A stretch of DNA of 64,000 nt from Branchiostoma floridae. Its lineage: Eukaryota > Chordata > Leptocardii > Amphioxiformes > Branchiostomatidae. The position numbers were made by a program, and so were the translations under genes. Under the pieces are notes generated by a model. That model saw only the letters and a program-made list of their open reading frames with translations. It ran no database searches and was not told where the DNA came from. Within the stretch, counting starts at the first letter, position 1; every line of letters starts with the position of its first letter. The stretch covers positions 9,725,244 through 9,789,243 of the forward strand of contig NC_049986.1 of assembly GCF_000003815.2 (NCBI RefSeq), written 5' to 3'. Positions 1 to 64,000 of the stretch are shown here, piece after piece.

Positions 1-168
1 AGAACGGAAACTAAGAAATGTATAATGAAATAAATGTAACTGAAACAGACACATAGGGTAATATAGTAAATGATACAACATATAAATCTATCAATATCAT
101 TAATCCTTAAAAAATCGTTATTGGCTGATAAGTTGTGCAGGTTAGGTATGTATGTGAAAAGGGCCTAC

Positions 169-354
169 GTGCACACTGCAGCTGGAACTGCTGCGGCCGC
201 CACTGTCCTTTCCAACAGACCAGTGTATTGAGACCCTTGCATTTTTGGAAGCCTGGAAGACACCTGTATGTACAAGTATCAAGATGGCTGAGACCAGTTG
301 GGCTTCCAAAAGCAATGACCGAGCCTGGGTTTGGTGCTGGTGGCCATGGACAAG
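169..354 (-). CDS. Sushi (CCP/SCR) domain exon
   Basis: A 186-bp phase 1-1 exon after a pyrimidine-rich TTTCATCTAG acceptor. It encodes CPWPPAPNPGSV, then TCTYRCLPGF, TLVCWKGQW and QLQC. The four cysteines and the conserved Trp before the last Cys match the sushi/complement control protein fold, at about 60 residues as expected. Sushi domains bind proteins or glycans in complement and other extracellular proteins. A phase-1 donor (CAC/GTAGGC) at the left end shows that more exons follow outside the window. Confidence 0.75.
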
Positions 355-3300
355 CTAGATGAAAGAAAAGAAGCAAAGATAGAAGAAAAGTAAAATAAGA
401 CGAGGAAAGGACATTTTTTGAGACTTTGTTATTGTAGCAAGAATAGAAAATCTATCTTGTTTTCTCCATTGTCATTGAAGCACGACTTGTTAAGATGATT
501 AGAATTGCACAGTGGGGAATGTGGACTACGATGTGGCAGATTGATTTTGAATCTAGGAAAAGCTTTTTTTATGTTTGGCTTGCATATGCAATATCAGATT
601 TATTCTTTGTCAACTTTGAATAAAACATACTGTTAGAGACTCATTTGTGGTCGTTTTGGGATTTGAAGAATTTTTCAACCGACGAATACATAACTTCACA
701 AAACAATTGAATCCAGAACTGTTACTTTTTGTCATGCAATCAATTGTCTGATCCAATGAAATATAAATCAAGGGGTGACCAGGGGTTACTTAACGCGTGC
801 TTGTAGCTGGTAATTTTTCCAATATGCCTTTCTCACGCGGCGGCCATGATAGATCGAAAACGAGGTCAATGAGGCAAACAAAAGCAGTTCAACCAATGAT
901 AGCATGGCATTTAGGAAATAGAGTAATAAGAGTATGGCTGCATGTTCAAATATTTGCATTATTATGTTTTTATTTTGCATCTCTTAAGGGACTATAGGGT
1001 CAGTCTACGCTACTCTTAATTGCGACATCTTTCGGTTCGTAACACAATATTTATTGTTTGATCTTGTATTGTGAAAATTTGTGTGGTTTGGGGAAAACTA
1101 ATTGAGACGTGATTTTAAAAATATGCTTTGTCTGTTTGCCTCATTGACATTGACATAGTCTTTGATCTATCATGGCCGCCGCGTGCTAAAGGTACCTGGG
1201 AGAGGAATGAAGACCCAAATCCCGAACCAGAATTCACGACGTATGATCATGACTTTGATTACAGGGATCACCACTCTAATGCCACAGATGATGTAGATCT
1301 CATAACATGGGACTGGAATAATCAGATATTCGCTGAAACTGATTTCCCAGCAAGCCATGAGGAAGAACGGTAGCCTTCGAAGGGTGAAGCGCGAGTTGAG
1401 CCGTATGGAGTAGATCGCGGTGCCGCAGTTGGTCGGGATGACTGTCTGAAGGGACACCGTCTGCCTCATCTCCATATACCGGTACTGGAATTGGCGTAGG
1501 TAGCGCTCGTTGTACGAAGGGAAGCCGGAGAGATCACCGAGTTGAATCTCGTTGGGTAATTCAGAAGCTGCAAAGAATACATTTTACATTTATGTGAGAC
1601 ACAGCAAAGTACTCTACAAAATGTTTGTATGTCAACAATGATCCTACAGCTGTTTAGCTTTCAATAGAAGTAATGGTCACGCAAGTAGTAAGAATGAGAT
1701 CAAAATATCATTCATGTCAGTTTGTAATTAAAACATGGCTCTACGGTACTATTTATCAAATTAAAGTATTTGGAATTCAGTTAGATACATAGACTGAATA
1801 TTGGGAGTATTGGTCATTTGGAAGCTATTTCAGATCAATCAAAGCCTCAGTCATAACAGAACATAATAACTATCATTAAAAATAAACGCTCCAGCAATTC
1901 TTATTGAGTCATTTCTTCAAAATCAGGCTTGGGATGGGGGCAGTGAAATGCCCAAAAAACTTGGAATACAAAAAACAATTACTGGTTCACCATCCGGTCA
2001 TTCTAATTTGTCAATTGGAAGTCAGATGCACAGACCATAATGAATGAATGAGAGCAACGTTTCAATGACACTATACCATTTGGATCAAAGTCTTCTAGCA
2101 GGATGCTGGTTTCCTCGTCTTCCGGTGATTCCTGGTACGTCAGGACCCACTTGTCCTTGAAGCCGTTGACTGTGTCTGTCACGGCACCCTCCATGGTAGA
2201 GAGTGCGGTATTACTTTGACCCTGCAGTTCCTCATTATATACAAACCTGAACTGATCTACATAAAGTTCGGATGCCATGTCTCCAGACACTGAAGACATG
2301 AAGTTGTCCATTGCCATATTCAAGAATGATGATGAGTACCCTAAAATTAGAGACATATAATTAGCATCTTCTATACATACATGTATATGTAGTAAGCCCT
2401 ACACAAGCCCGTTCCTTAAGGTGAATATAGGGCTTTGTCACTGAGTGTGATCAGAACATACACCTTAGAGCTGGCAATAGAAACTTAGAATATGATATGG
2501 TGAAATTGGTGACTAAACCAACCATCGATATATTTCATAATGGCCAAAAATGGCAAATCAGTGATTTGCTCTTATGTCCAGCATGGAACAAATGAAAACA
2601 TATACGTTTTATGTGGCTTCTACAGAGTAAAAATCTACATATATGTTTTTTTATATATCATTTTACTATTAACATTTTTAACATTTCCCTGGTCTTCATT
2701 TTAAGATTTCATTGCTGATAAAAAGTATGTTAAATTTGAAAACATTTTTAGTATGGAATGTAAAATCCTACCAGCAACTTTCATCTCCAAAACGTCATAG
2801 CCCATAAACACCTAAAAGGTTAATGTTAACATTCAATATTACAATCATATTCTAAAATAATATACAAGCCTTTGTATATGTTTTATCTAAAGTGAACAAG
2901 GCTAGTATCAAATGAATGATATTACATTGAAAGCAAAGGTATTAAATCATGTAAAATACCTTCATAAGGAGCTATAGCACCCATGTCGGGATCTGGGCAA
3001 TCTAGATGAGACAAAATGAATGAAATTTTTTTTTTATGATATTAAGATAACAGCTGTCAAATTTTAAACAGATATATAGATAAAAGAATTCATAGAGAGA
3101 GAAAAGGTTAATCATATATAATGGTACAAAGTAATTATTCAAATTGAGACAGACTTGGTCTGTAAGTCATTTAAATTTAGTTTACAAAATGTACAATCAA
3201 CCATGGCAACCATATATTGCAATGAATCATACATATCTTTGAATGAGTCTTCCATTGCTTTCCCGTCGATGCTAGAAATTGCTTACACAGTAAAACATTG

Positions 3301-6300
3301 CATCCAATTGTAGTTGTAGTTACATTGCATGCCATGATTGGATCTGATATATAATTTGATTGGCTGTCAATTATTATATTTTGGTACCTGGAAGTGGCTG
3401 CACTGCCCACACAGGGAAAGCGGTGATCCACCAATACCTGACCCAGTAGGTGATTTGTATAAACAGCAGCTTGACGTAGATTCTTGTAATCAGAATCCAC
3501 TCACAAACAGGTTCACCTATCCAGAACCAGGTTTGAGAATAGCAAACTACGGGGACAATGATGACCGCTTCGCACTCTATTGTAACACAGGCCACGAGAA
3601 CCAGGGGTACCTTAACTAGACTGAAATACGCATTCAGCTGAATTTCGGTTATGATTTCGCAATCTGGGATGAAGTCTGGTATGTATATAGTAAGCTTCAA
3701 TGCTGCATAACGCTGTTTCAAGAGGTACAGTTTATCTTTCAGTTCATAGCTATAAGAGACACCCGAGAAGTCTAGGTCCTCTGGCAGCATCCCTGTATCA
3801 AGGGAAAACAAAGCAGTACATTGAGGATATGAGTGAGCGGTATCAAATGTTGGCCCTAGCACAATACATTGTGACTAGAATATCCCTCACTAAACATGGT
3901 TGATGTCAAAACAATGATCACACATCTAATAAAGTATCACAATACGGTTATTCTAAATTCTCTATCAAGCAAATAAAACCACACAAACCTGGAACCTAAA
4001 GTACAAGTTCTATTAATCAGTGTCAACATGCAGTGTAAAACTAATGGATGTATTCAATCTTGTAGCTTTTTATATATATTCCAAGAGTGGCATGGACTAT
4101 CAATGCAAGTCATCATGAAGTATCTTCCATTTACAGTAAGTTAAAATCTTGTCCGAAATATTGCAGTGTATAGAGCCCCGTGCGTCTATCGTTGTTTCTT
4201 TATGTGGGACCAAGCAGTTCTACATGTATATGGACTATATAGCATGTGTTTGCATTTAACTGTCCTACTCTTTCCCATTGTGCTAAATAGAGAGAGTAGG
4301 ATCACCATGATTCACCCAGGATTTGAACTCGTGACCTCCCGATCACTCTACCCACCAGGCCGCCACAAGATCGTCTAAGTCTATTCTACTACAAGTATTT
4401 GCTGCCCTTGAAACCTACATTTCCTCTACAAAACGGCTCTACAGTTAAACCACTTAATTCAGTCTATACTGTAGCTGCCAATCTGTTACTGAATAGTACG
4501 TAGACTATAGACCTCTGAACCCCTAGTTCCAAACCTATATGTCAAGTTTAACTTATGTTTTACTCAAGAAGGTTTGCCTTTATGATTTAATATTGCTATT
4601 TCAGTTGAAGTAAACAATTTGAGTTAATTATGTGTAGGAGAAGTGTAAATGTATGTATGTGTTGGCACCCAATATCAGCTAAGCTGCCTAGGTCTGACTT
4701 GTATTGCATGTCTGCTATATCTCAATAAATCGAATTAAATTAGGCTATTGCATCGATGCACATGTACCTGTCGCGGGGTCAAAGTCTTGAAGAAGAATGG
4801 CCAGTTCGTAGCCAGTCTCAGAGTCGGTGTACTGCAGGACCCAGACGTCATTCATAGCTTTGATGGTGTCCGTGAGATCTCCTGTCATGCCTGACAGATT
4901 CTCTCCGTCTTGGTAACTCAACTTCTCAAACTGTTCTTTGACCTCATCGAATTTTACCTCACCGGCATTCGGATCGGATCGATAGTACATCAGAGCTTCG
5001 TACATGGCTTCATAGTCGAAAGCTGTCAGACAGAAATATAGAATCTGTTTTCTCCCAAATTGACTGTACGTCTTTTTCATAAAGTATATGCCATCATAAT
5101 GATATCACATTCCATTCTGTTGCTTCTTTCAAAAATATTAGTTGAAATGAAGGTTCTAAATGCCATTCAGTTAGCACCAAACATGTCAAAATGTAAGTGT
5201 AAAGCAAATCTAAATACAAGTAGATCCCGAGGTAATTTTGAATCATCTTTTGTACTCATACGTATACATAGATGTTCATCACTTTAAATTTTCGTGGTGT
5301 TTTTTTTTGTTTTGTTCTCGGACTGTCATTCCCATTTCAGACTTTGAAAGATTTAGCCCCTGGACATCAATATTATTTCACATATCTTAGGCACATATGA
5401 CATGGGTTCACACAGTGACTGGCATGGATAAATATGATATCATATAGAGAGGTCAAAAGTTACAACAGGACTATGAAAAAGAACATTCTGAAGCAAGAAA
5501 GGATACAATTGTTCATACAACATGTAAAAGACACTACATTTTGTTCTGCTAGTTGTGCAGGCTATACATACTCTGTACAAGCCATTTAATGTGGAATTAA
5601 TATTTATTGGATTTAAAATAAAATAACACAGAGCTGTAATTCAGTTCTCCACTGCGTATCATTGTCTATATACCTACATTTGGATTATGACAATTGTGTA
5701 AATGTTTCCCCTGTCATCAAATATTTATAATGCAATTGATGGTAATTGTATGTACATACAATAAGAAGGGGACAGATAACATAATCATGTGTACCTTAAG
5801 ATTAGAAATATTAAAGTATTCACATCATAGTATCAGTATTTAGTATTTGTAAACATAATAGCTAAACTATAACCTTGTACCTCTGTCGCTTGGTATGGTT
5901 GCCATCACGGGCAGTCCACAACCTAATGTGTTGGAAAAAGAAGTCCTTAGCGAATAGAATAATTTGTTTCAACGGTATCAATCTAGAAATATATCGACAT
6001 TAACAACAACAGTTAAGAAACACACAACAGTTTGTGAATGTTACATAGATATACTTCAGTCTGCTAAGTAAGCTTAAAAAACAATTGATTTCAAATCACT
6101 ATTAACAAAAGATTGTGTTTTCTTGAAGAACACTGATGCTATTTCCCTTAATATAGCACGTATAATATTCAAAGTTTTATGCATCTATTTACTAATATGT
6201 AAATGAATTATCAATGTACAATGTCTTGATAGCAATCTGTGTATGCGCCTACATGTGGCACATGGAGTCAACAAAATAGTCACAAATTTATCAGTGAAAC

Positions 6301-9300
6301 TTTTGCTTTTTTTACATGGTTCGTACATGTACAAGGACAGTATTTTCTATACAACGCCCTTTGTATTGGATCCAACACCTGTTGGATATGAAAAAGTTTG
6401 AGGTTATGTGGTGGCGTACCATGCTCATCTGTTGAAGGTGGTGGGTCCGTCATGGGACATGGTGTTGGAGTAGGAGTAGGAGGCTCTGTAAGCTCTGTAC
6501 CGATTGGCGGAGAAAATAAATTACATCAAACACCCAAAGCAAAGCAGTTTCTGCATATTTCTTACGTAAAACCATCAGGAAAAGCACATTTGTTGTCATT
6601 TGTTTTCCCATTTCAAGACGAAAGTCAAGAGGACTTTAACACTAGACCACTTTTGGACCATTAACATTCACATTATAATTTCTTTTACCCATGGAAGAGA
6701 AAAAAAATCAATTACATTACACTTATATGTGTGTCTTTTAAGGAAAATTATGTTTACTGCCCATCTAGCTCACCACTAGAGCCATTGTTGTTTGAAAAAT
6801 AATAAGGAATGCATAAAACAAAGGTGTGTCAAATACATGATAAAGATGACATTCAAAAGATAATCATACCGATTGATATTGTTGCAGCACAAATTTACTT
6901 GATTTTATTACTCTGTTGTTTCCAGTAATAAAATGATTCCCCCAGAACATTCCAGTCACGAACATTGCATATCATTGCAGGCTTTTAACATCTTAAGAAT
7001 GTATAAAACAAATGTGTCAAATACAGTGTAAAGATGCCATTTATAAGATGATCATGCAGATTGGTACAACATACATTTTGGTTGCCTTTATCATATGTCC
7101 CTTCCAGCAATATGATATTTCTCCACACATTATTCTACTGGTCACTGCAACACTGCTTAACATAAGGAATGGATAGAATCTTTTGTCTAAGACATGATGA
7201 ATATGTCATTCATAAGGTAATCCTACCAATTATTGTTTGTTGCCTCTATTATTGTTTTGTTTTCTCACCTCACCGCAACTTTTGTTTTTAGTAATGAAAT
7301 AATTTCCAAATATCATTCAAGTGACCAACATAGCTAATCATAGTTAAGATAAGGAATGGATAAAACAAATATTTGTAAATAAAACACATTACTAATTGAT
7401 TCGATTAATTTTGCTGTTTTAGGTATACAAAATTTCCCCCTCACTTACAGCATTCAACCACGCCAACATTGCTTATCGTGGTTGGGGCATTCCTGATAAG
7501 TACCTTCTTTACAACAGCATTCCCTGCCGTCGTCACAGTAGCACTGCTCGGGAGGCATCCAGTTCCCATCACAGCCTTCCTCACTATACCGACACTCTCC
7601 GTGACAGTCTGATCCACAGTTGTTCGTCTTTTTTGGCACACAGCAACGATCGCCTTCCGTCGGACAGGCACAATCATCCCCTTCGGGGGCCCACTCGAAG
7701 TCTCCAAAACACTGGAACAGTTCGGTGGGATCACGGCACGTGCCGGTACAGTCTACTTCACATGGTATTTCTGGGAAGGGGGGGATGTTAAGAAGGCGAT
7801 GTGTCGTTTTTTGTCTAATTGTTTATTCAGAAACCATCATTTTCATTCTTTCCATAGTATCAAAAAAGAGCTACTAGTCTTGTTTTGATTTTTTTTTTAA
7901 CTAGCGAAATTTAAAAAATTGACTTCCATGCAGCAATGTCCTTTCCTTTCTCTGCTTCTTGTTAACAGTGCAACAAAGCACACATTACATAGTACTATAT
8001 ATGATATGTTTATGTTTATTCAGAAATGTGACAAATACATAACACAGACTCAAAGGCAGCATTGATCATATGATATATATGGTATAAAACTACTTTGTAC
8101 CAAAAACGTTTAGACAAGATAAAAAGGAATACTATAATGAAATGTAAACTTAGTAATTTTCTCTATGATATGTAAGGATCTGAGTTCAAATCAGAATTTT
8201 AGCAATAGACCAATGATTGATGATTATATTACCCTTAATACGTATCTGTTAAGATGGTGATCTTGATTATTTGTAACGTTGGCCGGAAATAAAGATATTG
8301 ATCAATTCTAGTACAAAATTCATGAGGCCACACAGACTTAATTTTATGGATGACATCCAGAGGAGACCCCAAAACGAATGCGCGCGGGCGAAGAAAAATC
8401 CAGCAAAAATAAAACGTTCTGCTTAACCACAGGGCTAAACATCCAGACCATTATTTCCCAGGCTTGGTTTCACTTATGATTCTCGTCAAAAAATTTAAAA
8501 GGCATTCCAACTTACCCAAGGTAAAACTAAGTTTAATCAGTTCATGCTACAGCAGTACACACACGGAGAAGCTGAGAAAGCTGTTGGGGATGTTAACACG
8601 GAGAAGCTGAGAAAGCTGTTGAGGATGTTAACCATATTGCGAAAATAATATCAATGGCAGCAGATCTACCATGCATTAGAATAAATTCGGGTCTCCAAAT
8701 GAAAATGGAAACCCGCTTGTAAGCCATGGTATGACCAACAGTGCGGTGATCTAAGGTCAAAAATTAGAATTCTTGCCGCAGAAATAAGGAAGTATCCTTG
8801 GAGACAAAACACAAGACAGGCGTGCACTTTAAAAGTGAAAGAATTCAAAAAGTTAATCAAGATGACAAAGAAGCATTATAATGAAAAGAAAATGACGCAA
8901 ATTTCTAGATTGTCTAAAGAATACCCAATAGAATTAAGTCAGTGGGGCCTAACCCGTAAAGAACATTATGTTTAGTAAAGCGTGTGAATATTGATATTAA
9001 TATTTTCCCAAAGTTATCATAGTATTTTATGCACTTTGTTCCGCATCATTAGTACAATTTTGCTGCTTGGGAAACTTGAAGAATAAATCAATCTTTTTGA
9101 AAATCTGTGTCAATGGCATAAAGAAGCGGCGATTGCATTTATAGCTCATAACAAGTATAAAAATATGACTTGATTACTGTACAGTATTTCAAACAGCAGA
9201 ACAGATACAGCGGGCACTATTCAAATGACTACCTTTTTTGCAACAGCAGCGCGTTCCGTATGGGCAGGGACACGTGTCGGCATCCTCCCATTTTCCGCTA

Positions 9301-12300
9301 CAGCCTTCGTTGTCCATATCTGGGTCAGGCTGCAGACATTTTCCTGAACAATTCATTGCGCATGAAGGCTCATCAGGTGGTACACAGCAAAACTCGCCTT
9401 CTGGACAGGTGCACTGGGAGTCCGAAGGAGCCCGCCGGCCGGCCGGCCCACTACAGCCCAGCATGCCTTCCTTCCAACACTTGCCATTACAGTATAGTTC
9501 ACATTCCGTCTCTGTTGGGGAAAATTACGTGGTCTGTATTTTTTTGGTATTCTTATAACCATACACAGTTTGGCCTAGAAATGTAATATTTTAAAATTTA
9601 CCATATTATATCTTAAAGCAAATATTTTCAACCTTACATCTAATATACATTTGACTCTAATCCGAGTATATCTATAACTCCCATGTCTACATTGTTGTTT
9701 AGTTGCTTTCTTCATATATAGACTGTATAGACTGACTGACAGTAGCAGAAGCAGTATTGGAGAAAATTTAATTCTTCTATGAGTTTGTATGTACTTGTCT
9801 TACAACTTCTAAGAATGTTTATTGAGATTAAACCATTGGTATGAGTTATATTTGAACCTTTGTGTCTTGTTGAAAAATACAAGTCTTCACTATTTTTGCC
9901 GAGATTTGCACATTGCTGTCTAAGTTAACTAAATTATTTATATTTAAAAGACTGTGTCTTGTTCAGCAAGGTCTAAGTGGACTCCAGCAAACAATGCATT
10001 GTTTACTTCGTAACAGGCATTTGTTGTAATTGCTGTCATAGCAACAAGTTATAATTGTTTCCAAAAGAAAGGCCCAGACTTTAAGAAAAACAAGATTTTA
10101 GTACAATATGCATGAATAGTAATAATTAGTACTAGTTTTCTTTACTACACACGTCCCTGATAGATTGAATAACAATATATCGACAGCAGTCACAGTAGGA
10201 ACCAACATGAAATAGATCTATATTCATCATTTTACCATCAATAGTATTGTTTTGTAAACTGATACGGCACAATTGTTATCAAAATATGGGTTTCATGTAG
10301 TTTTTAAGCAAAATACGGGTTCTCTTCATTTTTACCTCCATGAAATGTCATGGAATGGAGGTTATATTTTCTGTTATGTGTCTCTGTCTGTGTAGATGAT
10401 TACTCAAGAACGGCTGGATGGATTGGTTTCATACTTGTTGTGTTGGTGGGGTGTGATGAAAGCTCGAATCGATGAGATTTTGGGAGCCGTATCTGTCGTT
10501 ATAATTGATGTAATAATATCAGAAATCACCCCTATATTTGAGATATATTGGTACAGGCATCTTGCTTTATGTGTTTGTTAATGGGCTTAGCTCCAAGCAG
10601 ATGGTGAGGTGACAGCTGTTTGGGGAATCCCGAGTTTTTTTAATATGATAATTAGTTTTATTTATGTCTGCTTAGGATATCATGGAGATGTGAAGCGTAA
10701 GTATAATTGTAAGAAGTTGAGGAACATTTAACGATAATGCTTAACAGGTATGGATGTCTCACATACTGTACTGCTGATTTGAGTAACATGGTGATTAAAA
10801 TGCCATTAGGTCCTCTCATCTGGGTTGGGTGTCAGAAGTTTTATGGGCAATACAGATGTTCTGATTTTGTTACGATAAGGGACAGTTGTTAGTTGTCTCT
10901 TTCGCGCCAATGGTACTTGTTTTTTAGCAGACGGGGTTGGCGCCAAGTATTCATCTTACAGTTGGTGTAGGGCTGTCAGAGGAAAGTGTGCATCTCGTTT
11001 TTGTACCGTGTGAACAGCTGATGTTATGACATATTGGTGGAAAATCAAATCACCATCTGACTAAAGTTGGCCACATCCCTTCTTCTTTCTGAGTTTCTGA
11101 GGCACATAGTCGAACCTCAATAATGCTGACAACCTTAGACAGTTTAAATGCCAAACATCAAGCTTAAGGAACACCACGCTACCATATGCCGTCGACCTCT
11201 TAAACGCACATTACACAATAAAGTGACACATTTTGATAATTACTAATCAGATGGACATCCTCTGTGTCCTTAAATAAATACACCACTACTTTCCCATAAC
11301 ATTTATATTATATAACCATTACTCTCAAATACAACCGACTATAAACATACATACCATCCACAAAAAAGCAATAAATATTTCATGGAGGTATGAGGTCCCC
11401 GAACTCTAGTTGTGTATAAACTATGGTAATGAAGATTAATGATTGACACAGAAACGTATCAAAATATAACTAATAGATTAATAATGAAACAATTGCAATA
11501 AATATGTGCATAAAAATATGATATGATAAAAAGAACCACCAGAAAAACATTAATGAGTAAAACAGAATGGGGTCTGTTTGGAGCCCGCACGGTCAGATTC
11601 GTCGCAAGAAATGTATCGGTCTGATGAGATATTACCCTTGCCAAGCCAATTACAATCACAAGTATGGTTGATTTTGGTGTCATCAAACAATACATAATAC
11701 AAGTCTTAACGCTATGTCACAATTTATAAGATTTATTATAATACTTAAAGTTTTCAGTAACTGCATGAATTCAGAAACTGGTTAGAAAACTTGAGTATGT
11801 ACATGCTTTGGGACTCTAAGAACTACCTGCATAACCAGCACGAATAACAATTAATGTAAATAAAAAATACCTTTATTCCACATTTTTGTTCTAACAAGTT
11901 AAGTACAGATCATAGCTGCAATAAGGAACAATTTGACATCTTAAAAGATATGGTATTTTATCACATCTACAGAGACCAATACAGGCTTGTATGCGGAGGT
12001 TCAACTTCTTCTTGCCTCTTAATTTTTCCATTTAGATAGCGGAAATCATCTTGCATACAATTATCGAAGAGGACATCTGTCTCGTCTGTGTATAAAGTAC
12101 AGCTTAATTAGTGCAAGTAAAATCCGTAATTGTACAGGTATTTCTGAAGATGGTGACTACCTGCCTGCACATGGCTTGGCCTATGCACTGGGTATTATAT
12201 TCCTCTGTTGCCAAACTGAAACGCCTTACAAATCTTACACTTACAAACGAAAGATGCTGCCAGGAACACTTTAGAAATTTATTAGGATATTGTTTTCTGT

Positions 12301-13694
12301 GGTCTTGAAGGAAAAGTAGCACAGGTGATATTTGTTTATCACAGGTAATCTATGATGTGTACCGGTGTGTAAAAAACTTTTGTCTGGATATTCTCATATC
12401 TACAGCTTTATTACAATTACGTAATGATGTCATCAATATGTTATTATTATCATCACATTATTCATATGTTGAAACTAATGTGATATCAGATTATTCATAT
12501 GTTGAAACACTGTACATAGGTAAATAATCATTGCACTTAAAGAAGATACTGAACATAACATTCTTGAAATGAATAATGAGTTTCATTGTTAAAAACCATT
12601 TTGAATTTTATGATAAAACTAGATAGTAAGAAAATGTGTTACAGAGTCCATATTTATAAATTCAATTCTTATTGTAAGATGAAATTGGAAATTGAAAGAT
12701 ACATATGTATTGATTCACTAACCTTTAGGAATCTGGCAAATGTACTTGTAGTAGTAGTCCCTGAAATTAGAAAGCATGGCAGTTATTATAAACCAAGTTT
12801 ATAAAAATAGAATCATAAATTGGCAAAAAGAAGATGTAACTTTGCCCTTACGGTGGGTATTCCTCCACACAGTCAGCAGAAGTCTGAGGGTTGATCCAGT
12901 ACCTGTATGATAGCAAAACAAAGAATAAATTGCATCACTGCATTCCCAGATTAATATACAAATATGCTACATTTCCTGAATTATGAATACATAGCTATAA
13001 AAGCACATATGCATTTTTCCATGGTTACATTTATGAAAGGAAATAGTTGAACTAAATGTAAGCTTTATTGTAGTTACCAATGCTGACGGGCAGCACAAAG
13101 CAGCATATCGGTACAAGCTAGTGTACTTATGAAGTTGCAAGGGGAATATGTTGCCAGAAGGTGTTGCCAATGCATTAAAAAGACTTACGGACAAGGCTCG
13201 GCACTTGATGTAACCTCTCCCAACGTTTCACAGTCGTCAAAGGTGGCCAGGGAGCCACCTAGGTATTCACAGTCCCACTTCGCCTCGTCTATTTCTTTCT
13301 TATCGTTCGAGAAATAGTAGCAAGTCCCGTCAATGGCCTCAAACCCATCGGGACAAATACAGGCTACAAAAAGATACATTGTTTTCCATTTGTTATCAAA
13401 TCTATTAGTGTTGTGTTATGTTGTTGAATGTAGTAATTAAGTCAGCTAACGGACATGTGTTGCACCTACTTCATTCTATTTCTTACGGGAGGAGGGAATT
13501 ACATATTTCATCATGTTTGTCTTTTTTACATAACTGTTCCTTATGATTGGCCAAATTTGAAATCCTGTTTCTCCAGCAAATGGAAACATATGCAGCTCAT
13601 TGAAAAGCAAAGAAAAGAAATGGTATATATTACGGTCATCGGTCAATGCCGGCACAACCAGGAACAGAAGGAGAAGAAAACATCGACCCTCCAT
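169..13694 (-). CDS. Secreted multidomain protein: signal peptide, short CTLD, Cys-rich repeats, duplicated unknown module, sushi (partial)
   Basis: Proposed exons in transcript order: 13694-13634, 13363-13189, 12902-12852, 12760-12723, 9511-9233, 7770-7504, 6494-6420, 5922-5881, 5022-4768, 3792-3388, 3001-2960, 2340-2077, 1567-1196, 354-169. Each is bounded by AG/GT and carries an open frame. From the third CTLD exon onward all junctions are phase 1, so the chain reads through without a frame change. The left end has a splice donor, so the gene continues outside the window. The product should be exported and acts extracellularly; its partner is unknown. The signal exon has an acceptor directly before the ATG, so a 5' UTR exon must lie further right. 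A candidate donor (CCAAG then GTAGGT) is near 17712. The exons are individually well supported. Their union into one transcript is inferred from phase and strand; a lectin-only gene followed by a second gene is the main alternative. Confidence 0.55.
826..1194. repeat. Inverted-repeat element with arms of about 60 bp
   Basis: The arm at 826-885 (CACGCGGCGGCCATGATAGA core, then GGCAAACA) is repeated in reverse complement at 1128-1194 (CTATCATGGCCGCCGCGTG). The arms share more than 45 matching positions with small gaps. This fits a MITE-like foldback element of about 370 bp inside the last intron visible here. Its right arm touches the splice donor of exon B at 1196. Confidence 0.6.
1196..3001 (-). 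CDS. Unrecognised three-exon module, copy 2 (S-A-B)
   Basis: Exon S 3001-2960 (42 bp, CPDPDMGAIAPYE), exon A 2340-2077 (264 bp; contains KWVLTYQESPEDEE and ILLEDFDPN) and exon B 1567-1196 (372 bp; starts ELPNEIQLGDLSGFPSY, then VIPTNCGTAIYSIRLNSRF and a hydrophobic tail ending PLP). Each matches the corresponding exon of copy 1 in length class, phase and motifs such as TDT followed by W-V-L-x-Y, LLxDFDP and IIPV-x-CY. The two copies have diverged well below half identity in places, so the duplication is old. The donor of exon B lies at the edge of an inverted repeat (826-1194). Confidence 0.6.
3388..5922 (-). CDS. Unrecognised three-exon module, copy 1 (S-A-B)
   Basis: Exon S 5922-5881 (42 bp, CGLPVMATIPSDR), exon A 5022-4768 (255 bp, acidic; contains VWVLQYTD and ILLQDFDP) and exon B 3792-3388 (405 bp; starts MLPEDLDFSGVSYSYELKDK, then hydrophobic with AFPVWAVQPLP at the end). 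All are phase 1-1. The same S-A-B order recurs at 3001-1196 with clear residue identity, so this is a repeated structural unit of about 235 residues. I do not recognise the fold. Exon B has long hydrophobic stretches that could be beta-rich or membrane-associated. Paralogue conservation of the minus-strand frame argues against the open acidic frame on the plus strand. Confidence 0.6.
4290..4375 (-). repeat. tRNA-derived SINE remnant
   Basis: Read on the minus strand, TGGCGGCCTGGTGGGTAGAG resembles a pol III A box and CACGAGTTCAAATCCT a B box, at tRNA-like spacing. No complete cloverleaf was found, so this is a SINE or tRNA fossil and not a functional tRNA gene. Confidence 0.45.
6420..6494 (-). 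CDS. Pro/Thr-rich linker exon
   Basis: A 75-bp phase 1-1 exon encoding an EPPTPTPTPCPMTDPPPSTD stretch. It sits between a GTACAG acceptor and a CATG/GTACGC donor. The composition is that of a flexible, possibly O-glycosylated spacer between the Cys-rich repeats and the duplicated module. A second acceptor nine bases downstream (CTTACAG) would keep the same phase. Support is composition, phase and position only. Confidence 0.5.
7504..7770 (-). CDS. Cysteine-rich double-repeat exon 2
   Basis: A 267-bp phase 1-1 exon (acceptor TTCCCAG, donor GAAG/GTACTT) with two eight-cysteine repeats. The first begins CEVDCTGTCRDP and ends GDRCCVP; the second begins CGSDCHGECRYS and ends GRECCCKEG. It is acidic and clearly homologous to the 9233-9511 exon by cysteine spacing. 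It probably forms compact disulfide-bonded modules in the extracellular protein. If the donor is missed, the frame stops about 20 codons later, which supports the splice. Confidence 0.7.
7771..9232 (-). other. Intron with a small tandem repeat and repeat end
   Basis: AT-rich intron. A 33-34 bp unit (ACACGGAGAAGCTGAGAAAG core) occurs twice at about 8559-8630. The sequence near 8325-8355 (GGCCACACAGACTTAATTTT then ATGGATGACATCC) matches the end of the inverted-repeat family also seen at 29945 and 51913. No exon was found. Confidence 0.4.
9233..9511 (-). CDS. Cysteine-rich double-repeat exon 1
   Basis: A 279-bp phase 1-1 exon between CCCAACAG and an AAAAAAG/GTAGTC donor. It encodes two repeats of about 43 residues with the pattern C-x3-C-x3-C, a later C-x-G, then C-x-C-P-x-G-x2-C-C. 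Examples are CTCPEGEFCCVPP and CPCPYGTRCCCKKG. There are eight cysteines per repeat, so four disulfides are possible. The double Cys recalls WAP or granulin folds, but the spacing does not fit either clearly and I do not assign a family. It is paralogous to the exon at 7504-7770. Confidence 0.7.
10334..11391. mobile_element. MITE-like element with CTCCATGAAA ends, long form
   Basis: It starts TACCTCCATGAAATGTCATG (itself partly palindromic) and ends TTTCATGGAGGTA, so the ends are inverted repeats. The interior has no coding capacity beyond short frames. A truncated copy sharing about 170 bp lies at 22577-22748, and shorter relatives with the same end motif are at 33954 and 38040. It sits in the large intron (9512-12722) of the minus-strand gene; the rest of that intron shows nothing else. 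Confidence 0.6.
12723..13363 (-). CDS. Short C-type lectin-like domain, three exons
   Basis: Exons 13363-13189 (175 bp), 12902-12852 (51 bp) and 12760-12723 (38 bp), phases 1-2, 2-2 and 2-1. The first carries CICPDGFEAIDGTCYYF, then a Trp-Asp-Cys and a GGSLATF motif, typical of the CTLD N-terminal half. The second gives YWINPQTS. The third gives YYYKYICQIPK, the usual C-terminal Tyr-Ile-Cys strand. The long loop with the WND and EPN/QPD calcium and sugar-binding motifs is absent, so the domain is about 88 residues rather than the usual 110-130. The same shortened form occurs in the two plus-strand paralogues. The final exon can splice at GGTTAG or read on into an immediate TAG. Confidence 0.8.
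13634..13694 (-). CDS. Signal peptide exon of the minus-strand CTLD gene
   Basis: The exon begins at ATG immediately after a TTTTCAG acceptor and encodes MEGRC followed by a Leu/Val-rich core (FLLLLFLVV), then PALTDD. It ends in phase 1 at a GTAATA donor. It is 61 bp long, exactly like the signal exons at 29512 and 49020. That supports both the start codon and common ancestry. The adjoining codon is completed by the next exon as Pro, just before the first CTLD cysteine. Confidence 0.75.
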
Positions 13695-13763
13695 CTGAAA
13701 AAAAGATGGACTTAGTTTAATACGCCAAAAATTCCAAATCCTCACGTGTATTAAGATGGTTCC

Positions 13764-13865
13764 AACTAGAGGTGGGTACCGGTACAGCAATTGAGGTACA
13801 GGTACGGTGACGGTCAAGGTCCAGAAGATCAGATTCAGCAAGAAAAACTGGGTCCGACAAGAAAA
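13764..13865. repeat. Half of a hAT-like MITE
   Basis: The motif AGAGGTGGGTACCGGTAC followed by a GGTCCAGAAGATCA-like stretch matches one end of the elements at 35928 and 40012. No matching second end was seen, so it is a truncated copy. Confidence 0.45.
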
Positions 13866-14227
13866 CCGACTAGTTCAGACATATATCTTCACCCTACAGT
13901 ACAGCTGTTTTCCTCTTACCTTCTGACACAATGATGTTAACAGAGATGTAGCATCCTAAAAAGGTTCCATGTCATTTGGTGTTATTTGGTGTTTCTTTTG
14001 GCTGGAATAGAAGCCTATCATCAACATGATTATGGTGACATACTCTATATACAATTGATTTAGTCTGAAACATTACAACATGGCAAGTCTTTGCTAAAAG
14101 TGACTATAACCTAGACCTAATACTCATCGCAGAAATCGTGCAAGTGATGAAGAAACAAACTGTCTTTTCAGGTCAAAACTACTGGTGGTAGGATCTGGTT
14201 AGACAGTCAGGAGACGATTCATTTTAT

Positions 14228-14708
14228 GGTCTCATTGATGATCACTCCAAGTGGGTACTAAAATAGATCCGAGCCAAAAAATAAACGACTGCATGGACGC
14301 GTGTTTTCAGCGGTGGGAAATTCTCTTTTAGCCAGCCGAACTGGTGTCAAAAGTTAGATGGGTGAAAGCTTGTTTGTAACTGATAAAAATTAGCAGGTAA
14401 AGTTTGGCAGCATCACGCTAGGTCGCGGAGGAACACAGTCCTGGGTTCTGAGTGGTGCGATTGTACATGACCAGCGAAAAAGTGCCTCATGCGGGGATTG
14501 ACTAATTGTAGTTTGTAATTGCTATAAACAAAGCACGTATGTCAATTTGACGTTAGCGATTTACCACGACATAGGGTAAAGGTGCTCAACATAGAATGAA
14601 ATATATGTTGATCTTCGCCGTAGCTTCATTATGTACGCTTCTATGTTAAACACATATTGTAACATAGACGTCTATGGGAAGAAAAAACTCATCAATGTCA
14701 ATGATACC
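14228..14708. mobile_element. PIF/Harbinger-like MITE, copy 1
   Basis: A 481-bp element whose ends are GGTCTCATTGATG and a diverged CATCAATG...ATACC. It is flanked by TTA-type target sequence (TTAT left, TTAA right). The whole sequence is homologous, in opposite orientation, to 63064-63540, including GCGGGGATTGACTAATTGTA and AGCAGGTAAAGTTT-like blocks. There is no transposase frame, so it is non-autonomous. Confidence 0.65.
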
Positions 14709-15562
14709 TTAATTCACTGCACTCTAAAACGTCAATCAGCTGTATGGCATCTGTGAGAGGCATGCTTCTATATCATATGTGGTACATTGCATTAATACCA
14801 AATATTTTGAGGCAGATTCAAGCTTTCCAACTTTCAAGTTGCATCACGGCGTTTTCTTACATTTACAATATCTGTATCAAATAAACATAAGTCACTCCAA
14901 CACAATTATGAGTAACGCCGAATACACCACTTCCAATAAACTTCGGTATGTTGAAGTGAATGTATTAGAAGAATGGTAATTTGATTCAAATGATTGTGGA
15001 AATACACCAATAACGAAAATACCGAGTAGAATACCATGATCTAGCCAAGACAGACAAAGGGGGCGAATTGCGAAATCTTGTAGAAAGGGCCGATCTCGAG
15101 AAAGAAGATTTCTTCTTTAACCATGAACACCACCACAAAATCATTTGCACAAATACACACAAAACGGATATTTCAAGCAACAAGCTATAACGTCATGAGA
15201 TGAATTGCAAAGATAAAAACTGCAAGAATTATCTTTAGATAGATATATCAAGGAATGACCATCTGATACAAGTAATCATGGTAATGAAAGAACAACAAAA
15301 ATACCAAGTAGGACACAATCTAGCCAATAAAGACAAGTGTAAGAAATCGCGTGACACGGAGAAAAGTTCATTATGCATCTAAAGCTTGCCTGTTGATGAC
15401 CAGAAAATTCACCTACCTTGAACTGCATTCAAGTACTGAAGTTATGCTACCGGTAAAATTGAGATATTGGAATAGCCCGGGTGTTCCACGTGGCATTGAC
15501 AAGATTGAGCATTATTTTACCCCACAAGTTTGTGATTTCTGTTAACGTTGTGTGAGTGTATG

Positions 15563-15603
<41 letters not shown>

Positions 15604-17650
15604 GTGCGTGCGTGTGTGTGTGTGTGTCTGACTGCCTGTCTGTTTGCTATCTGTGAACAGCAAAAGTCGAGAAGTCTTAGATGGATCCTGATGATATTTC
15701 TAAAAGGCCATTGTATTTTTCCAACGACATGCCTAAATTTGAGACATTTTTAATATTAAACATATGCCCCAAAATCATGTATGGGCACTCCAGAATTGAA
15801 AATCATGGTTAGTGTAAGTGTCATATCGCGCGCATTGATATTAGCTGTGTTCCCTGAAAATCACGACCCGCATTGATATTGGTGGTGTGCCCCAAAACGC
15901 CTCGAATCTTTTTTATAGATTTTTCGCTTCAGGTTGAGTAGTTGAAAAATGCGCCCAAATTCCGTAAGGTACTTTTTACAGATTCGTTCTAAAACACCGC
16001 TGCTTCGCCGTTCTATATTAAATATTCAAGAGGATCATGAAAATTACACAGGTTTTGTACATAATGAATGGTGTGGGATTGAAGACGGAGTACAAAAAAA
16101 TATGCCCCGTGCATAATGAAACCAGACAGAGGGCCAAAAAGACACTGTAGTATTGCTGTAGAGAAGAAAACTGCTTTTTCCGGTTGCCTTTTATTTCATT
16201 ATGGTTGTTGATTCAATGTAGCATAGATGGCTACCCACAGTCTAGTTTCAGCGTGAATCGGGTTGAATCTCGGTTGCTAAGTATTTGTGTGGAAGTTGGA
16301 AGCTACGGCTGAAATTTATCGTGTCAGCTGCATGCCAGCATTTTGTTCAATGCTCAATCTTAAAAGATAAGAAAATGAAGTGTTTTATGGCCTAACTTTT
16401 GTTAAAGAGGGAGTTACTCCCACAGTAAGTCAAGCCTGTATTACCATGTCTAAGGGATGTTTCTGTGCATAGTTATTTAGAGAATGCCCTTCATATACCG
16501 ATTGAGGGAGTAAGCGCATATTCAGTCTTCCAAGATTAAGTCTATATTCAGACCACTGGACTTACTATGGGTGAAAAGAGGAGTAAAGTTCATGGTATGT
16601 AATCCTTACATCCAAAGCTTGTAAGGTAACTCAGTCGTAACAACTTTAACACTTCTATCGTTGAGATCAGAATAGCTGCTCCGATTCAGGAATTACAAGA
16701 ATATACGAAAGAATCCAAGAACCGGTGCAATGACGGTCGGACGCGAGTTCGATCCTGGACGAGTCGACGTCAAAAAAAGTACTGCTTTCTCTTCTTAGCA
16801 CTCAGCATTTTGGTATGACACAAACCACTACCAAAGTGTACTAGCCCCCTGCTGTAGTGATTGCACAAAACTGTGTAGACCAGGGCTATAGGAGCGGAGA
16901 TGAGCGAAGCCAGATGCACCAATTGATGGGGGAAGGAATTTGTAAAGCTATGAAAGTCCCTACGTTAAACGTTCTTCCTAGCCTAAGTCTCTAGTAAATC
17001 ATTTATCGAGGATTAATATTGCTTTGAAAAGACTTGAATGAAAAGCCTAAAACAGCTCCGGGCAATTTTTCTAACGTATAAATCATTTCAATCTTGTCGT
17101 CGGCACTCGACATAATTCTATAAGTCAGTATTTTAACACAATATGTTACCAGAAGTCATTAATTTGTCTTCTTGAAATGTAACAACACGAGAACTAAATT
17201 CACCGTTAAGAAGTCTACTAGTATATGAAGATAAATGCAGATTTGTGGAAAATAAAATCCAAGCCACTGAGCTCATAGAAGGTGTTACAATCATATCCCT
17301 TCAAAAACCCAGCCGATGCACGCAAAAAATGCAAGATAAAATAGAAAATGAAAAAAAAAACAATTCCACACACAAATGTAATAAAATTGTCTTCGTTCAA
17401 TGTAACACAACACGAAAAGTAACTTCGCCGTTAAATATTTATATCAAGATAATTGCAGGTTGGTGGAAAACAAAATTTTAACCACTGCGCTCATAATAGG
17501 AGTTACAATCATACCCCAACAATAACCCAGCCAAAGCACACAAAAACACAAGATTAGACATGGAATTAAAAGCAATACCGTATACAACATGTAAAACGTT
17601 AATCTGAACATTACTAACAAGATACGAGATGGCCAAATAATTCTAAATCT
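14709..17650. other. Intergenic or 5' UTR intron region, with local duplications
   Basis: No convincing coding exon. A (TG)n microsatellite covers about 15550-15630. Two diverged tandem copies of a block of about 170-190 bp lie at 17170-17345 and 17400-17565, sharing CGTTAA, TCAAGATAA..TGCAG and GTTACAATCATA. Blocks near 14990-15060 and 15290-15330 (AAAATACC..GTAG..ATCTAGCCAA) are also duplicated. Confidence 0.45.
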
Positions 17651-17711
17651 CAATCTCCATGTTACAATGCTTCCAGGACATTTCTTGTGCGGCCAATTGG
17701 AATGTTTACCT

Positions 17712-17800
17712 ACCTTGGACTGGCGTTGTTCTCTTCTTCACCTCGAGTCGGATTCTGGGGCGGCGGCTGAGATTCTCCTGTATTTGACTGTGGCAGTTAG
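17712..17800 (-). promoter_or_regulatory. Possible 5' UTR exon of the minus-strand gene
   Basis: On the minus strand a purine-rich, noncoding-looking stretch ends CAGTCCAAG then GTAGGT, a strong donor. The signal peptide exon at 13694 has an acceptor but no upstream coding frame, so an exon of this kind is required. A similar but weaker donor (GTTCAAG/GTAGGT) occurs near 15418. No TATA box is visible. This is a candidate only. Confidence 0.3.
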
Positions 17801-17850
17801 TACATGCCGGATATTACACGTGGCATGTTATGATTGTAATATCTTATGAT

Positions 17851-18585
17851 AATGTTATGAGGACATGATATAGAACTTCGGTGTCAACCCCTTTGAGCAT
17901 GCATTATTTACCGTAGACTTGTCAATAGCCACCCAATATGTGATTTAATATCATGTATTTGGATATCGTATATTCTGTGGTCTGGCAGTGTATTATAGAC
18001 AAGTAGCATTTGATGTTGTATGCGTTACATGAACGTTGTCCAGCAGCATTCAGTTATTTGAAAGTGGCATCCCACGTTTCTATGCCAACCAGTTTGTTGT
18101 AGCTACGTCATTTCCGGATCCGAAAACAGAGCGATGTCCGCCAGCAGAGACTGCACCTACAAGCGACGTGTCACCCACACGTTGGCGTATCGATTCAGAA
18201 ATGTTCAGAAATATTTTGCTTTGTTTATGTCCACGATGTCTGTGATATCAACCTGGACGTTTTCTTTTATCTTTAGCGCCAAGTCCATCAGAATTGTATC
18301 TCTTTGAATATGAACTTTACGTTTCGCTATAGGCTCTTCTCTGTTAGTCACACATGCTTTTACTGGGGACGGAACCTGTGTTGTTTTGGTGACCTATACG
18401 TCCTACAACACACATACAAAATGTATTGTATGTTTTCATAGCTACGAAAACACAGGCGTGCGTGAGTTTGCAGGAATTTTTTTGTCTGCCGCCGCTCCAC
18501 TCACTCACTCACTCAGAATATATGCATCGTTTTCATCCCTTGTTTAATTTCTTCTTTTAGTTATGTGATTTTATCAGTTTGTAGT
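17851..18585. other. Intergenic, nothing recognised
   Basis: Mixed sequence with only short frames, no splice-bounded exon and no clear repeat. Confidence 0.3.
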
Positions 18586-20380
18586 GTGCAATGGATATGT
18601 CTTCATCGAATCCTGTACATTATCTCATTTTGTGCACAGCATATTTTGAGTGTTAATGTATTTGATACAGTTCGTTAATAGTTTTGGTCGGCTAGAACAT
18701 GTCTAAAGCCGTACGAATACAGCATCAAGCGGTCTTGCTATCATGAAAGCTGTCCACCAAATTATTTTTGACCGCTAGTAAACGTCGAAAACAGACGAAT
18801 ACAGTAGCAACCGGTATGCTATTATCATAGCATATCGATTTGACATTTGGGACATACTTTTATGATGTCTCTGATGTACACTGTGAGTTTATGTTTTCAA
18901 TATCAACTGTCAATCAAATTTGTTTTTCTCAGACGCGAAACATCATACCAGACAGCATATGTTTATAGGTACCTATAGTTGAAACAAAATGAGCTCATCT
19001 TTGTTGTCAGTTTGCTGTGTGATATTTTGGGTCAGGAGCTACAAAGAAAAGTAAACGCGTGGGTGTTGTTGCCGGTTAGTATCGTGGTGCCAACTTGAAG
19101 GATCTTCTAAGTTCTATTTAGGTCACAGCAAGTACATTTTATGGATGACATCAATGCGCTCATTAATTTTTACCAGATTTCAGGAAAAAATTCCCATTCG
19201 GGCATGATCAGATAGACCAAGATATGCAAACATGTTGTGTTAGAGCCTAATAATTATACTTGTGACACTAGGGAGGTAGCCATGACTTAAGTTGCAGAAG
19301 TGAAACTTGTTGGATAGTTGTAAAAGTGCCACAAATATGGAAGCCATGAATGTAGTTGCCAGCTTGGTAAGTGATACCAATGTACCAAACTAGTATCACT
19401 TTTACAGTAGCTTACTTCTTTGATATAGGAATAAATGCCTTGTAAGTTGTGATGCCAAGTTTTGTCACTTCAAATCTTGTTACGACGTTTATTGTGTCTA
19501 TTTTGAAATTTAGCCATCTTGAGCCAGGAGTAGGCCCCCGTATGCGCACAAGGCCTATCTGAGTTAGTCTTGTTCTTATTGGGTGGGCTGACTACTCTCT
19601 CATCCCAGCCAGGGTCTCAATTGTGTGGAGCTTACAATAGGTGGGGCTAGATCACAAGGGTCTGAAGTTTTGAACCACTCACACCGGGAAAGACCCCCTT
19701 TCGATAAGTGTGCTGGGTTCTTTTACGTGCTCGAGGTGTGGCTCTCCTCAACCACGGGACCAACGTCAATAGTTGGTACACTATGCAATTTTGGCCGAAT
19801 ATAACGTTTTTGACAATTCATGGCAAATTTCAAAATTTTTGTGTGTGGGGGGAGGGGGGCAGTGGATATGTCTTCATTGAATCCTGTACATTTTATTCCA
19901 TTTTGTGTAAAGCATATAATTATGAGTGTATAACACATTTACAACAGTTCATTAGGATTCATTTGGTAGTCGCACGTCAAGTTAAATATTATTTTTGACC
20001 GCTAGTAGACGTCTGGAACTTCAGACGAATACAGCAGCAAGCGGTATGCTATCATCACAGAATATCGATTTGACATTTGGGACATGCTTTTATGATGTAT
20101 TTGATGTGCACCGTGAGTTTATGTTATCAACGTACACTTTGAGTTATGCTATCAATCAAACTTATTTTTCTTGGAACTGAACATCATAACAGACAGAACA
20201 TATGTTTATAGGTACCTATTGTTGGAACAAAATGAGAACATCTTTGTTGTTAGTTGGCCCTGTGATCTTTTGGGTCTTGGGCTTCAAAGAAAAGTATCCG
20301 TGTTGTGTAGGCGGTTGATGTCGTGCACCAGACTTTACGGATCTTTGGGTTATATTTGGGCTAGAGACGCACACTATCCA
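18586..20380. repeat. Diverged direct duplication (18586-19130 and 19858-20380)
   Basis: Both blocks share, in order: GGATATGTCTTCAT.GAATCC, TTTTTGACCGCTAGTA, CGATTTGACATTTGGGACAT, GATGT..ACTGTGAGTTTATG, and TATGTTTATAGGTACCTAT followed by AACAAAATGAG. The offset is about 1.27 kb. Identity is roughly 80 percent with indels and there is no conserved frame, so this is a noncoding duplication or two copies of an unidentified repeat. Confidence 0.6.
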
Positions 20381-20624
20381 GACAGCGAAAATAGGGAGCA
20401 ATCAAGAGTGATACATATGACCGAAGAAAAGCTAGCGGATCCAGAGAGAAAGAACTTTGCAACAGACTGAGTCAGCTTACAGCCCAATGTGGAAGAGACT
20501 GTCATTCTCGTATAGGACTGTTTATAGCCAAACCTGTAGGGCTGATATCAATTAGCATTTTACCGTGGTCAATACTGACCGAAGGGGATCACTGGTCTAC
20601 CTGATAAACTGATCAGGTTATTGC

Positions 20625-21050
20625 CCCCTCCCTCTACCCCTTTCCACTCCTACCCACTCCCCCCTCTCCACTCCTACCCCCTCCCCTCTCCACTCCTACC
20701 CCCTCCCCTCTCCACTCCTACCCCCTCCCCTCTCCACTCCTACCCCCTCCCCTCTCCACTCCTACCCCCTCCACTCTCCACTCCTACCCCCTCCCCTCTC
20801 CACTCCTACCCCTTCCCCTCTCCACTCCTACCCCCTCCCCTCTCCACTCCTACCTCCTCCCCTCTCCACTCCTACCCCCTCCCCTCTCCACTCCTACCCC
20901 CTCCCCTCTCCACTCCTACCCCCTCCACTCTCCACTCCTACCCCCCTCTCCACTCCTACCCCCTCCCCTCTCCACTCCTACCCCCTCCCCTCTCCACTCC
21001 TACCTCCTCCCCTCTCCACTACTCCCCCCTCGCCTCTCCACTACTCCCTA
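20625..21050. repeat. Minisatellite, about 20-bp unit rich in CTCC
   Basis: About twenty copies of a unit close to CTCCACTCCTACCCCCTCCC, with variants lacking a few bases. The plus strand is almost purely pyrimidine. A 144-codon open frame across it is only a consequence of the repeat lacking stops. Confidence 0.9.
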
Positions 21051-21859
21051 AATAAAGCATTTTTCTTCTTTTTCACATCTTTGTGGATTCTCTAAGAATA
21101 GATTTTCCTGCATTCAAAGAAAGACATGCATATTGTTGTACGTACTACTAGACAGTTTATCTTAACCCAGACCAAACGAGGAATTCCCATCGACGTACAA
21201 GTGTAAACAAAATTAATCATTGATTTTCTTTTCCAAAATCACTGTCTCTGTTTTTATGGTGAAAGTTGCAGAAGCTTCTACATCGGATGCCGCATGAACC
21301 ATTTGTAGAAAACTGCAGAAGGTGTAAACGATGTAACGTTATAGTTTGCCTTAGGTATTTTAAAAACAGTAGTAGAATAATAGGTGACAATTTTGGCTAA
21401 CCTTAGCTTTCCCCCGCCCTATCAACAATAGGGCCCGTACATTAATATACAGTATATTTGTGGTTGGTTGGTCGCAGTCTACAACATGAAGTCTGTTTTC
21501 ACGTTTTCAAGGATCTGCCTTGTCTTAACTTTTAGCCCTTTTCTTTGCCGCCTCATTCAAAAATAATTCTATCTGTCCTTTCCCAGAGCGGTTAAATGGT
21601 ACGACCCTTACTGTAAACACACTACGATACAACTACGCGAAACTATATCGATTATACTCAGAGCTTATTTTCAATTCTACACATGTCCAAACTTACAATT
21701 TACTTCACAAAACGAGGCATATGTCTACTGTACGCTTTTAGATAAAATGCCAGTCAGTCAATTACCGGTTCAGTAAAGCAAAGTCATAAATTTATATCAA
21801 ATCCAGAAAAACACAGTCATACCTGCGGCACAAACAATGTTTAGCATGACAGGACTCTG

Positions 21860-22085
21860 TTTTGCCATCATGACTCAATGTTCAGGATATGGAGCTGTAA
21901 TTTGTTAAACTTCCGCAAGGAGTCACTACTACACTGCTTTGCCGTCATGACTTCAAGTTCAGGAAACGCAGTTGAAATATAATGTGTTCAAATTCCGCAA
22001 GGCGTCGCTCCTGGGATGTTTTGCCATCATGACTTCCATTTCAGGATATTGAGTTAAAACGTGTTGAACTTCCGCAAGACCACGC
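21860..22085. repeat. Three tandem copies of a unit of about 75 bp
   Basis: Three successive blocks contain TTTTGCCATCATGACT (once as TTTGCCGTCATGACT), then TTCAGGATAT, then AACTTCCGCAAG. They end just before the start of the duplicated locus at about 22090. Confidence 0.65.
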
Positions 22086-22367
22086 TACTTACATATGGGG
22101 AACTCCATGGCTATTGACAGGATCAATGGCCAATATTTCTTCTGGGAAGAAAACAAAATTAAATTTTGCATAAAAACATGTTGAAGAACATTAGAAGAGT
22201 GACTATATTTCGGACTAACGTCTGTGTTTATTGACTAATACTTGTTATGGTTTGCTATCATGAAGATATGTTATATTTTGTGTCAAAACTCAAAAGTATT
22301 GACACTGAGTAAGTGAGTGGGTGCCACAAGCATGCGTAAGAAAGGAGTAGAAATAGAAATAAACACA

Positions 22368-22440
22368 TGCCGACACCTGGGATCGGACCCGGGCAGGCAG
22401 ATCACAAAGCAGCGCTAACCACTACGCTAAAAAGGGCTGA
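22368..22440 (-). repeat. tRNA-like SINE fragment
   Basis: On the minus strand, TAGCGTAGTGGTTAGCGCTG (A-box-like) is followed by GGGTCCGATCCCAGGTG (B-box-like). The promoter boxes are well preserved, but the acceptor stem does not pair cleanly, so a SINE is more likely than a functional tRNA gene. Confidence 0.5.
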
Positions 22441-22576
22441 TCAGCCGATTGGCGTAGTTGTTGGCGCTACTTGAACCCCACTGTTACACATGCTAACGTT
22501 CATCTGATGTACTATGTCAACTGTGCTGAAAGCTAACCACGAAACCACGCTATATTCATGGTATCCGCGCGCTCAT

Positions 22577-22830
22577 TACCTCCATGAAATGTCATGGAAT
22601 GGAGGTTATATTTTCTGTTATGTGTCTCTGTCTGTGTAGATGATTACTCAAGAATGGCTGGATGGATTGGTTTCATACTTGTTGTGTTGGTGGGGTGTGA
22701 TGAAAGCTCAAATCGATGAGATTTTGGGAGCCGTATCTGTCGTTATAATACGGGGGAGATCACGTGGGGGTGAGATCGCTGTGACACCTGTCCAACAAGA
22801 AAAAAAACGACTGGGGACGGGGGCGTAGAG
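22577..22830. mobile_element. Truncated CTCCATGAAA element joined to a foldback fragment
   Basis: Positions 22577-22748 are nearly identical to the start of the element at 10334. The sequence then switches abruptly to GGGGGAGATCACGTGGGGGT and GAGATCGCTGTGACACC, which resembles the end of the GC-rich foldback element at 31110-32335. The composite insertion interrupts sequence otherwise shared with locus copy 2 (46232 onward). Confidence 0.5.
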
Positions 22831-23979
22831 GTCAATAACCTAACAGCCCAGCGACTGACAAAATATAAGAGGCACCACAAGTTCCGTCAAGTTAGCGCAT
22901 TGAATCTACCCGCCACATCAAATCCACTTCACTCCGTGTTGTCAGTCTCGTTAGAGATCACTCGGCCAAGTGTTGCCACCATCAACAAAGATGTACTGCT
23001 TTTGTCCGAAGATTAGATTACTGATAACACACAAATGTTGTATCAATTTGGAGGATAACTTTAACAAAAGCTTGCGTGTGTATCTCATGTTGTCACATAC
23101 GTTTGACGTTAATCGTCATTTGTGATACCAAGACAAAATAAAGTGGATCAAAAACGTCAGACAATATTGCCATATTGAAGATCAAAATAAAGTCTCTGTG
23201 AAATATTGAATTGCTGCAAATACGTGAATAACTTTATGAGATAAATCACTGGAAAGACATAGATCATGACATACTACATCGTACAGTTGTGTACTATTTA
23301 CCATTGCGGTATACTGGTGAGTAAGAATTTGTGACACTGAAAACGTCTGGGTTAAATGTTGTGTATACGTTAGGGGATTTTGACTGATGTTTGTGTCCGC
23401 GTTTTAGAGTACATTTCTGCGTATATCCAAGTCCGTACGAGTTCTGTATTAACAATTTTGACCCTCGGTGGAGTAGCCTGTACACCAAACCGAAGAAAAC
23501 CTTCTTCATTCCTGAACCAAAAAAATATTAATACGAAAATCATACGGACTTAAATACTAGTATAAACACAAGTGTGGACGGGCCTTTACAAACGAGGTAG
23601 GACAAAATGCCAAGTATACACTAAACATGCTTCAAAGTATTAGCCAAATGTCGAACCAATTTACTCGTAGTACAGTACATCTTTGATAGACTGTATGCGT
23701 GCACATGTACACAAAATTAAGAGGTTTTACGTCCGGCAAAAACAAAACTGAGAGGGCCTTTCCCTTTAGATGTGAAATTCATAATAGATAAAGCCGACTG
23801 AAATAGCGTCATGTGATATTTCATAAACAAGTCATAATATGTTGCATATTTGTGACAACGTCTTGTGCGAAAGCAGCCAACGTGGCCAGATATGCCTATT
23901 CAACACCGGATATGGCGTCATCATAAATCAGGCGTTGCCATGGAAACATACTATTTTAGCATGTGATTTCAAAATACTT

Positions 23980-24098
23980 CATTGCTATTGGCTAACCTAT
24001 CCACAAGCAATATTACTTCCTACTCTATGTATAAAGTAGAGCCAGACCAAAGAACATACCACAAACCAAGAGATCCAGGGAGCCTCCACATGTTCATG
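23980..24098 (+). promoter_or_regulatory. Core promoter and 5' UTR exon, locus copy 1
   Basis: An inverted CCAAT (ATTGG) at 23986 precedes TATAAAG at 24030-24036. Transcription should begin about 30 bp later, and a noncoding exon would end at CATG/GTAGGT (24098). The same arrangement, with sequence identity on both sides, occurs in copy 2 at 47668-47785. The conserved upstream block includes GGATATGGCGTCAT and ATAAATCA, possible CRE/AP-1-like sites. The next exon is the signal peptide exon at 29512. Confidence 0.6.
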
Positions 24099-24600
24099 GT
24101 AGGTGCACATATCCGCACATATATTTTGTTGTTTTATGTTTTGGAACTGTTGCTTTGCAGGTATGTCAAAATGATTTGATGTCATAATGTAGTAATGAGA
24201 AAGGGTGTTCGGTGACTATATTTCTTAATGTACATTGTATATTTTTAAAAAAAGTGTAGCAAAAAGTTAGGAGATTGTAAGAAAAATAGTCAATGAGCTT
24301 GTATACCTGATATGCAGGTTGCCAACAATTTCTTATTTAATGCCTGTTAGAAAATATTGATAATGGGCAAGTAGGCAATGGGCAAATAGCATATCTTGTT
24401 AATTGAACGGTTACCAAAACGTTGAAAATAAGTGCCAATTGCTATAGTGCAATAGTGAATGTTGTTTTTTCTGTATATTTTCTTCCTTTACGGTCTAGTT
24501 ACAGGATTATTTCACTATTTGTTTAAATTTATAACAACCGCAAAATAAGGGCTGCTACATTATAACCTTATGTCCTGGAATTATTGGTATAAGTTCGTGG

Positions 24601-24975
24601 CCTTATGGCCTAAGCGTTAAGAAATATTCTATAGCAGCCACCTGTCTAATCACGGCCTCACAATTTCTGGTCCCATAGATACAGACACACTGCCTATTGC
24701 AACCATACGGCTGCCATATGTCACCCTGTGCCGAGCTTAAGATCGTAGTTTGCGAGGATTTGGAGTTCTCGACAAGTTCATTTGGACGATAGCGGAAGGT
24801 CCGCGTGGCTTGACCGTTAGACCGCAAGTCTTTGTCAGCGAATTTCCGCACATTGGGCATGGCAATATCAATCATTTTCGGTAGATTTGACTTTGTCAGT
24901 TGAATTTCGAGACGATCGAGACAATGTTACTTGGTGAGAAAGATTAGTGGGTACTGAAAGCATGTGTAACTTATT
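24601..24975. other. Unassigned intronic sequence left of the LINE
   Basis: No splice-bounded exon. It contains CTATAGCAGCCACCTGTCTA, similar to CTATAGTGGCCACCTGTCTA at 26946 on the other side of the LINE. The LINE may therefore have inserted into an older repeat. Confidence 0.3.
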
Positions 24976-26925
24976 GCTCTTTCTTTCTTTCTTTCTTTAT
25001 TGACGATGAGACATGTCATTACAAGGGTCTGCCTAGGCAGCTTTGGGCTGGTAGCGGCAGAACCTACAAAATACGGACGAACATACAAAGAAGTCATACA
25101 ATATAATACAATAAAATAATCAATGATTAAAAGGTGTCATGCAACTATACAGATTGATCTATACCATTTGTCAGCTAACTTAAAAGATTGGAGTAGGTGG
25201 AAGGTCAGTATACTATCATACGGGTTTAATATTAAAATCCTGACAGGAGGTGGCTTCTGCAACGGGCTTTGAACTGTGGGAAAGTGGTGGAGTCGGTGAT
25301 GTGGTTTGGTAGGTTGTTCCACAGTCTGGAGGTATATGGAATAAAGCTGTTGCTGTATGTTGTAGTTCTGCAGCGAGGGATATGGAGGTGTGAAGAGTTT
25401 CGCAGACGAAGCTGGGTTTGGGTTTGTCTTGTTTGAGGGATGAGTGGTTGCAGGTGGGGTGGTACAGTGCCGGTAACCAGTTTGTACATGATGACTAGAC
25501 GGTGATAGTCTCGCCTAGTTGAGAGCCTGTCCCATCCAAGCTCTTGAAGCACGTCCGAGTAGGGTGTTCTTGGCGCTGCACCTGTAACTAGGCGGCCTGC
25601 ATGGTACTGTACGCGCTCTAGTACTTTGGAGGCGGCTACACTCATGTTGGTGAAGAGGATGGAGGCATACTCCAGCCTAGGTCGCACAAGGGTAAGGTAA
25701 GCCAGTTCCAGTGCTTCCTTGGACAACTTGCCTCGCAACCTCCAGAGGTATCCAAGTACCTTTCTGGCCTTACTGGAAGTATTCTGTGCGTGGTCGTTCC
25801 AGCCCAAAGCCTGGTGTAAGGTGACACCAAGATGCGAGTAGAAGGGAACCTGTTCGATGAGCTGGCCTGAGATGTAGATAGGAGGAAGTACAACTCTGCT
25901 TCGTGCAGACTTGATGCAAATAACCTTGCACTTCCCTGGATGCAGTTCTAGACCCCAGACATCAAACCAGTCAGAAACAAGCTGTAAGTCGGAGTTAGTG
26001 GTGCTGGCTACCTGCTCGGCCGTCGGTCCCGAGTTTGACAAAGACGTGTCATCAGCAAAACTGTTGATGTCCGATGTACAAGGTAAGTCCTTGATGTCGT
26101 TTATGTAGACTAAGAATAACAGCGGGCCAAGGATACTGCCCTGTGGGACGCCCGCGTACGTGTACCTCCAAGACGACGTAGCACCATTAATGACCACACG
26201 CTGCTGGCGGCCTGTGAGGTAGTGATTAAACCAGCTGATGAGTGGTCCACTAACTCCGTAACGCGATAGCTTGTACGTTAATCCATCGTGCCACACAGTA
26301 TCGAACGCTCTACGGACGTCCAGAAAGACGGCGGCCGTACAGGAGACATTGGAGTCATCAATGGACTTGGCCCAGTTGTCAACCAATCGCAGGAGTTGTA
26401 GGACTGTCCCATCCCCTTTTTTGAAACCAGACTGGTTGACGTTTAACAGATTGTTGACGGTAAGATAAGTGTACAGGCGGTTGTGAACGACTCTCTCCAA
26501 CACTTTGGCTACGGTGGGCAGAAGTGCGATCGGTCTGTAGTTTGATGGATCAGTCCGATCACCCTTTTTGTATATTGCCGACACGTTTGATTGCTTCCAG
26601 TCTTTTGGTATTTGTCCTGTAGCGAGTGACAAGTTGAAAAGCTGACAAAGGGAGGCGCTGATGGCTGGTGCTCCCTCCTTAAGGAGTCGGTTGGTTATTC
26701 CATCGGGGCCTGGAGCCTTGTTAGGATGTAATCCTTGCAGCACACCCAGGACTTCTTCCTCTGAGACGTGAATTGTAGAGAGTACTTCATCAGTGAACTT
26801 AGGGAGCCTGCTTGTAAAGTTTGGATGCGTAGCTTCCTTAGTGACTCTGACAAAGACGTCATTAAGGGTTTCTGCCTTATCTTTGTTTTTGTCCAGGACG
26901 ATGCCATTTACGGAGAGTGCTCGTG
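24976..26925 (-). mobile_element. 5'-truncated CR1/L2-like LINE with intact reverse transcriptase frame
   Basis: A long minus-strand frame (26743-25232, extending in frame back to about 26925) encodes a non-LTR reverse transcriptase. Visible motifs are NKAPGPDGI, NYRPIALLPTVAKVLE, GVPQGSILGPLLFLVYIND and FADDTSL (the YADD-type catalytic box). The C-terminal part carries RLEYASILF and LWNNLPNHI, typical of CR1/L2-clade ORF2. The endonuclease region is missing, so the copy is dead on arrival. The 3' end is marked by an (AAAG)n run at 24979-24997. It lies antisense in the first intron of the plus-strand gene. Confidence 0.85.
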
Positions 26926-26929
26926 GTCA

Positions 26930-29290
26930 ATTGATCAGCAATTTCTCTATAGTGGCCACCTGTCTATAGTGGCTACATTTCTCCAGTATCGCTATAGACA
27001 TGGTTGGCTGTATCCAGAAGTAAGGTGGATACAACACGTTCCCATATGGATTTAATTGCGATGAAATAGCTTAGAACTGATAGTCAGCGGTTATAAGTTC
27101 CTGATTTTCGGTTCCATTTCTAGCTGAATCTATCTTTTGAAAACGAGCTTTTTCTGATGATCTTTGCAGTTTTATGGACAGAGAAGTAAAACGTAGACGA
27201 CATGCAAATGTCAGTTATAACCTCTTCTTTTGTCATCCCATGGCCATCCTTTCAAATTTCTAGTTGTGCAGTGAACGCTTCACTTTGACCGGATTACCAT
27301 CTTCTCCATAAGTATGTTGGACTCTTTTCCATGGAGAGGTTTGACACTTGGGACTTTCTCTTGAATCTTATAAGGGCACTGTCGGTCAAACAATTTTGGT
27401 AACGTTATATGTTTCTTCATTGAGATAAGTGTCCATTACAGAGTTCCTGTGGGAAAATGACCGATATAGATAACAAAACAAAATAGTAACTAGTACAGAG
27501 AAGTAAAGGCAAAAAAGACTTACGATAGGTGGTCAAGACCGAAGACCCAGGAACAAGTGGCAAAACTCAAATTTCGGGGGATGAAGGTAAAGTGTAAAGC
27601 CCTTCATGAATATGTACCGAAACTCAGATCACTATTGTTACTCTGTGACACTGGAGGGTAACCTCCAGTAACAGAGTATTGTAATCACTTTGTGCGTTGG
27701 GTGTTCGCACCTATATCTCTATGTTCCGTATGCCGCAATCGCATGTGGATTGGCATGTCGTCTGTACTCGGTTAGGAAATGATGCACGTTGTTTTTTTTT
27801 TCGCCGTAGCTGTTTTTATTATGGATGTAATAATTTCAGTTTTCACCCCTACGCCGTCCGGTATAGTGGTTCAGGTCTTCCTTATGATTGTGCCTTAAGC
27901 GTTGTAGCTATTTGATACCGTCAAGCAGATGTTGGCCTCGTCGGAATATGCAATCTCGTTCGGGCTTTGCGTTTCCAATATTGAGGTTGGTTTGACATAG
28001 CATACTGTTAACATTTTGCGCGGTTGATAGTCATATGCATGTTATGGTTAAAACGTGTTTGATCTTTGGGAACCTTTTTTTTCGCGGTAGCTATTTTCAT
28101 TATCGATGTAATAATTTGAGATGTCACCCCTATTTCCCTGGTATTGTAGACCAGCTGGCTTATAGACGCTGGGGTCTGACAATTACTTATCTCGAAGCAG
28201 ATATGGGGTTATTTCCACAGCTGTGATTGACCTACTTTTAAACGAGGTGTGCGTCTCAAGTATCCATTGTGAAGCGCTGTTGTTGTTTCATTTGTGTCGT
28301 TCGATTGAGACGCTGAATTAGCTGTGTTTTAAATTTGGCAGTGATAGGTATCGTAGCTTTTAAGTAGGTTTTTTGTATTAGCTGATGTGATGTGTCTTGT
28401 ATGCGATTCACTACTATATAGGTGGGGTGGCCATGCTCTTAATCTGTCGGGTAGGAACGTGTCTTTTGTGACCGGAACACCGAAAGTAGAGGGAAATAGC
28501 AGGGACAGAAGGGGTATGATCTTGGAGGGAAATTATANNNNNNNNNNNNNNNNNNNNNNNNNNNNNNNNNNNNNNNNNNNNNNNNNNNNNNNNNNNNNNN
28601 NNNNNNNNNNNNNNNNNNNNNNNNNNNNNNNNNNNNNAATGGAAATTATATATTTCGCATATACACAGAATTAGCCATTGTCGGTGGGAACTCAAACTTT
28701 ATGAAATTATTTGTGTACCTTATATTTGTAGCACTTGGAGGAGCGTGTGCGTTGTATACGACATAGGTTGAGTATGTTTCGTTCCGGCTCACCGAAAGAA
28801 AGGCGTTATGATCAGGAACAGAAAGGGACTGTTATGGACGGTGATTATGTTTGAACCATACACACAGATTGTTATGTCTGTACGTTTTGTGCTCGACCTG
28901 TGCTTGTTTTCATTTGGTGTCGTTCGATTGAGACGCTGATTTCGCTGTTAATGCGTACAGGACTGTGTTTTAAATTTGGCAGTGATAGGTATGTTAGCTT
29001 TTAAATACGTTTTTGGTATAAGCTGATGTGATGTGTTCTGTATGCGATATAAACACCGAGAAATACACCACAGAAAACATCACAACCGACATTAGCCATA
29101 ATTATGTCACAGAGTATGTTACCTACGGTCACTTGATATCTTTGAAGGCGACATCCTTTTGAAAATCAGTAACAACAAAAATTGGTGTAACGTTATATCT
29201 AGCTGTCGCCTGCTTTGTCACTAAAAGCCTCAGCCATTAATCTACGGTACCTGAAAATAGCCTCCTACGTTGGATAAATGTCTATCTGTA
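26930..29290. other. Repeat-rich intronic region with assembly gap
   Basis: Direct repeats: 28298-28410 and 28920-29055 share GTCGTTCGATTGAGACGCTG, TTTTAAATTTGGCAGTGATA and GCTGATGTGATGTG. Blocks near 27790-27860 and 28070-28150 share TCGC.GTAGCT, ATGGATGTAATAATTT and CACCCCTA, also present near 10495. A hairpin TACTCTGTGACACTGGAGG / CCTCCAGTAACAGAGTA lies at 27638-27685. No exon was found. Confidence 0.45.
28538..28637. other. Assembly gap (100 N)
   Basis: Exactly 100 unknown bases, the usual placeholder for a gap of unknown size. It falls in the first intron between direct repeats, so real sequence may be missing. Confidence 1.
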
Positions 29291-29511
29291 CTGTAACGGT
29301 ATTTCACCTTTATCCGCGGGGTAACCTACAACTGTTGTTTTCATAAACAGGTTATTTAGGGATTTCAATTGACAGTTGTTCCAAATTAAATGAAACGGGC
29401 ATAGGTTATGATGGGGAAAAGGTGACTACCAATTGACGGCAATAAAAGTGAGAGGAGGAAGAAGAACGTGGATGCTACATAATCTTTACTACATAATGAT
29501 TTTTTTTCCAG

Positions 29512-29572
29512 ATGGAAAAGAAACTCCTGTTGTGCCTTGTGCTTCTCGCCATACCAGTGGCGACAGCGCAAG
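29512..29572 (+). CDS. Signal peptide exon, locus copy 1
   Basis: A long T-run and CCAG acceptor precede the ATG, which encodes MEKKLLLCLVLLAIPVATAQ, a textbook secretion signal with likely cleavage after ATA. It is 61 bp, phase 1 end at CAAG/GTTTGT. The paralogous exon at 49020 encodes MEKKLLLCLVLLSISVAKAQ. Confidence 0.85.
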
Positions 29573-32500
29573 GTTTGTCTTATAATTTTCTTGTAGGAAA
29601 CATATGAATATTAGTGACTTTTTGAGAAATGGAAGTGTTAAACACACACGCGCATGCATACGTACGCGATGGTTAATGGTTAAAGTTGATTCTACATGGG
29701 TGTTGCAGAAAGCAAAGTAAAAAGAAATACGCGATTGGAAGAAAGGTATATGGCTCCGAGGGTGTGGATGATATATGAGAAAACACACATAAGGGCAGTT
29801 TGACTAAGGGTTTGACAAAATTAGTTTGCTTCATTTTACACAAGCCGACACATGCTAGCCTTTTGCGTCAATGAGTCGACATGTTCTGGACTTACGTGGA
29901 GCCTCAGAGGGGGTAATTTTTTCGTAAAGGTGAGAAGTAATGCGCGCGGCGGATGGCATCCATAAAATCAAGTTTGTGTGGCTTGACGGCGAAATGAGTC
30001 ATTCGAAAATGACTGAATCTACAATAACCGCTGCCCTAACAAAGACCAGGATGTGACTGAAAATGATTATAAGAACAAAGAGTGATTAAATACTAATATC
30101 TGATAAGATACTAATATCATGTCGCAGACTGCGCTGCTGGATACCAGGAGATTGACGGAAGTTGCTACTACTTCTCCAAAGTGGCCAAAAACTCCCGCCA
30201 GGCCATAGCCACGTGCGAGGCCTCGGGGGGCGAACTGCTCGAAGTTGACGACGACGCTACGAGGGCCATCATCGACAACTATGCCTCGCGTTGCGTGTAT
30301 GTCATCCATTGACAACTTATATCTATATCCAACACATAACTTAGTACTGTGTGTATCCCAATCTCCGAGCAGATCCGGATATCACAATTGTGTTGTTTTT
30401 TGCAAATTTTGGATTTTCAGGTTTTAAGTGAAAAGTTAGGTACTGTAGTAGAAAACAGGTAAGAACTGTAATTGTTATGTTGCAAAAACAGTCGTAAAAC
30501 ACTGAAATGAGACAATCTTAAGCTTCTAGATATGTTTATCCATAGTATATTTTTTCCTATAGTCAATTTCTTTATATCCAAATACAATCATCTACTCATA
30601 TTGGCGACACCCTAGGGGCGAGCCAAATGGTATATAATTGTGTTCAGTTAAAAAAACTCTAGGTATTGTGCCGGAATATTTCCACAGGAATGATAGTAAT
30701 CAACATGCATCTTTGGTATGTAAGTCCCTCAGAAATAGGAATGCTAATAGTCCACGTGTAGTTTGGTATGTAAGTCATTCAAAAGATCTATACAGGATGT
30801 GCTGATATCTCGGTAATCATGAGAAATGCAATGGTGGAAAGTGGCTCATGCTGTATAGTAGTAGTCATGTTGGCTCCCTGGACTGGAGGTATTTGTCATA
30901 GAAAAATAGTCCTAGATAGGGAAAGCCATATAACATAGTTAGACAGGAAGTGTTACATATGAAGGTCATAATAATTTTGAATAATGGCAAATGGTAATTA
31001 TATTCTGAGCGAAATGTATTTTTATGGCATATATCACACACTGGTATACGCACTCACACAATAATGCATAATCATGTGTAACATGTAAAACATAAAATTT
31101 ATTATGTCATACCTGTGACGCGAAAACGTTCGATACGGGTGTTCCGGTGTGACAGCGTTCTCGCCCCCCCCGTGATCTTGCCCCCCCGGGGGCGAAATCA
31201 CTAGCGATCTCGCCCCCCCGGGGCGAAATCACTAGCGATCTCGCCCTCCCCGGCTAGTGATCTCGCCCCCCTACCTCGCCCCCCTTTAGCGATTTCGCCC
31301 CCCCCCCAAAAAAAAACGGGTTTACATGACATTTTAGAAGTTGATTGGTATAAATCACACAATGTAGTTTCAGAATGATATAAGTACACGAGTTTGATAC
31401 ATAACTCCATTCATAGTATCAATATTAACGTAATTACATGGTAATAAGATAGTTGAACTTGTTTCAGACAAGGAGGGTTTGGTCCCTTGTATTCCCATTA
31501 TTGCATATACCTGAGTCTTGACATAAGATGTATTTCATTGTATTCACCTGTCCTCAAGCAACCTATATATCTCCAATATGAAGTCTCTACAATGAAGTGA
31601 CCACAAAAGAACTATGTAATGTCTTTATTAATTATGCAAATATTAGGTATTAATTAGAATAACGCACATTTTGGTATATGCACCTGGCCAAGGGATATCT
31701 TCACCTCCAACATGACTGTCTTTTCTAGTATTTAGGAACTGATGCATTTACCCGTGTTTCTTAAGACAGGTATTTTACCAGTGTTTGTGTAGCATTTAGC
31801 AACAGCTATATCAACTTGCGCGTAGATAGTGTTTATAATGAGAAACTATTATTCACGTGTGTTTTTGTTAGTGCTTTGGAAATGTTTCCAGCACAAGAAA
31901 GAAAACACTGTGACAAATTGAAAACATATAGCTGACGTATTCCGTACCATAGACGGTGTTGATTTATACGTTCGCAGTAGCACTGTTTTATGCCACCTCA
32001 GCTGCAAAAATTGTCTTTTTTCATTTCAATGTCATGTTTGCACCGAACAATATAATATTGACTTTCGAGGTATGACATCTTACGGTAATAAGGTGCCATA
32101 TAGGTACCAGGTAACACACCATATACGTTACTCCCCAGGTGCAGTATAGTACCAGGTTGCGCACCTGTAATATGTAGTAGCCAGCTGCTCTGGGAGGGGG
32201 GGGGGCGAAAACGCTAAAGGGGGGCGAAAACGCTAGTGATCTCGCCCCCCGGGGGGGGCGAGATCGCCGGGGGGGCGAGATCGCTGTCACACCGGACCGG
32301 GCCGTACGTTTTCGTATCGCACAGGTTCGAAAGGCGTATCACACAGGCTCCATTCGAATAAATCGAACTGTTTCGAGCGGGCCGAATACGGCACTTCGAA
32401 GCAATTCGAATACCTGATTCGGACGCTGTTGCAACACTTTTTGTTCGAGGGCCCCAAATTTGTTCAACTTCTGGCGCATTTTGCATCAAAACATGGGTTT

Positions 32501-33213
32501 TCTCAGGTGGGTATGACATAAATGAAATACAACACATTTAAAGGTATTTTTAATGTAGTTTGTAGTTCCGAAAATAAGGACTATCTGCACGAAGAAAAGT
32601 TGCCAATGTCGGATAATTGCACATTAAAACATCCAAGGAAATGGGAGGAATTGTGCAAAGTCTACCTGATAGTATTAAATATACAACTTTCATTACTTGC
32701 TCAATTTGTACATCACGTTTGGCTGACTGACTTTTCTAATACAAAAGCTCCAGGGAGAGTGTATGACCCAAATTCCTCCCAGTAACATTCCTCAGGTCTA
32801 ACATCTAACATTCCAAACATGCCTGTGGACTAGCATTCTTGTGGATACATTCCTAGAATTCTTGCAAATTGAGCACAACCCCTACAACACCCAACGTCGC
32901 CATGGAAATGTATTTTGTCATATAGCATTGCCAATCTTGTTTTCCTTTCTTTTCTAGGTACTGGATCAGCGCTGAATCGGCACTAGTTGACTACTGGCAG
33001 AGTGCAGAGTTAGAACCAATGTTCAATACTTGCAATTTCCAATTAATTCAGTTACTACCTTCACCATGAGGATTATGTTATCGGCAGCACTTCTGTGTGT
33101 GTGTGTGTGTGAGTGAGTGTGTTTGTATGTGTGTTGTGTGCGTGTTGTGTGTTTGTGTGTGTGTGTTGTGTGCGTGTTGTGTGTTTGTGTGTGTGATGTG
33201 TTTGTGTGTGTTT

Positions 33214-33256
<43 letters not shown>

Positions 33257-36200
33257 GTGCGGTGTGTGTGTGTGGTGTGTGCATGTATGTGTAGAAGACC
33301 AACATAGCTTTAGAAGGTAAGGTTGAATTGGGTTTACATTTAGTATGTGAATAGGTCTTCATTGGACCTCAAAATGACTAGATTTTGTGCCCCTTGTATT
33401 GAATGTATTTCTGTTCCATTTGTTTAGCTGGATATGTATATCTGCCACATTATTTTTCAGTAAGGAATTCAAGTTTATTTGCAAAGCATCTACAAGTGAG
33501 GAACCTACACGTGAAACACCTACACGCGAAACACCTACACGTGAAACACCAGGTGAAACACCTACACGTGAAACACCACATGAAACACCTTCAGAGGAAA
33601 CACCACGTGAAACACCTTCGCCTGAAGATGATGAAGCTATAGGTGAAGAACCTACTACTCCAGACTTTGCAAAATTGTAGACAAGATTTCTCAATGTTTT
33701 CCCCCCTTGCCTTCCCTAATAAAAACGCAATTAATACTTTTAAATCTGAATAGTATTTATGCACAAGTATCACGCCTGACTGGGTGTAAATATCATTTTC
33801 TTTTAGACAAAAAAAAAACACTGGAGGAAGAACTATATATGTACAATCATATTGTTTGTTGTTCACGGTTGTGGGTGGGCGATGATTAACGTCCGCAGGC
33901 AGTGATGACAGACTGGGAATGATCCCGAAACTTTTCGCTTGTCTGGTAATAATTACCTCCATGAAAAATGGAGGTATAGTTTTTGGTGCGTCTATCCCTG
34001 TGTGTGTCTGTATGTGTGTTTGTGTTTCCGGATATTTGTGGTCACCATAGCTTTAAACATCTCGATGGATTGTAAGAATATTTGGTATGTGGGTAGGTGT
34101 TGGAAAGATGAAGGTCAGGGTCGATTTTGGGCTCCCTGGTGTGTGACTTTGGTACTGCAGCAGAACGTCTTTTTTACCTGGACATGCTATGATTTTGATT
34201 TATTGGTGGCAGATAGCTTGTAAGGAAGAAGTTTATTTATTTAAGTGATGTATGTTTGGGCCCCCTAGCAGCTTGTTCTGGAACTGCAGGGGCAATTTTA
34301 TCAAAATCTTCAAAGGAGCATAACAAGTATAGGAATTATGAATTTCCATGATATTTAGCATGCAGGTATCTTTGGCAGAGCTGTGCATAATGAGGTGCAA
34401 ATTATGCAAATTTGGACCTAATTTGCATACTTAATGAGAAAAATCGACATTTACAGTGTTTTCCATTATAGGACTCAAATACCTGTAACATATGTAGTTT
34501 GTGGTAGGTGGAATATTAGCAAATATCAATCAATACCCCTAATTTGCATGATATGGCATAAATTGATGTGAAAGTGTTCTAATTCATCTAAGTACATGTA
34601 GTAAATGATTGGATTGTCAACATTGTGTAAGTTGCTTAAAGGAGTGCATAACCAAGCATAAATCATGCAGATGTAGAAATCATTTGTATAATCAGAATAT
34701 TTCATGGAGGTATGAGGTATCCAAACTCTTGTTGAGCTAGGACTGGTCAAGGAGACGCGTGTTATCTTGTTTAAAACATGAATAAACATAGTATATTTCC
34801 ACCAACAAATTCTTAGATATATTACAACAAGAGATGTATACGAAATCACTATGGCGACGGATTATGCAACATCATGTGCGTATGGTTTCTTTATGCGCCC
34901 CTATTTCCCTGGAAAGGTGTAGAGAAAAACCTGAACAGGATTGAACAAGGGGCTACCGTAATTATAGTTGTTCCTACTTGCCAGAAATAGCGCTTTCATT
35001 TTCTTCCCCAAACCCCCACTGCCAAAGACTATCATTAAAAGTTAGAAAAAAATGTAGTAGGGAATACATTTGTGCAATTTTAGAATACGTTCAGAGCAAT
35101 CGTAAATTGTAAAAAAAAAATACCCCGCTCCAAAGGTGTTGCCAAAAATTATCAACAATAAGTTGACTGAACAAATACCAAATGCTTGGATTTCTAGTTA
35201 TTCCTGACAAATCACTGGTTTGTTTTGTTTTCAGCCTGGCCACCGTTTAGAAACTTGAAAAACAATTATCCCGATTCTACCCTCAGCGGGGATGATATCG
35301 TAGAACAGGAGGGTTTGGATGCCTGGCTGAAGGGCAAGGTAGACAACTCCTGTGCTATACGTGCTAGCTATGCCATCACTAAAAGTGGTAAGTAATAAAA
35401 GTTTAGATACACACAATAGGTTGGGAATACTTACTGTTCATTAGTCTGGTGAAAAAGTGGTTGTATTATGCAATATCAGAAATTCTTGCTCTGGGAGTCT
35501 TACTGTGGCCTCCTTCGGTCAATATTGTACACAGTTTATGTACATGTACCAAGAACCTCTTGCAGTCTACATTACATACTATTTCATGTAATCAATTGAT
35601 GAAGGCTACTTAGTATTTCCTTGGCTATTTTGTCTTACTGGGTGAGGTATAGGACTGTGTACTACCCAATTCTGTACCTGTAAAATATATCATGAACATG
35701 TAGTTCAAGTAATGGTCTGGGCCTGAACACCTAGTGTACAATACCTCTGTCTAAACAAATAAACGGACATCATTAGTGGACATCACTTTTTAAGACTTGG
35801 TAAATTTATCTCAAAGAGGACAATTTTGATAATTTGCCAGATTTGTTTTGAGACACAAATTTGTAAATGTCAGTGAAAAGATGACAATTAACTCCTTAAA
35901 AGACAGAAGGGGTACATGCATGTATACTAGGGGTGGGTATCGGTAAAGAAAATTCAGGTCCAGGCATAATCCAGGTCCAGAGGATCATGTCTAGCTGGAC
36001 CTAAATATCTGTGAAAACTTATGAATTGACGATACTCAAAACAATGGTACATTTCGCAACAAATGATTCTGTTTGACAAAGTTTGACGTTAGAAGCTTGG
36101 TAAAAATGACTATCAACTCTCCTCTACCTCGCTCTTTGACCTGTATTAGCCACACAAGTGCCGATGTAGGCTGTTCATTTTCGAGTCGGTCCAACATCCA

Positions 36201-39200
36201 CTATTTTTTTTTAGGTCCCGTTTAACTTGACCGGTAGGCGGTAAAAAAAACGGTTTTGAACTGCCATACCGTACCAGTACCCACCTCTAATGATTACAAT
36301 TTACAGATAATGATTCATAATTGTGTGCATGTAGGTCCAGAGCCAGATCTGGATCAATATGTAAAGCATGTACATGTATACTGTACCTGTACCTTTGTTT
36401 TTTAATCTAACATAATATAGGTTATTTGTACACAGCCGAAGTAAGGAGGTTCAAAATATTGACGGAAAGACACAATCTACCTACTAAATATGGTATGAAA
36501 TGATAGAAGAAATAATTTTAAAAACTTTAGGAATGACAATGGAGGTGCCAGATGAATGCAGAGAAAACTGGGCTGGAGTGAGGGACAGGAACAGGAATCC
36601 ATACTTCATTCGTGTTGCAACTATGTGCTGCTACCTGCAGGAGACCATAGGTGACCCAGCCATCACTGGAAAGAATCAGGCGGACTATGCGGTAAAGAGC
36701 AAGACAATAACATATGTCTTAATTAGAGAAACAAGCTGCTGGTCTAAGTATCACTGACGAGAGACATCGGATGGTGTCTGAAGCATCTGACCTTTTTCCA
36801 AAATCATATCGTAATGGATATGTTTTTGAAACGGTCAGACGTTTCGGATAGAATCCACTATCCTTCGTCAGTGACACTGAAGAGATCTGGAAGAAACAGG
36901 TCTTTTATACTCTAACTATGAATGAAGACAATTTCAGATGTCCAATAGGAAAGGTTGTAAGACAATTCAGACTGAAGACAATTTGGATTCCAAAGAAACG
37001 TCTGACCGTTTCAAAACCATATCCAGTTGCTTGAGTAACTATTTTTGGCGTATCTTATTACCTGGATGTCTAACCTACATCGACATATCGTAATGTTTGA
37101 GTAACTGCTATTTGGAGTACCTTATTACCTGGATGCCTTCAACAACGCAAATCATGCTCATTGGCAAAAATTGTCATTTCAGTGTCAGCATGGAAATAAT
37201 ACAACTGTTATAGCTATTTTTCAAATGTTCTCCTTACAGATCCATTAAGAGGCCATTAGACTAGTAGGTGAATGATGAATTGATCTAAACCTGGTACATT
37301 GTAATGACAAGAAAATGACAAAACCTGAGATTGTACTATTAAATAAGCTAAAAACTTGAAGGCAATAAGGCTATGACTTAATAATTGCTTGCATTATAGT
37401 GTTATGTATTATGCAAAGCAATACCATATATGAATGACAATAAAGCACAACGTAGCTCCTCCCTAGATCCACCTCAGCTACATTGTCTCACATATATGGT
37501 CCTATATGGTATTTCTCAACAGGGCCACCAGGGAATCATTGTATTCAAGGACTGTGACTTCGAGACTGCTACCGGACATGTGGACCTGTGGGATGGTGCA
37601 GATTGCTGTGGTCAATGCTACTTTGATAAGTGCGATGACATCAGGCTTTACAAATGTGAAGAAGATACAGATGAAACATCTACAAACGAAACACCTACAG
37701 AGGAAGATGCTGAAGATGATGACGCTATAGGTGAAGAACCTACTACTCCAGACTTTGCAAAATTGTAGACAAGATTTCTCAATGTTTTCCCCCTTGTCTT
37801 CCCTAATAAAAACGCAATTAATACTTTTAAATCTGAATAGTATTTATGCACAAGTATCACGCCTGACTGGGTGTAAATATCATTTTCTTTTAGACAAAAA
37901 AAAAACACTGGAGGAAGAACTATATATGTACAATCGTATTGTTTGTTGTCACGGTTGTGGGTGGGCGATGATTAACGTCCGCAGGCAGTGATGACAGACA
38001 GGGAATGATCCCGAAACTTTTCGCTTGTCTGGTAATAATTACCTCCATGAAAAATGGAGGTATAGTTTTTGGTGCGTCTATCTCTGTGTGTGTCTGTATG
38101 TGTGTTTGTGTTTCCGGATATTTGTGGTCACCATAGCTTTAAACATCTCGATGGATTGTAAGAATATTTGGTATGTAGGCAGGTGTTGGAAAGATGAAGG
38201 TCAGGGTCGATTTTGGGCTCCCTGGTGTGTGACTTTGGTACTGCAGCAGAACGTCTTTTTTACCTGGACATGCTATGATTTTGATTTATTGGTGGCAGAT
38301 AGCTTGTAAGGAAGAAGTTTATTTATTTAAGTGATGTATGTTTGGGCCCCCTAGCAGCTTGTTCTGGAACTGCAGGGGAAATTTTATCAAAATCTTCAAA
38401 GGAGCATAACAAGTATAGGAATTATGAATTTCCATGATATTTAGCATGCAGGTATCTTTGGCAGAGCTGTGCATAATGAGGTGCAAATTATGAAAATTTG
38501 GACTTAATTTGCATACTTAATGAGAAAAATCGACATTTACAGTGTTTTCCATTATAGGACTCATATACCTGTAACATATGTAGTTTGTGGTAGGTGGAAT
38601 ATTAGCAAATATCAATCAATACCCCTAATTTGCATGATATGGCATAAATTGATGTGAAAGTGTTCTAATTCATCTAAGTACATGTAGTAAATGATTGGAT
38701 TGTCAACATTGTGTAAGTTGCTTAAAGGAGTGCATAACCAAGCATAAATTATACAGATGTAGAAATCATTTGTATAATCAGAATATTTCATGGAGGTATG
38801 AGGTATCCAAACTCTTGTTGAGCTAGGACTGGTCAAGGAGACGCGTGTTATCTTGTTTAAAACATGAATAAACATAGCCTATTTCCACCAACAAATTCTT
38901 AGATATATTACAACAAGAGATGTATACGAAATCACTATGGCGACGGATTATGCAACATCATGTGCGTATGGTTTCTTTATGCGCCCCTATTTCCCTGGAA
39001 AGGTGTAGAGAAAAACCTGAACAGGATTGAACAAGGGGCTACCGTAATTATAGTTGTTCCTACTTGCCAGAAATAGCGCTTGCATTTTCTTCCCCAAACC
39101 CCCACTGCCAAAAACTATCATTAAAAGTTAGAAAAAATGTAGTAGGGAATACATCTGTGCAATTTTAGAATACGTTCAGAGCAATCGTAAATTGTAAAAA

Positions 39201-42200
39201 AAAATACCCCGCTCCAAAGGTGTTGCCAAAAATTATCAACAATAAGTTGACTGAACAAATACCAAATGCTTGGATTTCTAGTTATTCCTGACAAATCACT
39301 GGTTTGTTTTGTTTTCAGCCTGGCCACCGTTTAGAAACTTGAAAAACAATTATCCCGATTCTACCCTCAGCGGGGATGATATCGTAGAACAGGAGGGTTT
39401 GGATGCCTGGCTGAAGGGCAAGGTAGACAACTCCTGTGCTATACGTGCTAGCTATGCCATCACTAAAAGTGGTAAGTAATAAAAGTTTAGATACACACAA
39501 TAGGTTGGGAATACTTACTGTTCATTAGTCTGGTGAAAAAGTGGTTGTATTATGCAATATCAGAAATTCTTGCTCTGGGAGTCTTACTGTGGCCTCCTTC
39601 GGTCAATATTGTACACAGTTTATGTACATGTACCAAGAACCTCTTGCAGTCTACATTACATACTATTTCATGTAATCAATTGATGAAGGCTACTTAGTAT
39701 TTCCTTGGCTATTTTGTCTTACTGGGTGAGGTATAGGACTGTGTACTACCCAATTCTGTACCTGTAAAATATATCATGAACATGTAGTTCAAGTAATGGT
39801 CTGGGCCTGAACACCTAGTGTACAATACCTCTGTCTAAACAAATAAACGGACATCATTAGTGGACATCACTTTTTAAGACTTGGTAAATTTATCTCAAAG
39901 AGGACAATTTTGATAATTTGCCAGATTTGTTTTGAGACACAAATTTGTAAATGTCAGTGAAAAGATGACAATTAACTCCTTAAAAGACAGAAGGGGTACA
40001 TGCATGTATACTAGGGGTGGGTATCGGTAAAGAAAATTCAGGTCCATTTATAATCCAGGTCCAGAGGATCATGTCTAGCTGGACCTAAATATCTGTGAAA
40101 ACTTATGAATTGACGATACTCAAAACAATGGTCCATTTCGCAACAAATGATTCTGTTTGACAAAGTTTGACGTTAGAAGCTTGGTAAAAATGACTATCAA
40201 CTCTCCTCTACCTCGCTCTTTGACCTGTATTAGCCACACAAGTGCTGATGTAGGCTGTTCATTTTCGAGTCGGTCCAACATCCACTAATTTTTTTTAGGT
40301 CCCATTTAACTTGACCGGTAGGCGGTAAAAAAACGGTTTTGAACTGCCATACCGTACCAGTACCCACCTCTAATGATAACAATTTACAGATAATGATTCA
40401 TAATTGTATGCATGTAGGTCCAGAGCCAGATCTGGATCAATATGTAAAGCATGTACATGTATACTGTACCTGTACCTGTGTTTTTTAATCTAACATAATA
40501 AGTTATTTGTACACAGCCGAAGTAAGGAGGTTCAAAATATTGACGGAAAGACACAATCTACCTACTAAATATGGTATGAAATGATAGAAGAAATAATTTT
40601 AAAAACTTTAGGAATGACAATGGAGGTGCCAGATGAATGCAGAGAAAACTGGGCTGGAGTGAGGGACAGGAACAGGAATCCATACTTCATTCGTGTTGCA
40701 ACTATGTGCTGCTACCTGCAGGAGACCATAGGTGACCCAGCCATCACTGGAAAGAATCAGGCGGACTATGCGGTAAAGAGCAAGACAATAACATATGTCT
40801 TAATTAGAGAAACAAGCTGCTGGTCTAAGTATCACTGACGAGAGACATCGGATGGTGTCTGAAGCATCTGACCTTTTTCCAAAATCATATCGTAATGGAT
40901 ATGTTTTTGAAACGGTCAGACGTTTCGGATAGAATCCACTATCCTTCGTCAGTGACACTGAAGAGATCTGGAAGAAACAGGTCTTTTATACTCTAACTAT
41001 GAATGAAGACAATTTCAGATGTCCAATAGGAAAGGTTGTAAGACAATTCAGACTGAAGACAATTTGGATTCCAAAGAAACGTCTGACCGTTTCAAAACCA
41101 TATCCAGTTGCTTGAGTAACTATTTTTGGCGTATCTTATTACCTGGATGTCTAACCTACATCGACATATCGTAATGTTTGAGTAACTGCTATTTGGAGTA
41201 CCTTATTACCTGGATGCCTTCAACAACGCAAATCATGCTCATTGGCAAAAATTGTCATTTCAGTGTCAGCATGGAAATAATACAACTGTTATAGCTATTT
41301 TTCAAAGGTCTCCTTACAGATCCATTAAGAGGCCATTAGACTAGTAGGTGAATGATGAATTGATCTAAACCTGGTACATTGTAATTACAAGAAAATGACA
41401 AAACCTGAGATTGTACTAATAAATAAGCTAAAAACTTGAAGGCAATAAGGCTATGACTTAATAATTGCTTGCATTATAGTGTTATGTATTATGCAAAGCA
41501 ATACCATATATGAATGACAATAAAGCACAACGTAGCTCCTCCCTAGATCCACCTCAGCTACATTGTCTCACATATATGGTCCTATATGGTATTTCTCAAC
41601 AGGGCCACCAGGGAATCATTGTATTCAAGGACTGTGACTTCGAGACTGCTACCGGACATGTGGACCTGTGGGATGGTGCAGATTGCTGTGGTCAATGCTA
41701 CTTTGATAAGTGCGATGACATCAGGCTTTACAAATGTGAAGAAGATACAGATGAAACATCTACAAACGAAACACCTACAGAGGAAGATGCTGAAGTTGAT
41801 GGCGCTATAGGTGAAGAACTTACTGCTCCAGAATGTAGATAACTTTTATCTATTGCTTTTCCCTTTGAACGCCAGACAAGGACACTCGGCACCTATTTTA
41901 TAGGATGCCTCACATTTACCACGGCAAGCAAAGCTAAAATCTGTGTATAAAATCCTTGGAATGTCTCAAATATTTTGTGTACCAAGTTGAGGACATCCTA
42001 TTCCAGTTCAGTATTAGCCAAACCTGCCTATAGGTGCGGTCACCTCTTTATCCTGGTCATCCGTCGTAGAAATTTCTATAATAACAAAAGTTGTGATACA
42101 AATATGACAATGGCGACAGATTATGTAATCTAAAACATTATGTGCTTATGGTCTCTTCAGCTATGTGTCCTTCTTACTCTGGAAAGGTGAAACCAAACCC

Positions 42201-43968
42201 TCTAAAGTGAACAGCTATAATGTTGTTCTTACTTGCGATAGAATTTCAAGCATTGATCATCGTTCCATAAAATCATCATGTTTATCTTCATCGACATTGT
42301 CGTTCTACCTGGCCAAGATCATTTTCCACCCGAAAACTACACTGCTGAAGGCTACCTTAAAACGCTTTTCTTGGGAATAAACGTAACATTCTTTAAATAT
42401 TTTCAGAGATTGTAAACATAAAACAATATGCCTCTGTCCCCACGCAAGGCAAATACCGCACAAATACCAAAATGCCAGCATGTTTGGTCATTCCTCATGA
42501 ATCACAGTTTTTGTTTTTCAGAATGGCCAGCCTTTAGAGACTTGAAAGGCAATTATCCCCCTCCTGCCCTCACTTGGGATAATATCGTAGATCGGGAGGG
42601 TTTGGATGCCTGGCTGAAAAATCTGGCAAACAAAAACACTTGTGCAATGCGTGTCAGCTACGCCATTACTAAGAGTGGTAAGTAATTAAAGTTTAGATAT
42701 TTGTAACTACAATTTGCATGTACTTTCACAGTTGACTGGGAATGCAACAATTAATTTGTCTGGTGACCTTCATGTAGTCTTGCACCATCAGGAATTCCTA
42801 GCCTAGTGCCCAGCCTTGTTAGCTTTGGTCCGCTCCCAACTGTCAACCCGTCCAGAGCAGACAAAAGATAACAAGTCTAGACACTAGGCTAAAAAATCCT
42901 ACATTTGAAATTCTTGTTGCAGACTAAAATACTAGCTATCATGTACCTCTTTCAATCGACATGCGACATCTTTGATAGCACATATTCATGCCAAGCTTCC
43001 TGAAAAAAATTTAACGATTCATTGATTACATTACATGGTCATGGATAATGCCAACTTCCTTGGCCATGTCCCCTATTAACACCTATAGTATACATTTTGT
43101 AAATCAGTTGGGGACACACAATTTGAATACCCAAAGACATTATGCATTCAATCAATGTCTTTAATCTACCTACAAAATGATAACTGCATAACACAATTTT
43201 CCCGACTGTTTTAGGAATGACAATGGAGGTGCCAGATGAATGCAGAGAAAACTGGGCTGGAGTGAGGGACAGGAACAGGAATCCATACTTCATCCGTGTT
43301 GCAACTATGTGCTGCTACCTGCAGGAGACCATAGGTGCCCCAGCCATCACTGGAAAGAATCAGGCGGACTATGCGGTAAAGATCAATCCAATTACATATG
43401 TCTTTATTAGAGAAACAAGCTAATGGTCCAAATATCACTGACTGAAGATGTCGGATGGTGTCTCAAGCATCTGACCTTTTCCAAAATCATATCATAATGT
43501 TTGAGTAACTGCTATTTGGCGTATCTCATTACCTGGATGTCTAACCTTCATTGACACAAATCATATTAGTTAGAGATACGCTGCTCATTGGCAAAAATCA
43601 TCATTTCAATATCAGCAAGAAAAAACACAACAGCAATAATATGTTTTCCATACAGATCCATTAAAGAGGCTAATAGGCTTGTAGGTGAATGATGAATTGA
43701 TACAGAACTGAACAGGAGCAGATAAATGCCAAGAAATACTGGATATTATATTAAAAAATTATATTAATGACAATAAATCAAAATGTGAATGAATATTGTA
43801 GTAATATTATATGGTATCTCTCAACAGGGCCACCAGGGAATCATTGTATTCAAGGACTGTGACTTCGAGACTGCTACCGGACATGTGGACCTGTGGGATG
43901 GTGCAGATTGCTGTGGTCAATGCTACTTTGATAAGTGCAAGGACATCAGTCTTTACAAATGTGAATAG
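29512..43968 (+). CDS. Secreted CTLD protein with three Tae4-like amidase domains (locus copy 1)
   Basis: Proposed coding exons: 29512-29572 (signal), 30128-30296, 32958-33008 and 33461-33642 (CTLD plus Thr/Glu/Pro linker), 35235-35387, 36531-36691 and 37523-37730 (amidase 1), 39319-39471, 40612-40772 and 41603-41810 (amidase 2), 42522-42677, 43215-43375 and 43828-43968 (amidase 3, stop TAG). All junction phases match (1, 2, 2, 1, then 1-0-1 per amidase unit). The product would be exported, using the lectin part for recognition and the Cys/His amidase domains to cut peptidoglycan stem peptides. Stops at 33680, 37768 and 41842 lie in frame just beyond the proposed linker donors, so shorter products ending after the CTLD, amidase 1 or amidase 2 are equally possible. 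Joining all units in one transcript is inference. A polyadenylation signal AATAAA lies at 45885. Confidence 0.6.
30128..33680 (+). CDS. Short CTLD with Thr/Glu/Pro-repeat tail (exons 2-4)
   Basis: Exon 30128-30296 encodes DCAAGYQEIDGSCYYFSK and GGELLEVDDDATRAI. Exon 32958-33008 encodes YWISAESALVDYWQSA. Exon 33461 onward encodes KEFKFICKAST, then about seven repeats of ETPTR or similar, then GEEPTTPDFAKL and TAG at 33680. A phase-1 donor (CTATAG/GTGAAG) after 33642 would instead join the amidase exon at 35235; another (ACCAG/GTGAAA) is at 33551. The CTLD has the N-terminal disulfide and terminal Phe-Ile-Cys but lacks WND and EPN/QPD motifs. AATAAAA at 33719 could serve the short form. The acidic Thr-rich tail looks like an O-glycosylated stalk. 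Confidence 0.75.
31110..32335. mobile_element. GC-rich foldback transposon-like element
   Basis: The left arm (CCTGTGACGCGAAAACGTTC, CCGGTGTGACAGCG, then units of CGATCTCGCCCCCC and GGGGCGAAATCACTAG) is matched in reverse at the right (GGGGCGAAAACGCTAG, GGCGAGATCGCTGTCACACC, then GTACGTTTTCGTATCGCACA). The interior of about 850 bp is AT-rich and noncoding. Arms built from short GC-rich subrepeats are typical of foldback elements. It lies in the intron between the first two CTLD exons of copy 1 and is absent from copy 2. Confidence 0.65.
33090..33295. repeat. TG-rich microsatellite
   Basis: Runs of GT interspersed with GTTGTGTGCGT and TTGTGTG units, ending in GCGCGCGCG. Open frames on both strands here are artefacts of the repeat. 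Confidence 0.9.
33954..34712. mobile_element. CTCCATGAAA MITE-like element in amidase unit 1
   Basis: It begins TACCTCCATGAAAAATGGAG, a hairpin, and ends TTTCATGGAGGTA. The interior holds GTGTGTCTGTATGTGTGTTT and no coding frame with splice sites. A near-identical copy, carried by the tandem duplication, is at 38040-38798. Confidence 0.6.
35235..37768 (+). CDS. Tae4-like amidase domain, unit 1 (three exons)
   Basis: Exon 35235-35387 encodes WPPFRNLKNNYPD and NSCAIRASYAITKSG, with the presumed catalytic Cys at 35351-35353. Exon 36531-36691 encodes RNRNPYFIRVATMCCYLQE and ITGKNQADYA. Exon 37523 onward encodes GHQGIIVFKDCDFETATGHV, then DLWDG, with the catalytic His at 37577-37579, and then a Cys-rich end. 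Cys-to-His spacing is 84 residues and total length about 150, close to the bacterial Tae4 family, whose members cut the gamma-D-glutamyl-mDAP bond of peptidoglycan. Extra cysteines near the end (DCCGQCYFDKC) suit an extracellular enzyme. The last exon reads on through TNETPTEEDAEDDDAIG to TAG at 37768, or splices at 37730 into unit 2. It has no start of its own, so it depends on the upstream signal/CTLD exons. Confidence 0.8.
35928..36289. mobile_element. hAT-like MITE in amidase unit 1
   Basis: Ends TAGGGGTGGGTATCGGTA and TACCAGTACCCACCTCTA are inverted repeats resembling hAT termini. The flanking 8-mers ATGTATAC and ATGATTAC match at 6 of 8 positions, as expected for an old hAT target-site duplication. 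It is noncoding. A copy carried by the tandem duplication is at 40012-40372. Confidence 0.6.
36810..37025 (-). ncRNA. Hammerhead-like ribozyme motif in a repeat, amidase unit 1
   Basis: On the minus strand (36871-36841) CTGACGA is followed by A, then a perfect six-pair stem GGATAG-TGGATT-CTATCC, then GAAAC. That is the CUGANGA / stem II / GAAA arrangement of hammerhead ribozymes, apart from one extra A. AAACG and CGTTT can form a short stem III. Stem I is not convincing. The flanks (GAAACGTCTGACCGTTTC) recur inverted at about 37000. Such motifs are known from Penelope-like retroelements. A second copy is at 52181. Confidence 0.45.
38040..38798. mobile_element. CTCCATGAAA MITE-like element in amidase unit 2
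   Basis: A copy of the 33954-34712 element carried by the 4.08-kb duplication, with a handful of substitutions. Confidence 0.6.
39319..41842 (+). CDS. Tae4-like amidase domain, unit 2 (three exons)
   Basis: Exons 39319-39471, 40612-40772 and 41603-41810 (or to TAA at 41842). The first two exons encode the same residues as unit 1. The catalytic Cys codon is at 39435-39437 and the His codon at 41657-41659. Differences appear only near the end: DAEVDGAIGEELTAPECR replaces DAEDDDAIGEEPTTPDFAKL. A phase-1 donor (CTATAG/GTGAAG) at 41810 could join unit 3. If this unit is a separate gene it lacks any visible signal exon or promoter, so splicing from upstream seems necessary. Confidence 0.75.
40012..40372. 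mobile_element. hAT-like MITE in amidase unit 2
   Basis: A duplicate of 35928-36289 with the same inverted ends and interior. Confidence 0.6.
40891..41105 (-). ncRNA. Hammerhead-like ribozyme motif, amidase unit 2
   Basis: The core at 40952-40922 is identical to the unit 1 motif, including the GGATAG/CTATCC stem. It was carried along by the tandem duplication and is therefore not independent evidence. Confidence 0.4.
42522..43968 (+). CDS. Tae4-like amidase domain, unit 3 (three exons)
   Basis: Exons 42522-42677 (WPAFRDLKGNYPPPALTWDN, then NTCAMRVSYAITKSG, Cys codon 42641-42643), 43215-43375 (near-identical to the other units apart from GAPAI for GDPAI) and 43828-43968 (ATGHVDLWDG, His codon 43882-43884, ending ISLYKCE then TAG). 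Exon lengths are 156, 161 and 141 bp with the same phases 1, 1-0 and 0 as units 1 and 2. The introns are short and unlike those of the other units, so this is the older, diverged copy. It ends cleanly without the acidic linker, consistent with being the last domain. The first exon differs most (about 70 percent residue identity by eye). Confidence 0.8.
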
Positions 43969-46229
43969 TTGATGAGTGGGAGAATATCCCACCAGATTGC
44001 AACAAAAACGGGTCACAGTTATGAAAGAAGCAAAGTACAGTAATACTTTTATTTGTCTTTGGCACCAGATATGAAGGTCCCTTCGAAACTGCAATGAAAT
44101 CCCAGTTACAAATTGAATGTAAATGTACATTGCACATGGTCTGGATGAAATGCATATCAAATACAAAACTTCACTTACATCTTTAATGGTCATATTGTTA
44201 TAGATTTTGGGTAAGCTCACCCTTCCTTACAATTTGTTCCGCTTGGTTTTATTTTGATGGCACACATAATATATCAATACACTAAATTAACACTGAGTAT
44301 TACTAAGTAACTAACTTAAAATTATTTTACTAAAAATGGCAGTCAAAACAACACAATTCATTGCACTGATCAGTTCCCAACCAATCTATGACAACATGCT
44401 TTATGATTGACAGATGAAACTCCTTTTTGGAAAGAGTAACAGACCACATTTTGAAAAATGAAATGCAAGTCAAATTTATAATAAAATTATGATCCATTCA
44501 TCAGGTCTGAACTTTTATTGACCATTGATCCCCAAATTTGATGGTTCAAGAAAACCAAATTTAAACGTATTTGAAATAAAAAATCATCACATATAAATGT
44601 TCATCCCATCATTTTGGCATGACATCAAGGGTTAAGTCTATTTCTGAGCCAAACGGTTCATGCTATGCAAGCTGCTTATTACTGCTGAAACATATGATAT
44701 AGATAAGTTAATTAATGCCAAACACTGGTCATTTCAGGTCAAAGAAGTACTTTTCCAGAGTACTGTGGCTAACAGCCGTATAAATGTAAAGAAAACATGT
44801 CTGTACATGTACATCATTCTAAAATTGAAGACGGCATAATTCTTTATATCATGTTTCCTAAAACTTAAATTTGACCATAACCAAAAATTAATGTATGTTT
44901 AATGTTTTACAAGCTTTATGATTTAAAATGACCAAATCATTAGTTCACATTTTATCTAATATAATACAATGCATGCAATAATTAAAAATTAGTAATTCTT
45001 GCATATTCAGACTACATAAGGCATATTATAACAGTAAAATCATAGCATTATATTAATGTTATATCAGTGCTTGTCTGTGAAACACGGAACATTGAAGTGA
45101 GATTTGCCATTATTTTTGAATGATCAAAAAAGTAGAAAGGAAACTTACATTTTGTCAGATAACTATATGGATTCAAAACTGTACTGCCTTATAAATTGTA
45201 ATGTAAAATTATGTAAACCATACATGGACATGGCACTTGTTAATTCAATGATTCAATACACTGACTTATAAGAAATTACTTTAATCAAGGAGGTTGAAAC
45301 CTCCTTGCTTTGATAGTTGACCAGTTACAAAGTGTCTCCTTGATTGGAATGACCTGATTTACTTGACACAATGCATTGCAAAACAACAAGATGTAAAAGA
45401 AAGCTATAAATCAAAGATGACAGAGACACATGTAGAATACTTAAACATTTTATGGTGTATAGAAATGACTTAAGGTAATGGGTTATGGAAACCATAAGTT
45501 AACTAAGCTACACCTTGTCCATGCCACATTACAGAGGTTGTGGTGTTTAGAGCATCTTTGTTGTTTTTCAATCAACATTGGATGGGTGAAAATCAGTGGA
45601 TTAGAAGTTGTCAACATCGAGTGTATGATGCATAATGAGGTTTTATGAAAATTATTTTTCAGAACAACAAAACAATGAGGAAGAGATGTAACAGTAAAAC
45701 ACCATCCTGGAGTAATATACATGGACATGATTTTTCAAGAGAAATTCTAATAATTTTGACATTAAGTCAATAGGGGTGAAATAAGTAATTTCAGTACGAA
45801 TGGGTGATCGCTTATCGAATGATTTAACAATTATGGATATACTTTTGTTTTGCTTCTAATTGCTGGGAATGCGGTTCTGTTCTGAATAAAATATGAAACT
45901 ATAAAAATGTGCCTTGCGTTCTTTCTCTGGTATGACTATGGTGCAGTTCCACATTTTGTCGACAGGAGGTGTAAGTGATTTTGGTATCAGTGGTCCCCTG
46001 GCATTGAAATGAATACTTCATATAATAATTTCCCCATTTTTGATGGAATGATTATTAGAACACCATCAGCCATAGCTAGACTGGGATTTGAACCTCAAAC
46101 GTGATTCATAAGAACACTATGAGTCGGACCCTGAAAGAAAAGGTACTACAGGCTTATCATAAAATAAAAAGTTATAGCCTTTTATCTTATACTTTTATGA
46201 CAGTCTTGCACTGTTAGATGTCGCTACGT
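43969..46229 (+). other. 3' UTR and downstream flank of locus copy 1
   Basis: Noncoding, AT-rich. Possible polyadenylation signals are AATAAAA near 44477 and AATAAA at 45885. A perfect 22-base palindrome CAAGGAGGTT-GA-AACCTCCTTG lies near 45287. The segment 45720-46130 is homologous to 52880-53230, the 3' flank of locus copy 2. TGGGATTTGAACCTC near 46083 resembles a tRNA B box, with a relative (TGGGATTTGAACCC) at 53203. Confidence 0.5.
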
Positions 46230-47659
46230 ATACATATGGGAAACTCCATGGCTATTGACAGGATTAATAGTCAATGTCTCTTCTGAGAAGAAAACATAAT
46301 GATTTGCAGGATTTTAAAACGCCAATGGACGTCGGATACGCCACCAAACAGAATGTTTTGTAGCGAAATTGTTTTGAGTATCGCAATTGCCCATTCACAA
46401 GTTTTCACAGATAGCCATCCCAAATTCTATGTCTATAGATCTTCAGTCCGGTTAGTCAGTGATCATGGGTAGAACGGAGGTCAATAACCTGAACAGTCCG
46501 TCAAACCAGCGACTGACAAAATATTAGAGACATCACAAGTTCCGTCAAGTTATCACATTGAATCTACCCGCCACATCAGATCCACTTTACTCTGTGTTGT
46601 CAGTCCCATTTTAGATCACTCGGCCAAGTGTTGCCACCATCAACAAAGATGTACTGCTTTTGTCCGAAGATCAGATTACAAACAATACATATATGTTGTA
46701 TCAATTTGTAGGATAGCTCTTACAAAGGTGTGCGTGCTTAAATCTTGTTGTCTCATACGTTAGACGTCAAACGTCATTAAATGTGTTACCAAAATAAAAT
46801 AAAGTGGATGAAAAACGTCAGACAATATTGCCATACTCAAGACCCAAAATAAAGCCTCTATGTAATATTGAATCGGTGCAATTTCGTGGATAACTTTATG
46901 GGATAAATCACTGGAAAGACAAGATAAATTATGACATACTACAACATGCCATTGTGTACTATTTACCATTGTGGTATACTGGTAGGTAAGAATTTGCGAT
47001 ACTGAAAACGTCTGGGTTAAATGTTGTGTTTACTTCAAGGGATTTTGACTGATATTTGTGTCCGCGTTTTATGGATTGTTCATACTTCTGCGTATATCCA
47101 GGTCCGTATGAGTTCCGCATTAAAAATTTTGACCCTCGGTTGATTAGCCTTTACACCAAACCGAAAAAATAATTCTTCGTTCGCAAACTTTGCCTAAAAC
47201 AAAAAAATATCAATACGAAAGGCATACGGACTTAAACACTAGTGTACACACAAGTGTGGATGGGCCTTGACAAAAGAGGTACACATAGAACAAAACGCGG
47301 AGTTTACCAAACATGCTTCAAAGATTTAGCCAAATGTCGAGTCAATTTATTCGTAGTACAGTACATCTTTGATATGCGGTGTACGAGCACATGTACACAG
47401 ATTTTAGAGCTTTTACAAAACAAAACTTAAAGGGTTTTTATCCTTAGATGCGAAATTCATAATAAACAAAGCCGACCAAAATAGCGTTATGTGATATTTC
47501 ATAAATACGTCAAAATGTGTTGTATTTTTGTGGCAAGGTTTTGTGCACCTTGTGCCAACTTGGACGGATATGCCTATTCAACACCGGATATGGCGTCATT
47601 ATAAATCAGCCAGTTGCCATATGGAAACGAAAGATTTCAGCATGTGATTCATAAATACT

Positions 47660-47785
47660 ACAACGCTATTGGCTAACTAAACCCCAAACAATATTACTTG
47701 CTACTCTGTCTATAAAATAGAGCCAGACCAAAGAACATACCACAAACCAAAAGATCCTGAGTCAGAGAGCCTCAACATTTTCACG
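47660..47785 (+). promoter_or_regulatory. Core promoter and 5' UTR exon, locus copy 2
   Basis: ATTGG at 47668 and TATAAAA at 47711-47717, then AGAGCCAGACCAAAGAACAT as in copy 1 and a CACG/GTAGGT donor ending the noncoding exon at 47785. The TATA box here is closer to consensus than in copy 1. The next exon would be the signal exon at 49020. Confidence 0.6.
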
Positions 47786-48515
47786 GTAGGTACACGTAGA
47801 CAGATTGCGTACCGATATTTTGCTTTTTAAGTTATGAAAACGTTGCTTTACAGGTATGCAAAAATGATTCAATATTATTATGTTGTGATGAGAAAGAATG
47901 TGCGGTGAATATAATGGTCAGTTTATATCTATCAAAAAGTGTAGCAAAAAGTTGAGGGATTTTCAGAAAAAAAAAGTTGTGCAATGTTTGTATGCATGCT
48001 GTCAATAGTTTCTCACTCACAGCCTGTGGAAAATGTTGACAATGTACAGAACATCGTATTTTGATTACAGAATATTTTGTCTGTAAAACTTCAATCAGTG
48101 ATGGAGTTCAAGCAATGACTAGAGCATTCATTGAAAGTTTAACGAAACGTTGGGAGATAGAGGCAGTGTCAAGTCCTCAATTTGTATTTCTTAACTAGAC
48201 GGCCACGGATTCTGTACATGTTTTTTTTTCTAAATGGTGCCCGTCGTTTAAGAAATATTAAATTAAAGCCACAGAGGTGTTTGTTGATGACATTCGCTAA
48301 AGAGGGGCTGTTATGATGTATTCGTATGTCCAGAAAGTAAAAATAAATGCGATGGTCACAAAAATATATGTACAAACACGACGAAATCCGTTCTATGTGC
48401 ACGCTTATAAGGGTTTCATTTTCGGTCACTCTAAGTTACATAATGTACCATTTTCTTACATAAGAATGTTTAGCGGATGAGATAAAAGTGTTTGTTATCC
48501 CTAAAGCTAAGCTTA

Positions 48516-48816
48516 TGGCACAACCCGCCGTACGTGCAAATACGTGCTGTCTACGTGCCAAAACGTGGGCAATCTTTTGGGATCCGTAAGTTGTAAGTAC
48601 CGACGGATTTTGGAGCACGCAGACACGCCGTAGAATTTTCCGTGCAGGCAAAACTTTATGTGCCATCGAGCCGAGGATTCGCCCCCCGTACATGCCAGTA
48701 AGGGCGACGCGCCTGCCCTGTACAGCCTTAACGTTTTAACATATACATGACGGACGTTGCCACGTGGCCTCCCAAAAAAACGTACGGACAAATTGCACGT
48801 ACGGCGGGTTGTGCCC
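48516..48816. mobile_element. MITE with terminal inverted repeats of about 30 bp
   Basis: Starts TGGCACAACCCGCCGTACGT and ends ACGTACGGCGGGTTGTGCCC, an almost perfect inverted pair. Flanking octamers TAAGCTTA and TTAGCTTA differ at one position, consistent with an 8-bp target-site duplication. The 301-bp GC-richer interior is noncoding. It is absent from locus copy 1 at the equivalent place, so it inserted after the locus duplicated. Confidence 0.75.
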
Positions 48817-49019
48817 TTAGCTTAAAGCTTCCACATATAGAGGAAAGCTACCGGGCAAAAAAATTCTTTATATTTCTTCCCTCAGAGCAGTGTTTGTTGC
48901 AGCGTTTCTGTAATCAATGAGTGGGGAAATTGAACTGAATTAAAGTACCAATTGATGGAGGAGGAAAATCGTGGATGTTTCATAATCTTTATCAATACAC
49001 TACATTGATTTTTTTTCAG

Positions 49020-49329
49020 ATGGAAAAGAAACTCCTTCTGTGCCTTGTGCTCCTCAGCATATCAGTGGCGAAAGCACAATGTATGTCTTTTGAGTTAAGG
49101 AATTCTTGTAGAAAATATGTAAATATTGATAATGTGATCCCTACTTTTCACTAAAGTAATACAATGCACCCAAACATGTTTTAATGAAGTAATTGATACT
49201 ATAAGATATCAATTGAAAGTCGTCTGGAGTGGACACACACACGCGCGCGCGCGGGCACACACACACACATACAGCAAAGTATTTCCCACTAAAATGAACG
49301 AATCTACAGTAACCGCTGTATTAACACGG

Positions 49330-49379
<50 letters not shown>

Positions 49380-51126
49380 ACACACACGCACACACAGATG
49401 TACAGCAAAATGTTTCCTACTAAAAATAAAGTAACCGCTCTACTAACATGGACCAGGATATGAATGAAAACGATCATGATAAAAAAAAAAAATACTAATA
49501 TCATTATGCAGACGTCGACTGCCCTGCTGGGTACCAGGAGATTGACGGAAGTTGCTACTACTTCTCCAAAGTGGCCAAAAACTCCCGCCAGGCCATAGCC
49601 ACGTGCGAGGCCCAGGGTGGTGAGCTGCTCGAAGTTGACGACGACGCTACAAGGGCCATCATCGACAATTATGCCTCGCGTTGCGTGTATGTCATCCATA
49701 AACAACTTCTATCTATCTTTATAGATGACAAATAATTATTGATCATACACACAACTGGGCGCTTGTAGTCTAGTCTTCAAACAGATGCAAGGCATGCGGC
49801 TAATGCCTAGGTCACATTTCCAAACCGAGTAGCTTTTGGGAACGAAAACTATGATATGAAAGACACCAAAATACACAAACGCATAAAAGGAGAGCCGCGG
49901 GCATGCTTTGTGTTTATTTCTAGGTATACGTCTTTAGTTTTTGCTTCCTAAAACAGCCCAGCCGGACCTCACTTTGGAAATGTGACGTTTAATAGTCGAA
50001 GAGGTTTCTTCCAATTTTAGCAAAATTTGGTAGTAACGTTAGAGTCTGCCACCTTCTCACAAAAGACTCACCAGTGTCTACTAAAGAAAATCTAAAAATA
50101 CAAGTGCCCCACAAAGGACCCAAAAATGAAACAAATCGTTGGAACATGTTGGAACAATAACAAAAACACATAGATGTTTGAAAATTGTTCTAAATAAAGA
50201 GATTATACCATTACTTTACCAACTGTTCCAACAAATATAATTAGGTTCAAACATGTTCAAACTTTCGTTTTTAACTGTTTGAGCAATTTAGAACTGTAGC
50301 GACTGAAATATTCTTTTACTCAAAATGGTTCAAACGTATTACAAATATTATTCAAAATCCCTCTCGGTGACTCGGAATGGACTCTACTACACTTTTCCTT
50401 GTAGGAGGCGAACTGTTAGGCCGTATCTCACTGAAGATGCGCCACAATGGCGGCCTCGCTGCATCCTCAATTGGATTTCTGTTTGACTTTTAAAAGGGAA
50501 TATCATGCAAAAGTACAAGTATACAACCCACTTTGGAAAGCAGTTAAATGTTATGTTCTAAAAAAAAAAATACCAATACTGTTGCTAAAAACGGGATGGT
50601 GTAAACACTGAACAATGTACATCTGCTGGTAGATTATGTGTATTTATGGTATTCCTATTTCATTTCTTTATATTTCAATTCAAACATCATTTTTTTTCTC
50701 ATTATTTTGTTACAGGTACTGGATCAGTGCAGAGTCTCAGCTGATTGACTACTGGCAGAACGAAAAGTTTGAGTTCAATTTTACAGCAAATTCTTTTTCT
50801 TTTTTTATTGTGTTTCATTGTTTAGCTGCATATTTCGCTAGTTCACCTTTATTCGCATGGTAACCTATATCCGTTGTTTTAAACATTATGTAGTTTTAGA
50901 GATATCAAGTGGAAAGATGGTGGTTTAAAACAGCAGTATTTTAAAAACAAAATTGTAATCTGAAACCGCTGTCCCTCGACACTAAATGCCATGTTTAAAA
51001 CAACAGAGATAGGTTACTCATGCTCGGATAAAGGTGAACTAGCTTTATCTTTACTAAAACATTACCTTTTTTGCAGGAAAGAATTCAAGTTCATCTGCCA
51101 TGCAAATCCAGCCGCTAGCGAGGAAG
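49020..51126 (+). CDS. Secreted short-CTLD protein, locus copy 2
   Basis: Exons 49020-49080 (signal, MEKKLLLCLVLLSISVAKAQ), 49512-49686 (VDCPAGYQEIDGSCYYF, GGELLEVDDDATRAI), 50716-50766 (YWISAESQLIDYWQNEK) and 51077-51126 (KEFKFICHANPAASEE). Lengths and phases equal those of copy 1, with two extra codons before the first Cys. The CTLD lacks the calcium/sugar-binding long loop. After the last exon the reading frame meets TAG in GGTTAG unless that GT is used as a donor. No amidase exon with a usable frame follows, so this copy probably makes a lectin-only secreted protein. A (CA)n tract and a MITE lie in its introns. Confidence 0.7.
49235..49400. repeat. CA microsatellites
   Basis: Two CA-rich tracts, 49232-49272 (with CGCGCG) and 49330-49398, separated by a unit containing ACAGCAAA and TTTCC that also recurs right after the second tract. 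Confidence 0.9.
50837..51043. mobile_element. MITE with inverted ends of about 54 bp
   Basis: The left arm GCTAGTTCACCTTTATTCGC, followed by GGTAACCTATATCCGTTGTT, is matched in reverse at 50990-51043 (AACAACAGAGATAGGTTACT, then GGATAAAGGTGAACTAGC). It lies in the intron between the second and third CTLD exons of copy 2. Solo ends of the same family occur at about 29292-29345 and 54338-54420. Confidence 0.65.
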
Positions 51127-51600
51127 GTTAGTAACGTTAGACAACATTTGAAAAAAAAATTTCATATTTAGTCTAGTTCATTTAGTCCACTAGACATGCA
51201 GGTACATGTACACTTAGTAGTAGTATTCAGTATGCTTTAATGTCTATCAAATATGTAACACACTCAATCCTATATTTTATTTCATATTGTTGCAAGACAT
51301 GTCTGACAGCCAAGAAAATGAATGTGGTTTGGTATGGTCTACACAATAATTGTTATTTCCAGTTGCTGGTTAATAGTCCAAAGCAGTAAATGTGTGAGCA
51401 AACTGGGATCTTGCATCTCGCAATAGGCAATATAGAATAGATAATATGACCTCTTGTTAAAATGTTTCAAGAAATGTTTGACAGCCAAGTTTTAGAAAAT
51501 ATGATCTGGCATGACCTAAAGTCTACAAAATAATTCTTTTTAATTGCTCCATATGTGTCGAAAGCAATGAGTAAAATGCTTTTATTGCATCTCTTGACAG

Positions 51601-51735
51601 CACCATAGGATCATGGTACTCAAGGTCTGTGATTGTGAAAATCCTACCAGGCATTTGGACACATGAATGACACCGGATACTGCGCACTACTAGTATGCTA
51701 TTTCGATAGATGCCAAGACCTTAAAGCTTCATAAA
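51601..51735 (+). pseudogene. Broken last exon of a Tae4-like amidase, locus copy 2
   Basis: After a TCTTGACAG acceptor the sequence parallels the third amidase exon of copy 1 (CACCA.AGGRATCATKGTA, then CAAGG, and later TGCTATTTCGATA.ATGCCA), but it is degraded. The glycine before the catalytic-position His (51652-51654) is replaced by Arg, the Asp-Leu-Trp motif is lost, and TGA follows at 51664-51666. The first two amidase exons are absent between 51126 and 51601. Its phase-0 start does not fit the phase-1 end of the preceding exon. It cannot encode an active domain. Confidence 0.75.
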
Positions 51736-51912
51736 TGGTGAATAGATGCAAAATGACAGGATAATATTAGATTGCTAATAACAGTAAATCAGGCTACCAT
51801 GCATTAATGCAAAATGTACTACTACTACTACTAATTAATTACTATTAACTATAAGATATTGTTAGATTCCATAGGAGTGACTTATGTAGTAGCCATCCTT
51901 TTAGCATGTGCT

Positions 51913-52579
51913 AAGGCCATGTTGATTTGACTATAATTATGGATGACATCCAATGGGAATCCCAAAAACTGATGCAAGGTGCGAATAAAAAAAATTTTGA
52001 CAAAAAAAGTTGCCTTCATTATGAAATCAAAGTGGTCAGGAAGGTTGAACAGATCACTGAACACATAGAATATAGCATACTAAACAATAGATTCGTTTGT
52101 GAAGGTTAGACATCCAGGATATGATAAATAGATGTAGGTTCAAACTCTTCTTCTGGATAATATCAAAATTTTATTCAGACGTTTCGGAAGACATCCATCT
52201 TCCTTCCTCAGTGACATGAAAATGAAGACAAACAATTTCACGGAACAAAGAATAATTCTATGTTCTAAATAAACAAAAAAGGGTAACGGCTAAGGTGTTC
52301 TAAAATAAACAACACAGGTAACTTAGATTCTTCATTTTTCTTCATTCTTTATTAAAATAAACAACACAGGTAACAATAGATTCTTCATTTTTGTTCTTTC
52401 ATTCATCATCTTTTACTTTGTAAAGTACATGGCATTTAGTATTCGTTTTCCGATATTTATTTCTGAAATCCATGGCATATATTTGCTTATCGTGAAGCTG
52501 CTTTGTACAATTATTTGGAAACGGCCAAAAATTGATGCATCGTGGATGTCATCCATATAATCAAATCAACATGGCCTTA
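51913..52579. mobile_element. Inverted-repeat element containing a hammerhead-like motif
   Basis: The ends AAGGCCATGTTGATTTGA and TCAAATCAACATGGCCTT are perfect inverted repeats, continuing imperfectly into ATGGATGACATCCA / TGGATGTCATCCAT. Related ends occur at 8325 and 29945. Inside, at 52211-52181 on the minus strand, is CTGAGGA, A, GGAAGA-TGGATG-TCTTCC, GAAAC. Two nearby blocks (AATAAACAACACAGGTAAC then TTCTTCATTTTT) are a local duplication. Confidence 0.6.
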
Positions 52580-53280
52580 TTGTCAAGCATAGAATTGAAT
52601 CAGGTTTTGCCATTAATTACTTTCAATTTTAAATGTTATGAAAAGTAAAATGAAGTCACAAGTCCGAAAATACTATAAATTGTATATAGTTGAGTTTTAA
52701 TAGTTAATGTTATATTTACATAGCGCATTCATGTAAATTACATGTACTAGACTACTGGGAAATCGTTAAATGATCTCATAGTGATTTGGTGATTAAGGTG
52801 TGGTGGTTTTTCTTTTCAACTTTGGAAACATAGATCTACAAGCAGGTAGACATAGACATGACTTTGAAGTGAAATTCTCAATATGCAATGTTGACATATT
52901 GGGATAAAGTAGAAAATACTTTTAGTTTTACTAATAGATAATGGTTTATTGAATGATTTCACTCTTATTAGTACTTTTACTTTGCTTGTTAGGCAAGCTT
53001 GCTGGGAATGCTGTTCTGTTCTAAATACAACATACTGCAGACATGTGGCTTCTGTTCTTTATCAAGTATGTCTGAAGGTGCAGTTCCACTCCTTGTCAAT
53101 AGGGGGCATAGATGTAATAGTATCTTGTTTCTGGGCACTTTCTTCTGATTTTGCCTATTATGGTTTTTCCTCTTTTCAGATAGAATGGTTATATTTGAAT
53201 ATTGGGATTTGAACCCAAATAATTGTGATGCAAAGAACTATGTGATGAACATAAGGCCAATACAGGCTACAGTAATGTAT

Positions 53281-56200
53281 GAAACAAAAACAATTAACCT
53301 ATAAAAAATGCCACACATACAAAAAATGTATAACGTTGCAAGCAATTTTTTATCAACATTTATCATATCAAAATGACATCAACCTGTTTATAAAAACATT
53401 TTCTTTATTTACAACAGGGAAAGACATTGTCAATACCCATGGAAACAAAATACACCTTTATCAATTTCCATACACCTTTTGGACATTAAACAATGTACTG
53501 GGTAACACTTAAAACATCTTGAATAGGAATTATGGAAGATACCGGGTATACATGTGTTATGATAACTTTGGACACCTATAAGTAACAAGCAACACTATAA
53601 ATCCAGAATGACAGTCTGACTTTTAGGGAAGACAATTCATAAACACATAATCTGATGCTGATGCTGAAGAATACCAATTATAGAGGGGAACATCTTAAAT
53701 TCTAATATAATATACAGTTTGCCCAAATTCTGTCAGTAGTTCCCAGAATTCTGAAAAGTCCTGCAGAATATTATATCATGCTGATATTATCAGAATTCTG
53801 CATAATTATAAGTCCCTGGACACATATAATTACAATAGATATTAATAACCTTTTGTTACATAATCCTGGTAGACAATTGATTCATTTGGCCGAACTACCC
53901 AGTAGAAAAAAATACAGTGTTGCGGGTTAAGACTTATTCTAGACTTATATTGTCACCTGTTTCAGAATACAGCTACTTCTGCAAAAGCACCTTTATTACA
54001 TGTAGGCCACGCAACTAAATTTTTGTGGTTCACAAAGGTTTTTCAACTTTAAGCCAAGCAAAAGGACAAGGTAAAGACAGAGGGCTGGGAGGCAATCTTG
54101 AATCTGGCTATATATTCACTCCAAAAATGTGTGCATCAAGGCCTAAACTTGGGACTCTTTGCATTATTTTTTCATTTCAAATTTATCTGGTATGCCCTAA
54201 ATCATTGCTAAATAGTATAACTAATGCTAGTTTACCTTCATCTGTGGTTTCTAAGAGTGGTTTCAAACTGCAATATAATCTAAAAATATTTCAGTTTGAA
54301 ACTGTCTGTTGACTCATAAATATCCCCAAATACACAGGTTTTCAAAAGCAATGGATATAGGTTACCCAACAGATAGAAAGCAATGGATATAGGTTACCCC
54401 ACGGATAAAGGTGAACTAGACTGTTAATGTTGTACACTAGCTGGGAACTTTCTCAAATACACTTAAAGCTACATTCTTATCAATCTATGAATCTTTTGAA
54501 ACAACTGGTCCTGTATGAATAAAAATATCAGTATGATACAAAAGTACATGCGATATTCAAACTTAATAGCTCTGCATGAAAATGGGTGAATTCTGATAAA
54601 AGAGAACAGAAACAGTGATCAAAATTCTTAATTTCTTGATGTACAGTCAGGTAAACTGTAACTATTTATCTAGTTGGGGAGGGGGGCAGTCTGACTTTTT
54701 GAAAAAGAGGCTTACCCGTTTACGATTGAGCATTAATACAGAGGAGGTGGCAGACAAAAGAAATCTTGGTCTTATGATTAGTTTGCTCGGAAGAACTTTA
54801 ATGTATGCGGCCTAATCAGCGTGAACCCATCGGACGGAAGCACTTGGAAGCGTGGTGCGGTGGACAACTGGCGCAAAAAATTTATCCTGGTGAGATATGT
54901 CACTGCAGAATAAGAAGAGTTCTTAAAAATGAGTCATATTAAAAGTATCCATCTGAGAAATGCATTATTTCTTGAAACATTTCAAGCAGGGTTCTTTGCA
55001 GCTCTTATATAGCTTTTAAATTCTGTCAGATAAAGTAATTGTGTACAATGTCACTTCCAACAATTGATAGCTTGCAGGGCATGTGAATGACAAAAACTAA
55101 ACTAAAACAGATTTTTAAAAACTCAAAATTCTACTAATAGACCTGATTAGGTTATGACTGTCAAAAGTCTACCATGTTTCGTCACATGACTTTGATTGAC
55201 CAATGAGTCTTCAGATACTGTTGCCTTCTGAGAAGATTACGGTAAATTGGACAAAAGTTTTGGGTACTTTTGCCTAATCTTGAAGTCTTTGTTGTTTGCA
55301 TGACTTTGTGAGTACAGACTGAATTAAATGAGCCAGAATCCACATTTATTAGTAAGATAGCAAGATTTTCTAGATATGTATTGTTGTCGGTTACATGTTT
55401 ATGATATTTGGTAATTGGGCTACACATATACAGATATTCTCCCAGGATGAAAATGGAATCATCTTTGGACTCCTCAAATAATTGTACAAACATGGCACTC
55501 ACTGAGGTACACTTCAACAGTTCAAGGTTGACTCTTCTGGACAAAGCAAGCTGCAGTTTGTACACAAAATGATAGGGGTCCTTCTTTCCACATACAAACT
55601 GCTACAAATTTCACTTATCCGATATTGTCACATCAACAGCACTGACATGATTTCAATTTTACATGATGCAAAACTGGCGCTTATCAAATTGAATCCAAAC
55701 ATCTGGCTGTCTGACTAGTCATATAAAATATCTATCAGTACTAATATTTCACTGACAACAGAAATTTAATACATCAGTGGGCCATATGGAAATCTTGACT
55801 TTGTATCTATGATGCACATGTTTTTCATTTAAAGATTATGCAGTAAGCTAAGCTTGTGACTGTTCATCTTTAACAAAGATTTTTTTTAAATTAGGGTAAT
55901 ATTTGACTATTTTCCAAACTTGTCATGCGAAGCCCTATAACTATACAAGAACTAAGCCTCTAGAAGGCTAAAAATGAAATTTCAAAAACATTTTTTTAGC
56001 ACAAATTTCTAATGGAGGTTAGTGCAAGCATGGTGTCAAAGACCTGCAGTATTTTTTGGTACTCACAATCCTTTGTTACAAAGATGTAACAAAAACATTA
56101 CAAAAGTTACATATTAGCTACATGTATGTGACATTATATCTTGGTAAACCTATGATCTATAAACAAAGTTGCTAAAAATCCTATCTTAAGCTTGCCAAAA

Positions 56201-57095
56201 ACAAAATCCAAGTCAATACATCATCTTGAATACTTCTGTATCTTTTAGAGTACAAGAACATAGTTCAGAAAATGTCTTAAAAAAGACATTTGCCAAATAA
56301 TATAAATATGTACACATAGTTTTGAAATGCCTTAGAAACTCCCTGTCAAAGGTTTCACATAAAAATTGCAACATTTCACACAAAAATATGTATACCTTGA
56401 CACTTTTTTATATGTTACTTTTCTAAACTAAAAAAAATGTGACTAATATCTCTATACTAAATTTACATGTATGCAACATATTCACTTACTGTCTGGTATA
56501 CATGTAAATGTCTTATATCTTACCCCCCTCCCACAAATATGAAAGATGTAAAAAAAACAATGTTGCAGTCTGTTGTACTAGAATTTACTTGAATGTTTTA
56601 AAACCTATTTAAATTGCAGAGTTGTGGTTGTCAGCACAGAACATTTACAAACAAATGTCTAACTCTAGAGTTACTGAAGTCTTGGACAACATTTCATGAT
56701 TGAAGTTTTCCTTTGTACATCGATGAAGGTTAGACATTCAGGTAAATAATGTACACAAAGAAACAATTACTCAACCAACAAAGCAAGATAGACTAATACT
56801 GAACAGTCCGACGTTACAGGTAGCATCCACTATAAGCCTCAGTTACTAATAAAGGGAAGTGAATGCTACCTGAAATGCCTGACTGTTTAATATAAATCTA
56901 TCCTTTGCTTAAGCAATTGTCAGCTTGAAATTTTCCTCTATCTCTTCAAATAAAGCAGAATAAAAAAACAACTTTTTTTCTTCAGATTTCTAGGATGGGC
57001 ACTTGATGTTGAACAATACAAGACGAGTCTTATTTGCTACAAGATGGCTACAAAATAATGTCTCCTTTTCTTATCCTATCGTGGCATAGCCTGTA
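53281..57095. other. Intergenic region, no gene found
   Basis: AT-rich, with only short frames. A duplicated AGCAATGGATATAGGTTACC near 54348 and 54379 belongs to the 50837 MITE family. The segment may contain the 3' UTR of the sulfotransferase gene near its right end. Confidence 0.4.
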
Positions 57096-57316
57096 CTACC
57101 GTGGCCGGATCTTCTCATAGAAAAACTGTGCTCCTAGCGGCGTCAACTCGCCGTTGACCCGTCGTAACGATCTCCGCACGACGTGGTGAAACTGATTGAG
57201 CGCGAACTGGTAAAAGTCGTTCTCCATCTGCCAGATTTGGGACCTCTGGATTTTTCTGATGGTCTCTTTGGACGGCTCCTGTTTGTTGGATGTTTTTCTG
57301 AGATGGGACTTCCCGC
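57096..57316 (-). CDS. HS2ST1: Heparan sulfate 2-O-sulfotransferase, last coding exon
   Basis: The exon after CTGTTCAG encodes GKSHLRKTSNK, then IRKIQRSQIWQMENDFYQFA and FFYEKIRPR, with TAG at 57096. This matches the C-terminus of the Golgi enzyme that transfers sulfate from PAPS to the 2-O position of iduronate in heparan sulfate; vertebrate forms have KSHLRKT, IWKMENEFYEFAL and FFYEKIYP at the same places. It is joined in phase 1 to the exon at 62569-62726. GC content is higher than in the surroundings, as expected for a conserved exon. Position of the catalytic region: further 5', outside the window. Confidence 0.9.
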
Positions 57317-60300
57317 CTGAACAGAGAAAACAACAACGACACACCGTCTCATACGAAAGTTTGTTCTGGTTCGAAGTGTTGTTGATACAATGCACACAAA
57401 CAAGCAAACAAATGGAGCAGATAAAGATTGACGCAAACATACAGAGGGACACATAAGGTCAAAGGTAATCCGTGTCCCTTGGGAATCGAATACAAGAGCA
57501 CACACACCTGCCATATGATGTTAGTAAAAGACAAAGGCAAGAAAGTAGACGAGTACATAGTTGCTACCAACAGCAAACTAAGCACAACACAAAGCAAGAA
57601 AGGGTAAGTCGTTGTAGAACTCCCACTCTTTCTACCAACCAGTGTAATCTGTAATAAAAGATAGGTAGGGACATACCATTACTGTAAGTGGAAGGGTTGT
57701 GACAAGTTCTGAGAAGAAAATTCAAACAACATACTATTAAGAGTGAAATTGAAAATAACCGAGGGACAAATCGAGTATGATTTGGGGTAACTCAAATGTT
57801 AGCCACAACCCTGTCCTGGTTACGTATTGGTCTGTCCCTTCAACGAACAGCTGGAAAGTAGAGTTAGGGCCAGAAGAATTGAAGAAAAGAGCTGTACCGG
57901 TACCGGCGGGGCAGGGTGGACCTCCAGGCTTCTCCTGGCAGTTACCTGGGCGGTATGACATGAGTGTTACTAGCACCAGGTGGATAGCATGCATTAACCT
58001 CTCATCAGTACATTTAAACAATATAGACCAATCCCCTGCTAGCTCTCCCTAAACAAATTAACAGTTCAACCAATGAGAGAGTGGCGGCAGGTTTTGCTCT
58101 CCCTAAATAAGTTACAGCTCAACCAATGGCCACATATTTTTGCTCTACTTAAACAAATTAACAGTTCATCCAATCACAGAATGGCTGCAAGTTTTTGCAT
58201 TACTACATTTTTGGTTCCCTAAAAAAGAATTAACAGTTCGACCAATGAGAGGGTGGCTGCAAATTTTTGGCATTACTATCCATTTTCTTTGCAATTTTGA
58301 ATGACTTGAATATCCCGGGCTGGGCCATATATAGGATTGGTCTATTCATCAGGAACAAAATATGTATTAAGCACAAAGACAACAGGTAAGTACAAAAATC
58401 AAGGATGTCAAGAACATTGAAAGAAAAGGTTCAACACCACATAAAAATGAAGAGAGACAACCATGACATAACAGTTCTTGCTTCAAGTACATGTATATCA
58501 TAATACAAGGTAAATTTTTCATGCAAGTCTACCCTGAAAGTTACAAATGAAACCAGTACACAACATTGGACTAGGAAAATGCTTTATTAATATCACTTTT
58601 AAGTATCTATTATAATAGTAGGTGTAACCAGTATTAAGTAGCACCCAGTGGACTTGTATATCCCCAGCTGCATTCATTTCTCTACGGGTGACTGAACTCT
58701 ATGAACAGTGGGGCAAGAAATACTGCTAATTGCTGTCATTTGTCAACCCCCCACCTCAGATCTATTGTTCGTAATTCCACCCCGGGTCGGCCCCGGAATT
58801 GCGAGCGTTCGACACCGCCGTGATTAGTCGTGGCCCCGCACCTGAGAAACGTGCCCCCACAAACTGATTACCTGGTCAAATCGTCCCGACTCCCGATGGA
58901 TGGATGCTAAATACACCTGGTGAAAAATTAGGCATCAAATGGGACTCCACGGCCAACTGTTGGCGAGCCGATTTTTGGGCCATATACGGCGGCCGAATAC
59001 ATATCTCAGCAAGCCGAATGGTCAGTAGGGTTTTATTACAGAGTGGCCGAGATTGGGCCATGCATCATCTGGCCCACTTTATAGGTCCTAAAAGTGCAAA
59101 CTAGGCAATGAAAGAAATTGCTGTTGGAGTGAGGTGGAGCACTGGTCCGTGGGGGAGGGGGGCGTTCTTATGGCTATACAACATGCATTCAAGATGAAAC
59201 TACGTTGTACAATGTGTGTTGGAGGAGAAACATGGATTTTGATTGTGGTTGTGAGGACAACATTGCAGAAAACATGCACATGTACAATAGTCTTTCCATC
59301 ATGGAATGGCTGACATATTAAATGCTGAAAAAAAGGCACTCTCGACTTACTACTAGTATTGCGTTGTACCAGAAATCGATCAATGTTCCCCTCTCTTCAC
59401 TGGAAATATTTGTTATATTGTTGGAATACTCAATCACACCTTTCAAACTTTTGGGGTACTGTAAAGGTTTCATCGCACCTTAGAGCCCATAAGGCACTGT
59501 TATTTTAAAGTCCTGTGTGTCTTGGAAACAGTATTAGAAGCACTGGTACTATCCTTTTACTTCATTGGCCAAGTGTTCTGGTAAGCAGACATGGGAATGA
59601 GGCATAGATGGCTTGATCCCATGGCTCAGACATTGATTGTGTGCTTCAAACTCAAAGAGAATGGCTTCCCATACTCCACCCCAGTGAAACCTGACTTTGG
59701 TTGGGGACGAAAAAGTGTTTGGTAGAGACTTCTTTTCTGGCAAAGTTACCTTATAAGTCGAAGCACTTTTTGGCGCGTTTCTGTCCACCAAATTACAACA
59801 TTAACTGCCTGTAGTCCAAGATTAAATCCGGACTTTTATCAAACCTGTCGGCTTGGAATGTCCGACGATACGGCCCGTATCCCATAACATTCCATATTTC
59901 TGTACGTTGACACAAGAAATCAATCTGTGCGCTCCATCATAGAAGTTATACTGCGGCATTGGCAGTTCTTTAATAACCCAATTTTCCCCTTCAGGAGCTT
60001 TAACTGATTTTTTTTTTGCCGAGTCATCGTAATCCCGCTCTCCGACAGTGATGACCATTTGGAGAAACACCGGTCAGCAAGTCACCTTCGTAACGGCCTA
60101 TTCATAGCATTTTTCAAACCACGAGAATCTCCACAAAGAATAAAACGCTCGAAATAAGGAAGACGTTGGGATGTCTCCAGCTTTAATTGTTTTCCTGTCC
60201 CACTCATTGTCTATTAGCTCACATTCTTCATTTTTATTATCAAGTCTGTCATTCTAAGCTTACAAAAATACATTTTCCATAATTTAATTTCTTGAAGTTT

Positions 60301-62568
60301 AGGTTTTTGGTATGGATTGGGTTGAAATTTGTCTTGTTTCGACAAGAAAATTTCTGTCTTGGAAAGAGGGAGGGATGGGTCTTGGTGACAGTCCCAATCT
60401 AAAGTTTTGCTCCCCGTCCAAGTTTGTGACTGTGAGAGAAGTTGGTAAAGAATGCTTTGATCGTTCCAGCTTACAACACCTACTCTAATAATTCCACCAG
60501 GCGTCATAATACTGCCACATCAATAAACATTGTTATAGATGCTTTCCCAAGATTATCTTCAACAACAAAATATCTGAAGTGTTTATTCCTGAGGATTAAG
60601 GATGCTGCATTAGTACATCTCCTTAAATCACTTTCAATTGATGTATTCTTTATCATATTGTGGTGATATTGTAGCATCTGTTGGAAGTACACCATATGAC
60701 AGTTAGACCTATACATCAGAAATACCTGCATGCTTTTAATCCCTGATTCGGGTATAATTTATGGTATCTAATGACCATCAAGTGGCGAGGAAGCAGAGTT
60801 GATTATCTACAGCTCCACCCCAGTGAATCGCGTCCGGGCTGACTTCCCCACCCGATGCCATCTCATCTGCTTTAATTGCGTTAAGACTGGCTGATTTATG
60901 TGCAGCAGACTGGATGTTTCTGCTTGGCCACACCGATCATCTTTCATGATCAGTGCGCCGGTCGGCTCTCTCGCCAGAGATGAAGGACGCGAGCCGATAA
61001 CGTGCCCACAGAAACGCAATAACGTTCCGGAACAATAACCCTCTGCATACCGTCTCCCAGCCGACTCTCCCCAAAACTAATTTACTCCATTGTAAGTGAT
61101 GAAGCGAGAGTAAAAGCAGGCAAACCTTGTAGATTAGGGATAAGATTTGGCCTCCTGGTCACAGGATTGATGAGAATTGTGGTAAACTTTGCCTTCTTCT
61201 TGCTGTGCTTAATAGTTAGTGAGGCTATTTGCAGTTTTACTTGTGAGGATAAATGTCTAGCTAGCGACCTATTTGCTGGCAATGCACATTAAGGACTTAA
61301 AAAAAAGTTTTCTCAAGGTAATTCTAATAGATCGGTCCAAACAGACATAAATGGTGTCTGTGTGAGTGTATCAATCATTATACACATGTATGTCCGTGAA
61401 AGGTTTCAAAGGGTTAGTACATTACATGTATAACACTGTAAGTTCTGTGTTTCTCAATCAAAAGTCAATTCATCAGCCAATTGTTTGTAAGTCCTTCTAT
61501 TACCTTCCTCAGGGCAATACTCACTGTGTTGGGGGTGGGGGGCAAGGTAATACAAGATAATAGACAGAGAGGCAGATACACTTGCTGGATCAAGGAGGCA
61601 GTATAGATTATGCAATTCAAACTGTGATGAGGGGGGGGGGGATACAAACTTCTGTAACATTTGGGACTGCATTATTCTCACTGTAACGCCACCTAGCGGT
61701 AGGAAGTAGACAGCAGTGTCATACCTGTCCTGAGAAAGGTATGAAGGACTGATGAAACATTGGCATGTAAATTCTTTTGCTTATGAAACAATGAAATGTA
61801 TTCATAAATCTCTGGATATTGTCTGAGAGATTTTGACATACATTGTAGATTGCGTGAAATGTATTACATAATTTTTACGTACATAACATTGATTAATTTC
61901 TTATCTGAAAATTTGATTTATGGCAGTTATCAAACTGCAGTGATGGAAAGTGCTGCACTGCTGTTGTCCCTGTCCTTGGTGCTAAATCCTCAGCTGCTTA
62001 CAGTATTAAGAAAACCAAGTTTACTCCAACCTGTACTAGTGACCACCCTTGCATAGGGACATTCTGACAATTATGACAATTTTTATTTTCCCTAGGATCT
62101 TCCAATCAACTAGCATCACTTGTCTCATCAATTAGAGGATTTTGGCACAACACTAAACTCTCTTCTCATTCACATCACTACAATGTCCCAATCAATGTCT
62201 CTAAGTCCCTGTACAGCAACAGTTATTTTGCAAAGACACCAAAATACAGATCTTTCTTCCTGAGGAGTGCCTCCCACAGAAATACAACCCACAAGCCTTC
62301 AAAACCAATGTACACTGTTATCTCCTTACCTCTTCGAATTAGTTCAGTACCTAGAAGTGGCCAACACTAACCTTGCATTGAGCACCAACATTTAGAAAAA
62401 ACACAATCTAGAATACTGTTGGTAGTGGCTACTTGTCTACAGTAACAAAATCCTTCACATTCCAGACAACATCAAACACAGTTAACAAATTCAATGCCCC
62501 CCTCCCCATCATTTTCCAAATCTTACCACAGTTGCATCAGAACATTACAGATATACAAGATCACCCAC
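57317..62568 (-). other. HS2ST1: HS2ST last intron, with GC-richer blocks
   Basis: A 5.25-kb intron. Contains a tandem CCAAT-rich repeat (58034-58290). Segments at 58740-59110, 59560-60080 and 60800-61040 are richer in GC than the rest and lack a coding frame with splice sites. A short G-run with a CACCC-like context lies at about 61630. These may be regulatory or old repeat sequence. Confidence 0.45.
58034..58290. repeat. Tandem repeat of about 65 bp with CCAAT units
   Basis: Four diverged copies of CTCCCTAAACAAATTAACAG followed by TTCAACCAATGAGAGAGTGG and C(T/G)GCAAGTTTTTG. Each copy holds an AACCAAT or ATCCAAT box. Confidence 0.7.
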
Positions 62569-62726
62569 CTTGTTGGAAGAGACTTGTCGCTCCCCTGAAG
62601 AATTTGGGCAGAGCTGCCTCCAGCAACATGACAAAATCCTCCAGCTCTTCGGTCACTCCCACCAGGAAGTAGTTGGCCACCAGGTTCCGCTTGGCCTCTT
62701 CTAAGGCCCACCTGTTTCCGGGTTCC
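62569..62726 (-). CDS. HS2ST1: Heparan sulfate 2-O-sulfotransferase, penultimate coding exon (gene continues right)
   Basis: A 158-bp exon (acceptor TATTCTAG, phase 2 start; donor CAAG/GTGGGT, phase 1 end) encoding NRWALEEAKRNLVANYFLVG, then VTEELEDFVMLLEAALPKFF and RGATSLFQQ. It is nearly collinear with the conserved FLVGVTEELEDF-MLLEAALP-FFRGAT block of animal HS2ST. The fusion to the next exon gives QQGGKSHLRK with no frame change. Remaining 5' exons lie beyond 64000. Confidence 0.92.
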
Positions 62727-62838
62727 CTAGAATAGACAGTCATGTACATGATGAATGTTAGGTTCAATCAGGGTTCTAGCCAGCATCCGTTCTTTCGGCC
62801 TTTGACGCAATTTTGACACTGGGGACAGACAAAAAGTG

Positions 62839-63006
62839 TGCCTATTCCATCCTCTGTGACAGACAAAAATTGGTATGTTAAGTTGAGTCTAAAAGCAAAA
62901 TGTTCCCCTCAAATCAAAGAGTTTGCCTATTCCATCCTCTGTGACAGACAAAAATTGGTATGTTAAGTTGAGTCTAAAAGCAAAATTTTCCCCTCAAATT
63001 AAAGAA
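62839..63006. repeat. Tandem duplication of an 85-bp unit
   Basis: TGCCTATTCCATCCTCTGTG through CCCCTCAAATYAAAG occurs twice in direct succession with only a few differences (offset 85), so it is recent. It lies in an HS2ST intron. Confidence 0.9.
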
Positions 63007-63063
63007 AATAGCATTTCAGAGGGTTTAGATTTTCCTGGGAGAGTATACCCCTGGACCCCTTTA

Positions 63064-63540
63064 GGGTCTCATTGATGAGTTTCTTCTTCCCATAGACTTC
63101 TATGTTATAATTCTTGGTTTAAATGGGCGCGTTCATAATGAAGCTACGTGAAATTTCAGCAGATTTTTCATTCTATGTCGAGCACATTTGCCCTATATGG
63201 TGGGAAAAAATTGACAACGTAAACTATACATAAGAATTTTTTATAGCAATTACAAACTACGATTAGTCAATCCCCACAAAAGGCACTTTTTCGTTGCTGG
63301 TGTACAACCGCACCAATCAGAACCCACGACTGTGTACCTCCGACCTAGCACGCGGCTACAAAACTTTACCTGCTAATTTCTTCAGTTACAAACAAGCTTT
63401 CACCAATTTAACTTTTGAGATCAGTTCCGCTGGCTAAAAGGGAATTTCTCACTGCTAAAAACATGCGTCCGTGCAGCCGTTTATTTTTTATCTCGGATCT
63501 CTTTTAGGGTACCCACTCGAAGTAATACATCAATGAGACC
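63064..63540. mobile_element. PIF/Harbinger-like MITE, copy 2
   Basis: Starts GGGTCTCATTGATG and ends CATCAATGAGACC, with TTA on both outer sides (TTTA left, TTAG right), as expected for a TTA target-site duplication. It is the better preserved copy of the element at 14228-14708, inserted in the opposite orientation inside an HS2ST intron. Confidence 0.75.
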
Positions 63541-64000
63541 TTAGACTGCTGCGCCTTCGACAGGATTTCCATTCAAATTTCAGATGTAAAAAAATTCTTG
63601 CTGGCTAAAACACTGGATTCAATCATTCCTTTTAAATTACTTTCAATTAACACAACACAAAAAGAATGTGTGTCTGTTTGACATAAGTTTAAAGCTAAGA
63701 AGTGTGTGTTTGGTATGACTTTTAAGGAGTGTGTGAGCTTCACTTTATGTGTTTGATGTGTAAGACATGTGTGTTATAGGTGCGTGTGTGTGTGTGTGCA
63801 AGCTTGATGTGTGTTAACAAGCGTTTTTTTGTGTAACATCATTTGATCATTATGTGAGAACATGTTTGATGTGTATGTCTGCAGAAAATATGGAAATTTC
63901 AAGGAAAAATTTTCACTAATGCAGAGGACAATTAGAATCTGCCAATTTTGTACCTCAAACATGGTAGAAGATGAAGTGCACTTCACTGTTGATTGCGATA
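63541..64000 (-). other. HS2ST1: HS2ST intron, right edge of window
   Basis: AT-rich with a short (GT)n run at 63782-63800. No exon was found. Confidence 0.5.

What the first reader, a model, noticed from the sequence alone, without database searches (positions are those of the whole stretch)
29512..43968. Signal peptide plus minimal C-type lectin domain joined to bacterial-type Tae4 amidase domains
Seen: signal exon, CTLD exons and three sets of exons with NSCAIRASY / RNPYFIRVATM / GIIVF...ATGHVDLWDG, all in compatible phases. Known: Tae4 is a type VI secretion effector that cleaves peptidoglycan peptides, and transferred amidase effectors ('dae' genes) have been described in several eukaryote lineages. 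Inference: here the enzyme is secreted and carries a lectin-like targeting module, making a lectin-guided bacteriolytic protein.
Basis: partly seen in the sequence, partly recalled or inferred. Interest (0 to 1): 0.95.

Follow-up and report, generated by a model that had tools for sequence, protein, structure and literature searches.

The report
Secreted bacterial-type amidase beside mini-lectin gene
An animal genome carries intact, intron-containing copies of a bacterial wall-cutting enzyme directly behind a small secreted lectin-like gene; the enzyme copies look real and probably secreted, but whether lectin and enzyme are made as one protein is still open.

Summary
The exons exist at the stated coordinates, and the amidase is a true Tae4 (Pfam PF14113, 75-78 bits, cut-off 27). 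Copies A, B and C keep Cys, His and an Asp two residues after His, the triad type published for Serratia and Agrobacterium Tae4. The same genome (513 Mb) holds four more copies; two have all three domain exons with an animal-type leader exon upstream, and no CTLD was found around them. So this is a domesticated, probably secreted Tae4 family.

The claimed join is weak. The leader exon joins either CTLD or amidase in frame, but CTLD exons 1 and 2 do not join the amidase in frame, and the CTLD gene has its own terminal exon with stop and polyadenylation signal. A fusion needs a splice donor inside that exon; candidates exist. A second CTLD gene downstream ends in a phase-1 donor followed by a decayed amidase exon 3, which favours an ancestral CTLD-amidase gene. 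The mini-CTLD lacks long loop and sugar motifs, so lectin guidance is unsupported. RNA evidence is needed.

The parts
29512..29572 (+). Leader (signal) exon MEKKLLLCLVLLAIPVATAQ, phase-1 donor
   Evidence: highest hydropathy of 7 plus-strand candidates in the window scan
30128..30296 (+). Mini-CTLD exon 1 of gene 1 (phase 1 in, phase 2 out)
32958..33008 (+). Mini-CTLD exon 2 of gene 1 (donor weak, score -2.6)
   Evidence: aligned with gene 2
33461..33680 (+). Terminal exon of gene 1: end of CTLD, Thr/Pro/Glu-rich tail, stop; holds possible internal phase-1 donors at 33496, 33553, 33643
   Evidence: AATAAA at 33718
35235..35387 (+). Amidase A exon 1 (catalytic Cys)
36531..36691 (+). Amidase A exon 2
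37523..37768 (+). Amidase A exon 3 (catalytic His and Asp) with acidic tail and stop
39319..39471 (+). Amidase B exon 1, identical to A in the codons compared
40612..40772 (+). Amidase B exon 2, identical to A in the codons compared
41603..41842 (+). Amidase B exon 3 with a differing tail end and stop
42522..42677 (+). Amidase C exon 1
43215..43375 (+). Amidase C exon 2
43828..43968 (+). Amidase C exon 3, no tail
33577..41832 (+). 4.1 kb tandem duplication (33577-37752 and 37668-41832, 98.5% identical) that made A and B
49020..49080 (+). Leader exon of gene 2
49512..49686 (+). Mini-CTLD exon 1 of gene 2
50716..50766 (+). Mini-CTLD exon 2 of gene 2
51077..51126 (+). Mini-CTLD exon 3 of gene 2, ending in a phase-1 donor (score 4.4)
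51601..51742 (+). Decayed amidase exon 3 with in-frame stops
   Evidence: 60 bp at 75%, E 4.9e-8, and a weaker collinear piece, E 0.045

Best explanation
A Tae4 peptidoglycan amidase of bacterial type was taken into an animal genome, gained introns and a secretory leader, and spread to at least four loci. At this locus the amidase cassettes A, B and C lie behind a leader exon and a mini-CTLD module. Leader, CTLD module (as kept in gene 2) and amidase all meet at phase-1 introns, so the CTLD most likely entered the leader-amidase intron by exon shuffling, giving a leader-CTLD-amidase gene of which gene 2 keeps a relic. Today the locus most likely makes a secreted mini-CTLD protein with an acidic tail and, from the downstream cassettes, a secreted amidase that cuts peptidoglycan stem peptides by Cys-His-Asp chemistry. 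Shown: homology, triad residues, exon borders, phases, relatives with leaders, the relic. Inferred: secretion of A-C, enzyme activity, antibacterial role, bacterial origin, the shuffling history. Unknown: which upstream exon supplies the leader of A-C, and whether CTLD and amidase still share one chain.
For: PF14113 E 9.8e-21 and 1.1e-21; PDB Tae4 matches. Triad of the Serratia/Agrobacterium type (passages): Cys, His and Asp at His+2 in 23 of 24 aligned rows, 5 of 5 own-genome rows among them. Copies on C3 and C15 with a phase-1 leader exon and the same intron phases. No CTLD match in 15.5 kb (C3), 17.5 kb (C15) and 15.5 kb (C18) fetched; one chance-level tail match, E 0.82. A and C against C3 and C15a: Ka 0.24-0.51, Ks 1.5 to saturated. 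Gene 2: phase-1 donor of score 4.4, reached by 0.8% of 3980 window GTs, and an amidase exon 3 relic 475 bp further on. In the genome search for this CTLD the two window genes match at 94 and 90%, matches outside the window at 46% or less (73 matches; 150 of 252 candidates scored); both window genes lie just upstream of amidase sequence. The tails of gene 1 and of B are homologous (75.6% over 90 bp).
Against: No transcript was seen. Gene 1 lacks a donor at the place of gene 2's donor and ends in its own stop with AATAAA. No leader exon was found in the 679 bp before C even at relaxed limits, while A and B have a candidate leader of their own at 33919 and 38005. Constraint on exon 1 between A and C is not significant (Fisher p 0.15). 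The relic could belong to a separate lost amidase copy. No bacterial sister is resolved in the tree.
Confidence: 0.6

Rival explanations
1. One reading: leader, mini-CTLD and amidase are spliced today into one secreted lectin-amidase, by use of a donor inside the terminal exon of gene 1.
For: Three possible phase-1 donors (scores 3.8, 3.4, 2.0) give open frames into A; 1.8% of 3980 window GTs reach 3.4; gene 2 has a real-looking donor close to the homologous place.
Against: The same exon is a full terminal exon with stop and AATAAA; repeat-like coding with GT in one phase makes in-phase donors cheap; no RNA.
Confidence: 0.3
2. Separate neighbouring genes: CTLD gene 1 on its own, and amidase genes with leaders of their own; closeness is a by-product of tandem duplication in a defence-gene cluster.
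For: C3 and C15 amidases have leaders of their own and no CTLD found near; candidate leader MIPKLFACLVIITS at 33919 and 38005.
Against: That candidate is absent before C; both window CTLD genes sit upstream of amidase sequence; CTLD and amidase tails are homologous.
Confidence: 0.25
3. A-C are silent leftovers without a leader.
For: No leader found before C; a sister unit has decayed; C18 and the second C15 copy lack a findable exon 2; A-C constraint in exon 1 not significant.
Against: Open frames and splice sites are kept in A, B and C, with only a whole-codon length change between A and C in exon 1.
Confidence: 0.1

Closest known systems
Tae4 amidase effectors of type VI secretion (Pfam PF14113), Serratia/Agrobacterium triad type
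   Same: Same family by profile; Cys, His and Asp two residues after His
   Different: Three-exon animal gene; 25-33% identity to the bacterial hits
dae genes (domesticated amidase effectors), such as tick Dae2
   Same: Amidase effector taken from bacteria and used as an animal antibacterial; Dae2 passages read in PMC7962413
   Different: Dae2 belongs to another Tae family (recalled). Tae4-type dae genes of animals are recalled from Chou et al. 2015, which is not held
HGT-chimeras of arthropods (PMC13389597; abstract and passages)
   Same: Animal module beside a transferred domain; one shrimp case joins a predicted amidase domain to a receptor-like part in a predicted extracellular protein
   Different: There, 36 of 41 tested chimeras were seen as contiguous mRNA; here the join is not shown, and the partner is a mini-CTLD
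C-type lectin domains (Pfam PF00059)
   Same: First half of the domain with its cysteines, and the final FIC strand
   Different: About 85 residues, long loop and sugar motifs missing, under the Pfam cut-off

Membership tests
Tae4 (PF14113) | profile score above the curated cut-off | tested here: met
   74.6 (A) and 77.7 (C) bits against 27
Tae4 (PF14113) | Cys-His-Asp catalytic triad | tested here: met
   Cys, His, Asp at His+2 in 5 of 5 three-exon own-genome copies; Gly at the Enterobacter/Salmonella Asp position, as the Serratia/Agrobacterium type allows
Tae4 (PF14113) | peptidoglycan amidase activity | not testable with these tools
   needs an enzyme assay
T6SS effector | lies with an immunity gene or secretion-system genes | not tested
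   not searched for in the window; for contrast the Rhizobium etli homolog lies among T6SS genes
dae4 (domesticated Tae4) | eukaryotic gene with introns | tested here: met
   three exons with conserved phases in A, B, C, C3 and C15a; two further copies lack a findable exon 2
dae4 (domesticated Tae4) | bacterial origin shown by phylogeny | tested here: inconclusive
   own-genome rows form one clade, 95/100, beside 19 bacterial rows; no bacterial sister resolved
dae4 (domesticated Tae4) | secretory leader | tested here: inconclusive
   leader-like exons by hydropathy scan at C3 and C15; for A-C only a phase-compatible upstream leader
C-type lectin (PF00059) | profile score above the curated cut-off | tested here: not met
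   14.7 and 16.5 bits against 22.6
C-type lectin (PF00059) | long loop with EPN/QPD and WND calcium-sugar motifs | tested here: not met
   absent from both spliced proteins; no conserved extra exon between exons 2 and 3 in the comparison of both genes; motifs recalled
HGT-chimera | transferred and animal parts in one open reading frame and one mRNA | tested here: inconclusive
   in-frame joins possible from internal donors; no RNA available

The most novel reading that the evidence does not exclude
An animal defence gene that splices a transferred Tae4 amidase behind a secretory leader and a mini-CTLD module bounded by phase-1 introns, with three tandem amidase cassettes that can be chosen or chained through donors in their acidic tails, so that one leader yields a lectin-like protein, a free amidase, a lectin-amidase or a multi-amidase.
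Probability: 0.25. Interest if true: 0.8.

Novelty: new variant of a known kind. Interest (0 to 1): 0.55.

Why it matters
Transferred amidases are known weapons of ticks and other hosts, but how animals rewire them is little known. Here the intron phases, a leader that fits two modules in frame, plain relatives on other chromosomes and a decayed composite copy seem to record the steps from a bare secreted enzyme to a module-shuffled gene, and one RNA experiment can test the fusion.

Tried and rejected
Rejected: direct join of CTLD exon 1 or 2 to the amidase (stops). Loss of the active site because the Enterobacter-type Asp is missing (the other published triad type fits). A shared coding leader in the block conserved upstream of A and C (34820-34919 and 42077-42189): length differences of 7 and 4 bases shift the frame. 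Bacterial contamination: the amidase has introns, lies on a long contig and has relatives with the same intron phases on three other contigs.

Led nowhere: viral contigs, 12 pattern matches and no relative. Protein query in 398 Pseudomonadota genomes: 0 matches, but G001, which holds a Tae4, was silent too, so it shows nothing. GFP family as a lancelet marker: 0 matches, and nothing rang in the controls; lancelet (Branchiostoma floridae) is my recall from genome size alone and the empty marker does not help it, so the species is not confirmed; the word lancelet in scripts is only a label. Papers on a CTLD-Tae4 join: none recognised in the listings of searches; the library lacks most subscription journals. 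The first tree had 9 rows and the second read ten minus-strand loci in the wrong direction; only one search is used. There, three rows were dropped as identical (L068, L069, L071), and row L070 is misread by my script, which is the one miss of 24; it stays in the tree as a long branch. No structure was predicted: a spliced protein is not read letter for letter from contiguous DNA, as that tool asks.

Full report
What is there. Each amidase set has three exons with GT-AG borders: A 35235-35387, 36531-36691, 37523-37768; B 39319-39471, 40612-40772, 41603-41842; C 42522-42677, 43215-43375, 43828-43968. Each set is entered in phase 1 and its inner introns are of phase 1 and 0. The signal exon 29512-29572 ends in phase 1.

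Identity of the amidase. Spliced A and C match Pfam PF14113 with 74.6 and 77.7 bits against a cut-off of 27, and solved Tae4 chains: five for A, E 1.2e-14 to 1.5e-6, six for C, E 1.5e-13 to 0.024. No NCBIfam model matched A, and C gave one chance-level hit. The Asp of the Enterobacter/Salmonella triad is Gly here, and in Salmonella Tae4 its mutation abolished the growth effect (PMC3695027, passages). But Serratia and Agrobacterium Tae4 take their Asp from the position two after His (PMC6277958, passages), and the window copies have GHVDLW with Asp there; it aligns with the Asp of Agrobacterium Tae4. Cys, His and this Asp are kept in 23 of 24 rows of my alignment: 5 of 5 own-genome rows and 18 of 19 bacterial rows, the miss being a row that my script misread.

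The wider family. The window lies on contig C8 of a genome of 513 Mb in 431 contigs. The amidase query gave 19 exon matches: 9 in this window, 5 on C15, 3 on C3, 2 on C18. C3 and the first C15 copy have all three exons with the same phases and, upstream, a leader-like exon of phase 1 (MLKTTVWFVAVLFACVW and MMKTTLWFVAVLFACVW). The second C15 copy and C18 have exons 1 and 3 but no findable exon 2 and no clear leader. No CTLD match lies in the 15.5 kb (C3), 17.5 kb (C15) and 15.5 kb (C18) fetched, which reach 12.7, 11.4 and 7.9 kb upstream of the first amidase exon; one tail-like match was at chance level, E 0.82. The five three-exon rows form one clade, support 95/100; no bacterial sister is resolved. 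A and C against C3 and C15a give Ka 0.24-0.51 with Ks from 1.5 to saturated. Between A and C, exon 1 differs (Ka 0.214, Ks 0.407), while exon 2 differs by one silent and one replacement change and exon 3 by three replacement changes, which points to gene conversion; A and B are identical in the domain codons compared. The A-C contrast in exon 1 is not significant (p 0.15).

The CTLD gene. Gene 1 is the leader plus 30128-30296, 32958-33008 and 33461-33680: a complete 166-residue frame, about 85 residues of mini-CTLD and a Thr/Pro/Glu-rich tail, with AATAAA 38 bases after the stop. The CTLD scores under Pfam's cut-off and covers only the first half of the profile; gene 2 also gave a sub-threshold match to the UL45 lectin-like family, 23.4 bits against 27. 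PDB matches up to E 1 are 91 sequences, among the 60 shown mostly C-type lectin-like proteins, with some clearly unrelated ones by short stretches. EPN, QPD and WND are absent. The donor of exon 2 is weak in both genes (scores -2.6 and -3.2), so the border of exons 2 and 3 is my least certain one.

Can they join? CTLD exon 1 or 2 to amidase exon 1 gives stops. Leader to amidase is in frame for A, B and C. The terminal exon of gene 1 holds GT sites of phase 1 at 33496 (score 3.8), 33553 (3.4) and 33643 (2.0), all giving open frames into A; 1.8% of 3980 plus-strand GTs of the window reach 3.4 and 4.7% reach 2.0. The tail site recurs in A (37731) and B (41811), so that even a 654-residue leader-CTLD-A-B-C frame is open. 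This is possibility, not evidence of use.

History. A second CTLD gene (49020-51126) has the same exons, but its exon 3 ends in a good phase-1 donor (4.4), and a decayed amidase exon 3 follows 475 bp on, at 51601-51742 (60 bp at 75%, E 4.9e-8; a second collinear piece, E 0.045). No trace of exons 1 or 2 was found between 51127 and 64000. In the genome-wide CTLD search (73 matches; 150 of 252 candidates scored) the two window genes stand at 94 and 90% identity and matches outside the window at 46% or less. So both close members of this subfamily lie just upstream of amidase sequence in the same orientation. A module with phase 1 on both sides, placed in a phase-1 leader intron, is the textbook layout of exon shuffling (general knowledge). 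The gene 1 tail and the B tail are homologous outside the recent duplication (75.6% over 90 bp), while C, C3 and C15 have no such tail: the CTLD and amidase frames seem to have exchanged ends at least once. I therefore think that a leader-CTLD-amidase gene existed here (inference), and leave open whether it is still made.

Caveats. A and B come from a 4.1 kb tandem duplication at 98.5%; in a very polymorphic animal that is within allelic distance (general knowledge), so an assembly artefact is possible. No leader candidate lies before C (679 bp), whereas A and B have one at 33919 and 38005. The species is not confirmed.

Known kinds. Tick Dae2 is an amidase effector acquired from bacteria and delivered in saliva (PMC7962413, passages); transfer of Tae genes to eukaryotes is mentioned in PMC5303276 (one passage). 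Tae4-type dae genes of animals are recalled from Chou et al. 2015, not held. Chimeras of transferred and animal sequence are described for arthropods, with an amidase-receptor case in shrimp (PMC13389597, abstract and passages). Hence: new variant of a known kind.

Noticed in passing
window 13188-13874, minus strand: Another CTLD-like exon (40-42% identical to the mini-CTLDs) with a nearby signal-like frame MEGRCFLLLLFLVVPALTDD; its exon frame alone matched no Pfam family.
   Followed up: partly
window 25235-26926, minus strand: Open reverse transcriptase frame of 564 residues (Pfam RVT_1, E 5.9e-35), probably a LINE.
   Followed up: no
window 7457-7822 and 9192-9524, minus strand: Two long cysteine-rich frames that look alike by eye; no Pfam family.
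   Followed up: partly
window 2006-2398 and 4748-5104, minus strand: Two frames with a shared pattern by eye (KDKWVLTYQES and NDVWVLQYTDS, then LLEDFDP and LLQDFDP), perhaps a duplicated gene; no Pfam family.
   Followed up: partly
window 110-451, minus strand: Sushi repeat above the Pfam cut-off (23.9 bits against 20.7).
   Followed up: no
window 36526-36816 against 43210-43499, and 37503-37660 against 43808-43965: Exons 2 and 3 of copies A and C are almost identical while exon 1 is not: a sign of local gene conversion.
   Followed up: partly
window 34820-34919 and 42077-42189: A block conserved between the upstream regions of A and C (72.6%) that is not a shared coding frame; regulatory or repeat origin unknown.
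   Followed up: partly
window 36747-36878 and 40828-40959: The second amidase introns of A and B match each other in reverse here (71.6%), so the stretch is an inverted repeat, perhaps a small transposon.
   Followed up: no
C15:4832110-4833400 and C18:8488441-8492434 of the same genome: Amidase copies with exons 1 and 3 but no findable exon 2 and no convincing leader; possible pseudogenes.
   Followed up: partly
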